Positions 1-64,000 of a stretch of 64,000 nucleotides of DNA are shown piece after piece; within the stretch, counting starts at the first letter, position 1; every line of letters begins with the position of its first letter. The notes beneath the pieces were generated by a model that worked only from the letters and a program-made list of their open reading frames with translations, had not been told where the DNA came from and ran no database searches. The position numbers and the translations under genes were made by a program. This DNA is from Phanerochaete sordida (lineage: Eukaryota; Basidiomycota; Agaricomycetes; Polyporales; Phanerochaetaceae), in contig BPQB01000024.1 in NCBI GenBank assembly GCA_019973155.2, forward strand, positions 248,001-312,000, written 5' to 3'.

Positions 1-19
1 TGCGAACAGTGGCGCACGG

Positions 20-908
20 CTATCTCGAGACCAAGTCCTCGAATGCCTGTCTGACGCTCTTGATGAATGCATATACGTCTCGCGAGCTATTTAGTTGGTC
101 CAGCAATATCGGCAAATTCGGCAGGAAAGGACTCGTCGTCGGAACTGCAGACAAGGTGAGCGGGGCAAATACGACAGAAGAGAGCGAACGTACCTCTATA
201 GATGTCCTCGGAAACGTCAACTACGACGCTGAACTCCCGCTGTGGGTCTGCAGGGTCGATGTGGGTGAACCGAACCAGGATCTTGTCTTTGTCTATGCCC
301 TCGACGACGCTGCGCAGGCGAAACTCGCACTCTGTCAGCTCTGGGGACGTCCGTGAGGCATGAGTGTTCAGAAGTGCGTGCTCGCGTTCTCGTTCTAGGG
401 GTGAATGAGTATCGGTATGGGTGAAGTGGAAGCAGACGCACCGCGGCGCAAGTTGTTGACCACAGCGCGGCGCTGCTCAATTTCGACGTCGAGCAAAGCG
501 CATTGGTCTTTGATAGACGCAAGCTGCCGCTCGAACGCAGCCACCGCAAGCTCCGCGTCCTTCCGCTCCTCGCGCTCCTTCTCGAGTTCTGCACAGATGA
601 TGAGGACCACGCCGAGCCACCAACACACGCGAGCACGCACCCGCGATGAGCTCGAGCTCGCGGACCTTGCACGCGTGCGTCTCGTTCTCGTAGCTCTGCG
701 TCTTCTCCGCGATGCGCTTCTTCTCGGCGACGTGCGTCGTCTTCCGCCGCATGATCTCCGCCTGCGCGTTCTGCGCGTACGCCGACACGGCCTTCAGAAA
801 GCTGCGCGTCGAGCTCTCGTACGCGTCAAGACGCAGGTCGATCTGCGGGTTCTGCTGCGCGAGGATGGACACGAGGTCGAGTTTGGGGACGCGGAGAGTG
901 TGCGCCAT
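20..908 (-). CDS. SPC25: Kinetochore protein Spc25
   Basis: Predicted subunit of the Ndc80 kinetochore complex, which couples centromeres to spindle microtubules in the nucleus. Four exons (908-641, 588-442, 331-194, 144-20) join through GT-AG introns of 52, 110 and 49 nt into a 225-residue protein, the usual size for Spc25. The first two exons encode a charged heptad-rich coiled coil (arginine/glutamate-rich, ending VVNNLRR). The last two encode the compact C-terminal globular domain with EFRLRSVVEGIDKDKI and a terminal helix ending FEDLVSR. The start at 908 (MAHTLRVPKLDL) is preferred over an ATG five codons upstream because it matches the family N-terminus as I remember it. The family call rests on overall pattern and length, not on a unique motif. 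Confidence 0.85.
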
Positions 909-1207
909 GGTGGTCGGAGGCAAGTCGCGTCGCGTGCGAACATGGGCGCTTGCCCCTACAAGCGGCGCGCGGCTGCGTCGAGAGTCGAGAATTTGGAGAC
1001 AAAGCCCGGCACTTCAACACGGGAGACGCTAGCACGACACTCGTGTATCAGGGATATCGAATAGGGTATCTAGAAGGATATATTGTCCAAAATATGCGAG
1101 AAAGCTAATCGACAGCGAAACACGACACGAAACTCTAGCAGAACAAGATCATAACACCAGCAGAGACCGGCCCTGCCCTTCCCATCCTACGGGTATCCCA
1201 GTGGGTA
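909..1207. other. Intergenic spacer, Spc25 promoter and kinase 3' end
   Basis: This 299 nt stretch separates the Spc25 start from the stop of the kinase gene upstream on the same strand. It presumably holds the Spc25 promoter. I see no open frame or repeat of note. Confidence 0.5.
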
Positions 1208-3067
1208 TCAGAAAATCGTCGCCATCTCCCCAGTCTCGTCAGGGGCGCCCATGGCCCCGAGAGCGCGCGCGTTGGGGCCGTTCTTGCCGAAGGTGAAGCC
1301 GACCCAGACGCCGCGGGACATCTGGTTGTCGACCTCCTCGACGCCGTCGACGTGCCGCTGCTTCTCGCGCACCTCGTTGTACTTCGCCATGTCCTCCTCG
1401 CTGTCGAAGTCGTCGAAGTAGCGCGTGTCCGTCTCCGTGTACAGCTCCGGCACGTACGGCGGCTCGATGTCGCGCAGGCGCTCCCAGTCGACGTCCGCGA
1501 ACCACGGGTGCTGCTGCACCTCCTCGATGGTCTTGTAGCGCAGGTCGGCGTAGGTTATCAGCCTAGAGGCGCGTCAGCGAGGCGACAGCATAGAAAGAAG
1601 GGAGGCGCACTTCTTGATCAGGCTCCACGACTCGTCCGACAGGTTATATTCCGCATCTTCATCCTCGTAACGCGGCCGCTGAAGCACTTCACTCCATTTC
1701 TGCAGGTTCGTCCAGGTCTCTTCCGGGGTCTGGCCAGTGAACGGAGGAAATCCGGCAAGCAGCTCGAACAAGATGCAGCCAAGTGACCAGTAGTCGACGG
1801 CATAGGTGTACGGCTTGCCTCGTAGGACCTCTGGCGCCATGTAGTCGGGCGAGCCTACGATGGAGTCGGCCCACTGCGGATTCTGACGTTGGACTGCCTT
1901 GAAGATAGAACGTCTCTCCATGGTCGACCGCTGAACGACCTTGTTGTCTTTGGCTTTGTCGAGCTGTAGGACGGTCAGTGGGTTGTGCGTCTCTGGCATC
2001 TATTTCCGTACCTTGATCTTGAGGGACTCTATCCGCTGAGGGTTGAGGGCTCCCGTGGCGAGACCGAAGTCAGTCAGCTTGACATGACCCGAGCCGTCAA
2101 TCAGGAAGTTCTGTGGTTCTCGGTGAACACCCAGTGAAGGCAGAAGGGGTGCGCCACATACCTCTGGCTTCAGATCGCGATGGATGTAGCCTAGCTTGTG
2201 CAGCTCGGCGACAGCCATGAACATCTCGCTGGCATAGAATCGGGAGTACTCTTCGGCTATAACGCCTGCGCTATTCAGGAAGGTACGGAAGTCGCCTCCA
2301 GGGACATATTCCATGGCGAGATAGACGTATTGAGGGTCTTGGAAGGCGTACAGCAGCCGCACGAGCCAAGGCGTCCTCGTGGCCGTAAGAATATCTCGTT
2401 CGACCAGGACGTGACGGATCTGCAACATAATCAGCACGCTAGGACACGGAGACAGGACTGAAAGCGCACCTCGTCCATCTTCTGAAGCGTCTTCTTCTTC
2501 ATCCGCTTCAGCGCACACACCTCGCCCGTCTCCTGCTTCCGCGCCAGGTACACCTCGCCGTAGCCACCCTGCCCGACCTGAGTGATGATGTGGAACTGCT
2601 CCACGCGAAGTTTCGCCCTACGCCTGCGCAGGAGGACGCGTTCGCGGCCGCAGTACGACTTCCACTCCTTCTGGTGCTCAGCGTGCGTGAGCCCGCGGCG
2701 TTCAGTGTCCTCGTCGAACGTCGCACGGCGCTCCTTGCGCGCCGCGAGGTAGCCCAGGTGCTGGAAGTAGTAGTCGAGGAAGTCTGCGCACGCTTGAGCG
2801 TGTGTTTCGGCACGGTGAGACATGCGACGTACAGAGCTGCGCGACGGTCGCCTTGCGCTGCACCTCCGGGCTCGCGAGCAGCTTGCGCTGGCGCGGCGTG
2901 AAGTTGTCGGAGCGCAGCGTGTCGGGGCGGGCGGTGTTCATGTGGACGTCGGCCAGCGTGCCCTTCGCCGTCGCCATCCGCACGTCGGCGATGGTCCCCT
3001 TCGCGGTCTGCATGTGCACGTCGGGCAGGCCGCCGTACATGTTCTCCTTGAAGCGGCGAGCGGCCAT
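1208..3067 (-). CDS. DBF2: AGC/NDR-family protein kinase, Dbf2/Sid2-like
   Basis: Predicted serine/threonine kinase of the mitotic exit/septation network, acting with a Mob1 partner at spindle poles and the division site. About five exons are joined by short introns. A basic N-terminal regulatory region (YYFQHLGYLAARKERRATF) precedes the kinase domain: glycine loop GQGGYGEVY, catalytic lysine in CALKRMKK, HRDLKPE, LTDFGLATG, then an NDR-type insert rich in basic residues, and SPDYMAPEVLRG. The C-terminal extension ends with a hydrophobic-motif-like VGFTFGK. The insert starting LNPQRIESLKIK followed by RRSIFKAVQRQNP is characteristic of Dbf2/Sid2 rather than Cbk1/Orb6. The start at 3067 gives a short N-terminal tail holding three 12-residue repeats (see findings). 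Confidence 0.9.
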
Positions 3068-3842
3068 ATCGTATCAGATCGTTACGTCGTGAGGAAAAGA
3101 GGTATTAGGAGCGGTCGTGCGCGAAAGCGAGGCAGAGAGGTGGTAGTGTAGATGCAAGCTGCAACTCCAACCTCGGGCGGAACGTGATGCGCGCCAATTG
3201 CGCGCATCGCGCGCGCCCCGCCGCGGCGTTGCAATCTCGGACCTCGACTTCGACCCGGAGACTGCATTCACGATCCACCACCGCTCACCCTGGGGCGCAT
3301 CCTAAACTCACTTTCAAGGTTGCCAGTACCTATATTTTGGCTTTGCTCGTCGCTATATGCAGTGCGGCGTAAAATGGCCCTCGTATTAACCTCTTGCTGC
3401 CAGGGTCCAGACTCCAATCACGCCGTGCCGTCCTTGTACTAGGTTCAACGCCTCATGCATACAAGAGACCATATGTCGTCGGTGACGTGACGTTTATGAA
3501 CGTCTTGCAGCCTGCCATGCGGGAGGCTGTGTGATGCATGGCTTCATTCTGCTCCTCGTGTTGCCCGCAACGTCGCTGTTCGACGCTAGCTTCGCACTCA
3601 ACGTTCAACGCTGGAAGTTTTTGTCGTGGCCTTTTGAGAACTCAGTGAGCTTAGCACTCGTTGATTTTTGATGATTTTCTAATGACATGGCTAGGCTCGC
3701 GAGGAACACCTTCGTTTGATCATCGACTTCTCTGCGTATTGGTCGCGGCCTCCCAGGGCACTGATACGATTTTGTGCGTATCCCACTATGTTTCTCAATA
3801 TAATTCGAACTGAACAACGACAAATTCACTATAAGATAACCC
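3068..3842. promoter_or_regulatory. Divergent intergenic region (kinase / TPR-CHAT)
   Basis: These 775 nt lie between the starts of a minus-strand kinase gene and a plus-strand TPR-CHAT gene, so they should contain both promoters. AT-rich stretches with TATA-like words occur near 3785-3840, but none is convincing as a positioned TATA box. Small frames here have no recognisable content. Confidence 0.5.
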
Positions 3843-6800
3843 ATGGAGCGGTCAGAGCTGCCTCGCCAACGTTCGCCAGGCCGGCAGTCAGCGAGTCTGC
3901 CACTAGCGGCATTTCACGGCTCCCGAAATCTTTGCGACTCTACGTCGACCAGTCAGCCTACCCGTGAAGTTGAACACACGAAGATTGTACCGGATGTTCC
4001 CTCCCATATCCGTCACGCGCAATTCGGCGAACCGACTGTCTTGACCGCACTCTCAGCAGCTTTGTTTTCACGCCTTATTCGCACGCACAATCTACAGAAC
4101 ATCACCAATGCCATTACCATCGCCCACCGTGCTGCATCCCAAAAATTGACCGGGAATGAGCGTCGTCCTACGCTACTATATTCTCGTGCCGAGCTCTTAC
4201 TCTGTCGTTTCGAGCTTGCCGGTGACCCGACGGATGTGGAAGAATCCCTCTCATACCTTCGACAGGCCATCATCCTTCGCCCCCACAATCACGCAGACCA
4301 CTATATCTTTCTGCTTTCTCTTACTAAGGCGCTGTATACCAGTTTCTGTTTGACAGGCGAAGCCAACGATCTCGCTGACTCCATCGCTTCCGCCCGCACC
4401 GCCCTCTCCGTATTCGACCCTCGTCGACATGATCGCACCCCCATCACTACGTTCTTCTCCTCATCTCTACTTGCCAGCTTCACACAAACCAGCGTACGCG
4501 CAGAGCTGGACCAGTGCATCACCTATGCCCACGAGGCCGTCGCGTTCTGCTCGCCCACCGCAGCCGCAAGGGTGATGGCGCTGGATGTCCTCGTGCAGTC
4601 CCTGTTAACGCGATTCGAGCATCTGGGTACACCCGTCGACTTGGAATCCGCGCTGGTGTATGCGGAGGAATGCGTTGATCTATGCCCGACGGGACATTTC
4701 GACCGTCCGCGGGCATTGAGCTCCATAGCTACGGGACTCTTGGTGCGCTACGAGTGTTCTGGGAATGCGGTGGATTTGGAGAAAGCGGTCTTGTTGTCCT
4801 GCGAAGCTCTCGCGTTATGCGGGTCCACCATGCCCATTCGCTCAGCAATCCTCGACATAGTCGTCCCTGCCCTCGTCTCCTTGTTCGCAGAAAGCTCTGA
4901 GGAGTCCATCCTGGACTCATGCATCGATAACGCTACCGAAGCCCTGCCACTTCGCCCACGGGGCCACCCTGGCCGCCCCCGTTCCCTCATCAACCTCGCA
5001 CTCGCAAAGAAGGCCAAGTTCCTGTATTCAGGCAGCGCACAAGATATAGAGGACAGTGTTGACACCCTTCGAGAAGCTCTCGAGCTGCTTCCGCCCCTGT
5101 CTACCCTTCGAGCTGAGACCCTAGGTCGGTTGGCAGACGCCCTGCGATACCGCTTCACCATGGACGGCGACTTTCGCAACATCGAGGAAAGCGTCGAACA
5201 TGCAAGAGACGCTGTGGCCCTTTGTGAGCCCCGCGCGGTCATCCGGTCAAACATTCTCAGCAGTCTGGCTTCCTCACTTCATCAGCGCTTTGGGTACACT
5301 GGAGACCCAGAGGACTCCCGTTCCGCGACCTTGTACTTCGCAGAGGGGTTGTCATGCAGCACGCCGCGAGGCTCGATACATCTCAACACCCTTGTCCAGT
5401 TTTTGCAGTCCCAGTTCGACCATCTTCCCCAGCACAGCAGCCAAGATTTGCTACGCCAAAGCGCAGCGCTAGCCCAGACGGCCCTCGACAGCATGTCCTC
5501 CGGAAACGTTCTCCGCCCTGTTCTACTCGGGGTTCTTGCTCGAGCCTCTGCTGTGCGGTTCGAAGAGACCAAGCGCCCGGAAGAGATGGAGGCATCGCTC
5601 GCATTCATTACCGACGCTCTCCGTTCATGCTCGCGCAGTGCTGCTGCTTACCCCAGTCTCCTGCTATGCTCAGCGAACAATTTCTTCGCGCGTTTCAGCG
5701 AATACCATGACCCGACAGACCTAACACGATGCCTGGAGGCGGCCCAACATGCTTTGACCCTTTGTTCATCGACTCATTTCCTGCGCTATAAAATCCTCGA
5801 ACAACTAGGCGAAGGGTCTGTCCGCCTCCATGCCCAAACCCAAGACATCACGGTACTGCATCAGGCTATCAACTGCCTCAATGATGCACTCGCGCTGTGC
5901 CCACTTCGGTCACCTTCTCGCCACACATGTGTGTTAAAGTTGGTCAACGCTCTGGACAAGCGATCCCATCTCCCAGATCAAGCGCAGGATGTCGAGAGGG
6001 CCATGGCTGTCCTCCAAGAGTCTATTCCACTGCAACCCCGAGCACATTCCGCCTACGCGATTATGCTCCTCGTGTTGGCCAAGCTGTCGTACAGACGGTT
6101 CCTAGCGAATCGGAATCCAGAGAACCTCGACGCACTCATCGACTCTTCCCACAAAGTCCTTGCGTCAGCGTCCCGGTTTTCTGACGTGTCAGACGTGGTG
6201 TCTGCCATGGCATTTGCCCTGCAAGAGCGGTACCGTACGAAAGGTCAGCGTGAGGACCTGGACGAGAGCATCGAGTATGGATACAGTGCACTCGCGTTGT
6301 TCCCTCCCGGCCACCACGACATTGCCGAAACTCTCGGTGATCTTGCGGCAGCTCTCAGACGAAGATTCGAAGCCGGCGCCACCTGCGCCGACTTGGACCA
6401 GGCAATCATACTTCTACAGAGAAAACTTAACGTCGATCCAGAGTCTTTCAAGTCTTCCTTGTACCTTGCAGAGGCCCTGATGTCTCGCTTCATCCATACC
6501 GGCCGCCTTATCGATCTCGGGAAGGCCATTCGCCACGGCCATGGCGCGCTAGCTATCTGTCCTGCGGACGTCCCAGAACGGTGGATGCTCCTCTACCAGC
6601 TGTCGACGTACCTCTACGCGCGGTACGACCAGACAGAGCAGCTAGAAGACCTGTCGGTTTGTATATCACATCTCAGCGAGATGCTGTCTCTGGACGTACC
6701 CGAGGGGCCGCATCCAAAACCACTCGGACGGTCTTTCCTGCTATGCTTCCTCTCCGCGTGCTTCCGCGCGCGTTGGAGGCACCAGCGAGATCCCAGGGAC

Positions 6801-8934
6801 GTCGCAGAAAGCATGGTACACGCTCAAAAAGCGCTACGTGCGTCCACCGCAGAGCAGCAAAACGCACGACATGTCGTGATCAACTTCGCAGAACACTACC
6901 ATTGCCTCTACGAGCAGACAGGGGAAGCCCATCACTTGACAAAAGCCATCGAAGCCTATCGCGAGGCTCTATCCCTTCTCCAAGCTTCCTACCTCTCCGA
7001 TGAACAGCGCCTGGCTCTTGTCTCGGGGCTCGGCAGCGCGCTGGTGACGCGGTATAAAATGCAGCGCATCGCTGAGGATCTGGAGGAGTGCATTGATCGA
7101 GGCGAAAGCGCCCTATCGCTCGAAGCCCCGAAGCAAGCCTTCTTGCGCTGGCAGCGTCGCCTTTGTCTCTTCACTATCGCGACGGCTTTGGAAGAGAAGT
7201 ATCGCCTCAGTGGGAACCGGGAAGACATGGCACGGGCTATCATATATGCCCAAGAAAGGTATGCTGCTCTCTTTGGCCACGATATACCTTGTTCTTATTT
7301 ATATTGTCAGCGTGTCTGGTCCGGATCACGACGTCAAGCGGGCAGAGCACCTCCAACACGCGATGCTGTGGGCGCGGCTAGCTCACGAGGAGCATCATCC
7401 GTCGACTCTAGATGCGTACCGCGTCTGCCTGGAGATTATGGAAGAGAAAGTCGTGACCGCGCCCACGCTAGAAATGCAGCACGACGTGGTCAGAGACCAG
7501 CGGTTCTTACCTTCGAACGCTGCTGCGTACGCAATTGACCAAGGAAACCTTGCGCTTGCTGTGGAACTACTCGAGCAGGGCCGGGCACTCCTCTGGTCGC
7601 AGATTCGCCGACTCCGCACACCTCTCGACCAACTGGAGGAATCGGCGGACCTTATCCAACTCCGGACAGCATTCGTGGAGCAGAGTCACGCATTGGAATC
7701 AATTGGCAGCTCCTCCAACCCTTTCTTGCAGCCAGACCTGTACAGCGATTCGTACGGTGCGATCCTCGAGGCCAAGCGACGACTTGCAGCAGAACTCGAC
7801 GAGACCATCGAGAAGATCCGGGTGCACATACCGGGTTTTATGAAGCGACCCTCTTTCGAGCAGCTCAAACGTGCGGGGGACGAGGGGCCAGTGGTCATCG
7901 TCAACCACAGCGTATATCGCTCTGATGCACTGATTCTTGGCCCTGGCGACAGCCTCAGCTGTGTGTCGCTTTCGGGCGAGTTCTACAGCCGCGCTGTTGA
8001 ATTGTCGCATGAACTCTTTGAAGCACGTCAGACCCTACGCACTGCGCCAAAGAAGTACGATCAAACACTGCGTCGAACGCTGAAGGCGCTCGCAGATATT
8101 CTTGTCGAACCTGTTATAGAGAAGTTCGAGGAGCATGGAGTTCAATCAGGGTCCCGGATATGGTGGTGCCCGACGTCCGTGGTGTCCGCACTGCCACTGC
8201 ACGCCGCGGGGCCGCTCACGACGCCGTCGAAGGGCAGAGCCTACCTCTCGGACCTCTACATACCCTCCTACGCTCCGACTTTGACAGCGCTTATCGAGGC
8301 CCGAACGGCTCGTGGCGGTGGACCCTTGAATCGCCGTGGGCTACTCGGCGTCGTGCTCCTCGATGAGACGCTAGAAGCCGTCAGCGACGAAGTAGACGTT
8401 TTACGAGGACGCTTTGCCGAGGACAGCTTGACAATCGCTGTTGGAGAGGGCTGTACCCGGGAAGCCGTGCTCGCCGGCTTGGCAGAGCGACCATGGGCGC
8501 ACTTCGTCTGCCATGGGACCCTCAAGACTGGCGAGCCTTTCAACGCCGCATTCATGCTCTCCAACGGCGAACGCCTCACCCTACTCGACGTCATCAAAGC
8601 CGGTCGGCAGAATGCAGAACTTGCTGTGCTGGCGGCGTGCCACACCGCGGAGCAAACGCAGGACAGCGCGTCCGACGAGGCTTTGCACCTGGCGGCTGCG
8701 ATGCAGTTCGCTGGCTTCCGCAGCGTCGTAGGCACTATGTGGCAGATGCAGGACGAGGATGGGCCGACATTTGCCAGAACATTTTACGACGCGTTGTTCG
8801 CGGAGCAGAGCATCCGAAAGTTGGAAAGTGGATATAAGGGGGCTGCGCGCGCGCTATGCTTGGCCACGAAAGCGATGAGGAAGAGCAAAGTGAGCTTGGA
8901 GAGATGGGTCAATTACGTTCACATCGGAGCTTAA
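3843..8934 (+). CDS. TPR-CHAT caspase-like protease, copy 1
   Basis: Predicted cysteine peptidase of the CHAT family (caspase HetF associated with TPRs), clan CD. Two exons, 3843-7258 and 7311-8934, join over a 52 nt intron (GTATGC...TGTCAG) to give 1679 residues. About 1,200 N-terminal residues are degenerate TPR-like helical repeats, with recurring DLE/E..I.....AL.LCP..H..R units. The C-terminal third is the CHAT domain. The catalytic pair appears intact: His1540 in HFVCHGTL (codon 8512-8514) and Cys1582 in LAACHTAEQ (codon 8638-8640), followed by the conserved AMQFAGFRSVVGTMW. No signal peptide or membrane segment is apparent, so it is probably cytosolic. The next gene on the same strand carries CHAT-type TPRs fused to AAA modules. 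Substrate unknown; a cell-death role is inferred from locus 2. Confidence 0.88.
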
Positions 8935-9939
8935 CTTAGAAAGGATTGCCAGCATACTTATGATCTTCCTGTCGTTTAAATCCGCGCTGTATATCCTCAG
9001 CTTGCAGTGGTGCCAAATCGCTTGCTCTCGTCGCGCATCAGTAAGGAGAGAAACCATGTGCGCCGTATAAGCTTCTGCTTCTGGGAGACTAGAAACAGGC
9101 GGAGACTCAGAGCGAGTAAGTACTTGAGCGTATAAGCGCCTAAATGCCCGCCGGAGACGCGTGGTGCTCCCGGTCCGTGACTTTGCCTCGGACCACGACG
9201 TTCATTGCCTTCGTATTCTGGCGTTCAGCAATACGGCCCAAATCGCCGACCTGGCGCCTTTTAGAATATGAACATAGGCATAGGAACGCGCTGCTTGCAG
9301 AATATCGCAGATTCGAGTCGCCGTGTAGGGTCTTCAATCCAGGACCGTGGACAGGGAAGGTGTGCAAAGATCGAAGAGTTAAGTCTAGATCTCTCGTTTC
9401 ACTCTGTGGTAAACTCTGGCGTTGCAAAGGCTGAACTTGATTGGCAGGCGTTGACGTCCTTGAGCATTAACCAATACCTCACGATGTGGACACAGTGCGT
9501 TCACTTTATTTGTGCCTCCCTTTCCTCATAAGCCAACGTTTTGTCCCGAGTGGAGAAGTTCCCTCGATATTGTATTATTCACAGCTTCGTACTCAGCCTC
9601 GGCCCTTCCTCCATGTTCCAAACCTCGACGCTTGACATCCCGAACTTCCATCTAGCTATCCGCCTATGGCGATCGCCGAGGGGCGCGCACGGGGCCTCAG
9701 ACCCCAGGCGTATAACGCGCCTTCACAATGCGCCTTGCCTTCTACTTGCTCCTCCGCCGCCCTTCTTTCTCGACTACATAGGTCACTCGCGGGCATAGCC
9801 CAAATCTCCAAAGTACGCATCGGAATTTGGTTTGGCGGCCGTCATTTCCTGACACAGCCACGTCGGGGATCCAGAAGGATATTCGTTCCAGCTACTATAA
9901 GGCAGCCGACCTTTCCTCCGACATCAGTCGTTTCAGGCG
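8935..9939. other. Intergenic, no gene recognised
   Basis: About 1 kb between two same-strand genes. Small frames on both strands show no family signature or splice-joined coding pattern. I looked here for a gasdermin-like gene like that at the second CHAT locus and did not find one. The promoter of the downstream TPR-AAA gene must lie in the right half. Confidence 0.45.
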
Positions 9940-12900
9940 ATGCCAGCTCACACTCGCCATCCATACCCTTGTGGGGACGACAACGCAATCAACTCAGCAA
10001 GCAGCGCACTCGCCAACGGGAATCTCGTCGGAGAAGGCCGCATACCGCATCTCTTCACGCTCGCATCCTCGCTGTTTGCGCGTTCTGTTCGGACCAACAG
10101 CTTGCAGGACCTAGAAGACGCAATTGCAGCAGCGCGAGGAGCGGTAGCCCAGTATCCGTCACCAGACAGTCATAGCTCTCTACTGCTCTATATCCTCGCG
10201 GAATGCCTTCTCTTCCGTTTCGAAATTCTCAACAATTCGTCGGACCTCCAAGAGGGGCTTTCATTACATCGGCAGACTCTCGCTCTGCGCCCGTCCAACC
10301 ATGCCGCCCACTATCGCTCTCAAGTGTCCCTCGCCAAGGCGCTGCATACTTTCTATAACCATACCGGCGACTACCCTCGCCTTGTTGAGGCCATAGACCA
10401 CGGCTGTGCCGCCCTTTCTCTCTTCGACCCCCTCCGTCATGATCGCCCTGCAGTCCTTGATGATATCGCCAAAACATTCTATAGTCGCTTCAACTCCGTG
10501 GGGCAGCCACCCGATCTTCCAGCTCAAGACGATGCTCCACCTCCTCTGCCGCCATCCAAAGCCGAGAAAGAATGGAAGCGTCAAAAAACTGTCGAGAAGG
10601 TAGAAAGTGAGAGTATCGACGCTATCATGGAGATGACAGGCCTCGAGGAGGTAAAGGCGCAAGTACTGCGCATCAAAGCCAAGATAGACACCGCGGAACG
10701 GCAGGGAGTGTCGATGAGCGACGAACAATTCAACATTGTGCTACGCGGTAACCCTGGTACCGGTGTGTAAATTGGCTTATCATGTGCTGTGCTGTACTGA
10801 CACCTTCGCAGGCAAGACGACTATTGCCCGGCATTACGCGCGATTCCTTGCTTCAGTCGGCATACTGTCGGAAGATACCTTCTTCGAAACCACTGGCTCT
10901 CGCCTCGCGAACGATGGAGTCCGCGGCATCAAGGATCAGCTGGAAGAAATGCTCGCAGATGACGGCGGAGCAGTCTTCATCGACGAAGCCTACCAGCTCA
11001 CAAACGGGCACAGCGCCGGCGGACGCCAGGTCCTCGACTTCCTCCTCGCTGAGATGGAGAACCACATCGGCAAACTCGTCTTCATCTTCGCTGGCTACAA
11101 CAAGCAGATGGAGACGTTCTTCGAGCACAACCCTGGTCTCGCCAGCCGCGTACCGTACTCCCTGCAGTTCGCCGACTACACCGATGCCGAGCTCCTGCAC
11201 ATGCTCGCGAAGCTCATCGCAAAGCGGTACAACGGGAGAATGGTGATCGAGGGCGGCACATACGGCTTGTACATGCGCATCGCCGTGAGGCGCTTGGGCC
11301 GCGGGCGGGGCACAGAGGGCTTCGGGAACGCGCGGGCGCTACGCACCATGTTCGCGAAGATCTGCGAGAGGCAGGCTATGCGCCTGGCCGAGATGCGCCA
11401 GACGGGCGCAAAGCCTGACGACTTCCTGTTCACGAAGGAAGACATCATCGGGCCCGACCCCTCGGAGGCGCTCCTGGAGAGCGCATCGTGGAGGAAGCTG
11501 CACCAGCTAGTGGGACTTTCTGAGGTTAAGCAGAATATCCAGAACCTCTTCGAGCTGATCGCCGAGAACTACAAGCGCGAGCTGGCGGAGAAGAAGCCGA
11601 TACAGATGTCGCTCAACCGCGTATTTCTTGGAAATCCCGGTACAGGCAAAACGACCGTGGCGAAGCTCTATGGCCAGATCCTCGCGGATATCGGGTTGCT
11701 CAGTAACGGAGAAGGTAGAAATGTGCACATATCCCTGCTTTAGATGCTGATACGTCTTTTAGTCGTCCTCAAGAACCCTGCAGACTTCATCGGAAGCGCT
11801 CTCGGAGAGTCAGAGAAAAATACAAAGGCCATCCTTGCGGCGACTGTCGGCAAAGTTCTTGTGATTGACGAGGTAATTGTGTACAACTGATAAATCAAAG
11901 TATGCTTTCTGACGAGCTCGTAGGCGTACTCGTTGTACGGCAATAGTGCTGGAGATGGCTCGAGGCCGAGCGATGACTATAGGACGTCCGTCATTGATGT
12001 CCTTGTCGCCCAAATCCAGAGCGTCCCCGGTGAAGATAGATGTGTTCTCATGTGCGGGTATGAAGCGCAGATGCGTACTATGTTCCAGGTAATTTCGCCT
12101 GTCTTGGTAGCGTCACTCATACTGATCATCAAATAGAATGTGAACCCAGGCCTCTCCGGTCGATTTGCTATCGAAGACGCCTTTCGCTTCGAGGATTATA
12201 CCGATCCCGAACTACTTCAAATTATGGACCGCAAGTTGCAAGAGCAGGATCTCGATGCATCTGACGACGCAAAAAAGGTTGCTCTCGACATGCTCGGTCG
12301 CGCCCGCAATCGACCGAATTTTGGGAATGGACGCGAAGTGGAGAACATCCTCGGCAAAGCAAAGAATAACTATCGCTCTCGTGTTTCAACCTTTCCCGCT
12401 TCACAGCGGCCGTTCGACGTCGTCTTCGAGTCAGCCGACTTCGATCCCAACTTCGACCGAGCGGACAGCTCGGACGCAAGCCTACAGAGGCTCTTCAACG
12501 ACATGATAGGCGTCGAAACGATCGTGGAGAAGCTGCGTGAATACCAGGCCATTCCACGCGTCTCAAAGCAGCGCGGGCAGGACTCGCGCCAACTTATCCC
12601 TACCAACTTCATCTTCAAGGGGCCTCCTGGTAAGTCGCGAAAGCCTCAGATGAAGTAATTATGTCCTGACGCGGACTAGGGTCTGGCAAAACAACCGTGG
12701 CCCGCCGTATGGGCCAGGTATATTACGACATGGGCTTCCTGTCATCCGCAGAACTTATCGAATGCTCCGTGTCCGACTTAGCCGGTCAGTACGTAGGCCA
12801 CACTGGCCCGAAGGCGAAACAAGTCTTCCAACGCGCGCTCGGCAAGGTGCTATTGATCGACGACGCGCACCGCTTCACCGACAGCGCGTACTGCCAAGAA

Positions 12901-13749
12901 GCGATGAACGAGCTGGTCAGTTTTCTGGGACAAAGCACACAACTCGTTGTCATCCTCGCCGGCGACGGAAAGAAGATGGACGCTCTACTTTCCGCGAACT
13001 CCACTCTCGCGAACCGCGTTCAGGAGACCATCCACTTCCCTCCCTTTTCGCCAGAGCAGTGCCTCGAAATCATACGGAAGGACCTTGCGAAGAATAATAT
13101 CGAGTGCGCAGCGCTCGATGCGACGGGGTCGGACGAATACCAGTACATGGCATCCCAAATAGCGCAGCTTTCCGCCCAACCGTCGTGGAGCAACGGACAC
13201 GATCTGAAAGCTCTATCTCAGAAGCTGATTCGCTTCACCTTCAAGCAAGCTGCAGGCGTCAAGGGAGAAGGCGACAACCTCTGGCTGTCCGGTGCGGGCG
13301 CCGCCTCCTGCATCGCCGACGTAGTCTCAGAGCGCGCTCCACGCCCGCCGAGCCCGCCTCCGACTTCGACTTCGACTAGGCGCAGAGGCCACTTTTCCGT
13401 GCGTGCGTTCGAGATGGAGCTCGGGGTCGGTGGTAGCAGTCCCTCCAGTCCATCTCCTGTCCCGGCTTCGCAGCCAGAGACCTACCAAGCGCAAGCCGAG
13501 GCGTCTTTCGAGGCAAGTGCTACACGGCACCAAGAGCAGCAACGCAAGCGCTCCCGATCCATGGCTATGGAAGATGAACAGTCTCACCAAGAGACAGGAT
13601 TGCAAGATACGGCGAAGGAACAGAGAGCGCAGAAGAAACTTAAAGAGATGGCGCTCTGCCCGCAAGGGTTCGAATGGACAAAGGAAGGTGGAGGATACCG
13701 GTGCAAGGGCGGTAGCCACTTCGTAAGCAACGCTCAGCTGGGAATGTAG
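9940..13749 (+). CDS. Chimeric TPR / triple CbxX-type AAA ATPase protein
   Basis: Six exons (9940-10762, 10812-11714, 11763-11872, 11924-12088, 12137-12629, 12680-13749), with 48-51 nt introns, encode 1187 residues. Residues 1 to about 195 are TPR-like repeats closely resembling the N-termini of the two CHAT proteins here (LFDPLRHDR against VFDPRRHDR). After a proline-rich linker come three CbxX/CfqX (SpoVK-like) AAA modules. AAA1 has RGNPGTGKT and FIDEAYQL. AAA2 has LGNPGTGKT (Lys554) and VIDEAYSLYG. AAA3 has KGPPGSGKT (Lys835) but Walker B LLIDDAHRF, with Asp893 replacing the catalytic Glu. The tail ends in a conserved Cys/His motif (ALCPQGFEW...GGYRCKGGSHF). Such proteins are probably hexameric or multi-ring remodelling ATPases. 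The role is unknown. In the paralogue at 40094-47372 an NFX1-type helicase region replaces the TPRs. Confidence 0.85.
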
Positions 13750-14039
13750 CCTTGCATGGCTTGTGTCTGTATCTCATCAGGTTATGTACACGCATTGCAT
13801 TGGTAGAAGGATCCGATAGCTTGCCCCGTTATGTATGCTATTCTTTCTTTTTTACCACATCTTCTCGAGTATCATCGAGGTAAACTTTTTTATGAGGTTA
13901 TACAACACAGACTCATTGCAGAGGTTATGCGCCACATAAGCAAAGTGAAGATTGTGCTCCAAAAAATACAGCATCGACACCGCTATCCCACTATGTTTTG
14001 CGCGAACATCGGAGAAACCAGACACATCCCGCAAACCGT
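13750..14039. terminator. Convergent 3' intergenic region
   Basis: This 290 nt AT-rich spacer lies between the stops of the plus-strand TPR-AAA gene and the minus-strand cellobiohydrolase. It should carry both polyadenylation regions. No specific signal was assigned. Confidence 0.4.
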
Positions 14040-15703
14040 CTAGTAGCACTGAGAGTAGTCTGCAAGGCAATGAGTATATTGCGTCACGAATTTGAAGGGG
14101 GAATACTCACAAGGGTTGAGGACGTGGCAAGTGTACGGGCTGGCGCAGGCGGTCGAGCCCGTGTAGCCGATGCCGCCGCACTGGCCCCACTGAGCCACGG
14201 GGGTACCCGTCGGCCCAGTCGGCGGGGTGCTGCTCGAAGAGTGAGAGGAGGAGCTGGACGAGGTGGACGAGTGCGACGAGGACGAGCTCGAGGAAGAGGA
14301 GACGGTGCCGGAGAAGGTGGTGCCGAGGTCGCCGATCTTGATGTTCGAGAAGGTGACGGACGAGCCGGGGCTCTGCGCCTCGATCTGCGCGGGGACGCCG
14401 GAGGTCGTCGCGCAGGTGCCGCGAGCAACACCGGGCGTCGACGCGTCCTTGGTCGTCGGGTAGTCGGAGTCGAGCCAGAGCATGCTCGCGGCGTAGTCGT
14501 CCCAGATCGAGAGCGCGAGGACCATGCCCGTGCGCAGCGCCTCGCCGACCTGCTTCAGGCCGCCGTGCTGCGAGAAGTAGTTGGTGTCGCCGAACGCTGT
14601 CTTCTGCTGCGCGCAGAAGTTGTCCGTGATCGAGTTGACGGGGTCGATGCCGGGGATGTTGACGTTCGAGTTCTGGATCACCTTGCCGTTCTGGACGTAC
14701 AGGCGCCGGATCTCGGTGAGGGTGCCCGCGGAGGTGTTGTCGCTGGTGATGAACTGGGTGACGACGGTGAAGGGCTTGGAGGTGTCGACGGTCAGGCCTT
14801 TGCCGAGGAAGGTCTGGTCGCCCATGCGGAAGGAGTTGAAGTCGCAGCCGTCGGCATCGCAGAGACCGGTGTCACGAGTGCAGTCGCTGCCAGAGCAGCG
14901 AGTCTGCGCGTTGGCCGTGCAAGGGTGGGGGGTGTAAGCCGCAGCGTCGTTGTTGGCCTCCCAGATATCCATCTCCGTGCAGCAAGTGCCGTAGTTGCCG
15001 GTACCGGTGTTGGCGCTGGTGCCGTTCCAGCCAGCGACGTTAGCCTATGAATAAAAACGGTGAGTTTGGTGCGCTTATTCTTCTCGCAGCAGAGACTTAC
15101 CTCGCCGTTAATGAACTTGATATCCTTCGGGCACTGCGAGTCGCAGTAGCCAGTGCCGTACTTCGCGCCAGCCTTGTTGGTGGGGTACTTGGCGACACCG
15201 CCGTCGGCGTCCATGGCAGAGAGGTAGAGAGCGCCGTTGAGACCGCAGGGGAGGTTGGACATGTCGACGTCGAAGGTGAACTCCTGGTTCAGGAGCTGCA
15301 GGAGCTCGTAGTGCGAGTCGTCCGACATGAGGTAGACGCGGGAGCCGACGTTGCTGCCGGTGACGAACTGGAGCTTGAGCGAGCTGCCAGAGGCGCTGAT
15401 GCCGTAGGTGCCGGTGTAGTCGGCGCCGTCGAGCGCGCAGTTGGCAGCGCAGGTCTTGCCGTCGGGGCACAGCGTCGCGTCCCACGAGTTGCCGGTGTAG
15501 CAGTTGGTGTAGCCGGAGGTAGAGTGCAGCCAGCGCCAGTTGGCGTCGAGCACGATCTTGGTGTTCACGTTCGTGCATCCACCGCTCTTCGTGCACTTCT
15601 GGGACGTGAGCGTGGGGTGGACCTCCGCCGTGTTGGTGCCGATCTGTTGACCGGACACCATCGCCAGCAGGGCAAACGAGAGCAGAGCAGCAGCGCGGAA
15701 CAT
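14040..15703 (-). CDS. cbhI: GH7 cellobiohydrolase (CBHI) with CBM1
   Basis: Secreted exo-cellulase releasing cellobiose from the reducing ends of crystalline cellulose. Exons 15703-15101, 15044-14111 and 14059-14040 join over 56 and 51 nt introns into 518 residues, typical of CBHI. A signal peptide ([18 protein letters not shown], cleavage likely before QQ) is followed by the GH7 catalytic domain with [12 protein letters not shown]. Glu225 and Glu230 (precursor numbering) match the nucleophile and acid/base of the family. A long Ser-rich linker (about 35 residues, SSSSHSS) leads to a C-terminal CBM1 ([12 protein letters not shown]...) whose last residues, including YSQCY, come from the tiny third exon. 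Many cysteines fit the usual disulfides. Presumably induced on cellulose and glucose-repressed, as in the family. Confidence 0.97.
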
Positions 15704-15925
15704 TTTGTCTGCGCGATGTGTTAGCAAAAGCTCGTCGCAAAAGACAGAATGGCCATACCGAGTACTCGAGCAGGGAGTGATTCCGCAAGAGGCGAGGTTT
15801 CGAAAGCCTTGGCTGTAGCTGTGCAGGAGTGGTGAATATTGTTGCGTGGTCAGAGTGTGGTAGTTACTCACAACGCAAAGCAAGGCGATGGGAGCTCTGA
15901 GATTTCCTTTCGCCACTCCTGCCAG

Positions 15926-15933
15926 CTTTTATA
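15926..15933 (-). promoter_or_regulatory. TATA box of the cellobiohydrolase gene
   Basis: The minus strand reads TATAAAAG about 225 nt upstream of the ATG at 15703, a strong canonical TATA element. It suits a highly inducible secreted-enzyme gene and implies a 5' leader of roughly 190-200 nt. Confidence 0.6.
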
Positions 15934-18315
15934 CGCCAGAGCACCGCTGACAATGTGTGGACTTGTGGTCTCGTGAACGTATCCTCGTCGCTGCATTGAG
16001 GCCCCGGACAAACTCGCCTGCTCGCTAGCGACCTTGGGCCGAGAATTTGGAGGCGAAAATGACAAGGATATCCGAGAGCCGTGCAGCGACGGAGGCGACA
16101 CTCTTGGCCCTCGTGAGCTGTAGCGGACAAACTCCAGCACGGTGTTGAGTTGCGGACCAATGGCTACACCGAGATCGGTGCAAGTAGTTACAGCGGCCTG
16201 ACAGCGCGATCTAGAATATGGCAGCGGCCACCACGGGATCAAAGTCAACGTTCGCCTGGACGTCGAGGAGCGGTGCTGGCGGCGGCACAAGGAGAGCAAA
16301 GCGGCGGGTAAACCGCGGTTAAGAGCGAGTGAGCGCAGGGCGCGACGGTCTTCGACGTCAGGCGGTACAACCTCGCACGGGTGCAGTGTCGGGGAAATGG
16401 CCAACGACGGTTCAACTTCGGGTAGGGTACGACGATTTGATGGCTGTCTGCTCTCGTGTCCCATGCACCGCACAGGCCAAGGCTCGCAGCAGGGGAAAGG
16501 GAAGGACAGGTACACAAGGTCTGAGACGAGGGCTGAGATGGACAATCTGAGGAGAAGGATGCGCGGTGACCGAGACGTGGCACCTCAAGCGGGAACAGTT
16601 GGCGCCAAACCGGGGATACAGACGCGGCCTCCGATGCGGCGAGGGCGGTGACCTCGGGTCGTCATGCTCTGGCTAAACTTCAGCCAAGAGCAAAACATCG
16701 CTACTGTCCCTGAGATGAGGGGCGTTTGGCGAAAATGTGCTGTCAACCCGAGCATATACCGGATAATAGCCTGTCCTAGAGAGTTGAGGTGTGGGCTGTC
16801 AGGACTAGGACCAACGCAGATGAAAGTTGACGCACCCGAAACCGAAGAGCCTACTCCTCGTCCTTCGTCCCCCATCCCTATCCCTCACACCAAAACCCAC
16901 TCCATCATGCCCATCTTCTATGATTCGGGAAGGCATCGGCCCGACTCGCCTTCACCGTTGGTATCAAGAACAAGACGCGTGTCTCGAGGGCAAGATTGGA
17001 GGTTCAAGTGGGCACCAGCTCGACTAGAGGTGAAGGCTTGACATGACGACACTCCAGTACTCCACGTCGGCACGGGGGTATTCCAGGGGGGAGGGAGGGT
17101 AGGGCATAGCAGGCTGTGAATAAGGTGAGGGCTCGCACAGCGAACGATAGATGTCGGTATATCGCCGACTGCTTTATAGCGAGCAACCCATGGCTTCGAA
17201 TGCACAAATATAACACAACTGTCCATGTGTGCAGTCCCGCACAGCGGGTCGTTCGAAGCGCGGCACATCGACGGCTACGAGCATCTGCTTCGAATGCGTA
17301 TTCTTGGTATCATCGGTGCTCTCTGAGAAGACATTAAAGTTAGCACCGTCCGACAGCCAATCACGGCGACGCATACCTCTCCTCGCGTCCGAAACATCAA
17401 GACCGCTCGTTCGGCACAGCTGGCACGACAGTGAGGCAGAGACGGCTGGCGGTCGGCGGGCACCTTGTGATCGCAGTCCAGATGGCGAAGTAGATCCTAT
17501 AAATTGACTGAGCGGCGTTGAGGTCACGTCCCACGCCTAGCTTAATAGAATCTACTGCTCACCTGGCAGGCCCTCTATGCGACCTGTCGCACACGTTGGC
17601 TAACCATGAATGGGCAGTGTTACAGTAGCAGGGTGTCCAGGAGCGACGTTCGGTAAGCTGTGGTCACAAGCGTGTGAGAGCCCAGTTGAAAGTCTAATGA
17701 GGCTGGTATATTGTTTGCGAGGGTAGTGTGTAGTCAAAGTTAAGGGCAGATCGAGTCGAGGCAGGCGGTTTCACAATGGCAGGTCCGGTGGCCGTTTGCC
17801 TGAATGTTTGTTCTCGGTGGAGTGCTTGTGCAGCGCCATATTCCTCGAAGCTCGCGCAACATACTCGAGCCAGAGCTCACCTCAAAGCATAGCGATCTGA
17901 TTAGTGGTTGCATCCTCACAAGATAATCTCTCCGAATACACTCCCGTCACGCGTGCATCGCTGGCCATGGGCTTCACTCTCAGAGCCAACTCGGTCCTTT
18001 ATAATTCATAGATTGGATACATTCCTGTCGAGAACATGTCAGCGAAGATTGCTATGTGTCAAGACATCACTTACCAAGTCAAGTCACACAGAGAGCATCC
18101 GCTGGTCTGCAGTGGACCGACCGACGCTGCACCACCGAGTCCCGACGGGAAGGAGGAGAGCAAGATACTGAAGCAGGTAAGCGCCCATAAAGGGTCGCAT
18201 TTCCAGGCGCTTGGCGGCTTGCTTGCCTCATCCCCGCTCCGCTCTCGAGCACCCATCTTCCTCCTACCCACTCGGCCTAAATCTCTGTCAAGCTTGCTCA
18301 TACCGCATCCTCAGC
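15934..18315. other. Long intergenic region upstream of cbhI and Rtf2
   Basis: About 2.4 kb between divergent genes, unusually long for this window. It should hold the regulatory region of the cellulase gene (minus) and the promoter of Rtf2 (plus). Several frames of 70-225 codons on both strands (for example 15868-16545 and 16664-17041) overlap each other and show no recognisable family, so I do not call a gene. Confidence 0.45.
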
Positions 18316-19477
18316 ATGGGTAATGATGGTGGAAGTATCCCGGATCGCCGTGACTTGGTGAAGACAAAGCCAAAAGTACGCGAGTGCCTCAGCTGGTGTA
18401 GGAAGTGAAGACTAACCCCGAGTTCTTGCAGGCAGAGCAGGCGGACAAGGCTAATCAGACCCGTGCGAGGTGGTTCTTCTGTGCGCTTTCCAAGGTTAGC
18501 TAAAGCTGAGACCTAAGGCTCGCGAAGTGCTCATCATGTCCTGTGCAGCGCCCATTGCAGGAGCCCGTAGTGTCGTGCCTCCTCGGCAAGCTCTATAATA
18601 AAGACGCTATCATCGAGTACTTGCTCGACAACAGTGCGTACGGCGACGGAGAGGAAATATGCGGGCATATCAGGTCACTCAAGGTGCGTACCCTGCTTCT
18701 CGCTGTTTGCTTGTTTGCTCACTTCCACCCAGGACGTCAAGACCTTGAAGCTGACCCCTAACGCAAGCAGGTCGTCTCCGACGGGAGAAGCCAACTCAGA
18801 CCGTGCACAATTTGTCTGTCCACTCACGCTCAAGGAAATGAACGGCGCCCAACCCTTCGTCTTCCTCTGGACCTGCGGCTGTGTCTTCTCCCATGCGGGC
18901 CTACGCGCGGTCGCGGGCTCACCGCCTTCCTGCGAAGATACCGGCAAGCCAGAGAAGAAGGATAGTGTGGATAGCAACGGCGCGGAGAAGAAGGACTCTC
19001 CGCCCCCTGACGCCGACAGCAAGGGGAACGAGCTCAACCTTTGCCCGCAGTGCGGCGCGAAGTACAGCCGTACGGACGACATCCTCACACTCAACCCCTC
19101 ACCAGAAGAGGAGTCGAAGATGTTCGACGCGATGCTCAAGCGCCGCGCCGCTGAGCCGACGAAGAAGGGCAAGAAGCGTAAAGGTGCACTCAAGGCCGAC
19201 GCGGGCGCGGAGCCGGCAGCGAAGCAGAAGCACTCTGCATCGCCCGCACCGACTCTGAACCCGAGCATCGCCGCTGCGAGTAGAGCGGTGGCTGAGAGCC
19301 TGGCCATCGAAGAGGCTAGGCGGAAGGCGACGATGAGCGATGCCGTCAAGTCGTTATACGGATCGAAGGAGAGCAGTAATAAGGAGACCTTCATGACAAG
19401 AGGCACCTTCACGAGAGTACGTCTCTTCCATCTCGTTGTGTACCAACTTAGCTGATTCTGCATCGCAGTATGCGTAA
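18316..19477 (+). CDS. RTF2: Replication termination factor 2 (Rtf2)
   Basis: Nuclear protein of the Rtf2 family, linked to replisome behaviour at stalled or terminating forks and to splicing. Five exons (18316-18375, 18432-18494, 18549-18683, 18733-19416, 19469-19477) joined by 49-56 nt introns give 316 residues. It opens with the family hallmark MGNDGGSIPDRRDLVKTK. Next comes RWFFCALSKRPLQEPVVSC...LYNKDAIIEYLL, a modified RING/U-box. A second atypical RING-like region has FVCPLTLKEMNG and LCPQCGAKYSRTDDILTLNP. The lysine-rich tail has nuclear-localisation character (KKGKKRKGALK). The last exon encodes only two residues and stop, finishing the typical FTRYA end. The gene is convergent with separase, about 187 nt apart. 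Confidence 0.95.
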
Positions 19478-19664
19478 TTATTTGGTTCTCTCGCTGTAGC
19501 ATATATACCCGGATCATGTAACATATAATATTTTGTGTGTATCAACGCGAGTATCAAACAACGCTGGGTCGTCGTGGCAAGCAAAGGTACTGAGATGACA
19601 GGGTATCGATCGTACATGGTATGACAGACATGGGGGTAAGCAAGAGCCAACTGCTCCAATAGTC

Positions 19665-22600
19665 CTAGAGATAGAACGGGATGCCATACACTACAGGGGC
19701 GGCACCGGTGAGGTACTTGAGTTTGCACACGTCTCTCGACTGGGCAACGGCAGCGACAATAGACGTAGCGTCTTCTGCATGTTTCTTCGGTGTCCACTTC
19801 GCCACACGATCCTGCGTCAGGTGCATCTTGTCAAAGACGGCCTGCGAGAACTTGTCGATGTCGCGATCGGTGACGTCCCACAGGTTTGCAACGAGCGTTG
19901 GACTAAAAACGGCGAGGTAAGCATCCGTGTCTCTCGCTGGCTGGCCCGCAAGACTTACCATCCTGACAGCATGTAGTTGTACGGCGTGCCGATGCGGTCG
20001 AAGTCGCCCATCTCCTTCAACGCACCAGACGAGCAGCCCCAGAGCATTGTTGCGGCGCAGCGCGGAAGGTGCCGAAGCTTGTGCGACCTGATGTACTGCT
20101 CCGCGCCGCCGTGGCCAAAGTAGCTGCGTGAAACGCGTCAGCGTATGAGTGTACAAGAAGGAAGTGAGCACGTACATGACCAAGTCCTTCCGCGTCAACG
20201 CGTTCGCGAACTGCAGCTCGCTCGGCACGCGCCCGACGATGCCCTCCCAGCCGGCACTCTTCATGTCCTTCAGCCAGCCGATGAAGCGGCCCTCGGTGTT
20301 CTTGAGGTCGCCGCTCGGATTGAGCACGTAGAACGTGTTGCGCGGGTCCACGACGATCCTGTCTATCGGACCCTTCGCCGCAGAAGACCCGCCAACGCCC
20401 ATCTGCTGGCAGTACTCAAGGCGATCCAGTAGGAAATCCACGTTCGGGATGCGGCTGACGCTGCGCCCGCGGAGGACAGGGAGCGACTCCCACGGGATGC
20501 CCGCGACGTTCTTGTCGAGGACGAGGAACATGTGCGGGTCCTTCTGCGGGCGGAGCTTCCCGATGCAGCGTGCATGGTGCTCCTCGAGCGCGCTGCGCAG
20601 GTCGATCACCACCTCGTCGATGTCCACCTCATTCACCGCGACGGGCATCCCGTGGAACTGGTAGAGGTCGAGGATGAAGTACACGAGGTCCGCAAGCTCT
20701 TCGTCACGGCACTTCGGCGACAGCGACGCGAAGCACTCGAGCAGCGCGTCGTTGAGGCGTAGCTTCGTTTTATCCTTCTTGTCCTTCTTGTCCTGGAGAC
20801 GAAGGCCGCGCTTGAAGGCGAGTTCGATCTGAGCACGGAACGGTCCCAAAAGCTCTTCTGGAATGTCGGTTGGGTCATTCAGGATTGTCTGGATGCTTGG
20901 TAAGTCGTCATATCGAGCTCATGATGCACGCAAAGCTCACTTTGAACGCGCCGAGCCAACAGAACTCAATGTTGTTGAGCAGGTCCTTCATGCGCTCATC
21001 AAGCGCTGCTCGGTCGGCCCACCACTGCGATATAGCTGCGCGGTCCTTGATCACATGTTGAGCTTGTCTCGTCCCCTCATCGCTGAGATGGATAATTTCC
21101 TTGAGCTCGCCAATCGCGTCGTCAAAGGTAAGGAACGTCTCGTCTTCGTCGACAGTCTCTCTGCGTTCCTTGAGAGGGATGCAGAAGATGAGTGGCTCCC
21201 GCCCGGGACGCTGGCGCGTGACGAACATTGTGTTGCAGTCCTCCGTGACACTGATACTGACAACAGTCCAGTGCTGGGGAAGTGAGGCGAGCCGCGGAGC
21301 GGCAAGACTCGTAGAGTCAATTACTTGATTCCTGTACTTTGCGCCCACCGTGTCCCAGAATTTCTTGAGGGCATCGCGGGAAGAGCCCTGATCCTCGCCG
21401 TCCTCGTCGTCAGACCCGAAAGACACAAATCGAGCTTTCGGCTTGCGCTTCGGTGCCGGCATCACGGAACCATTGGGTGTCATGACTGGCCATTGGAGGT
21501 CGTCCGGAGTAGCGATGTCCGGGTACTTATGCTGAATGACCTCTAGGACCTCTCGCTGCAAGGTGATTGTAGCCGACATGTCTGCGGCGTGTCAGCGACA
21601 TCGTTTTATCATAAGCAAAGTAAACGTACCAAGAAGGCGTGCTGCTACGACGGGGCTGTCCACGGATGATCCGCCGAGGGATGTCTGGAATGCCCTGACC
21701 AACGCCAACGAGATTGCAGCGTCACGTACGTCGAACACGACCCCACGGCGCGAGATGAGACCAAGGTCGGCCCAGAACAACCTTTCTGCGTTGTTCAAAA
21801 TCGCAAGCACGTCTTGACTTCCAGAAGCTGGAGATGCCTTGTCTCGAATCATTCCCATTGGCAGCGTGATAGCTGTAAGGTTTTCAGCATAAAGCAGCGC
21901 GGGGTCGTATGAGCTTTACGCACTAGACTCCGAGAGGGAGCTCAGGAACATGTCCGCTTGGAACTTCGTGTAGACGTTCTCCAAGGACAGCTTGGCAAGC
22001 AACGCGCTCTCTTCAGCCTTGCCTTCCGCTGTCGACGACAGGTTGCGGAAGCGCTCCAGGAGAGTGTCATACTCTTCCCCTTCACCGTGGAGGAGTCGGA
22101 CTGAATGCGCCTGTCAGGAATCAGGCGAACGATCTCGTGCAGGTGGACTTACTATTCTGGCGCAGGATAGACATGAGCACACTGGGGGCGAGAGTCTCGT
22201 GGCTGTTCGCGAGTTTTGGCGACCTTGGCGTAAGCATCCCCTCCAACGATTTGCGTGGACTACGACTACGTCAGCCAACGCCGGCATATGAGAGACCTGC
22301 GTCGTACCTCGCGGCTTGGCCATCGAGAGCAGCAAACACGCTGTCGAGCTCTTCCAGCATGTTCATCGCTTCGTCGTACAGCTGCTGAGCATGCTTGCCA
22401 TCGGAGTGCCGCCGGCTGTGTTCCGCGCGAAGGCGACCAATCTCAGCGACGTCGGGACCAGCAGTGTCGGCTGCCAGTTCAGCGGCTTTGGTCAGGGACG
22501 CGTGGCTGTCCTCAACCTGATGAAGATGCAGGTAGATCTCGCCGATGCGCGCGAGCGCTCTGCCGACCATGGCGGGAGTGTCTAGGGAGTCGGCGACATC

Positions 22601-25600
22601 TTTTGCCTGCTGCGCGAAATATTCCGCTTCGCGAGGTGAGCCCCGGGCAAGGTAGGCCTGGGCCAAAGCGAAGAGGGTAACCAGCAAGCCGTGCGCGACC
22701 CGCCACTCGATACCATCAAGAGCAGGTAGACGGGGCATGACTTTCTTGGGCGACGACGGCTTCTCGTTCGGTTTAGGTGGAGTCTTCGTGTTGCCGCCGG
22801 AGGGCTTCTCGAGGAAGGGGTTATCGGAATCGCTTTCGACCGTCTGCGTAGGCTCCGGAGGCACAACCTTAGCCAGCGTCTCCACTGCCCGGTTCCACAA
22901 ACGAAGGGCTTGCAGCATGCCATCTATCGCGGCGGCTGGGTCGTCCTATAAAACACGTGAGCCTGATTTATGAGCGAATATACTCAAAAACTCACCCTTG
23001 AGTATTGAATCAGAGCAAAGGTGCTTGCAGCAACCGCAGCCCTCTCTAGGATGGTCGTACGCAAGACGAGCCGTTGGGCGACAGACATTCCTTTCTCCAC
23101 ATCGGGCAGCATTTCGGACGATCCGTATGCTTCGCAGTACGCTGACGAGCTTTTGAGAACATTGCCTGCTGCTGCGTGACACTCGGCGTAGCGCAGATGC
23201 AGCAGTACTTGAGTCTCGTCGGACAGCCGGACTCGCTTCGATAGGTTGATCGCGCTGTGGAGCACGTTGCCCGCCTTCGCCAGCTTGCCCAGGTTGATGT
23301 ACTCCTGCGCGAGGTCGCTTGATACGCTCACGTAGTCTGGAACAGAACGCATGTGAGCATACATGGAAAGAGCTGGATGTGAACTAGGCGCACCATCTGG
23401 TCGGACGTCTACAAACTTCTCGCAGATGCGCCTGGCGACAATGAGCAGATGAACTTTGGTCACGACCTGTCCAAGAAGTCCCAGAAGATGCGAGCAAGAC
23501 CCTATGACGTGTTATTCAGAGATCGCCCTGGTCTGTAACGGAGGCTGCTTACGCAAAAGGCTAAGCAGGACCGGAAGGTCGTCCACGAGAGGCGGACCTT
23601 GCCCCACCTCCGGCGTTCGCACTGCAGCAGCAGGAGCGACGCTCACGCGGGCTTGCACTATAGACCACAGTCAGCAACGCGCCGCACAGGAGTATCGAGA
23701 CCCACCTCTCTTCTTTTTCGGCGTCGAAGGCACAACAGCCGCCGTCTTCGCCGTCCTCGTCCTCGTCGCGCGCGCCGCAGGCACCCTCGACGCCGGTGCC
23801 GCCTTGCCCGTCCTAGCACCCGCCCTCGTCCGAGCGACCTTCGGCGACTGCGCTGGCGTGACCGACTGCCGCGGCTTCGGCGGCGCGGTCGCAGAGAGCG
23901 CGCCCTTGAGAATGCTGCACGCCTCCTCTGCGTACGCGACGACGCGCGAGAACTGCGACGTCTGCGCCGCGCGGTGGCACAGCAGCGCGAGGCGGAGCTT
24001 GAGGATCGCGCGGGAGCGGGTGCGGAAATGGGCGAGGCCCGCGTCGAGGCCCACGTCTGGCCGCGAGAGGAGCGCGTCGGCCTCGTTGCCGAGGGCTTCG
24101 GGGTCGGGCGCGGCGGGCGTATCGGGTGTAGAACACGAGTGAAGGTGCTCGAGCTGCTTGAGGATGACCCGCGCACGGCGGATCGGCATCTCTTTCGCGT
24201 CGTAGATGCGCAGGGCTTGTTCCAGGAGGAAGCGGATGGCTTTGCGCCCTGCCGGCTTCCACCTACAGCTGTCGAGGCTCTCGACCTGCCGCTCGAGAAT
24301 AGCGCCGATGATGACTTTCCGCGTCGCAGTGTGCCCCAAAGACAACCCCTCCGGCACGAAACAGTCTATGAGGTGCGACTTTAGCGACACCGCCTGCGGC
24401 TCGAGCCAGAGGTCGCAGATGCCCGTGTACGTCAAGCGGTCGATGATCTGCGCGACCTGCTTCAGCGACGGGCTGCTTTCGAAGAGTGCGGAAACGTTGC
24501 GCGCAGACGCGGTGTCGAGGAATGTTTGCTTCGCGAAGGGGAAGGCCTTGACGCAGCGGACGAACGCCTCGAACGCCTGCTTGCGGTCGTCCGTCTTGGA
24601 GTGGCACACACCCAGGATCTCCCAGCGCCGGTACATCTGGTCCTCGAGCTGGTTCCAGGGCTCTTGCTTCTCGGCTTCGGCGGGGCCTGCTGAGCGGTAG
24701 ATGCTCAAAGCCTTCTCGCCCAGCGAGCAGCTCTGCATCAGGAATCGCGCGGCGTGCGAGTGCTGTGTTGCCTGGTATAAAATCCCACCGATGTTGTGAA
24801 AGGCTCCCGAGAGGCAGCGCAGGTAGTTGGCGAGCTGCATCTTGTCGCACTGGTACTCTTCCGCGCGTGAAAGGAGGGTCGTGGCACGTGAGAGGTGATC
24901 ATAGACTTGGGAGTATGTCAGAGGCTGCGAGGTCACAAGTGTAACTCGCCCCAGCGCGAAGAGAGAATCAAGAGCTGCCGTCAAGAGGTCGCCGTCACAG
25001 GACTTTGTCTGCGCCATCCTCACTATTAGCGTTACATCCACGTGAACCACATGAACAACGAACCGAGTATACAGTCGCCTCCACAACGTCCATCACGCTC
25101 AGCACAATGTTCTGTACTAGGCGACGAGCAGTGCGGCTGGCTTCAGGGAGGGCGTCCAGCGCCTTCACAGCAGCTCGTCTTAGACGTTCAACCGCACGCC
25201 GAACCTTGTCTGCATAGCGATGCTCGTCGCTGTCCGGAGCATTGCGAGGCGCATAGACCGTGACGAGGAAAACATCGGCGCTCGCGATAGCAGACGCCGC
25301 GTCTGCCAGGCACTGTTGCGCATCGGAGTCGACTGAGAGAGCGTAAGCCGCAATGCCTCCAAATTACAAGTCAGAACACTGACCTTCGCCTTTGAGCTGT
25401 TCAACAACAGATGTGGCCTCTGTCAGCAGTGCGCTCAGACGGACCGCCTCCTGCTTCGTGGAAAGAGGCGTCTTCGGCGGCGATGCTTGGGAGGAGCGTT
25501 CTGGTGTCGAAGTCCGCTTCGCATCCGCAGTAGGCGTAGCATCTTGCGGGCTGCCAGCAGAGGACGGCGCAGGCGAAGGTTTCCGGATATATGCTGCCAC

Positions 25601-27045
25601 CCGCCGCACCAGCGCAGTATCCCCTGCCTATAAGCGTGTCAACTGGTCTGAACGCCGCTCGCATTTCTCTGCGGACTCACCCGACGCGCGAAGTCCATCC
25701 AGTACTCGCAGAAGCCCACGAAGCCGGTACCACTCAGCCACGACTTGCGGGTCTCTTCTTCCGATCGGGTGGCAAGGACGACCTCCTCAAGCGTCGCGAA
25801 CGCCGCCAGGACAGCCTGTGTGGCGTCTGCCTTTGTCTCGGCGGAGGCAGCGCTGCTGATGACATCCTTCACGTATGCGACTGCGAACTTCAGGGCTTGA
25901 TCCCAGAAGGTAGTCGGTCGCAGTACAGTAGGGGAGGTGTGGAGGAGGAGCTGGAGGGCATACACTCGGATGGTGTACAGAGCCTTCGCGCCTGACGAAG
26001 TGCTGCAGGCCGTCTGGGCGGACGACTTGGTGATTCCAGTGTACGCCCTTGTCAGTATTGAGTCCATGTGCTTGGCAGGGAGGTTCTTGAGTAGAGGCAC
26101 CCAGTGCAGCAGCGTAGAGGAAGCGGTGATTGTGTCAGCAATGGTGGTTAGCGGTGGTGGTGGCTGCGCGTTGGAGGTCCCAAATGTGGAGTACGAGAAG
26201 GCATATAGTGAGTGGAATAGATAGTTGGATATCAGAGTCAGCAGGATATCATCGTCGACAGGCGCAACCGGGAGGGGGAGCGAGAGCAGCTGTTCATTGG
26301 TCTTCTCCAAGTTTTCTTCTGAGCTGCTGTAAAGATTGAGGAGGGGCCCTCGGCCTTGTGAAAGAGCATCTAACGCAGCATCATACTGCAATATAGGCTT
26401 GAGCGAAAGGTGACAGCAAGGTCCTGGCTGATTACGCACCAGCTCTAGCGCGACAAGCTTGCCCACCAAACTCGATGCCGCGCGCTCGATGTCCATATCC
26501 CCAGGCTTGAGTTCGCGCAGCTCCAGGAGTGCAACGGTAGCGGCCGTCGCATGCTGCGCGGCAGTTGCGGCTGGGTCTTGCTGCTTGGAGGATGCTGTCC
26601 GTTGGGGAGCCTTGGGCGGCACGGCTGAGCTCTTCCAGCCCGACTCGACCAGCGCGGACAGACCGCGAGAGGCAGAATTCACCTGTTGCATAGCCTCCGT
26701 GCATCTCTCCTCCCTCGTCTTCTCTGGCTGTCGGCTACCTAGCGTCAAGCCCTTCGCAAAGTCCTTCGCTAGCCCTGCCACCTCGGCCGACCCCTCAGCA
26801 TCCTTCGCAGCCCTTGTCTTCCTGACGACTGTGCGAGTCGTCGTTGTCTTCGATGTAGTGGCTTCCGCGGCTTTCTGCTTGCCCTTCGGGTCCGATATCG
26901 TCAATTTCGTCTCAAACTTCGCAGTGAGCTCTTCGGTCTGCAGTGTAGCAGTTCTGGTCGTTCTCGTCCTTGCCGTTGGACGAGGCGCTGCTGCTGTCGT
27001 CGCGAGCGGAGCCTCTCGGGATGTTGTCGGTTTTCGCGGAGGCAT
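19665..27045 (-). CDS. ESP1: Separase (peptidase C50, Esp1/Cut1)
   Basis: Predicted separase, the clan CD cysteine protease that cleaves cohesin at anaphase. The gene spans about 7.4 kb with many short introns. Coding segments trace from MPPRKPTTSREAPLAT at 27045 through 25.6-27.0, 23.7-25.1, 23.0-23.5, 22.3-22.9 and 20.9-21.6 kb to the stop at 19665. A basic disordered N-terminus is followed by a long TPR/HEAT-like helical region, for example HLHQVEDSHASLTKAAELA. The C-terminal C50 domain has VLDKNVAGIPWESLPVLRG, then the catalytic His in YFGHGGAEQYI and Cys in TMLWGCSSG, both inside 20040-20115. PTLVANLWDVTDRDIDKFS follows. Exact exon ends in the middle are uncertain. It ends about 190 nt from convergent Rtf2. 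Confidence 0.93.
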
Positions 27046-27448
27046 GATGGTCAGGTGGGTAGCAGGCGAGCGTGCGGGATGAGGTCGAACAGGAAGAGAC
27101 GCCGGCCTCGCGGACGCGTCGCCGAAGAGCGGTCACGTGGCCGTTCGGGAAAGGCGGTCGCGGGCCCGCGGCTCGCGAGTGTGCTCGTGCATCTCCTAGA
27201 GGCGCATGTATACTGTGCTATCGTTTTACAGAGGTAGAGTTAGACGATATGTGAGGTACAAAGGGGAGAAAAGTGGTGTCAAGGCAGACGTAGGAAGTAG
27301 AACAGCAGTACTCGAATGTTTGTGATGAGCACCAAGAAAGAAAGTAGAGAGCTGCGAAAGCAGGGCATAAAGTATTGCAATAACGTACACTTAGAAGGGA
27401 GAATTTCTGCACAAAACGACTGAAGCTTACAGCCCCTCAAAAGCACGT
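27046..27448. other. Intergenic, separase promoter
   Basis: About 400 nt between the separase start and the stop of the next minus-strand gene. It should contain the separase promoter. No open frame of interest. Confidence 0.4.
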
Positions 27449-28291
27449 TCAAGGGAGGGGAATGGATGCAAGGGTATCGTCATCGAAGCCACCGTCACCG
27501 TACTCGTCTTCGCTATCCTCTCCCGTCAACTGGCTTGAACTCGGCTGCGTTTGACTCGAAGCTGGTAAGTAGGAGCTCTTCGGAGCTTGTGTCGCGTGGC
27601 TTGGTTGACTGGATCCTGGAGCGGCATACTGGCTGGGCCCGGCTGTCGCATTACTTGACGAGGCGACAGGCTGTGAGGCAGCATACTTTGCGGCCGCAGC
27701 CTCGCTTTCTTTCTTCACTCTCTCCGCAAGTTTCTACCATAGCAGCCTCGTCAGAGAGTAAACTGATAGGACCAGCGGTCACATACCTCCACGTCCTTTA
27801 CGCTGTAGAATCTCATCTCCGTTCCAGGATTATGTGGGTTTGGCTTCGTTTTAATGGGGACAAGCGTGTCCATTAGCGCGGGAGTCAGCTACAGCCAATT
27901 TCAGTACATGATGCTCAAGTCGTGAACCGCGAACACGCACGTCGTAGCGCTCTATGGCTCGTGAACGGACGATCTCCACGTCCAGATTCTTCTGGAATTT
28001 CAGCTGCGCCGACAGAAACTCCACCTGCGAGAGGTAATACTTCTTCATGGGGTTCCTTCCGCCATGGGGGTTCGCGACGACCTCAAACGGGGTAAGTGCT
28101 TCTAGGTCTGCGGGTTTCAGCTGCGTGTATCCCGGTGAACGGCTCAGGAGAAGCGCGCAAGACACAGAATGAGCACGTACGCCGAACTGTTGGCAAGCCT
28201 GGGTCTGGGTGATCCAGTTGGCCTGACGTCGGTACGGGTTGGCTCTGTATCCGCTCGAGTACGCGCTCCGTCGCCTCCAGGGTCCCGGCAT
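27449..28291 (-). CDS. Conserved hypothetical protein with two XPA-C-like motifs
   Basis: Four exons (28291-28181, 28120-27941, 27888-27787, 27733-27449) with introns of 60, 52 and 54 nt encode 225 residues. A basic N-terminus (MPGPWRRRSAYSSGYRANPY) leads to ITQTQACQQFGLKPADLEAL. Two similar units follow, each with a small helix, an NPH(G/N) turn and M(K/R).(Y/F)Y..(D/Q)VE. The first has FEVVANPHGGRNPMKKYYLS, the second has KPNPHNPGTEMRFYSVKDVE. The pattern resembles the C-terminal part of XPA/Rad14 DNA-repair proteins, but no zinc finger is present and homology is not established. The tail is low-complexity (Ser/Gln/Ala) and acidic (EDSEDEYGDGGFDDD). I believe homologues occur in other agaricomycetes. 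Function unknown. Confidence 0.72.
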
Positions 28292-29610
28292 CTTGCAAAG
28301 CGTACAGGGGGCGTAGCAGGGCCGCTATGTCTTATACCCGAGTGGTACACTTGAGCTGCGTAGTGGTGTGTGCAAGCTGGACTTTGGTGGGATAGAGCAG
28401 GTGAGATCTAAAGGGATGCGTCGGAGGACGGAGGGTCGGCGTCAGTGCAAGAATCCGCGAGGCGTGGGAGGATGATGCCATTTTTAGCTTATAAGCATCC
28501 TCTCACGCCGCCTGTGACTTCAACGTTTCAACGCTCCAACTTGCCTCGACCGCGGCCACGATGACGGCGGCGGCACGCGCGTCGAGGGAGTATGCGACTC
28601 TTCGTCCTTCGATGACGATAGAATCAAGGTACCCGGCATCTGAGATGTAAGCGCGAGTCGCTTCTTCGACGCAGCGGCTGTCGTTCTGATGCTTTACAAA
28701 GGTCGGCGAGTCGTTGGCGAGAGTTTAAGCACCTTTACACGACAGCGTGTTGTGCAGCTCTCGAGCGAGAGCTTGGTGTTGCAGCACTTATGCTAGACAT
28801 CCCGAATTAAAGGTGGCTGTCACGGCTGCCAGCTCGATATGGTGAGCGACAGTGGTCAATGCAATGTGACAACAAGCACTACATGTATACAGCTATCACC
28901 GACCCATGACCTCGAAGAGTTCCCAGCACACTATCTGCAGCAGCTTCCAAGCAGGGCCAGGGATGGAAACCTCTCCGCTTTCTATGGCACTCTCTGTACT
29001 TTCGATAGGCCGGACCGATGCACGGTTCGCAGCGGCTGGTACCCGGTGCGTACAATCCGACCTTGACAGCGGACCCAGGAAGCTTACCTTGGCCCAGACT
29101 CTTACGCCTCGCGGAACGATATAAAGGTCATGCGCATGGACCCGAACGTGTCAGAAGTACCGCGAAGTATCTACAATGAACACGCTTCTACGCCAACGCC
29201 AAACTATAAAATCGTGGGCCAAACCTTACTACTGGAGCCGTCCACTGCGTCCCGAAATTTGTAAAGTCATGCGTACTGAAGATCTCGCATATTTTTTTTG
29301 AGCCAGAGGTTCAGAAGCAGTTTCAACGTCCACTAAACATATCCCTCTCATGCCGACCTTGGATTTTGGCTAGGTTGGCGAGCACAAGGTCCGCATCGAA
29401 CGTGCTAATCTTCCCTGTTGCACGAGGCGAACCTTCAGTACATCGCGCCGAAAAGAATCCGTCTCTATCAGAGTTTATGACGGTCATCGATGCCTTGCAA
29501 TGGCGCATCGTTGCGGAGTCTCAGTAATTATATATTCGCGTATCGACGTCTCGAGGCTTACTGGCTTTCTTCAGTTGTTATCCCCCTCCTCTCCAAGACA
29601 CCTCCCTTTG
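28292..29610. promoter_or_regulatory. Divergent intergenic region upstream of gasdermin-like candidate
   Basis: About 1.3 kb between the starts of a minus-strand hypothetical gene and the plus-strand gasdermin-like candidate. A TATAAAAT word sits at about 29205-29212 and another TATAAAG word near 29120. Either might serve the plus-strand gene. No coding signal recognised. Confidence 0.4.
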
Positions 29611-30700
29611 ATGGATCTAGTCATGAACTGGTTCACGAAGAAAGAGGCCTCCCGCAAGTACATCGACTTGATCAGAGACGCTTCGTCCAAGTGGGCCAAT
29701 TGGGATCCGCCAAAGACTATACGGGCAAGCATAGACGTGTACGTTAACTACGCTATGATTCTGAGGGCGTATACAGGCCGGGGACATTGGCTTCGTCAAT
29801 CGCGACTCTGGCGAGTTCGAGCGGCTAGGGAACATTTACCGCAGTCAGGATATGGCCCAGCTAGGCTGTGATGCAGAGCTATTTGAGCTCGTGCAATCAC
29901 ACCCGGCGACGGTCACGCCTGCAGATGAGGTGTACACGATCAAGTCGTATAATGCGACCCAAGTTGGTATGAACGCAGGTGCAAATGCGTGAGTGGCTCG
30001 ATCGTCATCCGCTGCAGCCTGGCTCCGAGCGTCGGGAAAGTTGGATTCTCCACAGCCATCAATTTCGACAGACACCGAGGCGCGTTTTTGGTCATGCACA
30101 ACCCGAATATGACAGTGGTACCAGACGAACTCTACCGCAACGAAACATTCGCCGAGAAGCTTTTCGGGAAGGACAAGCAGCTGAGGATCGTGACCGAGGT
30201 CTTCACCTGCGACGGATACGTGCTGTACCTCTCGAACAAGAGTAAGCTGTTTAGCTGGTTTGTTGCACGGACTATGTCATGCTTCACGGCATTTATAGAG
30301 GCCGAGTCTGTCGAAATCACGCTCGATATCGGAACTTCAAGCACAGCGGCTGCCTCTGTGGATGCAGACCTGGGTGCAACCTGGAATACAAAGGGAGGCT
30401 CAGGGAATTTCCGCAAGGGGTACAAGAAAGGCGCATTCACACCGCTGTACCACCTCAAGGGCCTTTTGCCTCCGCGCAAGAGGCGCCGTGGAGATGGCGG
30501 CGAAGGCGATGACGGTGATAGGTTCGTGCCTTGTCCCACATACCATATAGATGCTGATGGAAGCCGGCATTGCTCGATGTAGCTTGGACGATGTTGAGGT
30601 ACCATGGAATACTCTCGATTCTGATGGCGAGCAGGATTCGGACGAGGAAGAGGGTGGTGAGGACGACGACGAGGAAGATCCCGAGGATGAGGACAACTAG
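29611..30700 (+). CDS. Candidate gasdermin-like pore-forming protein
   Basis: Five-exon model: 29611 to about 29724, 29777 to about 29988, 30018-30241, 30299-30521 and 30583-30700, 296 residues, close to fungal gasdermin-like proteins (about 250-280). The pattern fits a basidiomycete family that I associate with HET-Q1/RCD-1-type gasdermins: short N-terminal helix, GDIGFVNRDSGEFERLGNIY, then alternating strand segments including RGAFLVMHNP and IVTEVFTCDGYVLYLSNK. A basic patch (PPRKRRR) follows, then an acidic tail of Asp/Glu runs. Fungal gasdermins are freed by proteolysis of a C-terminal region and then perforate membranes. Here a CHAT protease gene lies 250 nt away, convergent. Intron 1 needs a GC donor or a 40 nt intron, and intron 2 is only 29 nt, so the model may be imperfect. 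The family call is from memory and unverified. Confidence 0.5.
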
Positions 30701-30953
30701 GAGTAGAACGCAAGTCCGCTCACGTCCTGCTACTTTCAACCTGTATTATCGTCCATAATTCTGCCTCGATGGGACACACAGAGTGCCCCGCATTCAATGG
30801 CGCGAAGAAATCCTACAATAATGTACATGGTGCGGTATCAGTTTATAATACCAGATACTCAAAGCTTGGAAAATCGAGCATGAAGAGTCCGTATACTACG
30901 CGACGTGGGCTAGCATATATCATATCCGGAGACGACACTAGAGTTCCAGACGC
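30701..30953. terminator. Convergent 3' spacer, gasdermin-like / CHAT
   Basis: Only 253 nt separate the stop of the plus-strand candidate from the stop of the minus-strand CHAT gene. Both 3' ends must lie here, possibly overlapping. Confidence 0.4.
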
Positions 30954-33900
30954 TCAAGCTCCAATGTGAACAAAATTCACCCATCTTTCCACCTTCATCT
31001 TCGGCCCGTTGCGCAGCCGTAGCTCTCTCGTAGCAGCTTGCACCGCTTGCGCCGCCATCTTGAAACGAATCTTTTGTGGCGGGTGTGACAAGTCCTGCTC
31101 CAATCCCGCTGCGGATAATTTGCCGTAGAATACGTCGGCAAACGTCGACCCATCGGCGTCGAGCATCTCCCACATCGTCCCCACAACCCCTCGAAATCCG
31201 CAGAATTGCATCGCCGCGGCAAGGTGCAGCACTTCCTCCGTTGCGCTGCCATGAGCCTGCTCTGCGGTATGGCAAGCGGAAAGGACGGCGAGCTCTGCTT
31301 GATGAAGCCCCGCTTCGATGAGGTCTTGCAGGGTAAGCCGCTCGTTTCCACCGAGCTTGAATGCCGAGTCCAGAGGTTTTTGTGTCTCCAGAGTTCCATG
31401 ACAAGCAAAGTGGACCCATCGGTGTTGCTTGACTCCAGCCAGAACTGTTTCTCGATTGCACGCCAATCCTCCTTCGCTTCCGTCTGCGAGAACCAGCTTC
31501 TCACCCTCGAAGTACTTGCGAAGAGCTTTGATCTCTTTCTTGACCGTCTTCAGCAACTTGTCACCAAGCAGTGCGGCGCAAAACAGAACCTCGCTTCCGC
31601 TTGGCTCAATGTGCAGATTCCTTCGCGCGTCGAGAAGCGCAGTAAGCGTAGGAGTGTAGGACGATATGTATAGGTCTGAAAGGTATATCTTGCCGTCTGG
31701 GGACTCAACTTGGACGGAAACGTCCTCCAGTGGGCCAGCTGCATGTAGCGGTAGGACAGAGATCACAGAAGTTGGACACCACCATATTCTCGATCCTGGG
31801 CTTACTCCGAGCTCCTTCAGCCGCTTCATCACCGGATCAGCCACGTATTCTGCTAGGAATTGAAGTGTGATTTTGAGCGCTTTGTCATAATCCTTGGGTG
31901 CTCGGCTCAATGCTCTGCGTCGAAGCAGCAGCGTGCTGGAGATCTCGGTTGCTTTCGCGTAGAATGCATCGGAGAGCTTGATACAGCTGATTTGATCTCC
32001 ATCGTCTCCTTGGCTAATGATGAGAGCATCTGAGCGATGGACGCTATGGTTGATGATTATGACTGGGCCTTCCGCAGAAATAGCTTCCAGGCTGGAGCGA
32101 TCGCAGTACGTAGCGGGCATCAAGAAATTTGGAAGTTCCTGGCGGATTTCCGAGATAACCTCGTCCAGCTCTACTGTGAGACGGCGCTTTGTCTCTAGCA
32201 TTGACCCATATTCATCTCGAATACCTCCAGGTTGAGCAGCCGAATGGCTTAGGAATGGGCTAGAAGATGTTCCAAGTGCATCGAGTTCCTTGTTAAGCCG
32301 AATAAATCTGTCACGAAGGTGCTCCTTGCTGGCGGAGAGCTTATCTAGTGGCGTGCGGAGACGGCGGATCTGAGACCAGATCAGGGCTCTCCCTTGTTCC
32401 AGGTAGTCGACTGCAGATCGAAGCTTGTCTTGCGAGATGGCATAAGCTGCAGCGTTTGCAGCTAAGGCTGCTAGATCTATTGGTCCCGCCTCGCGTTGCA
32501 TCTCTAGGACTAGCTGGTGCTGCATTTCCAGGGTAGGTCTTGCCATGAAGTTCCGTTGTAAGAGCTGGAGACACATGGAATATGCATCTCCGGTAGAGTA
32601 GTGGTGGACGGAATGTGCAAGCCGTGCCCAGAGCATCGCACATCGAAGTTGATACAGCTGGCTTATTACTGGTCGACCAGGCTTAGGGAGACATCTAGTA
32701 GCAAGAAATGTAAGCAAATCGTGAAGTTATTATGGAGAGGAAGAACATACCCATTCTGACAGTAGCCAATAGCGTAATCAATATCCAGGGTATCGCTTGG
32801 CACTCCGCTTGCGCAATATCGGTGGTATAAGGAAGTCGCAAAATTGATCATGAGACCTTGGTATGCTAAGGGGTGTTGATCTGGCAATATAATTGGCAGC
32901 AGCTCCTGGCACCTCGCAATGGACTCTTTCAAGTCATCTGCGATCTTCAGCGCGTTGTAACGCTTGAGTAGCGCGTGGTTCAAGGTAACAGATAGAATGA
33001 ACTGATATGGAGATTTTGCTGTGGACTCTGCGGTGGATATCGCTACAAACTTTGCTGGAGATTCTGCTTCAGACTCGGGGATGCTCTCCTCTGTGGGCTC
33101 AGCAGGAAGATCTGCTGTGGACGTTGTCGTTGACTTCCTTGAAGAAACATGGAGGGCTTCTCGAAAGTTCAGAATCGCCTGATCTAGATCTTCAGACCTT
33201 CCACCAACATCAAACCGATTCTGATAGCACCACGCCAAGTTGGCAAGTACGCGTGCACGAAGGAAATGTGCTGGTTGTGAAGACTTGGATGCTTCCAGTC
33301 CATTTGAAATGCCTTCATCGAGCTCGGCAGGGTTTCGTGTCTTCCTCCAGCGACCGTGAAGTGCCAACATAAGGTTGTTGAGTAGAATGACTTGATCAAC
33401 ACCCCAGAGCTCCCCTGTTATAGCTGCTGCTTGACGTAGTAGCTCAAGGGATTTGTCAGAGTCTTGAAGCTGTTCATACACAGCAAATCGCTTATCCATG
33501 GAGGTGGCTAAAATGCAGAGGGCAACTGAGTGGTTGGGATGGCCTTGTGGGCACAATGATAGTGCTTCATTCCCATATTTGATACTGTCTTCGAGGTCTT
33601 CGGGCTGGCGCATATATGTAAAGCGCGTAGTCAGAGCTTCTGCCAGGGTTAACAGTGCAAATCGACGATCGGAGTGGGTAGTGGTTGCCACGATGTTTTG
33701 TGCCTGTCGGATCCCATCCTCCAAATCCTGCAAGTGCCCTGTGACGGTATATCGAATATGGAGGCCTTCCGCCTGCATGACTTTGGCCAAAATAGTCAAG
33801 GTAGGACCCATGGAAACATTCTGAGTAGAGGTGGCTAGTTGAGCACTCATGCATATGGAGCGGTTCAGACTGTGAAGGTCGCTGGTCAGCAAATATTGGC

Positions 33901-36526
33901 GGGCCAGAGTTATCATCAAGGCAGTCTCAAAGAGGAGAGATATTTCCAGAGAATGTGGATTTGCAGCTGCTCTTCGAGACTCAGCAAGGGCATCATCGAA
34001 GAAGGTAATGTATGCTTTGAGATGCTCAGGGTTATTGAAGAGCCATCGTGAATGAAGCATAGTATATGCCAGTGAAGCGAGTGCGACCATGCGCTGTGGA
34101 TGATCTGGAGGACAGAGAGAAAGGTATAGTGTGTCGTATTTGATGGCGCCCTCGATATCGTGCACCGCATTCGACATTTGAAACCGAAAACGAAGAGCGC
34201 GAGCAAGATGACTCGCAACATGAATTTGAAGCTGCGATTCCAGTGCAGGAAGGTCCAGAATGCTCGTGTAGAACATTATCGAGTTGCTGAGATCCTCGAT
34301 CACTCGAGTCACCTCGAAGCGTCGACCCCAGGACGTCGCCAGACCGCATAGGATTTGGGAGTGCATGGGATGGGGCGTTGGATAGTCTAGCAGTGCTTGT
34401 TGGTAGAAGGAAAGAGCTGCCTCAAGGTCAGCTGTGCGTTTGGCGACGGTAAAGCGATCATTGAGCAACGACGCAAGACTATCGATGAGAGAGGGGCGTA
34501 TAGATGCTTTGACAGGACAGAGCACAAGAGCATCCTTGTAGTATTCGATTGATCTCGTTAAATCGCTGAGCTGTTTTGATGTCTGAAAGCGGTATTGGAA
34601 CATTCCTCCGAGAATGATCAATATCTTGTAGCGACGGAGATGTCGAGGGGAGTATGATGCCAGTGCAATCTGGGCGAGCTCAATACTGTTCTCCAAGTCA
34701 CTGAAGCTGTTGCTTTTCCCATACCGGGTGTACGTGATGAACGCTGCGAGATGCAGCAAAGAGAGACGGGATGTAGTGCCCTCGGGGTATAGCTGAAGTG
34801 CATCTTGGACGAGGTTGGAAGCTTTATCGAGCTCGTCAAGAAGGCCACTTTGACCAAATTGCACCACAAGAGAATATGCCGAGAGAGATATCAATGTTGC
34901 GCGCTGTAGATTGCTCAGAGGGCATGCGTTTAGGGCTGTACACCCTAAGGTATTGCTGCGGCTCATCCAGTCCCATCTAACGCCCGATTGTACAGCATCC
35001 TGCGAGGCAGTCCAGTATCCGGCCACCAGCTCCAGGTATAGCGGCGATGTTCCCAGACAGCAGGCTAGCCCTTGCTCGTAGAGCTCCATCGCTGAATCGA
35101 GGTCTTGTCCATTCATCGTATGCTCGAAGCGTTGAGCAAAAGCACGAGCTACAGCGCACAGCGCACGCGCCTTCCCTGGTGCACCGTCATTGCAGCGTCG
35201 CAACGCTTCTTGTCCGTGCTTGATGCTCTCCTCTATATCCTCGCGAGTGCCGTTAAAAATGAAGCGGTGGCATAAGACATCTGACAGTCCACAGAATGCA
35301 TCCATGCGATCGGCAGATTCTGGTGGTAGGAGAGCGATCGCTTCGTGTAGACGATTGGCGCTGTCATCCAGATTCTTCACATTACACGTAACTGTAAAGC
35401 GAGTGTAGAGCACAAGAGCAAGGTTTATGAGGGACCGCGGCCGGTGGACATGATTAAGCGGGCGCAGCGTGAGCGAATCGATTCCGTGGTGAAATGCCGC
35501 GTCCAAGTCTGCTTGGAGCCCTTCGCCAACAAAGCGAGCAATGAGTGCTGGGATGAGGGAATCGAGGATCATAGCATGAATAGGCATAGTAGGGGAGCTC
35601 CGCTCAATAGCTCTGTTGCAGAGCAAGATGATATTCTTCAGATCATCTACCTGCCCTGTACGTTGGAATTGAACCAAGAGTGCGGCTGCCAGGGTGGTCA
35701 AAGCGCGAACATGACCAGGCGCTCCTGAAGGGCAGAGCAGTATCTCCGCTCGTCCATACGCTATCGCGGCTTCCGCGTCTCTTATGTTCCCGTCCCTTCG
35801 GTAGCCATAGAGAAGCGCTTGAGCCGATACATCCAGTGACACAGGCCGAGTCCAGGACCCGATCTGGCTGGAAGATATTGCTTCTCGAGCATACTCCAGG
35901 CATTGATCAAGCTCGAAAGAAATATTGCTGAGCCTGTAGCTCATGAGCAGTGATGCGGAGAGCGTAGCACATATGGCGGCACGTTCAGGTTGCGTGGGAT
36001 CAATAAATGAGAGGGCGTTGCGCCCGACGTTGATGGACTCCACAAGATGCGTTGACCGGCTAGCAAGAAGAAATTGCAGATGGAGAACCTTGGCGAGTGA
36101 CATGGAGAGCGCGCAGCAATCGGCACTGGCAGCAGGGAGGAGACGCAGCCCATTACGAAGGTGTGATACCGCTTCGACAAGATCTGTAGGCCATCCGAGC
36201 AGCTCGAATCGACACATGAGGAGCTCCGCGAGAGCGTATAGCAAAGCAGCCCTGCGTGCGTCGACTGGCGATGAGACATGTACAGCCCCTCGTGCCGCAA
36301 CAATGGCGTCCTGGACGCTCTGCACGGTGTATGTGCCGACGAAGCGTGAGAATAGGGCCGATGATAGCGCGATCCAAGAATGAGCTTCGATGGTATACGG
36401 ACGGGGGCTGTCGATATGGGGCTGAGTGGTGACATTGCGCAAAGCACGACTGAGGTGCAAATGGAGCAGTAGGCGGTATACTGCCAGAGCCTCCAGCCAC
36501 GTTCTCATCGTGTGCAGGAGGGGCAT
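30954..36526 (-). CDS. TPR-CHAT caspase-like protease, copy 2
   Basis: Second CHAT peptidase. Exons 36526-32751 and 32694-30954 join over a 56 nt intron at the same protein position as in copy 1, giving 1838 residues. The architecture matches copy 1: about 1,300 residues of degenerate TPR-like repeats, then the CHAT domain. The catalytic residues are present: His1691 in HFACHGTLE (codon 31400-31398) and Cys1733 in LSACHTAEQ (codon 31274-31272). FCGFRGVVGTMWEM follows. A Ser/Thr/Glu/Pro-rich insertion near 33000-33150 (SIPESEAESPAKF...STAESTAKS) interrupts the last repeats and is absent from copy 1. The gene is convergent with the gasdermin-like candidate and downstream of the pseudo-helicase AAA gene. 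Codon use is less GC-rich than in copy 1. Confidence 0.9.
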
Positions 36527-37940
36527 CGGAGGGAGATAGTAATTTCTGTTGGTATTCGGTTCTGAAACGGGGTCATTTATGTCAGTGTGATGGCCTCAGT
36601 GGAATACGCGGCGATGTCTTGATAACGCGCAACGAACTGGACGTACCAGATTACTTAGACAATGAACTGGATGTTATCACACCTTCAGTCGTCGGTTAAG
36701 CAATATTTGAAGTAGACCTGGTGAGCTTACCAAGATTGCGAGCGTTACACAGATATTTGTTTGCAAAGGTATTTAGATATTTGGTTTGGTCAATCTGGCC
36801 TTGGCATGTAAGCGCGATGTGGTTGCGTAGAGGGTGGTGAACACTTACGATGAAATGGGTTTGAAAGAGAAGGGTAGGTGATGGAAGGAGGGGGAGGAGG
36901 AGGAACAGAGGAGAAGAGCCTTGCAGTCGTACCCACCGCAACCTCACTGCCCCCGACGCGAGGCCCCCGCCAGGCCAGCACGCGGCTTTCTGCACGCGGA
37001 GGATGCATGTCGACGAAAGCCGCGCGCCTGCTTGACCGCATGTTTGGGCCGAATTCAGTGTAAACACGTTACGAACACGAAGCACCGGCAGGGTTCGGCG
37101 GTACGCTGATTCAGATGATCTTTAATTTGCGACGAGAGGATCGGATAAGCTGATTGCAATCCAGCGAGGACAGTGAGACCGCTGCATATGTTGTTTTATC
37201 GAACACTACAGCTATGCTTAGAACGATAGACACCCTTTGACACATTCTCGCGATGGCGAGATTGGGGCTCCGACGCACACTATTGGGCAGGCATCTAGCT
37301 GAGCTTACTGCTCGATAGTGCGGCAGGCACGGCCATACCCAGGACGCCGTTGGATAGCATTTGACGTGCGGCGGAGTGTGGGCCCGCCATCCTGAGAATT
37401 AGCGACAAGATGTCTATCGTTCTACATAAGCATAGCTGTAACGTCAGCAACCCATAGCGTTTTGATTAAGGGAATATAGGCATTATTTCCAACATTGCAC
37501 TCGGTAATCCTCAAGTACTTCCATTCGGAGGTGAAAACTAACTTTGCGTTCCTGAAAGTTGTGAGACTCATTAGACCACTTTGGGGCTGCCTCGGGCATG
37601 ACATATGACCGTGCGACGCTCCTATCAGGTATGAATACTAATGCTGAGCCGGCTCTAGATGGGGGCGATGCTTCCGCGCGCGCATAGATGAGTCAGCTAC
37701 AGATATCGAAAGGCCTGGGTCACGAACACGGCGCTGCGATAAACCTCAGAATTTTCACAAAGCTCGCAGGGTGATTGCTTGAGCATAGTAATACCTCCAT
37801 GCACACTATCCCACTGGATTTTTGGTGTATGTCTTGCCCTCTATACTAGGCAGTCGCGAGAGCGTACCAGCCTCAAGTTGACGCTATGGCGGCAAAACCA
37901 ATCACGGCGGAGATGTCATTCTGGAGGTCTGAAGAGGGAG
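36527..37940. other. Intergenic, no gene recognised
   Basis: The promoter of the CHAT copy 2 gene should be near 36527-36800. A purine-rich GGGGGAGGAGGAGG tract lies near 36880-36915. No gene is supported between here and the left end of the transposon-like element. Confidence 0.4.
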
Positions 37941-37965
37941 CATCAGCAAAATCGCACCCCATGTT
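37941..37965 (+). repeat. Left terminal inverted repeat
   Basis: Begins CATCAGCAAAATCGCACC and pairs with the right-end copy at 39658-39682 with 23 of 25 bases identical. Confidence 0.6.
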
Positions 37966-39657
37966 ACAGATGTTGCGTAACATGGGCATATTGGGCATGT
38001 TGCGGGATGATGTTGAGATGATGTTGGAGTATTGTGGAAGCATGTTAGATGTTACGGATGTACAACATATACTTCTCCCTTTATATAGTGCCAGAAACCG
38101 CCGCTAGGTCGCCAATGTGTATTTTTAAGATATGTCACATTGTTTTCGCTCTCACACGACCAGCAGGGATCGTCACAAATATTCTCGAGAGTCGTGTGGG
38201 CTTGGCGTCTAAGCGCGGACATATCCGGCGCTTTCTGACGTGTCGCTCGCGAGACTTTGCGCCTTGTCCTTTCCCTCCACCTGGAACGTCCCCCTGTCCA
38301 TCCTCTCCTCCGTGAGTCGTCTACAATGCTCCTCAAGCTTCAAGTCTTCGTCGGGCGACACCGGGACATCTGAGATCTGACCCTCGACCCCGATGTCAAC
38401 GGCACAGCACGCAACAACGAGTGGAGCCAGCCGGGGGGTCCAGGTCGCGTCGCGGAACGTCGAAGCTCAGGCATTCGACGGCAGCACTGTAACCAGGGCA
38501 TGCGCCGCTGCAGATTCAGCAGACGGCGCAGCGTGACGCTAGGCCAGCTCCGCTGTCAGCGGCGTCCGCGCAGGTTTTCAACTGGCACGACGCAAAGGGC
38601 GACGACGTCGCCAACTGCGACCTCAACGCTCAGCACTGACCGCATGGCTTTGAAAGCTGTGTGGCTATGCATGCCCGATGACATTTGCAGTAGATGGCTA
38701 AAAGAAAATGCTCCCCAGTCAATGTTTGTCCCGGGAGACGCGAGTGGTGACTCGAGGTGCGTCTCCTGCCATGTTCTCTGTTGTACGCCACCTCAGTGCC
38801 TCAGTCCCAGGTCAAATCGCACCCGGGACTCAGCGTTGATGAACGTCTTGCCTTGTGTGCGCCGTCGAGCTGCAATGGCAGTGCCCCCCAAGCTCAAGTC
38901 GAAGGTGCGCTGACTATCTTCACCCTCATAGGGCAGCATCTAATACCGGATGACGCGTCGTCAATTGTAGATTGTGATCAAGGTCTGCACCGTAGCCATG
39001 CACGCATCTCCGTGACCCGAAACGCGCTCAGCTCCTCAGGTGCGTCCATATCCTTTAATCTATTCGACTGTCTCAGTAACGAACACTGCGCAGAGCCTCT
39101 CGCCCCCCATGTGCAGCACTACAGCAGCAGTGCCTGCAGCCCTTCGGCAGCGGACTGACACATGCAGCCGTCAACAAAGGTCTTCCCGCTGCGAAGCCTG
39201 GAGACACGTGGACGGCGACCTTAGGTGACTGGGGGTGCCGGCAAGGACGGGCAGCGAGCGCGCGTACGTCGCCTCGAAGATGAGCCCGAGGCGCGTGATC
39301 CACGCCGAGGCGTGGTCGTAACGTCGAGCGGGAGCGGGCGCTCGGAGAGGTACTACGTAGTGTCAGATAGGTTCGCGTACAAGGCGTCCTTTGCGCTGGA
39401 TAGTAGACGTAGTCCCCCATGTATCGAAAGCTCAATAGTGAATATATCTCTTATTGTGAAAGCTATCTTGCTTGTTGTATGATATTGCATCTCATATTGA
39501 ACGTATTAGAAGCATGTTGACGAGTCATGTTGGGTGATGTTATGGATGTTACACAACACGAAACATGTTGTCCAAGAATCTGACATAGGTTACACAACAT
39601 GAGCATGTTGGATGTTACAGGTATTGCGCATGTTGTGCAACATGCGTAACATCACCC

Positions 39658-39682
39658 AACATGGGGTGTGGTTTTGCTGATG
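39658..39682 (-). repeat. Right terminal inverted repeat
   Basis: On the minus strand it begins CATCAGCAAAACCACACC. It differs from the left copy at two positions. Confidence 0.6.
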
Positions 39683-40093
39683 AGTGGGGTGGTAATGAGA
39701 TTGGAGCTAAGTAAAGGATCACACTTGTCATGTTTCCTCACGGCGATTCAAAGCGGCTGGAATCCAAGCAACTTGAAGGTTCCTCTCGAAGCCTTTGTGG
39801 CGCTTGTAAGGACCCCATATCCCGCAGCCCACGCCTCACCGCCGTCTCTCCGATGAACGATCCCCTCCCAGCGGCTGCAGGCCACAGACATGTATCATGA
39901 TAATATCAAGCTTAACATTTAGCTACATATCTCGGACTATCTGCCTGAAGCCCATGTCGGACGACCCACGAAGAAATTAACCACTGCATTGCAGGGGGTA
40001 ACGAAGAATACAAGTCTGTATACGAAAACACGCGTTTCTAGGGTTTAATTTGCAGCTAGATCCATAGCATTTTACAATCGAGAATTCTTGTTG
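39683..40093. terminator. 3' flank of the pseudo-helicase AAA gene
   Basis: About 410 nt of non-coding sequence between the transposon-like element and the stop of the minus-strand AAA gene. No further feature recognised. Confidence 0.35.
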
Positions 40094-43000
40094 TCAGAGC
40101 CCAAGCTCCGAGTTGCTCACAAAGTGAGTCCCTCCGCTGCACCGGTACCCGCCCTGCTGCTTGATCCATTCGTAGCCGTAAGGGCACAGCCCCATCTCCC
40201 TGATTTTCTTTTGGACTCTCTCTTCTTTGTGCTTCTCCTCCAATTTTCTTTGCCAACGTGCTTCGACGACCTTCCGTTCCGCCTCGCAAACGACTCGCGC
40301 ATCATGCGCAAGCTGCCGTAGCTCTTCGTTTAGAGAGCGCGAAGCTTCCTGTGCAACGCACTTGTCTGTCTGGAGCTGGTTCCAATCAGCGTCGGAAATC
40401 CCGAGATCGCGCCCATCTCGCGACGACGAAGGTCCACGCCCCTGGTTAGGGGACTCTATCTTAGCGACAGCAGCGTGACGAGACTGGGTGACCTTGGGCA
40501 TGCCCATTTCCTGAGGGCCAAGGCACTGCTCAAGAAGGGCATCCTTGGCTACAGAGCGTGACAATGTGTTTCTGGCGCGTGCCCCGCGATCTTGAAGCAT
40601 AGCACCAATACAGGAGATGGCGTCCGCGCCTGGGAGGGAGAGCTTGCTAGTGGATTTTGGGGCGGCGCTGGCAGCACGCTTGAGGGCAAGCCCCACCATC
40701 TGTCTGGAAAGCGTCTTCATATCGCGAGCGTTGCCCCACGAGTCCAGCGATGACAGTTGCGCGATGAGCAGCGCCATCTGCTTGTAGTGCTTCGAGCGTG
40801 ATGACGTAAGCCCCTTGCACTCAATGTCTTCCTGGGCGAGGCTGGTCCGCAAGATGTTGAGGCCCTGCGCCGGGGAGATATCGCAGAAATCGATCTTCTC
40901 GGGGAAGCGACTGGAGAGCCCGGGATTGACAGCGAGAAAAGCGTCCATCTCGCCCTTGTACCCAGCAAGGATGACTATGAGCTTTCCTGCGGCCTCACCG
41001 GAGAGCAGGCCGACGATCTCCTCCACAGCCTCCTTGGCGAAGGAGCCCTCGCTAAGGCGGTAGGCTTCATCAATGAATAGGACCTTGCCCAGTGCACGCC
41101 GGAAAAGCTCCTTCGTCTTCGGACCTGTATGCCCAACGTGCTGTCCAACGAGGTCGGAGGTGGAGCATTCGACAACCTCTGGAGACGAGAGGAAGCCCAT
41201 GTCGTAATAAACCTGGCCCATCCTGCGCGCGACGGTGGTTTTTCCTGTACCTGCCTTGTGTCAACACTGCTGCCTACGATGATGTCGGTGTTCGCTCACC
41301 TGGAGGTCCTCGGAAAACAAATGTCGTAGGGACGGAGGACCACATCTTTTGCACATCGCCGCCGCGCTGCTTCAAGACACGCACGACGTCCTGGTAGTGC
41401 TGAAGTTGCTCTACTATCGTCTCGCACCCGACAAGGTCCTCGAAGAGCTTCTTCAATCTCTGGCCAGATTGCTGGGCGCGGTTGTAGTTTGGGTCGAAAT
41501 CGACAGGCTCGAATACCACGTCATATCGCTGTGACGCAGGCAGCTTCGACTGACGGGACCTGTGGTTGTTCTTCGCTTTGCCGAGCATGTTCTCGACCTC
41601 GCCTCCGTTCCCAAAGTTGGGTCGGTTCCGTGCTCGTGCGAGCATGTCTATCGCCACATCCTTCGCTTCCAGTGTAGCGTCGAGATCTTGGCTCTTGAGC
41701 TTCAAGTCCAGTATTTCGCGAAGCTCGGCGTCGGTAAAATCGGAGAACCGGAATGCGTCTTCGATTGCAAAGCGACGGGACAAGCCCGGGTTGACGTTCT
41801 GCAGCGCGGTCAGAATATATCTAAGCAGGTCAAGGTTGGCTCATACCTGGAACATCTCTCGCATCTGAGACTCGTATCCGCACATGAGGACACAGCGGTC
41901 TTCTCCCGGGACGCTCTGGACCTCTGAGACAATCGCGTCGATGACCGCAGTCTTGTACGAGTCGTTCTGCTTGCCGCCGCCTCCATATAATGAATAAGCC
42001 TGCGGGCAGTGTCAGTTCGAAACGCACGTAATGGTCTTCAGTAAACCAATACGCACCTCGTCAATGACCAGGACCTTGCCAGAGGTAGCCGATAGGATCG
42101 CCTTCGTGTTTTGCTCGGACTGGCCTAGGGCACCGCCGATGAAGTCTGCAGGATTCTTGAGGACGACTGCGAGATGCATCAGATGGTGTACCTATTGGAT
42201 AGGTGTTTCCAAACATACCCTCGCCATTGCTGAGTAGCCCGATATCTGCCAGGATCTGTCCGAAGAGCCTTGCCACAGTGGTCTTGCCTGTGCCCGGATT
42301 GCCAAGGAATACGCGGTTCAGCGACATCTGGATCGGCTCCTTCTCCGCCAGCTCGCGCTTGTAGTTCTCCGCGATCAGGTCCACTAGGTTTTGGACGGAT
42401 TGTTTGACCTCTGTCAATCCGGTCAGTTTCTCCAGCTGCTTCCACGCGGCGCTTCGAAGGACTGCTTTCGAGGGGTCGGGCCCGATGATGTCCTCTTTGC
42501 CGAGGAAGAAATCGTCCGGCATCGCCCCCGTCTTGCGCTCCTCGGCGATGCGCGACGCTTGTCGCTCGGTAATAATGGCGAGCATGTTTCGCAGGGCCCT
42601 GGCGTTTCCGAAGCCTGCTCGCCCTCGCCCTCTCCCCAGGCGTCTCACGGCGATGCGTGTATAAAGTCCGTACATTCCGCCCTCTACCTTCATATTTCCA
42701 TGGTATCGTTTCGTGATGAGATTCCCGAGCATGTGTAGGAGCTCGGCATCGGTATAGTCGGCGAACTGCAGGGAATGTGGGATACGGCTGCTGAGGCCAG
42801 GGTTGTGCTCGAAGAACTTGTCCATTTCTCTGGTGTAGCCCGCGACGATGAAGACGATCTTCCCGACGTTCTTTTCCATTTCGCCGAGGAGGAAGTCGAG
42901 GACCTGTCTTCCGCCGTAGCTCTGCGCGCTGGTGAGCTGATACGCCTCGTCGATGAACAGTGCGCCGCCACCACAATCCTTCAGAGTCTCGATCTGCTGC

Positions 43001-46000
43001 TTGGCCCCAGCGACCCCGTCATCCGCTAGGCGAGAACCTGTCGTCTCTAATGTGCCATGAGGCAGGATATCGAGTGAACGCAGCAGCTTCGCATAGTACC
43101 GTGCTATGGTTGTCTTGCCTGCATGCAGATGTGAGTATTGGCAGGGCGTGTCGAAGCTGAGATCCTACCGGTACCCGGGTTGCCCCGCAAAACGATGTTG
43201 AAGAGCTCATCCGAGATAGATACCCTCTGGCGCTTGAGGGTCTCGATTTTGGCCTTGAAGGACAGCGTTCGCACCTTCACTTGCTCGAGCCCGGTCATCT
43301 GCATGATAGCGTCAATGACAGAGTTGTCCGCCCCTTCGGCTTCTTTCTGACGCCGCCACTCCTGTTCGGCTTGAGAGGCTGGTAGAGGTGATGTAGTATC
43401 GTCTACGATCGGTGCCAGGCGCGCGATGCGCTGCGGGGATCCCGGACGCGAGGCCGGCAAAGACGACGATGAAGACGAGATGGTGGATGTGTCTGAGGCG
43501 GTTGTGCTATCGTCCTCGTAGCTATTGTCCTCGTAGTCATCACTTTCCGCTTCGTTCGGAGGCGAGTTTGGTACAGCGGATGACGAACGAGCCGGCGAAG
43601 AGACGCGGCTCTGTCCAGTATTCTGCGGCCCTTCTACGGTGTACCATCCGTCCTTGTCCGGTGTGACTAGAGCTGCGGAAGGCTCGTCGTGATGTATGGG
43701 AGCGCTGATGTCTGTGCTGAGCGATGGGGTAGGAGACGAAAGCGGTATTGTCTCTGCGGGCGCAGGTTCTGAACTGCACTTTTCGTGCTCCTGTGCCACA
43801 GTTTCCTTGGCCTTCTTGCACTTGAGACACGGGGGCGGGGTGCGCTGGTGGCACTTGTACGTGCGCACATGTCCGCTTGGGCATTTGCCTCGCATCTTGA
43901 CCTTGCATAGCATACTCGAGTGTTCGTGCTGAGACGTGCACTTCAGCCGGCACCGATGAACACTGCACTGGAGGAGGCTGGCGCTGACCAAATATTCTGA
44001 GTGAGTGCGTGGAGACACAACAGACAAACGCTGCGCATACCAGGGTTGGTCACAGCCACCGTGCGGGCGGAAGTCTTCTGGGCGCTTGAGTGCCTGGCCG
44101 GGGTGGCGCTGGCATGGTACAGGCAGACCGTCGTACACACGTCGTTCCGCTTTCATCTGGGCGAAGAGCGTCCGCCAATGTTCTCCGTCCTCGGTTGTGC
44201 TGACGAGCGCCTCGGCATTACCGAACACGACGAGCGCGTCGCGCGGGCACGAGAGGACCGCGTTCAAGTGGGCGGGGGAGCTCGGGAGGCCGGTGGTGCG
44301 GGAGTGATGGCTCCGAGCAAGCGAAACAAGCGCAATGCCGCAGCGTTCGCGCCGACAGTTGCCTGTTAGGGGTAGGTTAGCCTGCGCTCATCGTGCAGAT
44401 TTGGCCAGCGCACGCACCAATAGTTCGTAGGCGAACGCTTACTTTCGCCTTAGCGGGCTTCGCAGCGCCAGGAGATAGACGGCCAGCGCATACGAGAGCG
44501 AGGGGATCGTCCATGTTGAGGGTAGGGTGGATATTCGCCGCTTGGAATGCCTTCTGAAGTCGATGAAGCTGGTCGATGCATGGTGTGAGGACCAGGATGT
44601 CGTCCGCAGAGTTCTTGTTTTGAAGGAGATGTTGCACCGTCTTCACAACCATCTGGGTTTCGTGCGCGCAATCTTTGTCAGCCTCATCGCGGCCATGTTC
44701 ATGTTTATCATGGCCCGCTTGGGCGCTTCCGTGCGAGATGAAGAGAACATTGTCCGCGAGGCCAGGAATATTCGTGCTCCGCTGCGCCGAAGGCCCGTCG
44801 AGGAGCTCCGGGTACGCCAGGTGTCGTAAGTAGGATGCCAGCTGGGGCTGAATGTGGTGCTGATGCTGAAGGACTGTGTGCGGATACCCACGGAAGACTA
44901 GGCGTTCGAAGAGCGAGCGATCAAGATCGTAGCCCTCGCCTCTGTCGACTGTCAGAGCATGGGCACGAATCTTCGGTCGAGGCTGCCTAGGAGCCAATAT
45001 GTCAATATTCGTTCCATGACCGGCCCGCATATAAACACCTACTTGTGGTCCCCTATCATGACGAGTCGCCGTGTGGTTTCACTTAGCAGAGCGAGAATTT
45101 GGCCCTCCAGCATCCGGTCCGCGTCCACGACGAGTACGGTCGTCGGCGATACCTCGCGCAGCTTCTTACTGTACTTCGCCGCCTCTTCGCTAGTACACAC
45201 GATGATCTTTGGGGATGACAACGCTTGCGTCTCTGGTCCACACGGCGCGCATGCCGCTCTGTGGGCCTCGCAGAATGCCGCGCCGCTCTCGACAACCTGC
45301 TCGGCGTGCTCCCTGACGATGTCGGCGTGCCACTGTGCAGCACGGGCGCGGCGCTCTGCGGCGGGCATGGTCCATATCGGCGAGATGGCCTGCACGTCGC
45401 CCGTCACGCCCGCCTTCCAGCTGTCGACGACGTCAGAGCAGGGTGCTCCCGCTTTTAAGGCGCACTCCTGGAAGGCATGGTAGAACTCGGCGTCGGCGAA
45501 TTCGAGGTGGTCCATCAGGTCCTGGTGGGAGACCTCGAGCCGCAAATACAATTTGAACGCGGATCGAAGGTCCTTCAGGGAGCTGGAGCTGGAACTCAGA
45601 TGGTGCGCAGGTGCAAAGCCGCATGTATGTACCGACCTGGCATTTTGAGTACAGCGAGCAGCCGACGACTGACTTGGGTTGATATTCGCACCGAGACGGA
45701 CGACATGGTCTTGTAGTATCCCCAGCGCATCGAAGGAGTCCGGAACGTGCAGAAGGGCATCGTCATCGGGACAGCAGACGACGATTGTTTCGCCTGCGAT
45801 ACCGTGGCACACCTTCGAGACAGCTGCTGCGATCAGCGACGCGCTCGTGCCTGCATCTATTTTAGTCTATTAGGTGAACATCATGTAGTGCAGTTACTGA
45901 CCTGGAGGTGCTTGCACGAGACTGACCCGGTTGGTCAGACATGACACGATTGACTGGGTTTCCGCGTCATCAAACTTGACGGGAAGGTGGGAGCCAAGGA

Positions 46001-47372
46001 TGTATTGGAGATCCTCCGTTGGAGCACGATGCAGGGCAGTGACGACGTGTTCCGGGAAATTAGGCGGTGGGTCGAGCGTGGTCCCTGGGCCCCAGAGTGC
46101 AAGGTCGGCGATAAGAGGCACGGAGGCGGCTTGCTGCAAAGCTTCGAGGACGGGCACGTGCGACGACGCTGAAGCATATCCCAAAGCTAGCGTGCATCTC
46201 TGCGTGCGGAGCGTGCACAGAATGTCTTTGGCGCGAGGCTGATCGTCAAGAAGAAGAATCAACTCTGGTGGGGTCTTCGAGAGGTGGTCCACGTCGCGAT
46301 GGACGCGCATGACAGCAACGACCGCCCCGCCGACGATCACTGCCGCCAAGGAGCCGTCCTGGACGAGCTCGGTGTGATTGAGGAGGTACTGCTTGCGCTT
46401 CTTCGGCTTGTCCTGCTGGAAGAACCAGAGGTCCGTGCCGGGCTGCATCCGGAAGGCGAGCCCCCAAGCGGGAGCGCTCCCCGACGTGCCCGCTCCTGTA
46501 TTGCCGTACCCGTCGACGAGTTGGACGTCGTCGAGGATGAGCCCTCCGCGGGTCCCGGTGTGACGCCCGCTGGCGATCTGCGCCTGCTCGCGGAGCTCGT
46601 GGAGCATGTCTTCGCGTAAGAGTCTGAATTGGTTGTCAACATGAGCTGCGGCGCGTTGGTCGGCAGGCAGCGAGTCAATGTGAGCCGCTGTGAGCAAGAA
46701 CGGAGGGTCCTTTGACATGATCTCGTCTGGGGTGGGGAGGATGCTGATCTGACGGATGTTGGCGTGGTCGTTGTCGTGTCGTCCTCCGGGATGGGTGCGC
46801 GCTGTCACAGGAAGATAGTCGTCGGTCTCGAGCATGTACTTCAGGTGGTGCCCGAGTTCGCGGACGTCGTAGCTCGTAGACGTGATGAGCCTCTGTGCGA
46901 TGCTGTTGGTCCGCGCCAACGCATGGTACGGCTTCGCGCCGACCTGTGGCAGAGATAGAAGGTAATGCATAAGCCACGAGAAGGCGAGTTCGCCGTCCTG
47001 GCTGAGTTCTCCCGCGAGGAACGCCCTGGTCAGTGCATCCCAAAACACGGGAGGGTCGGCCAGCCGCTTGACGATGTGTTCGACATGACCGCTCGCGCTG
47101 CCGTCGGAGGCCGCGGATCGGAGATAGAGGACGAGTGGCGTAGCGCTAGCGTTTAACACTGCTGGAGTGAGATTGCAAGAGATGGCTGTTTGAAGGGACG
47201 CGAGCCCGTGTTCGCTCGAGACGAGCTGTCCGAGACAGGCTCTGCGCTGATGACGAACGCAGATTGCTTCAAGAAAGAGAGGTGCATTCAGCGGTGTAAT
47301 AGCATGCGCACCACGCAGACACTCGTCGAAATGTCTCAAAAGCCTCTTGGTCCTGAGATCTGGGCGATCCAT
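40094..47372 (-). CDS. NFX1-type pseudo-helicase fused to triple CbxX-type AAA ATPase
   Basis: Very large protein, over 2,000 residues in about nine exons. N-terminal part (47372-44377): NFX1/ZNFX1-like SF1 helicase with recognisable blocks, such as RLLRHFDECLRG, YDLDRSLFERLVFRGYPH and LVVFGNAEAL, but degraded catalytic motifs (see findings). A Cys/His-rich stretch resembling NF-X1 fingers (HRCRLKC, GKCPSGHVRTYKCHQ) lies near 43820-43990. After an acidic, Ser-rich linker come three intact AAA modules. AAA1 has GNPGTGKTT and LFIDEAYQL. AAA2 has LGNPGTGKTT and VIDEAYSLYG. AAA3 has RGPPGTGKTT and LFIDEAYRL. A coiled coil and the tail GLCPYGYEW...GGYRCSGGTHF follow. Introns inside the AAA part match the 9940-13749 paralogue. 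The ATG at 47372 is provisional because the frame stays open upstream. Confidence 0.82.
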
Positions 47373-48446
47373 GAAGGGTAGTCTCGCCAGGAAGGTGGGG
47401 GCTCGAAGCTTGTTGCCGAGGACTGCAAGGCTTAAGACTGACTACTACTGCCTCCTTCCTAGGATCCAAATATGGGAGGCAGTAGTGTTGTCCAGAATCG
47501 AAATCTTGAGCGAAGATGTCAGCCGGGAGGTAGTAAGTAGGAGATAGTAGCTGTGCATCGCAAAGTCCCTGGAAGTGAGGCTCAGCCACAGATACGCGCT
47601 CATAGAGGAACAGCTCGCACGTTGCATCCGAAATTCGATGCTTGTGCGCAAAAATCCTGGGAAAATAACAATGGTAATGCATCGAGCTGTCTGTGTAGCT
47701 GACACCCTTCTTTCGCATCATCTGGGCGACAGCGAGGGGCGCCCCACTAACATACAGAGGGAAGCACGCGTTACTAAGAGAGGGCGCTGTTCACCCTCAC
47801 TTCGAAATATACGTGCTTCTCCTGTGCCAGAGGGAAATGTGAGTTCCAAACACATGTAAAATGAATGAGCGTCTCACCCTCAGGGCGATGTCCACGCAGC
47901 TTGATACACGCCTGCTACATGCGCGAGACAGCGGGTGAGCAGAAACTTGGGAGGAAAACCAGTCACCTTAAGCAGCGGATCATGTCAGAGAATGCATAGC
48001 TTACTGTTCGATGAGCACCGCTATGCGTGGCTTGCAGGAGCAGTTTCGAACCGGTCTGTACTCCCTTCTGGAGAGCCCAGTTCGCCCAGGCAAGCAACCG
48101 CTCAATGGGCTTAAATTCACCAAGAAGGGAGCAGAGATACGAAGTTCAGGCTGGAGATTTGGTCTGCATGAGCTCATGGTAGGATGAGAGGTGAAGATGC
48201 GCAGGCGTCTAACGGCAGACGCGCCAGCACCTCCGGGACGTCGACGCCCGGAGCACCGGGCCGAAGGCTTCGCAAAGGGCAACATGTGCGCCAAATGTGG
48301 ACTCTCGTCTCGAACAAAAGCAACGACCTCGAGGATCGGCCGCTCGACGCCAACGACACTTGGACCATGCAGCCCAATATCTCACGTCTCGCCGACATCT
48401 ATCTCACTTCTCCCCTCTCCTCACCCTAACCCCGACTCTGCTCCCC
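47373..48446. other. Divergent intergenic region
   Basis: About 1.1 kb between the provisional start of the AAA gene and the TPR gene. A minus-strand frame at 47269-47721 could encode an extra N-terminal exon of the AAA gene, but I recognise nothing in it. A perfect 12 bp inverted repeat lies at 47444-47486. Confidence 0.4.
47444..47486. repeat. Perfect 12 bp inverted repeat (hairpin)
   Basis: ACTACTGCCTCC at 47444-47455 is repeated as its exact complement GGAGGCAGTAGT at 47475-47486, with a 19 nt loop. It sits 70-115 nt upstream of the provisional ATG of the AAA gene and could be a binding palindrome or a transcript hairpin. Role unknown. Confidence 0.5.
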
Positions 48447-50683
48447 ATGGCCATGACGGCGAACCATCCTCCGTCCGCTCGCGCAGCGGTGCAAGCGTCT
48501 CGACTGAAGGAGGAAGGCGACAAACTCTTCAAGTCGCAGAAATACGCTGCTGCGTGTGCCAAATATTCTGCGGCAATCGAGCTCGACAAGGACAACGCGG
48601 TGCTCTGGGCGAATCGAGGGGCTTGCTTGTGGGCCGTGGCCAAGTAAGTGACAGTCGTCCGACCGCATGCTCTCGCTGACACTTGGAATTCGTTCGCCTC
48701 GTAGCTACATCGATGCTGCAAGAGACTGCGAGGTGGTGAGCGATGCACGCTCAGGCGTGCGAACCCTGGTCGACGAACTCACCCTCCGCGTTCGCAGGCG
48801 ACTCGTCTGAACCCGAAGTACACCAAAGCATGGGTCCGACTTGCCCGGTGCTACGAGGTACGATTTGTTCCAGATACCGCGGTTCTGTCTCTGACATCTA
48901 TACAGCGAGTCACGAAGTACAGCGACAGCCGCGACGCGTATATCGAGGCCATGAAGCTGCTGCAGGGAGACGATCTTTCCGTCGCAGACAAAAGTCTCAA
49001 ACGGCAATGCCACGAGGGCCTGAAGATAGTCCTGGAGAGGATCGCAAACGGCTCTGTGGCGACATTCTGTCCGACCAGCGACGTCCCGCAGCTTCCTTGG
49101 ATGAAGGCCTATAGCATGCGCCAGGAAATTTGCAAGATGACAAAGGAGCCTGCGTCGCTCACCAGCGTACGTGTACATGCAACGATTTTTGTTCTCCAAA
49201 GCTGAGAGAATATTGTAGGGATGGATCCTTCTAGATGCTTATCGAGTACGTATGCTGTCTTCCCAATTGTGAGGGCGCCATGCTCAATTCCTCTAGCAAA
49301 TGCGAAAGGGACTGGATCTGCTCAAGAAGATTCGTAGCGGAAATGTTTCGGACGATCCGAGAGAAGATGAAGTGTACGGCGAATGCGGCGTATGTGCGCG
49401 TACTTCACTATCAAACATGACATGCTGACAAAACTCAGGCTTTGGAAAGCATGACGGCCGGCATCATGATCTGCGAGCGGGTCATGTTCATCGACATAGT
49501 CGACTTCGAGTGGAGATATGACATGCAAGGTATTAAATCTTCCCCCTCCGTGCTGAGATGATCTCACTCAGTATATGCAGTGGAGCTTGAATGTCGAACG
49601 TACAAGGCCTTTCGAGAAGACACTTTGAATGGGGTTATCGCTGCAGCTGAGGCCATGCAGGCCAAAAAAGGCTGGGCTGCCGTGTGTCTTCCTCTGACAG
49701 CGACTCTCCGGTAAGTCTCTACCGTACTCCACGACATGATTCCCCGGCTGACCCCAGGCCAGCACCTGGATTCTGATGGCGCATATGGCCGATTCCCTCG
49801 AGGGAAATGTAACGGAAGCGTTGGATCTCTTCAATAACGCAGTCGCACTGTTGGAATGGGCTTACAAGAACATCCCTGAGCCGCATCGCGGTGGCCTCTT
49901 CCAAAGGACAATCTTGCGCAGGCTCAAATGTCTGAGACTGGAGTGCTACGCCAACGTCGGTCTCCGTCACATCGTCTTTGCCCGTCAGGCACTGAATGGC
50001 TCTGCAGGCTCGCCGACGAAACAAGGCCAAATATTCGCTCGCCGTGATCCGCAGCCAGGCCAAGGCCATTCTTGCAGACCTCGACGCCGAGGGTCCTCCC
50101 GCTGCGGACGTGACCCCGACCCACAAGCTCGCGTACTACGTCTATCCGCGTGCGCTCGCAAACCTGTACGTGCCCACCCCCGTCTCCTTGTCCGCCCTGC
50201 TGACAACCCGCCAGGATGCTCGGCTCGTACTACGATGGCCTCGGTGTCATAGCGTCGCAGCAGGGAGACAGAGTGAAGGTGCACGAAAGCTACGCGACGG
50301 CCGCCGAGCACCTGCTGCGCGCGGTCGAGCTGTACCCCAAGGACGACGAGAAGCATCTCGGTACGCCTTCTTCATCTCCCATCCCGCGAACGCGCACTGA
50401 CGCACAACCAGAAACACTCATCTATGCCATCGACGCGATGCTCTTCGCAGACGCGTACACCGTCCGCGAGGCCCTCGACGCGCTGGAGCGCCTGCGCGAC
50501 GGCGTGCCCGTGGTCGACCGCCTCTGGGGCGGCTCCGCGAACGCGAAGGTGCGCGGCACGAAGGTGTTCGAGCTGCGCATGGTCGAGCTCGAGATGCGCC
50601 GCGCGCTGGAGGCGGGCGAGGTCTCGATGGGGAGTATCGCGGTCAGGCCGAATATTGGTCTGGATTTCGGGGGTGGGAGGTAG
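48447..50683 (+). CDS. TPR-repeat protein of unknown function
   Basis: Multi-exon gene running from MAMTANHPPSARAAVQ at 48447 to DFGGGR-stop at 50683. The N-terminus has a Hop/Sti1-like TPR pair (LKEEGDKLFKSQKYAAACAK, then LDKDNAVLWANRGACLW) followed by NPKYTKAWVRLARCYE, a classic TPR helix pair that may bind chaperone C-termini. The middle (SRDAYIEAMKLLQGDDLSVA, CPTSDVPQLPWMKAY) and C-terminal parts (ILADLDAEGPP; YYDGLGVIASQQGDRVKVHE; HLLRAVELYPKDDEKH; ALDALERLRDGVPVVDRLW) are helical with more TPR-like units. About eight short introns are needed, and several exon ends are approximate. It looks like a single-copy agaricomycete protein. I do not recognise its role. Confidence 0.72.
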
Positions 50684-51141
50684 GGCGTGTGACGGCCTTG
50701 GAGGTGGTCTTGCTGGATGGGTGGGATTGGAATTCTTCTGTGCTGCTGAATCTTATGCATATCTTCGTCTCTATGGGTATTTTTGCGCGCAGCACGGGAA
50801 CTTGGAAGGCGTCGAAGCTGCTCAGTGCTCGAGCCTCCGCCAAAGGTCTGCGGCCCGGTCTTGCCGGATATGTCACGTGCATGACGCGCCCGTGCGCGCC
50901 GCGCGCTGGCAGCCTGCCAACGGTTTCGTCGCGTCGGCGACGCCGCCACCCCGCCGCGCGTGCACGTGCCGGAGGACAATAAAGCGCGATGGGAGCTCTC
51001 GCGCTTCATTGTGCTCCGCCAGCTGTGTTCCCACCACCTCCCACATCCGAACCTTTCGCTGCGCCACTCCTTGGCTCTCGTCTGCTCGCGACGCCGTGCT
51101 ACCCCGCCCGCCCATAACATCGCGCCTTCACACTCACCGAT
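50684..51141. promoter_or_regulatory. Intergenic, promoter of FunK1 kinase A
   Basis: About 460 nt of non-coding sequence between two plus-strand genes. Long frames seen here on both strands are shadows of GC-rich coding sequence on either side. Confidence 0.4.
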
Positions 51142-53291
51142 ATGTCTGCCTTTGTTGCTGCGATCCCACCAAGGGAGTTTACTGCCAGGTTCATGGATAC
51201 CGGACGGGACCTGCCACCGGCGCCGGCTTCGGACTTTGCTCCGGTGGCTTGCTCGACGACCGACGCAGAGGCGCGGGAAGCCTTCGTACGAAACGCCTGT
51301 CGTCGCGAGCGATGCGTGACCTAACACTCGAGATTACTTCAGATACGCGTCATAGAGGGTTCGAATGCCTGCCCAGGCGTGCGCTTCTACATCCCAAAGC
51401 TCAAGAAGCGGCAGCGAGCGGCGTTCTGCGACGAAGACGAAAGTAGGAATGACAATCTTGTCGCGCCGCATACATCGGTAGCGGCGTGCCCTCTCAAAGG
51501 GGAGCGAAGTAGAGCTCCCCGGAAGAATCTCTCCCAATATTACGACTTCGCCACCAGCCTACTCGGAGTCGAGGTTTTGGCAGATCGCGAAAGCGACCCT
51601 TTCTTGGACCCAGAGGAATCCTCCGGGTCTACAAACATCATGCGAAACACCATCGGGGCCAACGCCGCTCGCGGACGCATCCTCAGAAGCACACAAGCCC
51701 TCTTCGCCCGGCAACACCGCACCTTCCTCTTCTCGCTCGTCCTCGCCGGCACCCGCGCCCGGTTCCTGCTGCTGGACCGCTCAGGCGTGCTCATCAGCGA
51801 GAGCTTCGACTACGTCCACTCCCCAGACGTCCTCGCCGGCTTCCTGTGGCGCTTCGCACACATGGACGCCGCGGCGCGCGGGCTCGACGCGTCTGCGGTG
51901 CTCGCGACGCGCCATGAGGCTGCGCTCTTCGCCGACGCCGTCCACGCCTTCCTCGATCCTGCGGAACCGTCGCACGCGGCGCGCGCGCTCCCGGACGCCG
52001 AGCTATCGCTCGACCACACCGACACGTACCCGATCTGGAAGATCACCGTGCCCGGCGCCGCGGGGCCCACGGAGCTCGTCGCGCAACGCCCCTTCGCAGG
52101 ACGCCCCGCGCTCGTGGGGCGCTGTATGCGCGGGTACCTCGCGTACGATCTGCACGCACGCCGGCTCGTCTTCCTCAAGGACACCTGGCGCTGGGACGAG
52201 CCAAGGCTCCGGCCCGAGTGCGATGTTTATCGGCAGCTGGAAGAGGCTGGGGTGCCGAGCGTGCCGCGGGTCGAGTATGGTGGGGATGTTGGTGGCGCGG
52301 ATGGGAGTGGGACGAGGGTTGGTGGGCTGTGCGAGGAGAAGCCGGAGTGGTTGAGTGTGGGACGTGGGTTAAAGGGATTCGTGCATCATCGCGTCGTGCA
52401 GGATGTCACCTATTCACTGGACACGGTGCGCGATGAGCGGGAGCTGATACAAGCGCTGCACGATACGATCATCGGTGCGCACATTTCTTCTTCTCTGATG
52501 ATGAGGCTAAGACCCATCTCTAGCACTGGACAAAACTTACGACGACCTCGGCATCCTCCATCGCGACCTCAGCGTCGAGAACATCCGGCTCGACGCACAC
52601 AGCCGGTGCGTGCTCAGCGACTGGGACTGCGCCGGCCCGCCCGCGCGCTCCGGAGAGCCCTTCGTGCGTGCCCTCCCTGCTTTCCTCGCAGCATATATGC
52701 TCACAAGCATAGCAGGGCACGTCACAATTCATGTCCACCCGCCTGCACTACGACCCTCCGTGCCAGAACACGCTCACCGACGACCTCCAATCCGTGTTCT
52801 GGGTCCTAGCCGTCGTCGCCACGTCCCGCTTCGCGCGCACGCGCGCCGGACTGCCCCACGCACTCCTCGCGCCCGAGCCCGGCACGTGCGGGCTCGCGGC
52901 GCTCGTAAACGCCAAAGCCGAGGTGCTGCGCAGAGGCGGGAAGCTCTGGGAGGCGAGGTTTGGCTGCAAGGCGCTCGAGGAGCTGCTGGGCGGACTGACA
53001 GAGGCGTGGGGCGAGTATTCGCGGGCGGGCGAGGGAGACATGTGCGATGCGCGCAGCGGGGAGATACGAGATCAGGTGGCGCGGCCGGACTTTTGGCGCA
53101 AGAAGTTCGCGGCTGCGCTGAGGGTGCTTGACGAGGAAGAGGCTGCGCGGGATGGGCTATCTGCGGCAGTGCCGACTTCGTGTGCGGGTTCGAAGCGTAA
53201 GGCTGTCGAGGACCTGGATGAGTGTGTGTGTCGGGGCGCGCGACGGTCGAAACGACTTAGAGCGATGCGCGATGGCGCACGATGTTTATAA
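51142..53291 (+). CDS. FunK1-type protein kinase, copy A
   Basis: Fungal-type protein kinase of the FunK1 family, which is expanded in mushroom-forming fungi. Exons 51142-51285, 51343-52474, 52524-52663 and 52716-53291 join over 57, 49 and 52 nt introns into 663 residues. The N-terminal region has MSAFVAAIPPREFTARFM and CPGVRFYIPKLKKRQ. A large N-lobe follows (YLAYDLHARRLVFLKDTWR, VYRQLEEAGVPSVPRV). The catalytic loop HRDLSVENIRLD and an Asp-containing DFG equivalent, LSDWDCAGPP, are intact. After GTSQFMS comes the C-lobe with TLTDDLQSVFWVLAVV. The tail GSKRKAVEDLDE...RRSKRLR looks like a bipartite nuclear signal. Start chosen because kinases B and C share the same N-terminal module. It is convergent with the pseudokinase. 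Confidence 0.9.
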
Positions 53292-53453
53292 TCCAGGAGA
53301 TTTTCGTGCAGCCTCTATTGCATAGACTGTCTTAGAGATTCGCGATGGTGTTGGGATGAGAGTAGACAGCATATATTCAAGGAGACCGTCGTGACACATG
53401 TGTCTCCATACGACGACACAAATTACAAAACCGAGAAGCACACTGGCCCCCAA

Positions 53454-56278
53454 CTACTTACCTTTGCCCCTCATGCGCCGCACGAGGCCGCGCATAGGCG
53501 TCTTGGCCTTCACAGGGCTCAAAGGCTGATCCGCTTCCTTGGTCTTCTTGGGGGTAACAGTGTCTCGCACCTTTTGGAGGAAACCACCCTTCTTCCGCTT
53601 CGGGGTCTGAGGCGCAGAGATATGCTGAAGGACGTCCTGCGCAGTCGAGGACGGAGCCTGTGGCAAAGCAGAGGCCGCTGTCATCTGCACGTCCGCATCA
53701 TCGGGTACCGCCAAAGCTGGATCGCCAGAGGCAAGAGGCACAGGACCCGGCTTCGGACCAGGAAGTGGAGCTGGAACCTGGGGCGGCAGCTTCTTGAGCT
53801 TGCGCGTGCGACGGGCCAGCTCTTCAGGCGACATCCTAGTTGGTGGGGCAACCAGTATGGGAGGGTGCACAGATACGCTGCTGTTCTCTTTGTCGCCCGC
53901 AGACCTCAGGTCGCCATCCGCAGGCCTCTTGTTTCCGATGTTGAAATCTAGAGTGAGGGTGCTGGCCTTCCGGGAGACACGAGTGCCATCAGTGGTCTTA
54001 CCTACAGCGTTGACGACGGTCGGCGGCGTGGCTTTCCCAGCTGGGTACGTGTGCGGGAGGCCCTGGATACGCACAGCCTGCGAGAGGGAGGGCTGGTCTT
54101 TCTTGCTGAGCTGGTCCTTTGCGGGCGAGAGGCCGCGGATCATCTGACCCTCCCACCCAAGCTGCTTGAGCGCGAGCTCGATTTGGTGGAGGTACCACTG
54201 CGGGTCGGCGACCGTCGCGGCAAGGGATGCGAACTCGGGCGAGCGGAACTCTTCGTCGACAGAGAGGAGACTGTAGTAGTTGCGCCAAGTCCGCACGAAA
54301 AGCTGGAAGATATCGCTGAGTGGACGGCACGTGAACTTGATCTCGTGGAGTTGGTTGCGGAGGTAGCCCTCCTTGTGGATATAGTCGAGGGACGTGATTT
54401 TTCCTTTGGCATTTACCTGCTCCTTATTTGGGCTGAAAAAGTCGCCGTCTTGCATGAGGATCCTGTCGTTCTTCGGCTCGATGTAGACGAGAGCGGCGTA
54501 TACGAAACACCAGAACCACGACTCGACTTCGTCGATAAGTTCAGGGTGCACCGCTGCACCATCGGATGCAGCCTTCATCAGCCGTATAGACATAAACTGG
54601 GACGTTGCCTAAAACTGGGTTAACGAGTGACTCCTAGTCTGAGACGGTGTGACGGCGTACCGCGGCATATCCAGCTCTTTCCTTGTACCGATGGGCATTG
54701 TGCCAGCCACACAAGATGCCCGTGATACCTCCTCCCTCTCTAAGCACCCACTGTATGCGTTTCGGAGTGATATCGCCGTGTATGAGTCTAAGCTTGTCCC
54801 ATGAATCCTTGACAGCTTCAGAAAATAGTAAATGCGTGTGGTCAAAGGTAAAGCTGTAAGACACACGCACCATGAAGCGCATCCCGGAACACCATAAGAA
54901 GCTCCCTGCAGCTCTTCACCAGGTGGACGGGGAAGCCGACGGGTTCGAGATGTCGCTGATGTACCCGTGCATGCATTTTCGGAGGACCGTTGCAGGGGCC
55001 GCGCCATGGCGCGTTATCCGGAGACGCCGCTGCATCTTGTGTCGTGGTCTTCTGGGGTTCTGTCTCTCCAGGCTCGAAAACATCCCCGCCGCTCTCCACC
55101 TGGAAGGTGTGCGAGACCCCCGCATCGAAAAGCGCTCGGTAGGTCGCATACTCCGATACCGTTCCATCGACGCGCCACGAGTCCCGCATGGTGTACACCT
55201 CGGGCCCATCTGGATTGACGGCGAGGTACAGGCGCATTCCATAGCCAAGCGGGCCGTACTCAGAGTAGAAAGGCTGGCTCGTCAAGACGTAGCGAACCTT
55301 GCTGGGCGACCTCTCGTCCGTCACAGCGACCTTCTCGACCGGCAGTTTTGACGGCATTCCGAGGTATTCCTCGATCTGTGCTTGATTTCTTCCAATACGA
55401 AAGAGCCAGAGGGGAATGGCTGTGCGGTAGTGGCGGGTTTCGCTTGGGCTGGCAGGTAGGACTGTGATATCGTGACCGCGTTCGCGACGACCCATCTGGT
55501 AGTAGGCTCGGACCAAACGTGGGACCCAGGGCACGACGGTCGGGTCGAATGATTCACTGACGATGGCACCAGCACGATCCCAGCGAACTATCTGTGCAAA
55601 TTTGCGGTTGAGAATGACCTGGTATACTGCAGTTCGGTGTTGGTGGACCATCTGCTTCGCTGCGTAGAGTGCGAGCTGCCCGCGAGCCGAACTGCCGCCC
55701 TGACTCTCGATGCTTGCCCCGGCCACCCAAACTAGCGTGAAGGGCATGACCTCGTCCTCGAACTTCCCCTCGACAACGAAGTCCATGGTCATAAAGTTGA
55801 ACGCAGCTTTCAAAACCCTAGAGGTGGGGCCTGGCATACGGTGTCGCGATACCTGGTCGTTTGGGGGGACTTGTAAGCCATTATCTGGCTTGAGTTTGGA
55901 CAACTCCGTTGTGGCATCCGAAGAAATGAGAATGGCAGTATTAACGGGGAGGTCTTCTTGCTGCATAGCGGCTGCCTAGGACCACACACGATTCAGCATG
56001 CTGAAGCGAAAGGCTCATAGTTCGAAACTTACCCAGGGGCCGTACATTTCTCTCTCCTTCTTCGACTTGCCGAAGGCCTCGTAGTCCCCTAGCGTCCGGT
56101 TTCCATCGTCAAGAACTTGTGCACCGGGAAAATGGTCTGCGAAGAACTGGGGCAACGGCATGTGACCGACGAAATACCCTGTCAGGGACAAGGCGAGATG
56201 CTGACGTTCATGCTCGTTGAGGAGGACATTCCATGCGTATTCGGGTAAAAATATTGGATCGGTGGGGATGATGTCCAT
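53454..56278 (-). CDS. FunK1-type predicted pseudokinase, copy D
   Basis: Exons 56278-56033, 55975-54871, 54815-54661 and 54608-53454, with introns of 57, 55 and 52 nt, give 886 residues. It begins MDIIPTDPIFLPEYAWNVL, a different N-terminus from copies A-C. A FunK1-like N-lobe follows (LTSQPFYSEYGPLGYGMRLY; VYTMRDSWRVDG). The catalytic loop reads IHGDITPKRIQW: HRD has become HGD and the metal-binding Asn is Arg. The DFG/DWD position reads CGWHNAH with no Asp, so catalysis is unlikely. ATSQFMSIRLM and EVESWFWCFVYAAL mark the C-lobe. A roughly 250-residue Pro/Ser-rich basic tail (TPKRKKGGFLQKVRDTVTPK) follows. The coding end GGT AAG TAG could also be a splice donor (see findings). Confidence 0.85.
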
Positions 56279-57011
56279 GACGTGCCTCGAAGCGATGCCT
56301 AAGGCCGAAAGTGTAGCGAAGTATTTGGAACGGAAGTATTGGATGTGGTCGCAGAGGTAAGCTTGAGAGCGGGATCAAGGGAAATCCCGCCTACATCTGC
56401 TTGACTTATATACACAGTGGCGGCCCCCGTGGTCTGTGCACCGCTTCATTCGTGATTGCTGAGGCCACCCAGGAAAAACAGTCTAGGCATAGAATGAATT
56501 GGTACGCTTTCTCGCAGACAAGGCTCGCCTACATTGTTCCAACATTGAGAGCCACGGACGAACTGTTGTACGCTTCGCACGCGGCACAGCAAAGACCATT
56601 CATGAATTGTGTGTTCCTATAGTTACTTAACCTTGTGGCACCCTAGCCAAGCGTGTTTTTCATTGAGGAACAGAAAGTCGCATGCACATATTTCCTCCTC
56701 GGAGCTGCATTAAGGCAGTCTTGCTAGTCGGACTTACCAAAACAACCGCATTGAAAGTAGCAAATATTATCTGTGCTTGACTCGACTGGATGGAGTCTAG
56801 GGAAAGTTCTCGCGGGCGCGCAGTGCGGCCGCCGCGCAAATCACGTGCCCTACACGTCCACGCGCCGGGCCTGAGCAGTAGACGCCGAACCTTTCCCCAA
56901 ACCACGACGATCCGGTTCGCGACCTCCTGCCCGTCTCCACCGACCGCTTTCTTGGTCTTGTCCTCCCCGACTCCCTTCGACCGCTATACGACTTGCTTAA
57001 CACTAGCCTCG
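56279..57011. promoter_or_regulatory. Divergent promoter region, FunK1 D / FunK1 B
   Basis: About 730 nt between oppositely transcribed FunK1 genes. It must hold both promoters. Sequence at 56880-57010 resembles the upstream of kinase C (59480-59627), including a shared cgccgaa-ctttcccca-like leader, which suggests the promoter was duplicated with the gene. Confidence 0.45.
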
Positions 57012-59300
57012 ATGTCTTCCCAGCGTGACTTTGTTGGCGCCATCCCGCCTCAGGAATTTCTTGACACGTTCATGAAGCCGGATATCGCCCTAGTGCCTGC
57101 ACCAACCATGGATTTTTCTCGCGTCTATACCTGCGAAAACAACGAAGATGCGTGCAAGGCCTTGGTAAGCTATTCTCCGCCAGCTGGACATATTACGCGC
57201 GTTATTTACTTCAGGGTAGATACGCACTCTCGACAGCTCTGAGCTCTGCCCAGGTCTCAAGTTCTACCTGCCGAAACTGAAGAAGCGGCAAGCTGAGGAA
57301 CTTCGAGCTGATAGCGAGAAAGACATGGACGAAGACACCCGCGAGCTCAATATCGCTTGCCACCCGTCAGTCGTTGGCCGCAAGCACAAACCAGCCAGAA
57401 GCAAGTTCCCTAGGAGGAACCTGTACGAATACTACAACTTTTCCACCACGGTTCTTGCGGTAAACTCTGCCGTTCGTCAAGACGAAGATCCGTTTGTGGA
57501 TCGCGAAGTCCGCGATAACGCGACCACCCGGAGTCCACTGCTGCATCCTGCGGGCGACACGAACGACGAGGGCGTATTCGACATAGGCACTGTGGAGGCG
57601 TACATCGCGCGCATTCAGCTCTTCAATAGTGCGCAGGCTCTCTTCCTCCGTCAGCATAGAACACGCCTCTTCCAACTTCTTCTCGTCCCTAGGGGAGCTC
57701 GGTTTATCTTGTTCGACCGTTCTGGGGCTATAGTCAGCCAGCGGTTTGACTATTTGAAGACCCCCGACACGCTAGCCGACTTCTTTTGGCGGGTTTCGAA
57801 CATGAGCGATGCTGCTCGCGGACTGGATCCTGCGGCAGTTCTGGCGACCCAGCAAGAGGCCCATCTGTTCAGAGAGGCGATCTACGACTTTGTAAGGGCC
57901 TGTCAGCTCTCTAGCGACAACGAAGAGAAGCGACGCATGCTCCCCGATGCGGAGCACAACCTAGACAACTCGGACACGTACCCCGTTTGGACTATCCAGG
58001 TCTCCAACAGCGTCACTGGGACTTCGACAAGATTGGTCACACAGAAGCCGTTCGCAGGACACGCGCCTCTCTTTGGTCGCGGAACTCGCGCTTACGTTGC
58101 CTATGATACGAAACAGCAGCGGCTCGTATTCTTCAAAGATTCGTGGCGCGCGAAGACCGGATGCACACGACCCGAGTTCGACGTCTACCAAAACTTGCAG
58201 TCAAGCGGAGTGCCTTTTGTCCCAGAGGTCATGTATGGTGGTGACGTCCGTGACCCCGATGGCAATCCTCAGCGAACGATCGTCGATGCGGTGCAGGCAC
58301 AAAACGCTTCGTGGCGCCTGACGGACACTCCACTTTACGGGAAGATCCATCATCGCATCGTTCAGGACATATTCTACCCACTTGAGTCCGTCGCGGATGA
58401 GCAAGAGCTAATACAGGCTCTACATGACACGATCTTGGGTGCGAATTTCTCAAGTGATTTGAATCTGCGATGTACTGTTCTCACCACCTCACATGCTAGC
58501 GATCGACAAAACATATCAAGCCTTGGGTATCCTCCATCGAGATATAAGCAGCCAGAACGTCATGCTGGACTCGCGAGGCCAGTGCGTACTGAGCGACTGG
58601 GATCATGCTGGACCGCCTGATTCTGACGAAGGGGCCGTAGTAAGTCCACGTTAGCTCTGATTGTGCCGCAGTCTGACCGGAACTACTCCAGGGAACAATG
58701 CAGTTCATGTCCATCCGACTCCTCTTCGACGACACCGTCCACAACGAGCTCGTCGACGACCTCCAATCCGTATTCTGGGTCCTGAACTACGTCGCGATCG
58801 TGCGCTTCGCGCAGCACTACGACAAACTCGCGCCCGGGCTCTTCGAGGGCGGCGGGCCGAGCCAACGCGCCACGTGCGGCGGAGACAAGCTCCTCGACAT
58901 GTGCAAGCCCACGCTGTACGCGGGCCGCTACCGCAGCGCGGCGCTCACCGCGCTCATCCGCGACCTCGCCGAGGCGTGGACACTCTTCGTGCGGCAGCAG
59001 ACCGCGCCGGCGGCCGAGTTGGAGGAAGACGATGAGCCTGATATGCTCGAGCTCGCGCCGCAGCCGAAGTATTGGCTCGAGAAGTTTGCGAAGGCGCTGC
59101 GCGAGTGCGATGCGGAGAAGGAGGCGGCGCGCGGCGCGTTGGAGGCGATGGAGGCAGCTGTGTCCGCTGAGATTCTTGAGGAGCCGCACGTCGCGCGCGC
59201 AGGGACCAAACGCAAGGCCGCGGAGGATGTGCCCGCTGAGGATGGACGTTGCCTGGTGCGGCGGTCGAAACGACTTAGAGCTCAGCGGCAGCGCAAATAA
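57012..59300 (+). CDS. FunK1-type protein kinase, copy B
   Basis: Exons 57012-57164, 57220-58438, 58500-58639 and 58692-59300 join over 55, 61 and 52 nt introns into 706 residues. N-terminal module MSSQRDFVGAIPPQEFLDTF and CPGLKFYLPKLKKRQ. The N-lobe has FAGHAPLFGRGTRAYVAYD and LVFFKDSWR. Catalytic loop HRDISSQNVMLD and metal-binding CVLSDWDHAGPPDSDEG are both intact. GTMQFMSIRLLFDD and ELVDDLQSVFWVLNYV mark the C-lobe. The tail is AGTKRKAAEDVP...RRSKRLRAQRQRK. It is a tandem paralogue of copy C, nearly collinear with the same exon phases and exon sizes, which points to recent duplication. Substrate unknown; the basic tail suggests nuclear location. Confidence 0.92.
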
Positions 59301-59627
59301 TAGACGTATCGTGCAGGTTTCGAATTTGCCGCGTCGTGGGAAGGATGCGCGTTTCGTAACAGCCGTCTTGCGTATAATGCTCTCTCGTCAGTGGTGGGAA
59401 GGGACTACGTGATCGCGATTGGCTGCGGGCGGCGGGAGGCGGGCCTTCATACAGATCACGTGTCCAGCGCGTCGCGGTTTGAGCAGCAGCCACAGACGCC
59501 GAATCTCTCCCCAAAACCACGACGACCTGGCTCACGACTTCTTGACCCGTCTTTTCTGATAGCTCTATTGCTCTTATCCCTCCTACCTCTCTACCACCAC
59601 GATATAATCTCCTTGAGTCCGACCTCG
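59301..59627. promoter_or_regulatory. Promoter region of FunK1 copy C
   Basis: About 330 nt between two tandem kinase genes. A GATATAATC word at about 59600-59608 lies just upstream of the ATG at 59628. Part of the segment resembles the upstream of copy B. Confidence 0.45.
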
Positions 59628-61916
59628 ATGTCTTTTCAGCATGGCTTTGTCGGTACTATCCCGCCTCAGGAATTTCTCGAAACGTTTATGAAGCCAGCTA
59701 CAGCCCTGATGCCTGCACCACACATAGATTTCTCTCGTCTATACTCCTGTGAGACTAATGAGGATGCACGCGAGATCTTGGTAGCTACTCCTCATCTTCT
59801 GCCACGTATACATCTTATTCACGCCCAAGGCAGATACATATTCTCGATGACTCACAGCTTTGCCCAAGCCTCAAGTTCTACTTGCCGAAACTAAAGAAGC
59901 GGCAAGCAGAGATACTCCGAGCTGAAATTGAGGAAGACATGGCCGAAGACGAACGCGAACTTCACATCTCTTGCCACCCGGCAGTCGCTGCCCGCAAGCA
60001 AAAGCTAGCTAGACGCAAATCTACAAGGAAGGACCTCTACGAGTACTACAGCTTTTCCAACACCGTTCTTGCGCTGGACACTGCCGTTCGCCAGGACGAA
60101 GACCCGTTCGTGGACTGCAAAGTCTCCGATATCGCGACCACCTCGGTTTCGCCACTGCATCCGGCGGGTTCCACGAACGGCGAGGGCGTGTTCGACATAG
60201 CCACTGTGGAGGGTCATATCGCGCGCGCACGACTACTCACCAGTGCGCAGGCTCTTTTCTCTCGTCAGCATAGAAGCAGACTGTTCGAACTTCTTTTTGT
60301 CTCAAAGGGGGTTCGGTTTGTCTTGTTCGACCAATCTGGTGCCATAGTCAGCCAGCGGTTCGATTATCTCAAGACTCCAGACACGCTTGCCGACTTCTTC
60401 TGGCGGTTCTCGCACATGAACGACGCTGCGCGCGGAATGGATCCCGCAGCAGTTCTGGCAACTCAGCAAGAGGCCCGCTTGTTTACGGAGGCCATCCACG
60501 ACTTCGTGAGTGCCTGCCAGGTCCCTGGCAACAGCGAAGAAAGGCGAAGAAGTCTTCCAAACGCAGAACACAGCTTGGACAGCTCGAACACGTATCCCGT
60601 ATGGGCGATTCAGGTCTCTGGCAGCGTCACCGGGACTTCAACGAAACTGGTCACACAGAAGCCATTCGCAGGACACGCGACTCTCTTCAGTCGCGGAACT
60701 CGCGCGTATCTCGCCTATGACGTGAACGAGCAACAGCTCGTGTTCCTCAAGGATTCGTGGCGCGCGAGCAGTAGCCACACACGGCCCGAGTTCGACATTT
60801 ACCAGGACTTGCAGTCGGGCGGCGTCCCTTTCGTACCGGACGTCATGTATGGCGGCGATGTCCTCGATCCCGATGGTCGACCCCAACGAACGGTCGTCGA
60901 TGTGGTCCTGGCAAGAAACGCTTCGTGGAGCCTGACGGACACTCAGCTTCACGGCAAGATCCATCACCGTATCGTTCAGGAAATCTTCTATCCCCTCGAC
61001 TTTGTCAGCGATGAGCGGGAGCTGATCCAAGTTATCCATGACGCCATTCTGGGTACGTACTGTTTACACGTCTTGCGATACTCCTTGCTGACCTCCCGAC
61101 CTGCTAGCGATTGACAAGACATATCAAACATTAGGAGTTCTCCATCGGGACATCAGCAGCGCGAACGTCATGCTCGATGCGCGAGGCCAGTGCGTACTTA
61201 GTGACTGGGACCATGCTGGACCACCTGATCCCGACGAAGGTGCCATGGTAAGTGCTCGCAAGCTCTTGTTGCACGTAGTCTAACCCGAGACGCGGCAGGG
61301 AACAACGCAGTTCATGTCTGTCCGGCTCCTCCACGATGACAGCGCCTACAACGAGCTCGTCGACGACCTCCAATCAGCCTTCTGGGTCCTGAATTTCGTC
61401 GCCATCGTGCGCTTCGCGCAGCACCACAACAATCTCGCGCGCGGGCTCTTCGAGGGCTGCGGACCGGAACCGAGCAACCGCACGGCGCTCGCAACGGCCA
61501 AGTTCCTCGGCATGTGCGGCTCCCTCTACGAGGACCGGTACCGCAGCGCGCCGCTCACCGCGCTCATACGCGACCTCGCCGAGTCGTGGACACGCTTCGA
61601 GGAGCAGCAGATCGTTCCGCCCAAAACAGGGACGGGCGAGGAAGCGGAGCCTAATATGCTCGAGCTCGCGCCGCAGCCCCAGTACTGGCTCGAGAAGTTC
61701 GCCAAGGCGCTGCGTGAGTGCGATGCGGAGAAGGAGGCGGCGCGCAGCGCGTTGGAGGCGACGGAAGCAGCTGCGGCCGCTGAGACTCCTGAGGAGCCGC
61801 ACGTCGCGCGCGCAGGGACCAAACGCAAGGCCGCGGAGGATGTACCCGCTGACGATGAACGCTGCCTGGTGCGGCGGTCGAAACGGCTCAGAGCCCAGCG
61901 GCAGCGCAAATTATAG
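59628..61916 (+). CDS. FunK1-type protein kinase, copy C
   Basis: Exons 59628-59780, 59834-61052, 61108-61247 and 61299-61916, with introns of 53, 55 and 51 nt, encode 709 residues. The first three exons are the same lengths as in copy B. The N-terminal module is MSFQHGFVGTIPPQEFLETF, then CPSLKFYLPKLKKRQ. Catalytic residues are intact: HRDISSANVMLD and CVLSDWDHAGPPDPDEG. GTTQFMSVRLLHDD and ELVDDLQSAFWVLNFV mark the C-lobe. The tail is AGTKRKAAEDVPADDERCLV then RRSKRLRAQRQRKL. High similarity to copy B across exons and introns indicates tandem duplication. No sign of inactivation. Confidence 0.92.
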
Positions 61917-62164
61917 ACGTTTCGTGCAGGTCTCAAATACATGGTACATACCGCGTGTGTCCTGAAAGCATATCTGGCGTATGACTTATGGTCTTGCTGT
62001 CAGTGGTGAGAAGGGCCCAGAAAATAAGTCGTCCCAACCCGTCCAGGTGCGAAGTGGCCCCCGCGGTACGTACGTCGAAGAAGCCTGGAGGCATGAGCAT
62101 CGACTAAGTGTGGTATTCAGCTCTACCTCAGGCTGACACGTCCTCTGTAGTCCTCAGCCTCTGA
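61917..62164. other. Short intergenic spacer
   Basis: About 250 nt between copy C and the FunK1 pseudogene. No feature recognised. Confidence 0.35.
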
Positions 62165-62684
62165 CTCAGTTTCTAGCGCCTCCATTTCGACCCTCATCCG
62201 CATCAGAACGTGCTCACCGACGACCGCGGTCGTCAGGTTTGGTTTGAGGGTTACTTGTCGTCGCCACGTCCTACTTCGCGCGCACCTGCGCAGAGATTTC
62301 GCAAGCACTCTTCGCGCACAAATACAGTGCGCGTAGCGGCGCAGAGCGCGCGACAAGTGCTACGTGGAGTCAACAAGGCCTGAGAGGGTAGATTTGGGCG
62401 CACGTTCCTGGAAGGCCTGGTGAGCGAGCTAGCGAAGGCTTGGGGTGAGTATTGGCATGCGTGCGAGGGAGACACGCACGTGATACGCAGCAGGAACATA
62501 CTCGGTCAGGCAACACAACCAGGATTTTGGCGCAAGAACTTCACTGCTGCGCTGAAGGTGCGCGGACGAGGGGGAGGCTTCGCGGGATGGAGTGGGTGCA
62601 GCAGCATCAGCCTCACGTCGGCTACGAAGAGTAAGGCCGGAGAGGACCAGCACGAGGGTGTATGCAGGGACGCGCGATGGTAAA
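62165..62684 (+). pseudogene. Truncated FunK1 kinase relic (C-lobe only)
   Basis: This stretch aligns with the last exon of FunK1 copy A. 62203-62280 resembles the segment of A beginning ACGCTCACCGACGACC (A at about 52770-52840). 62420-62560 encodes AWGEYWHACEGDTH and PGFWRKNFTAALKV, against AWGEYSRAGEGDMC and PDFWRKKFAAALRV in copy A. Frames are broken by indels and stops, the whole N-lobe and catalytic loop are missing, and no start is present. The sequence downstream of its end (62700-62860) also matches the downstream of copy A (53275-53440), so the relic and the following minus-strand gene came from one duplicated block. Confidence 0.75.
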
Positions 62685-62881
62685 AACGACTCAGAGCGCG
62701 ATGGCGCACGATGTTTATGATCCAGGAGATTTTTGTGCAGGCTCTATCGCATAGACTGTTCTGTAGATTCACGATGGTTTCAAGACGAGATTGGGCAGCA
62801 TATATTCAAGGATTGTCGTGGCACAAATATCTCCATAACCAGGCGCAGATTACAAAATTGAAAGGGAATCTGGTCTCGCTT

Positions 62882-64000
62882 CTACTTACCTTTGCCCCTC
62901 ATGCGCCGCACGAGGCCGCGCATAGGCGTCTTGGCCTTTACAGGGCTCAAAGGCTGAGCCGCTTCCTTGGTCTTCTTGGGGGTAACAGTGTCTCGCACCT
63001 TTTGGAGGAAGCCACCCTTCTTCCGCTTCGGAGTCTGAGGCGCAGAGATATGCTGAAGGACGTCCTGCGCAGTCGAGGACGGAGCCTGTGGCAAAGCAGA
63101 GGCCGCTGTCATCTGCACGTCCGCATCATCGGGTACCGTCAAAGCTGAGTCGCCAGGGGCAAGAGGCACAGGGACCGGCGTCGGACCGGGAAGTTGGGCT
63201 GGAATCTGGGGCGGCAGATTATTGAGCTTGCGCGTGCGCCGCGCGACCTCATCGGGGGCCATCCTAGCCGGTGGTGCAACCAGTACCGGAGGGTGTACGG
63301 ACATGTCCTCGTTCTCCTTGTCGTCAACAGCTCTTGGGTCGCCGTCCGCAGGCCGCTTGGTCCCGGTCTGGAACGCCATACTGCCTAACTTCCGGATCAC
63401 GCGGTTGGCCGCCGTCGACTTACCTACAGAGCTCACAACTTCGATGTCAGGCACGCCGCCACCGGCAGCGGAAGAACAGGCACCCTTCACACGCAAGGCC
63501 TGGGAGACAAACGGCTGGTCGTTCTTGCTGAGCTGGTCCCGGGACGGCCCGCGGATGGTGCTGCCAGTAACCCAACCGGCTTTCTTGAGCGCGAGGTCGA
63601 TCTGGTTGAGGAACCACTGAGGACTGGAGACCATGCTGGTAATCTCGGCGAACTGTGGTCCACGGAACTCGGGGTCGACGGAGAGGAGGCCGTAGTAGTT
63701 CCTCCAAGCCTTCGCGAACAGACGGAAGATCTCGGAAAATGCTGGGCAAGTGAATTCGACGTTGTGGAGTTCGTCAAGAAGGTAACTTTGCTTGCGCATG
63801 TAGTCGATGGGTGCGATCTTGCCATCCTTGGTTACCTTCTCCATGCACGCGCTGAAAAAGTCTCCATCTTGCATAAGGATACTGTCGTTCTTGGAGTCGA
63901 CGTATAAAAGTGCCGAGTAGACGAAGGACCAGAACCATGATTCGACTTCATCGATGAGCTCTGGAGTCAAATCGCCGTCCTTCATCAGTCGTAAGGACAT
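62882..64000 (-). CDS. FunK1-type kinase, copy E (partial, cut by window end)
   Basis: 372 residues from the C-lobe to the stop. The first residues visible (MSLRLMKDGDLTPELIDEVE) correspond to the internal FMSIRLM site of copy D, so the N-lobe and catalytic loop lie beyond position 64000 and activity cannot be judged. EVESWFWSFVYSALLYVD marks the C-lobe, then a Pro-rich linker (APPARMAPDEVARRTRKL) and a basic tail TPKRKKGGFLQKVRDTVTPK. It is a paralogue of copy D. The last 85 or so codons are nearly identical in DNA while the upstream part has diverged strongly. Confidence 0.88.
   Translation of the reverse strand: MSLRLMKDGDLTPELIDEVESWFWSFVYSALLYVDSKNDSILMQDGDFFSACMEKVTKDGKIAPIDYMRKQSYLLDELHNVEFTCPAFSEIFRLFAKAWRNYYGLLSVDPEFRGPQFAEITSMVSSPQWFLNQIDLALKKAGWVTGSTIRGPSRDQLSKNDQPFVSQALRVKGACSSAAGGGVPDIEVVSSVGKSTAANRVIRKLGSMAFQTGTKRPADGDPRAVDDKENEDMSVHPPVLVAPPARMAPDEVARRTRKLNNLPPQIPAQLPGPTPVPVPLAPGDSALTVPDDADVQMTAASALPQAPSSTAQDVLQHISAPQTPKRKKGGFLQKVRDTVTPKKTKEAAQPLSPVKAKTPMRGLVRRMRGKGK

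What the first reader, a model, noticed from the sequence alone, without database searches (positions are those of the whole stretch)
29611..36526. Gasdermin-like candidate gene convergent with a CHAT caspase-like protease
A five-exon gene with the look of a fungal gasdermin-like pore-former lies 253 nt from a TPR-CHAT protease with intact His/Cys dyad. Fungal gasdermin-like genes are known to sit beside genes for their activating proteases (subtilisin-like or CHAT type). If the family call holds, this is a two-gene cell-death module in a basidiomycete, with a very large TPR region on the protease that could sense a trigger.
Basis: partly seen in the sequence, partly recalled or inferred. Interest (0 to 1): 0.9.

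Follow-up and report, generated by a model that had tools for sequence, protein, structure and literature searches.

The report
Fungal gasdermin gene beside CHAT protease
A white-rot fungus carries what looks like a cell-killing pore protein gene (a gasdermin) tail-to-tail with a caspase-like protease gene that probably switches it on; such pairs are already known in fungi, but this pore protein's kin share an unusually conserved tail that looks like a safety catch.

The parts
29611..30700 (+). Gasdermin-family gene, 5 exons, 292 aa (deposited as PsYK624_082190, starting at 29623)
   Evidence: Spliced open frame; deposited protein mapped back; gasdermin fold by two models
29623..29724 (+). exon 1 as deposited: N-terminal helix and the KWANWDPP motif
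   Evidence: another in-frame ATG lies at 29611
29777..29988 (+). exon 2
   Evidence: intron 1 is GC-AG, 52 nt
30018..30241 (+). exon 3 (start 30018 as deposited, or 30030 if intron 2 is 41 nt)
30299..30521 (+). exon 4: end of the gasdermin domain and the linker
30475..30489 (+). Arg/Lys cluster RKRRR in the linker (P0001 residues 239-243), holding the family's nearly invariant Arg; possible cleavage region (inferred)
   Evidence: Arg in 114 of 116 non-gap rows of 118 at this column; linker of lower model confidence than domain and tail
30583..30697 (+). exon 5: conserved acidic tail, here LDDVEVPWNTLDSDG plus an Asp/Glu run; proposed autoinhibitory latch
   Evidence: docked with confidence in the homologue's model, less so in the window protein's
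30954..36526 (-). TPR-CHAT protease gene, 2 exons (36526-32751, 32694-30954), 1,838 aa
32751..36526 (-). exon 1: long TPR-like repeat region; proposed sensor
   Evidence: weak TPR_12 match 8.4e-05, below Pfam's cut-off; 15 regex motif hits, 6 of 14 spacings at 43-48 residues, three more at 90 or 180
30957..31868 (-). CHAT protease domain
   Evidence: Pfam PF12770 E 3.6e-27, genome-wide match at the same place; nearest solved relatives by sequence are Csx29 TPR-CHAT chains
31398..31400 (-). catalytic His1691 codon
   Evidence: aligned dyad
31272..31274 (-). catalytic Cys1733 codon
   Evidence: aligned dyad

Best explanation
A two-gene pyroptosis-like cell-death module. The small gene makes a fungal gasdermin held inactive by its short acidic C-terminal tail, which docks on the pore-forming domain. 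The neighbouring TPR-CHAT caspase-like protease is the switch: when its TPR region senses an unknown trigger, the CHAT domain cuts the exposed linker, the tail of about 40-50 residues falls away, and the basic N-terminal fragment binds acidic membrane lipids, oligomerises and makes pores that kill the hyphal compartment. Shown here by computation: gene structure, intact dyad, gasdermin-like fold in two models, recurrent pairing, conserved tail and its predicted docking. Inferred: that this CHAT is the activator, the cut, the cut site, the inhibition, membrane binding, pore formation, the trigger.
Against: No Pfam or PDB sequence match to any gasdermin, so placement rests on predicted folds; Foldseek TM-scores for the gasdermin rows are only 0.15-0.34. 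In the window protein's own model the tail is less sure (pLDDT 79/70/49). The second P. sordida copy has no CHAT or S8 protease nearby. In 11 of 15 species no shared contig was seen among the listed CHATs. The window copy has Leu at the tail's first, otherwise nearly invariant, Trp. By residue count these CHATs lack an acidic residue where separase recognises P1 Arg (PMC9729208), which speaks against the invariant Arg as cut site. Five CHATs taken as linked do not form one clade (38 rows). No model coordinates were available, so the docking surface was not examined.
Confidence: 0.7

Rival explanations
1. The tail is a permanent structural strand or a docking handle for the protease, not an inhibitory latch; cleavage happens elsewhere or activation needs no cleavage.
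For: The tail is modelled at the confidence of a folded part (pLDDT 86-90) and is on average more conserved than the core, as a structural element or a binding epitope would be; the separase Arg-reading residue seems missing in these CHATs.
Against: It is joined by a variable linker of lower confidence, starts on its own exon in both P. sordida genes, is strongly acidic, and matches in size the piece lost by HET-Q1 and falls in the range given for bacterial gasdermins.
Confidence: 0.15
2. An RCD-1-like, cleavage-independent gasdermin in which two diverged alleles or the two paralogues activate each other; the CHAT neighbour is incidental.
For: RCD-1 works by co-expression of two alleles (PMC11760362, passages); two diverged members exist here.
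Against: RCD-1 lacks an inhibitory C-terminal domain whereas this family has a conserved tail; CHAT pairing recurs in other genera.
Confidence: 0.08
3. Chance neighbours: the CHAT serves another substrate and the gasdermin has another activator.
For: Three CHAT domains lie within 42 kb, two of them without a detected family member beside them; the other gasdermin lies 78 kb from the nearest CHAT found on its contig.
Against: About 2e-4 expected by chance from genome counts (my arithmetic), and consecutive locus tags in C. weirii.
Confidence: 0.07

Closest known systems
Podospora anserina gasdermin / TPR-CHAT two-gene cluster (Clave et al. 2022; paper not held, known here from passages of PMC12881547 and PMC10197012)
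   Same: Gasdermin gene clustered with a TPR-bearing CHAT protease; activation of the gasdermin by the protease was demonstrated there.
   Different: Basidiomycete lineage; family not reached by sequence from the solved gasdermins; conserved W/PW/LD/DG acidic tail (whether the P. anserina protein has it was not tested).
HET-Q1 / HET-Q2 of Podospora anserina
   Same: Similar size and split point: HET-Q1 278 aa, cut at F238, 40 residues lost; here the conserved Arg at median 237, median 43 residues after it.
   Different: HET-Q2 is a subtilisin-like serine protease with P1 Phe; here a CHAT cysteine protease and a conserved Arg. A Phe stands just before that Arg in 29 of 116 rows, so the two sites may be less different than they look. 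Sequences not compared.
RCD-1-1/RCD-1-2 of Neurospora crassa
   Different: RCD-1 lacks an inhibitory tail and works by co-expression of two alleles.
Bacterial gasdermins (8sl0, 7n51, 7n52)
   Same: Best structural match (Z to 11.1); short C-terminal inhibitory peptide; clustered proteases, per reviews.
   Different: No conserved Cys in the N-terminal helix for palmitoylation.
Csx29 (Craspase TPR-CHAT)
   Same: Nearest solved CHAT by sequence (E 0.006-0.007), dyad aligned; NCBIfam Csx29 model matched at 44.6 bits, far below its cut-off of 300.
   Different: RNA-guided; cuts Csx30 after a Leu (PMC9729208).

Membership tests
Fungal gasdermin (fGSDM) | Gasdermin N-domain fold | tested here: met
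   Two AF2 models; gasdermins are Foldseek ranks 1-13 and 1-16 and VIA ranks 1-18 and 1-13; predicted, not solved; TM-scores low
Fungal gasdermin (fGSDM) | Sequence similarity to known gasdermins | tested here: inconclusive
   No PF04598 hit and no PDB gasdermin hit with single sequence, 25-row or 118-row profile; a review says fungal gasdermins share no or very low identity with animal ones (PMC12547243), so a miss does not exclude. HET-Q1 and RCD-1 sequences were not compared directly
Fungal gasdermin (fGSDM) | Short C-terminal segment of about 40 residues after the N-domain (as in HET-Q1) | tested here: met
   Median 43 residues after the conserved Arg in 114 of 118 rows; that it inhibits was not tested
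Fungal gasdermin (fGSDM) | Proteolytic activation, pore formation, cell death | not testable with these tools
   Needs expression
Gasdermin-protease two-gene cluster | Protease gene within 10 kb | tested here: met
   253 nt in the window; C. weirii consecutive tags. For the C14 paralogue no CHAT or S8 within about 9 kb
CHAT protease (PF12770) | CHAT profile above cut-off and His/Cys dyad | tested here: met
   96 bits against cut-off 24; H1691, C1733
CHAT protease (PF12770) | TPR repeats upstream | tested here: inconclusive
   TPR_12 at 23.1 bits against a cut-off of 30.1; repeat-like motif spacing
RCD-1 type | No inhibitory C-terminal segment | tested here: not met
   Conserved tail present; its inhibitory role is inferred
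Bacterial gasdermin | Conserved Cys in the N-terminal helix (palmitoylation site) | tested here: not met
   No Cys in the first helix of P0001 and none conserved there in the 25-row alignment; one row, P0023, has a Cys near its end

The most novel reading that the evidence does not exclude
Agaricomycete gasdermins form a clade with its own activation code: an exon-encoded acidic latch (W-x5-PW-x2-LD-x-[DE]-G) that clamps the pore domain, released by CHAT proteases at a fixed linker site marked by the invariant Arg followed by Gly, Asp or Glu. The latch would let one find these hidden gasdermins and their proteases across mushrooms by motif alone.
Probability: 0.3. Interest if true: 0.7.

Novelty: new member of a known kind. 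Interest (0 to 1): 0.5.

Why it matters
Models of somatic incompatibility come from ascomycetes and the process is poorly understood in basidiomycetes (PMC8229728, abstract start in a listing); the gasdermin systems named in the reviews are from two ascomycetes. This is a compact, testable gasdermin-protease pair in a white-rot basidiomycete. Its family matched no Pfam model convincingly in any of 25 members, is placed here by fold, and has a tail motif that gives specific residues to mutate. How common the known inhibition mechanisms are among bacterial and fungal gasdermins is called an open question in a 2024 review (PMC10989679, passages).

Tried and rejected
Pfam Gasdermin PF04598 on the whole genome rang nowhere, controls included, so it says nothing. 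HMMER of the family against PDB sequences found no gasdermin. Scans of viral and prokaryote contigs confirmed no relative among 44 and 31 pattern stretches. PADLOC gave nothing for P0001, P0006, the two window CHAT exons or P0143; NCBIfam gave nothing for P0001 and P0006. The tail as a tag on other P. sordida proteins: a DNA pattern for PW-x2-[LF]-D-x-[DE]-G hit 5 places (reversed control 1); 2 are the two family members, one has a stop codon in frame, one was not printed but has the same matched letters as that one, one reads F for L with no sign of kinship. So no other tagged protein was seen, at zero mismatches and within one exon. Linked CHATs as one clade: rejected, the label needs 5 changes for 5 rows in a tree of 38 rows, 37 of them chosen from 120 listed. 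A first dyad count by regular expression (42 of 120) was too strict and was replaced by the aligned count of 120 of 123. Separase-like Arg reading: not supported by residue count; K670 of Csx29 was placed by counting on from the alignment, which ends at residue 665, not by structure.

Rows dropped: 8 of 126 homologues were left out of the 118-row alignment as fragments or length outliers (P0011, P0025, P0071, P0090, P0097, P0108, P0124, P0126). The tail regex hit 106 of 126; of the 20 misses I read 13 as close variants and 7 as lacking it (short, partial or misread models) by eye.

Full report
What is there. The window lies in a 40.8-Mb, 222-contig assembly, at C24:248001-312000. The best protein match names Phanerochaete sordida, and its contig length, 441,182, is that of C24; the strain YK-624 is inferred from the locus tag. 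The five-exon gene at 29611-30700 + splices to 292 aa and corresponds to the deposited hypothetical protein PsYK624_082190 (P0001), whose exact exons I recovered. Its paralogue on contig C14 (192200-193304, P0004, PsYK624_059030) has four introns at apparently matching places with the same phases 0, 2, 1, 2, plus one more near the stop. Intron 2 of the window gene is 29 nt as deposited or 41 nt in my model, short either way, against 63 nt in the paralogue; RNA would settle it.

The neighbour. On the minus strand, 36526-30954 with one intron, lies an 1,838-aa protein. The last 579 residues hold a CHAT domain (E 3.6e-27) with His1691 and Cys1733 at the catalytic places that 120 of 123 aligned CHATs keep. 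The first 1,258 residues look repetitive (15 motif hits by a loose regex, 6 of 14 spacings at 43-48 residues); Pfam TPR matches there are weak. Sequence search of the PDB places the CHAT nearest Csx29 TPR-CHAT, at E 0.006-0.007. The two genes' coding ends are 253 nt apart.

The family. A single-sequence search gave 27 proteins; a profile search gave 158 at E up to 1 from a capped candidate list, 120 of them shown. The named sources shown are Agaricomycetes (taxonomy recalled); many rows are unnamed metagenome proteins. None was confirmed in viral or prokaryote contigs. P. sordida has two members by three query proteins.

In the 118-row alignment (8 of 126 homologues left out) the end of the protein reads: variable linker, one Arg (114 of 116 non-gap rows), then W (114 of 116), five residues, P (109 of 116), W (114 of 114), two residues, L (112 of 114), D (99 of 114), two residues, G (114 of 114). 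Spacing is rigid: 6 residues between the two Trp in 112 of 113 rows and 6 between Trp and Gly in 114 of 114. Mean information is 2.67 bits in the 19 tail columns, 2.36 in the core, 1.62 in the linker, 1.88 in the end beyond the tail (limits set after seeing the alignment, related rows not down-weighted). The part after the Arg is a median 43 residues with net charge -16.5; the part before it 237 residues with +5 (114 rows). The residue after the Arg is Gly 50, Asp 46 or Glu 9 times of 114; the one before it is Arg 59, Phe 29 or His 14 of 116. In both P. sordida genes the last shared intron falls in the linker, so the tail motif starts on a new exon. In the better model the linker has pLDDT 72/68 and the tail 90/86/79, so the tail is predicted to dock; in the window protein's own, shallower model the figures are 50 for residues 241-250 and 79/70/49 for the tail. 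I had no coordinates and could not see where it docks. The window copy has Leu in place of the first Trp and stands at the acidic extreme (-26).

Pairing elsewhere. Contig lengths and locus tags in the search listings serve as contig fingerprints (an inference). C. weirii: gasdermin M0805_001922 and CHAT M0805_001923, both on a 30,256-base contig. Phellopilus nigrolimitatus: both on a 118,483-base contig. P. carnosa: two family members (one a short model) and four CHATs on one 5.87-Mb scaffold, ids 189744 (CHAT), 189748 (gasdermin), 189751 (CHAT); its third member lies on another scaffold with no listed CHAT. Of 15 species named in both listings, by my reading, 4 (P. sordida counted) share a contig: 4 of 6 Polyporales and Hymenochaetales, 0 of 9 Russulales (orders recalled). 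For P. sordida the listed CHAT on that contig is another one; the true neighbour is not in the listing. The CHAT listing shows 120 of 1,369 matches, so the misses mean little. In P. sordida itself, the second family member has a fungal transcription-factor domain in 2 of 10 flanking ORFs scanned and nothing in the other 8, the nearest CHAT found 78 kb away, and none of the 6 S8 matches on its contig; other protease families were not searched. The CHATs taken as linked are not one clade.

How it most likely works. Tail-inhibited gasdermin, CHAT protease as switch and, through its TPR region, sensor. Precedents: about 80% of fungal gasdermin genes are clustered with proteases, 19% near CHAT within 10 kb (PMC10197012, section 15 read); a P. 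anserina TPR-bearing CHAT protease activates its gasdermin (PMC12881547, passages); HET-Q1 loses 40 C-terminal residues after a cut at F238 (PMC10989679, passages); bacterial gasdermins are held by a short C-terminal peptide over the lipid-binding face (PMC12547243, passages); an A. fumigatus CHAT gene takes part in incompatibility (PMC11138114, passages). The invariant Arg is a tempting cut site because separase, the CHAT's eukaryotic kin, cuts after Arg. But the residue that reads Arg in separase is Lys670 in Csx29 (PMC9729208, passages); counting, that is eight residues after the conserved Trp, where separase of this same window has Asp and the 123 CHAT rows have mostly Pro (63) or Arg (43), and Ser in the window CHAT. 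So Arg cleavage is open.

Standing. The pair is a new member of a published kind. In eight searches of the held library (searches list only 15 of 122 and 10 of 1,531 papers) and in what I saw of eight papers I met no mention of this family or this tail. The library lacks Clave et al. 2022 and most subscription journals, so members may already be listed there.

Noticed in passing
19668-22945 -: Separase gene pieces (Peptidase C50, E 3.6e-67 and 1.2e-26, TPR matches upstream) lie about 7 kb from the gasdermin gene; separase is the CHAT's eukaryotic kin. Probably coincidence.
   Followed up: partly
3840-8931 + and C24:237340-239070 (L020:5340-7070): Two further CHAT loci on the same contig, both with the dyad, without a detected gasdermin-family gene beside them.
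   Followed up: partly
10527-12901 and 43404-41030: Inverted, diverged duplication (68.7% over 2,417 nt) of genes with AAA domains, each a few kb from a CHAT gene.
   Followed up: no
51325-64000: Several fungal-type protein kinase genes (Pkinase_fungal) with DNA repeats 74-78% identical.
   Followed up: no
14043-15044 -: Glycosyl hydrolase family 7 gene with a cellulose-binding domain (E 5.3e-108).
   Followed up: no
29989-30017 (or 30029): Intron 2 of the gasdermin gene is 29 nt as deposited, or 41 nt; unusually short. Intron 1 uses a GC donor.
   Followed up: partly
P0071 (Suillus subluteus homologue): After the tail motif a second gasdermin-like N-terminus begins (ARKFIDLIHQTSFKWANWNP), suggesting a tandem or fused gene.
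   Followed up: no
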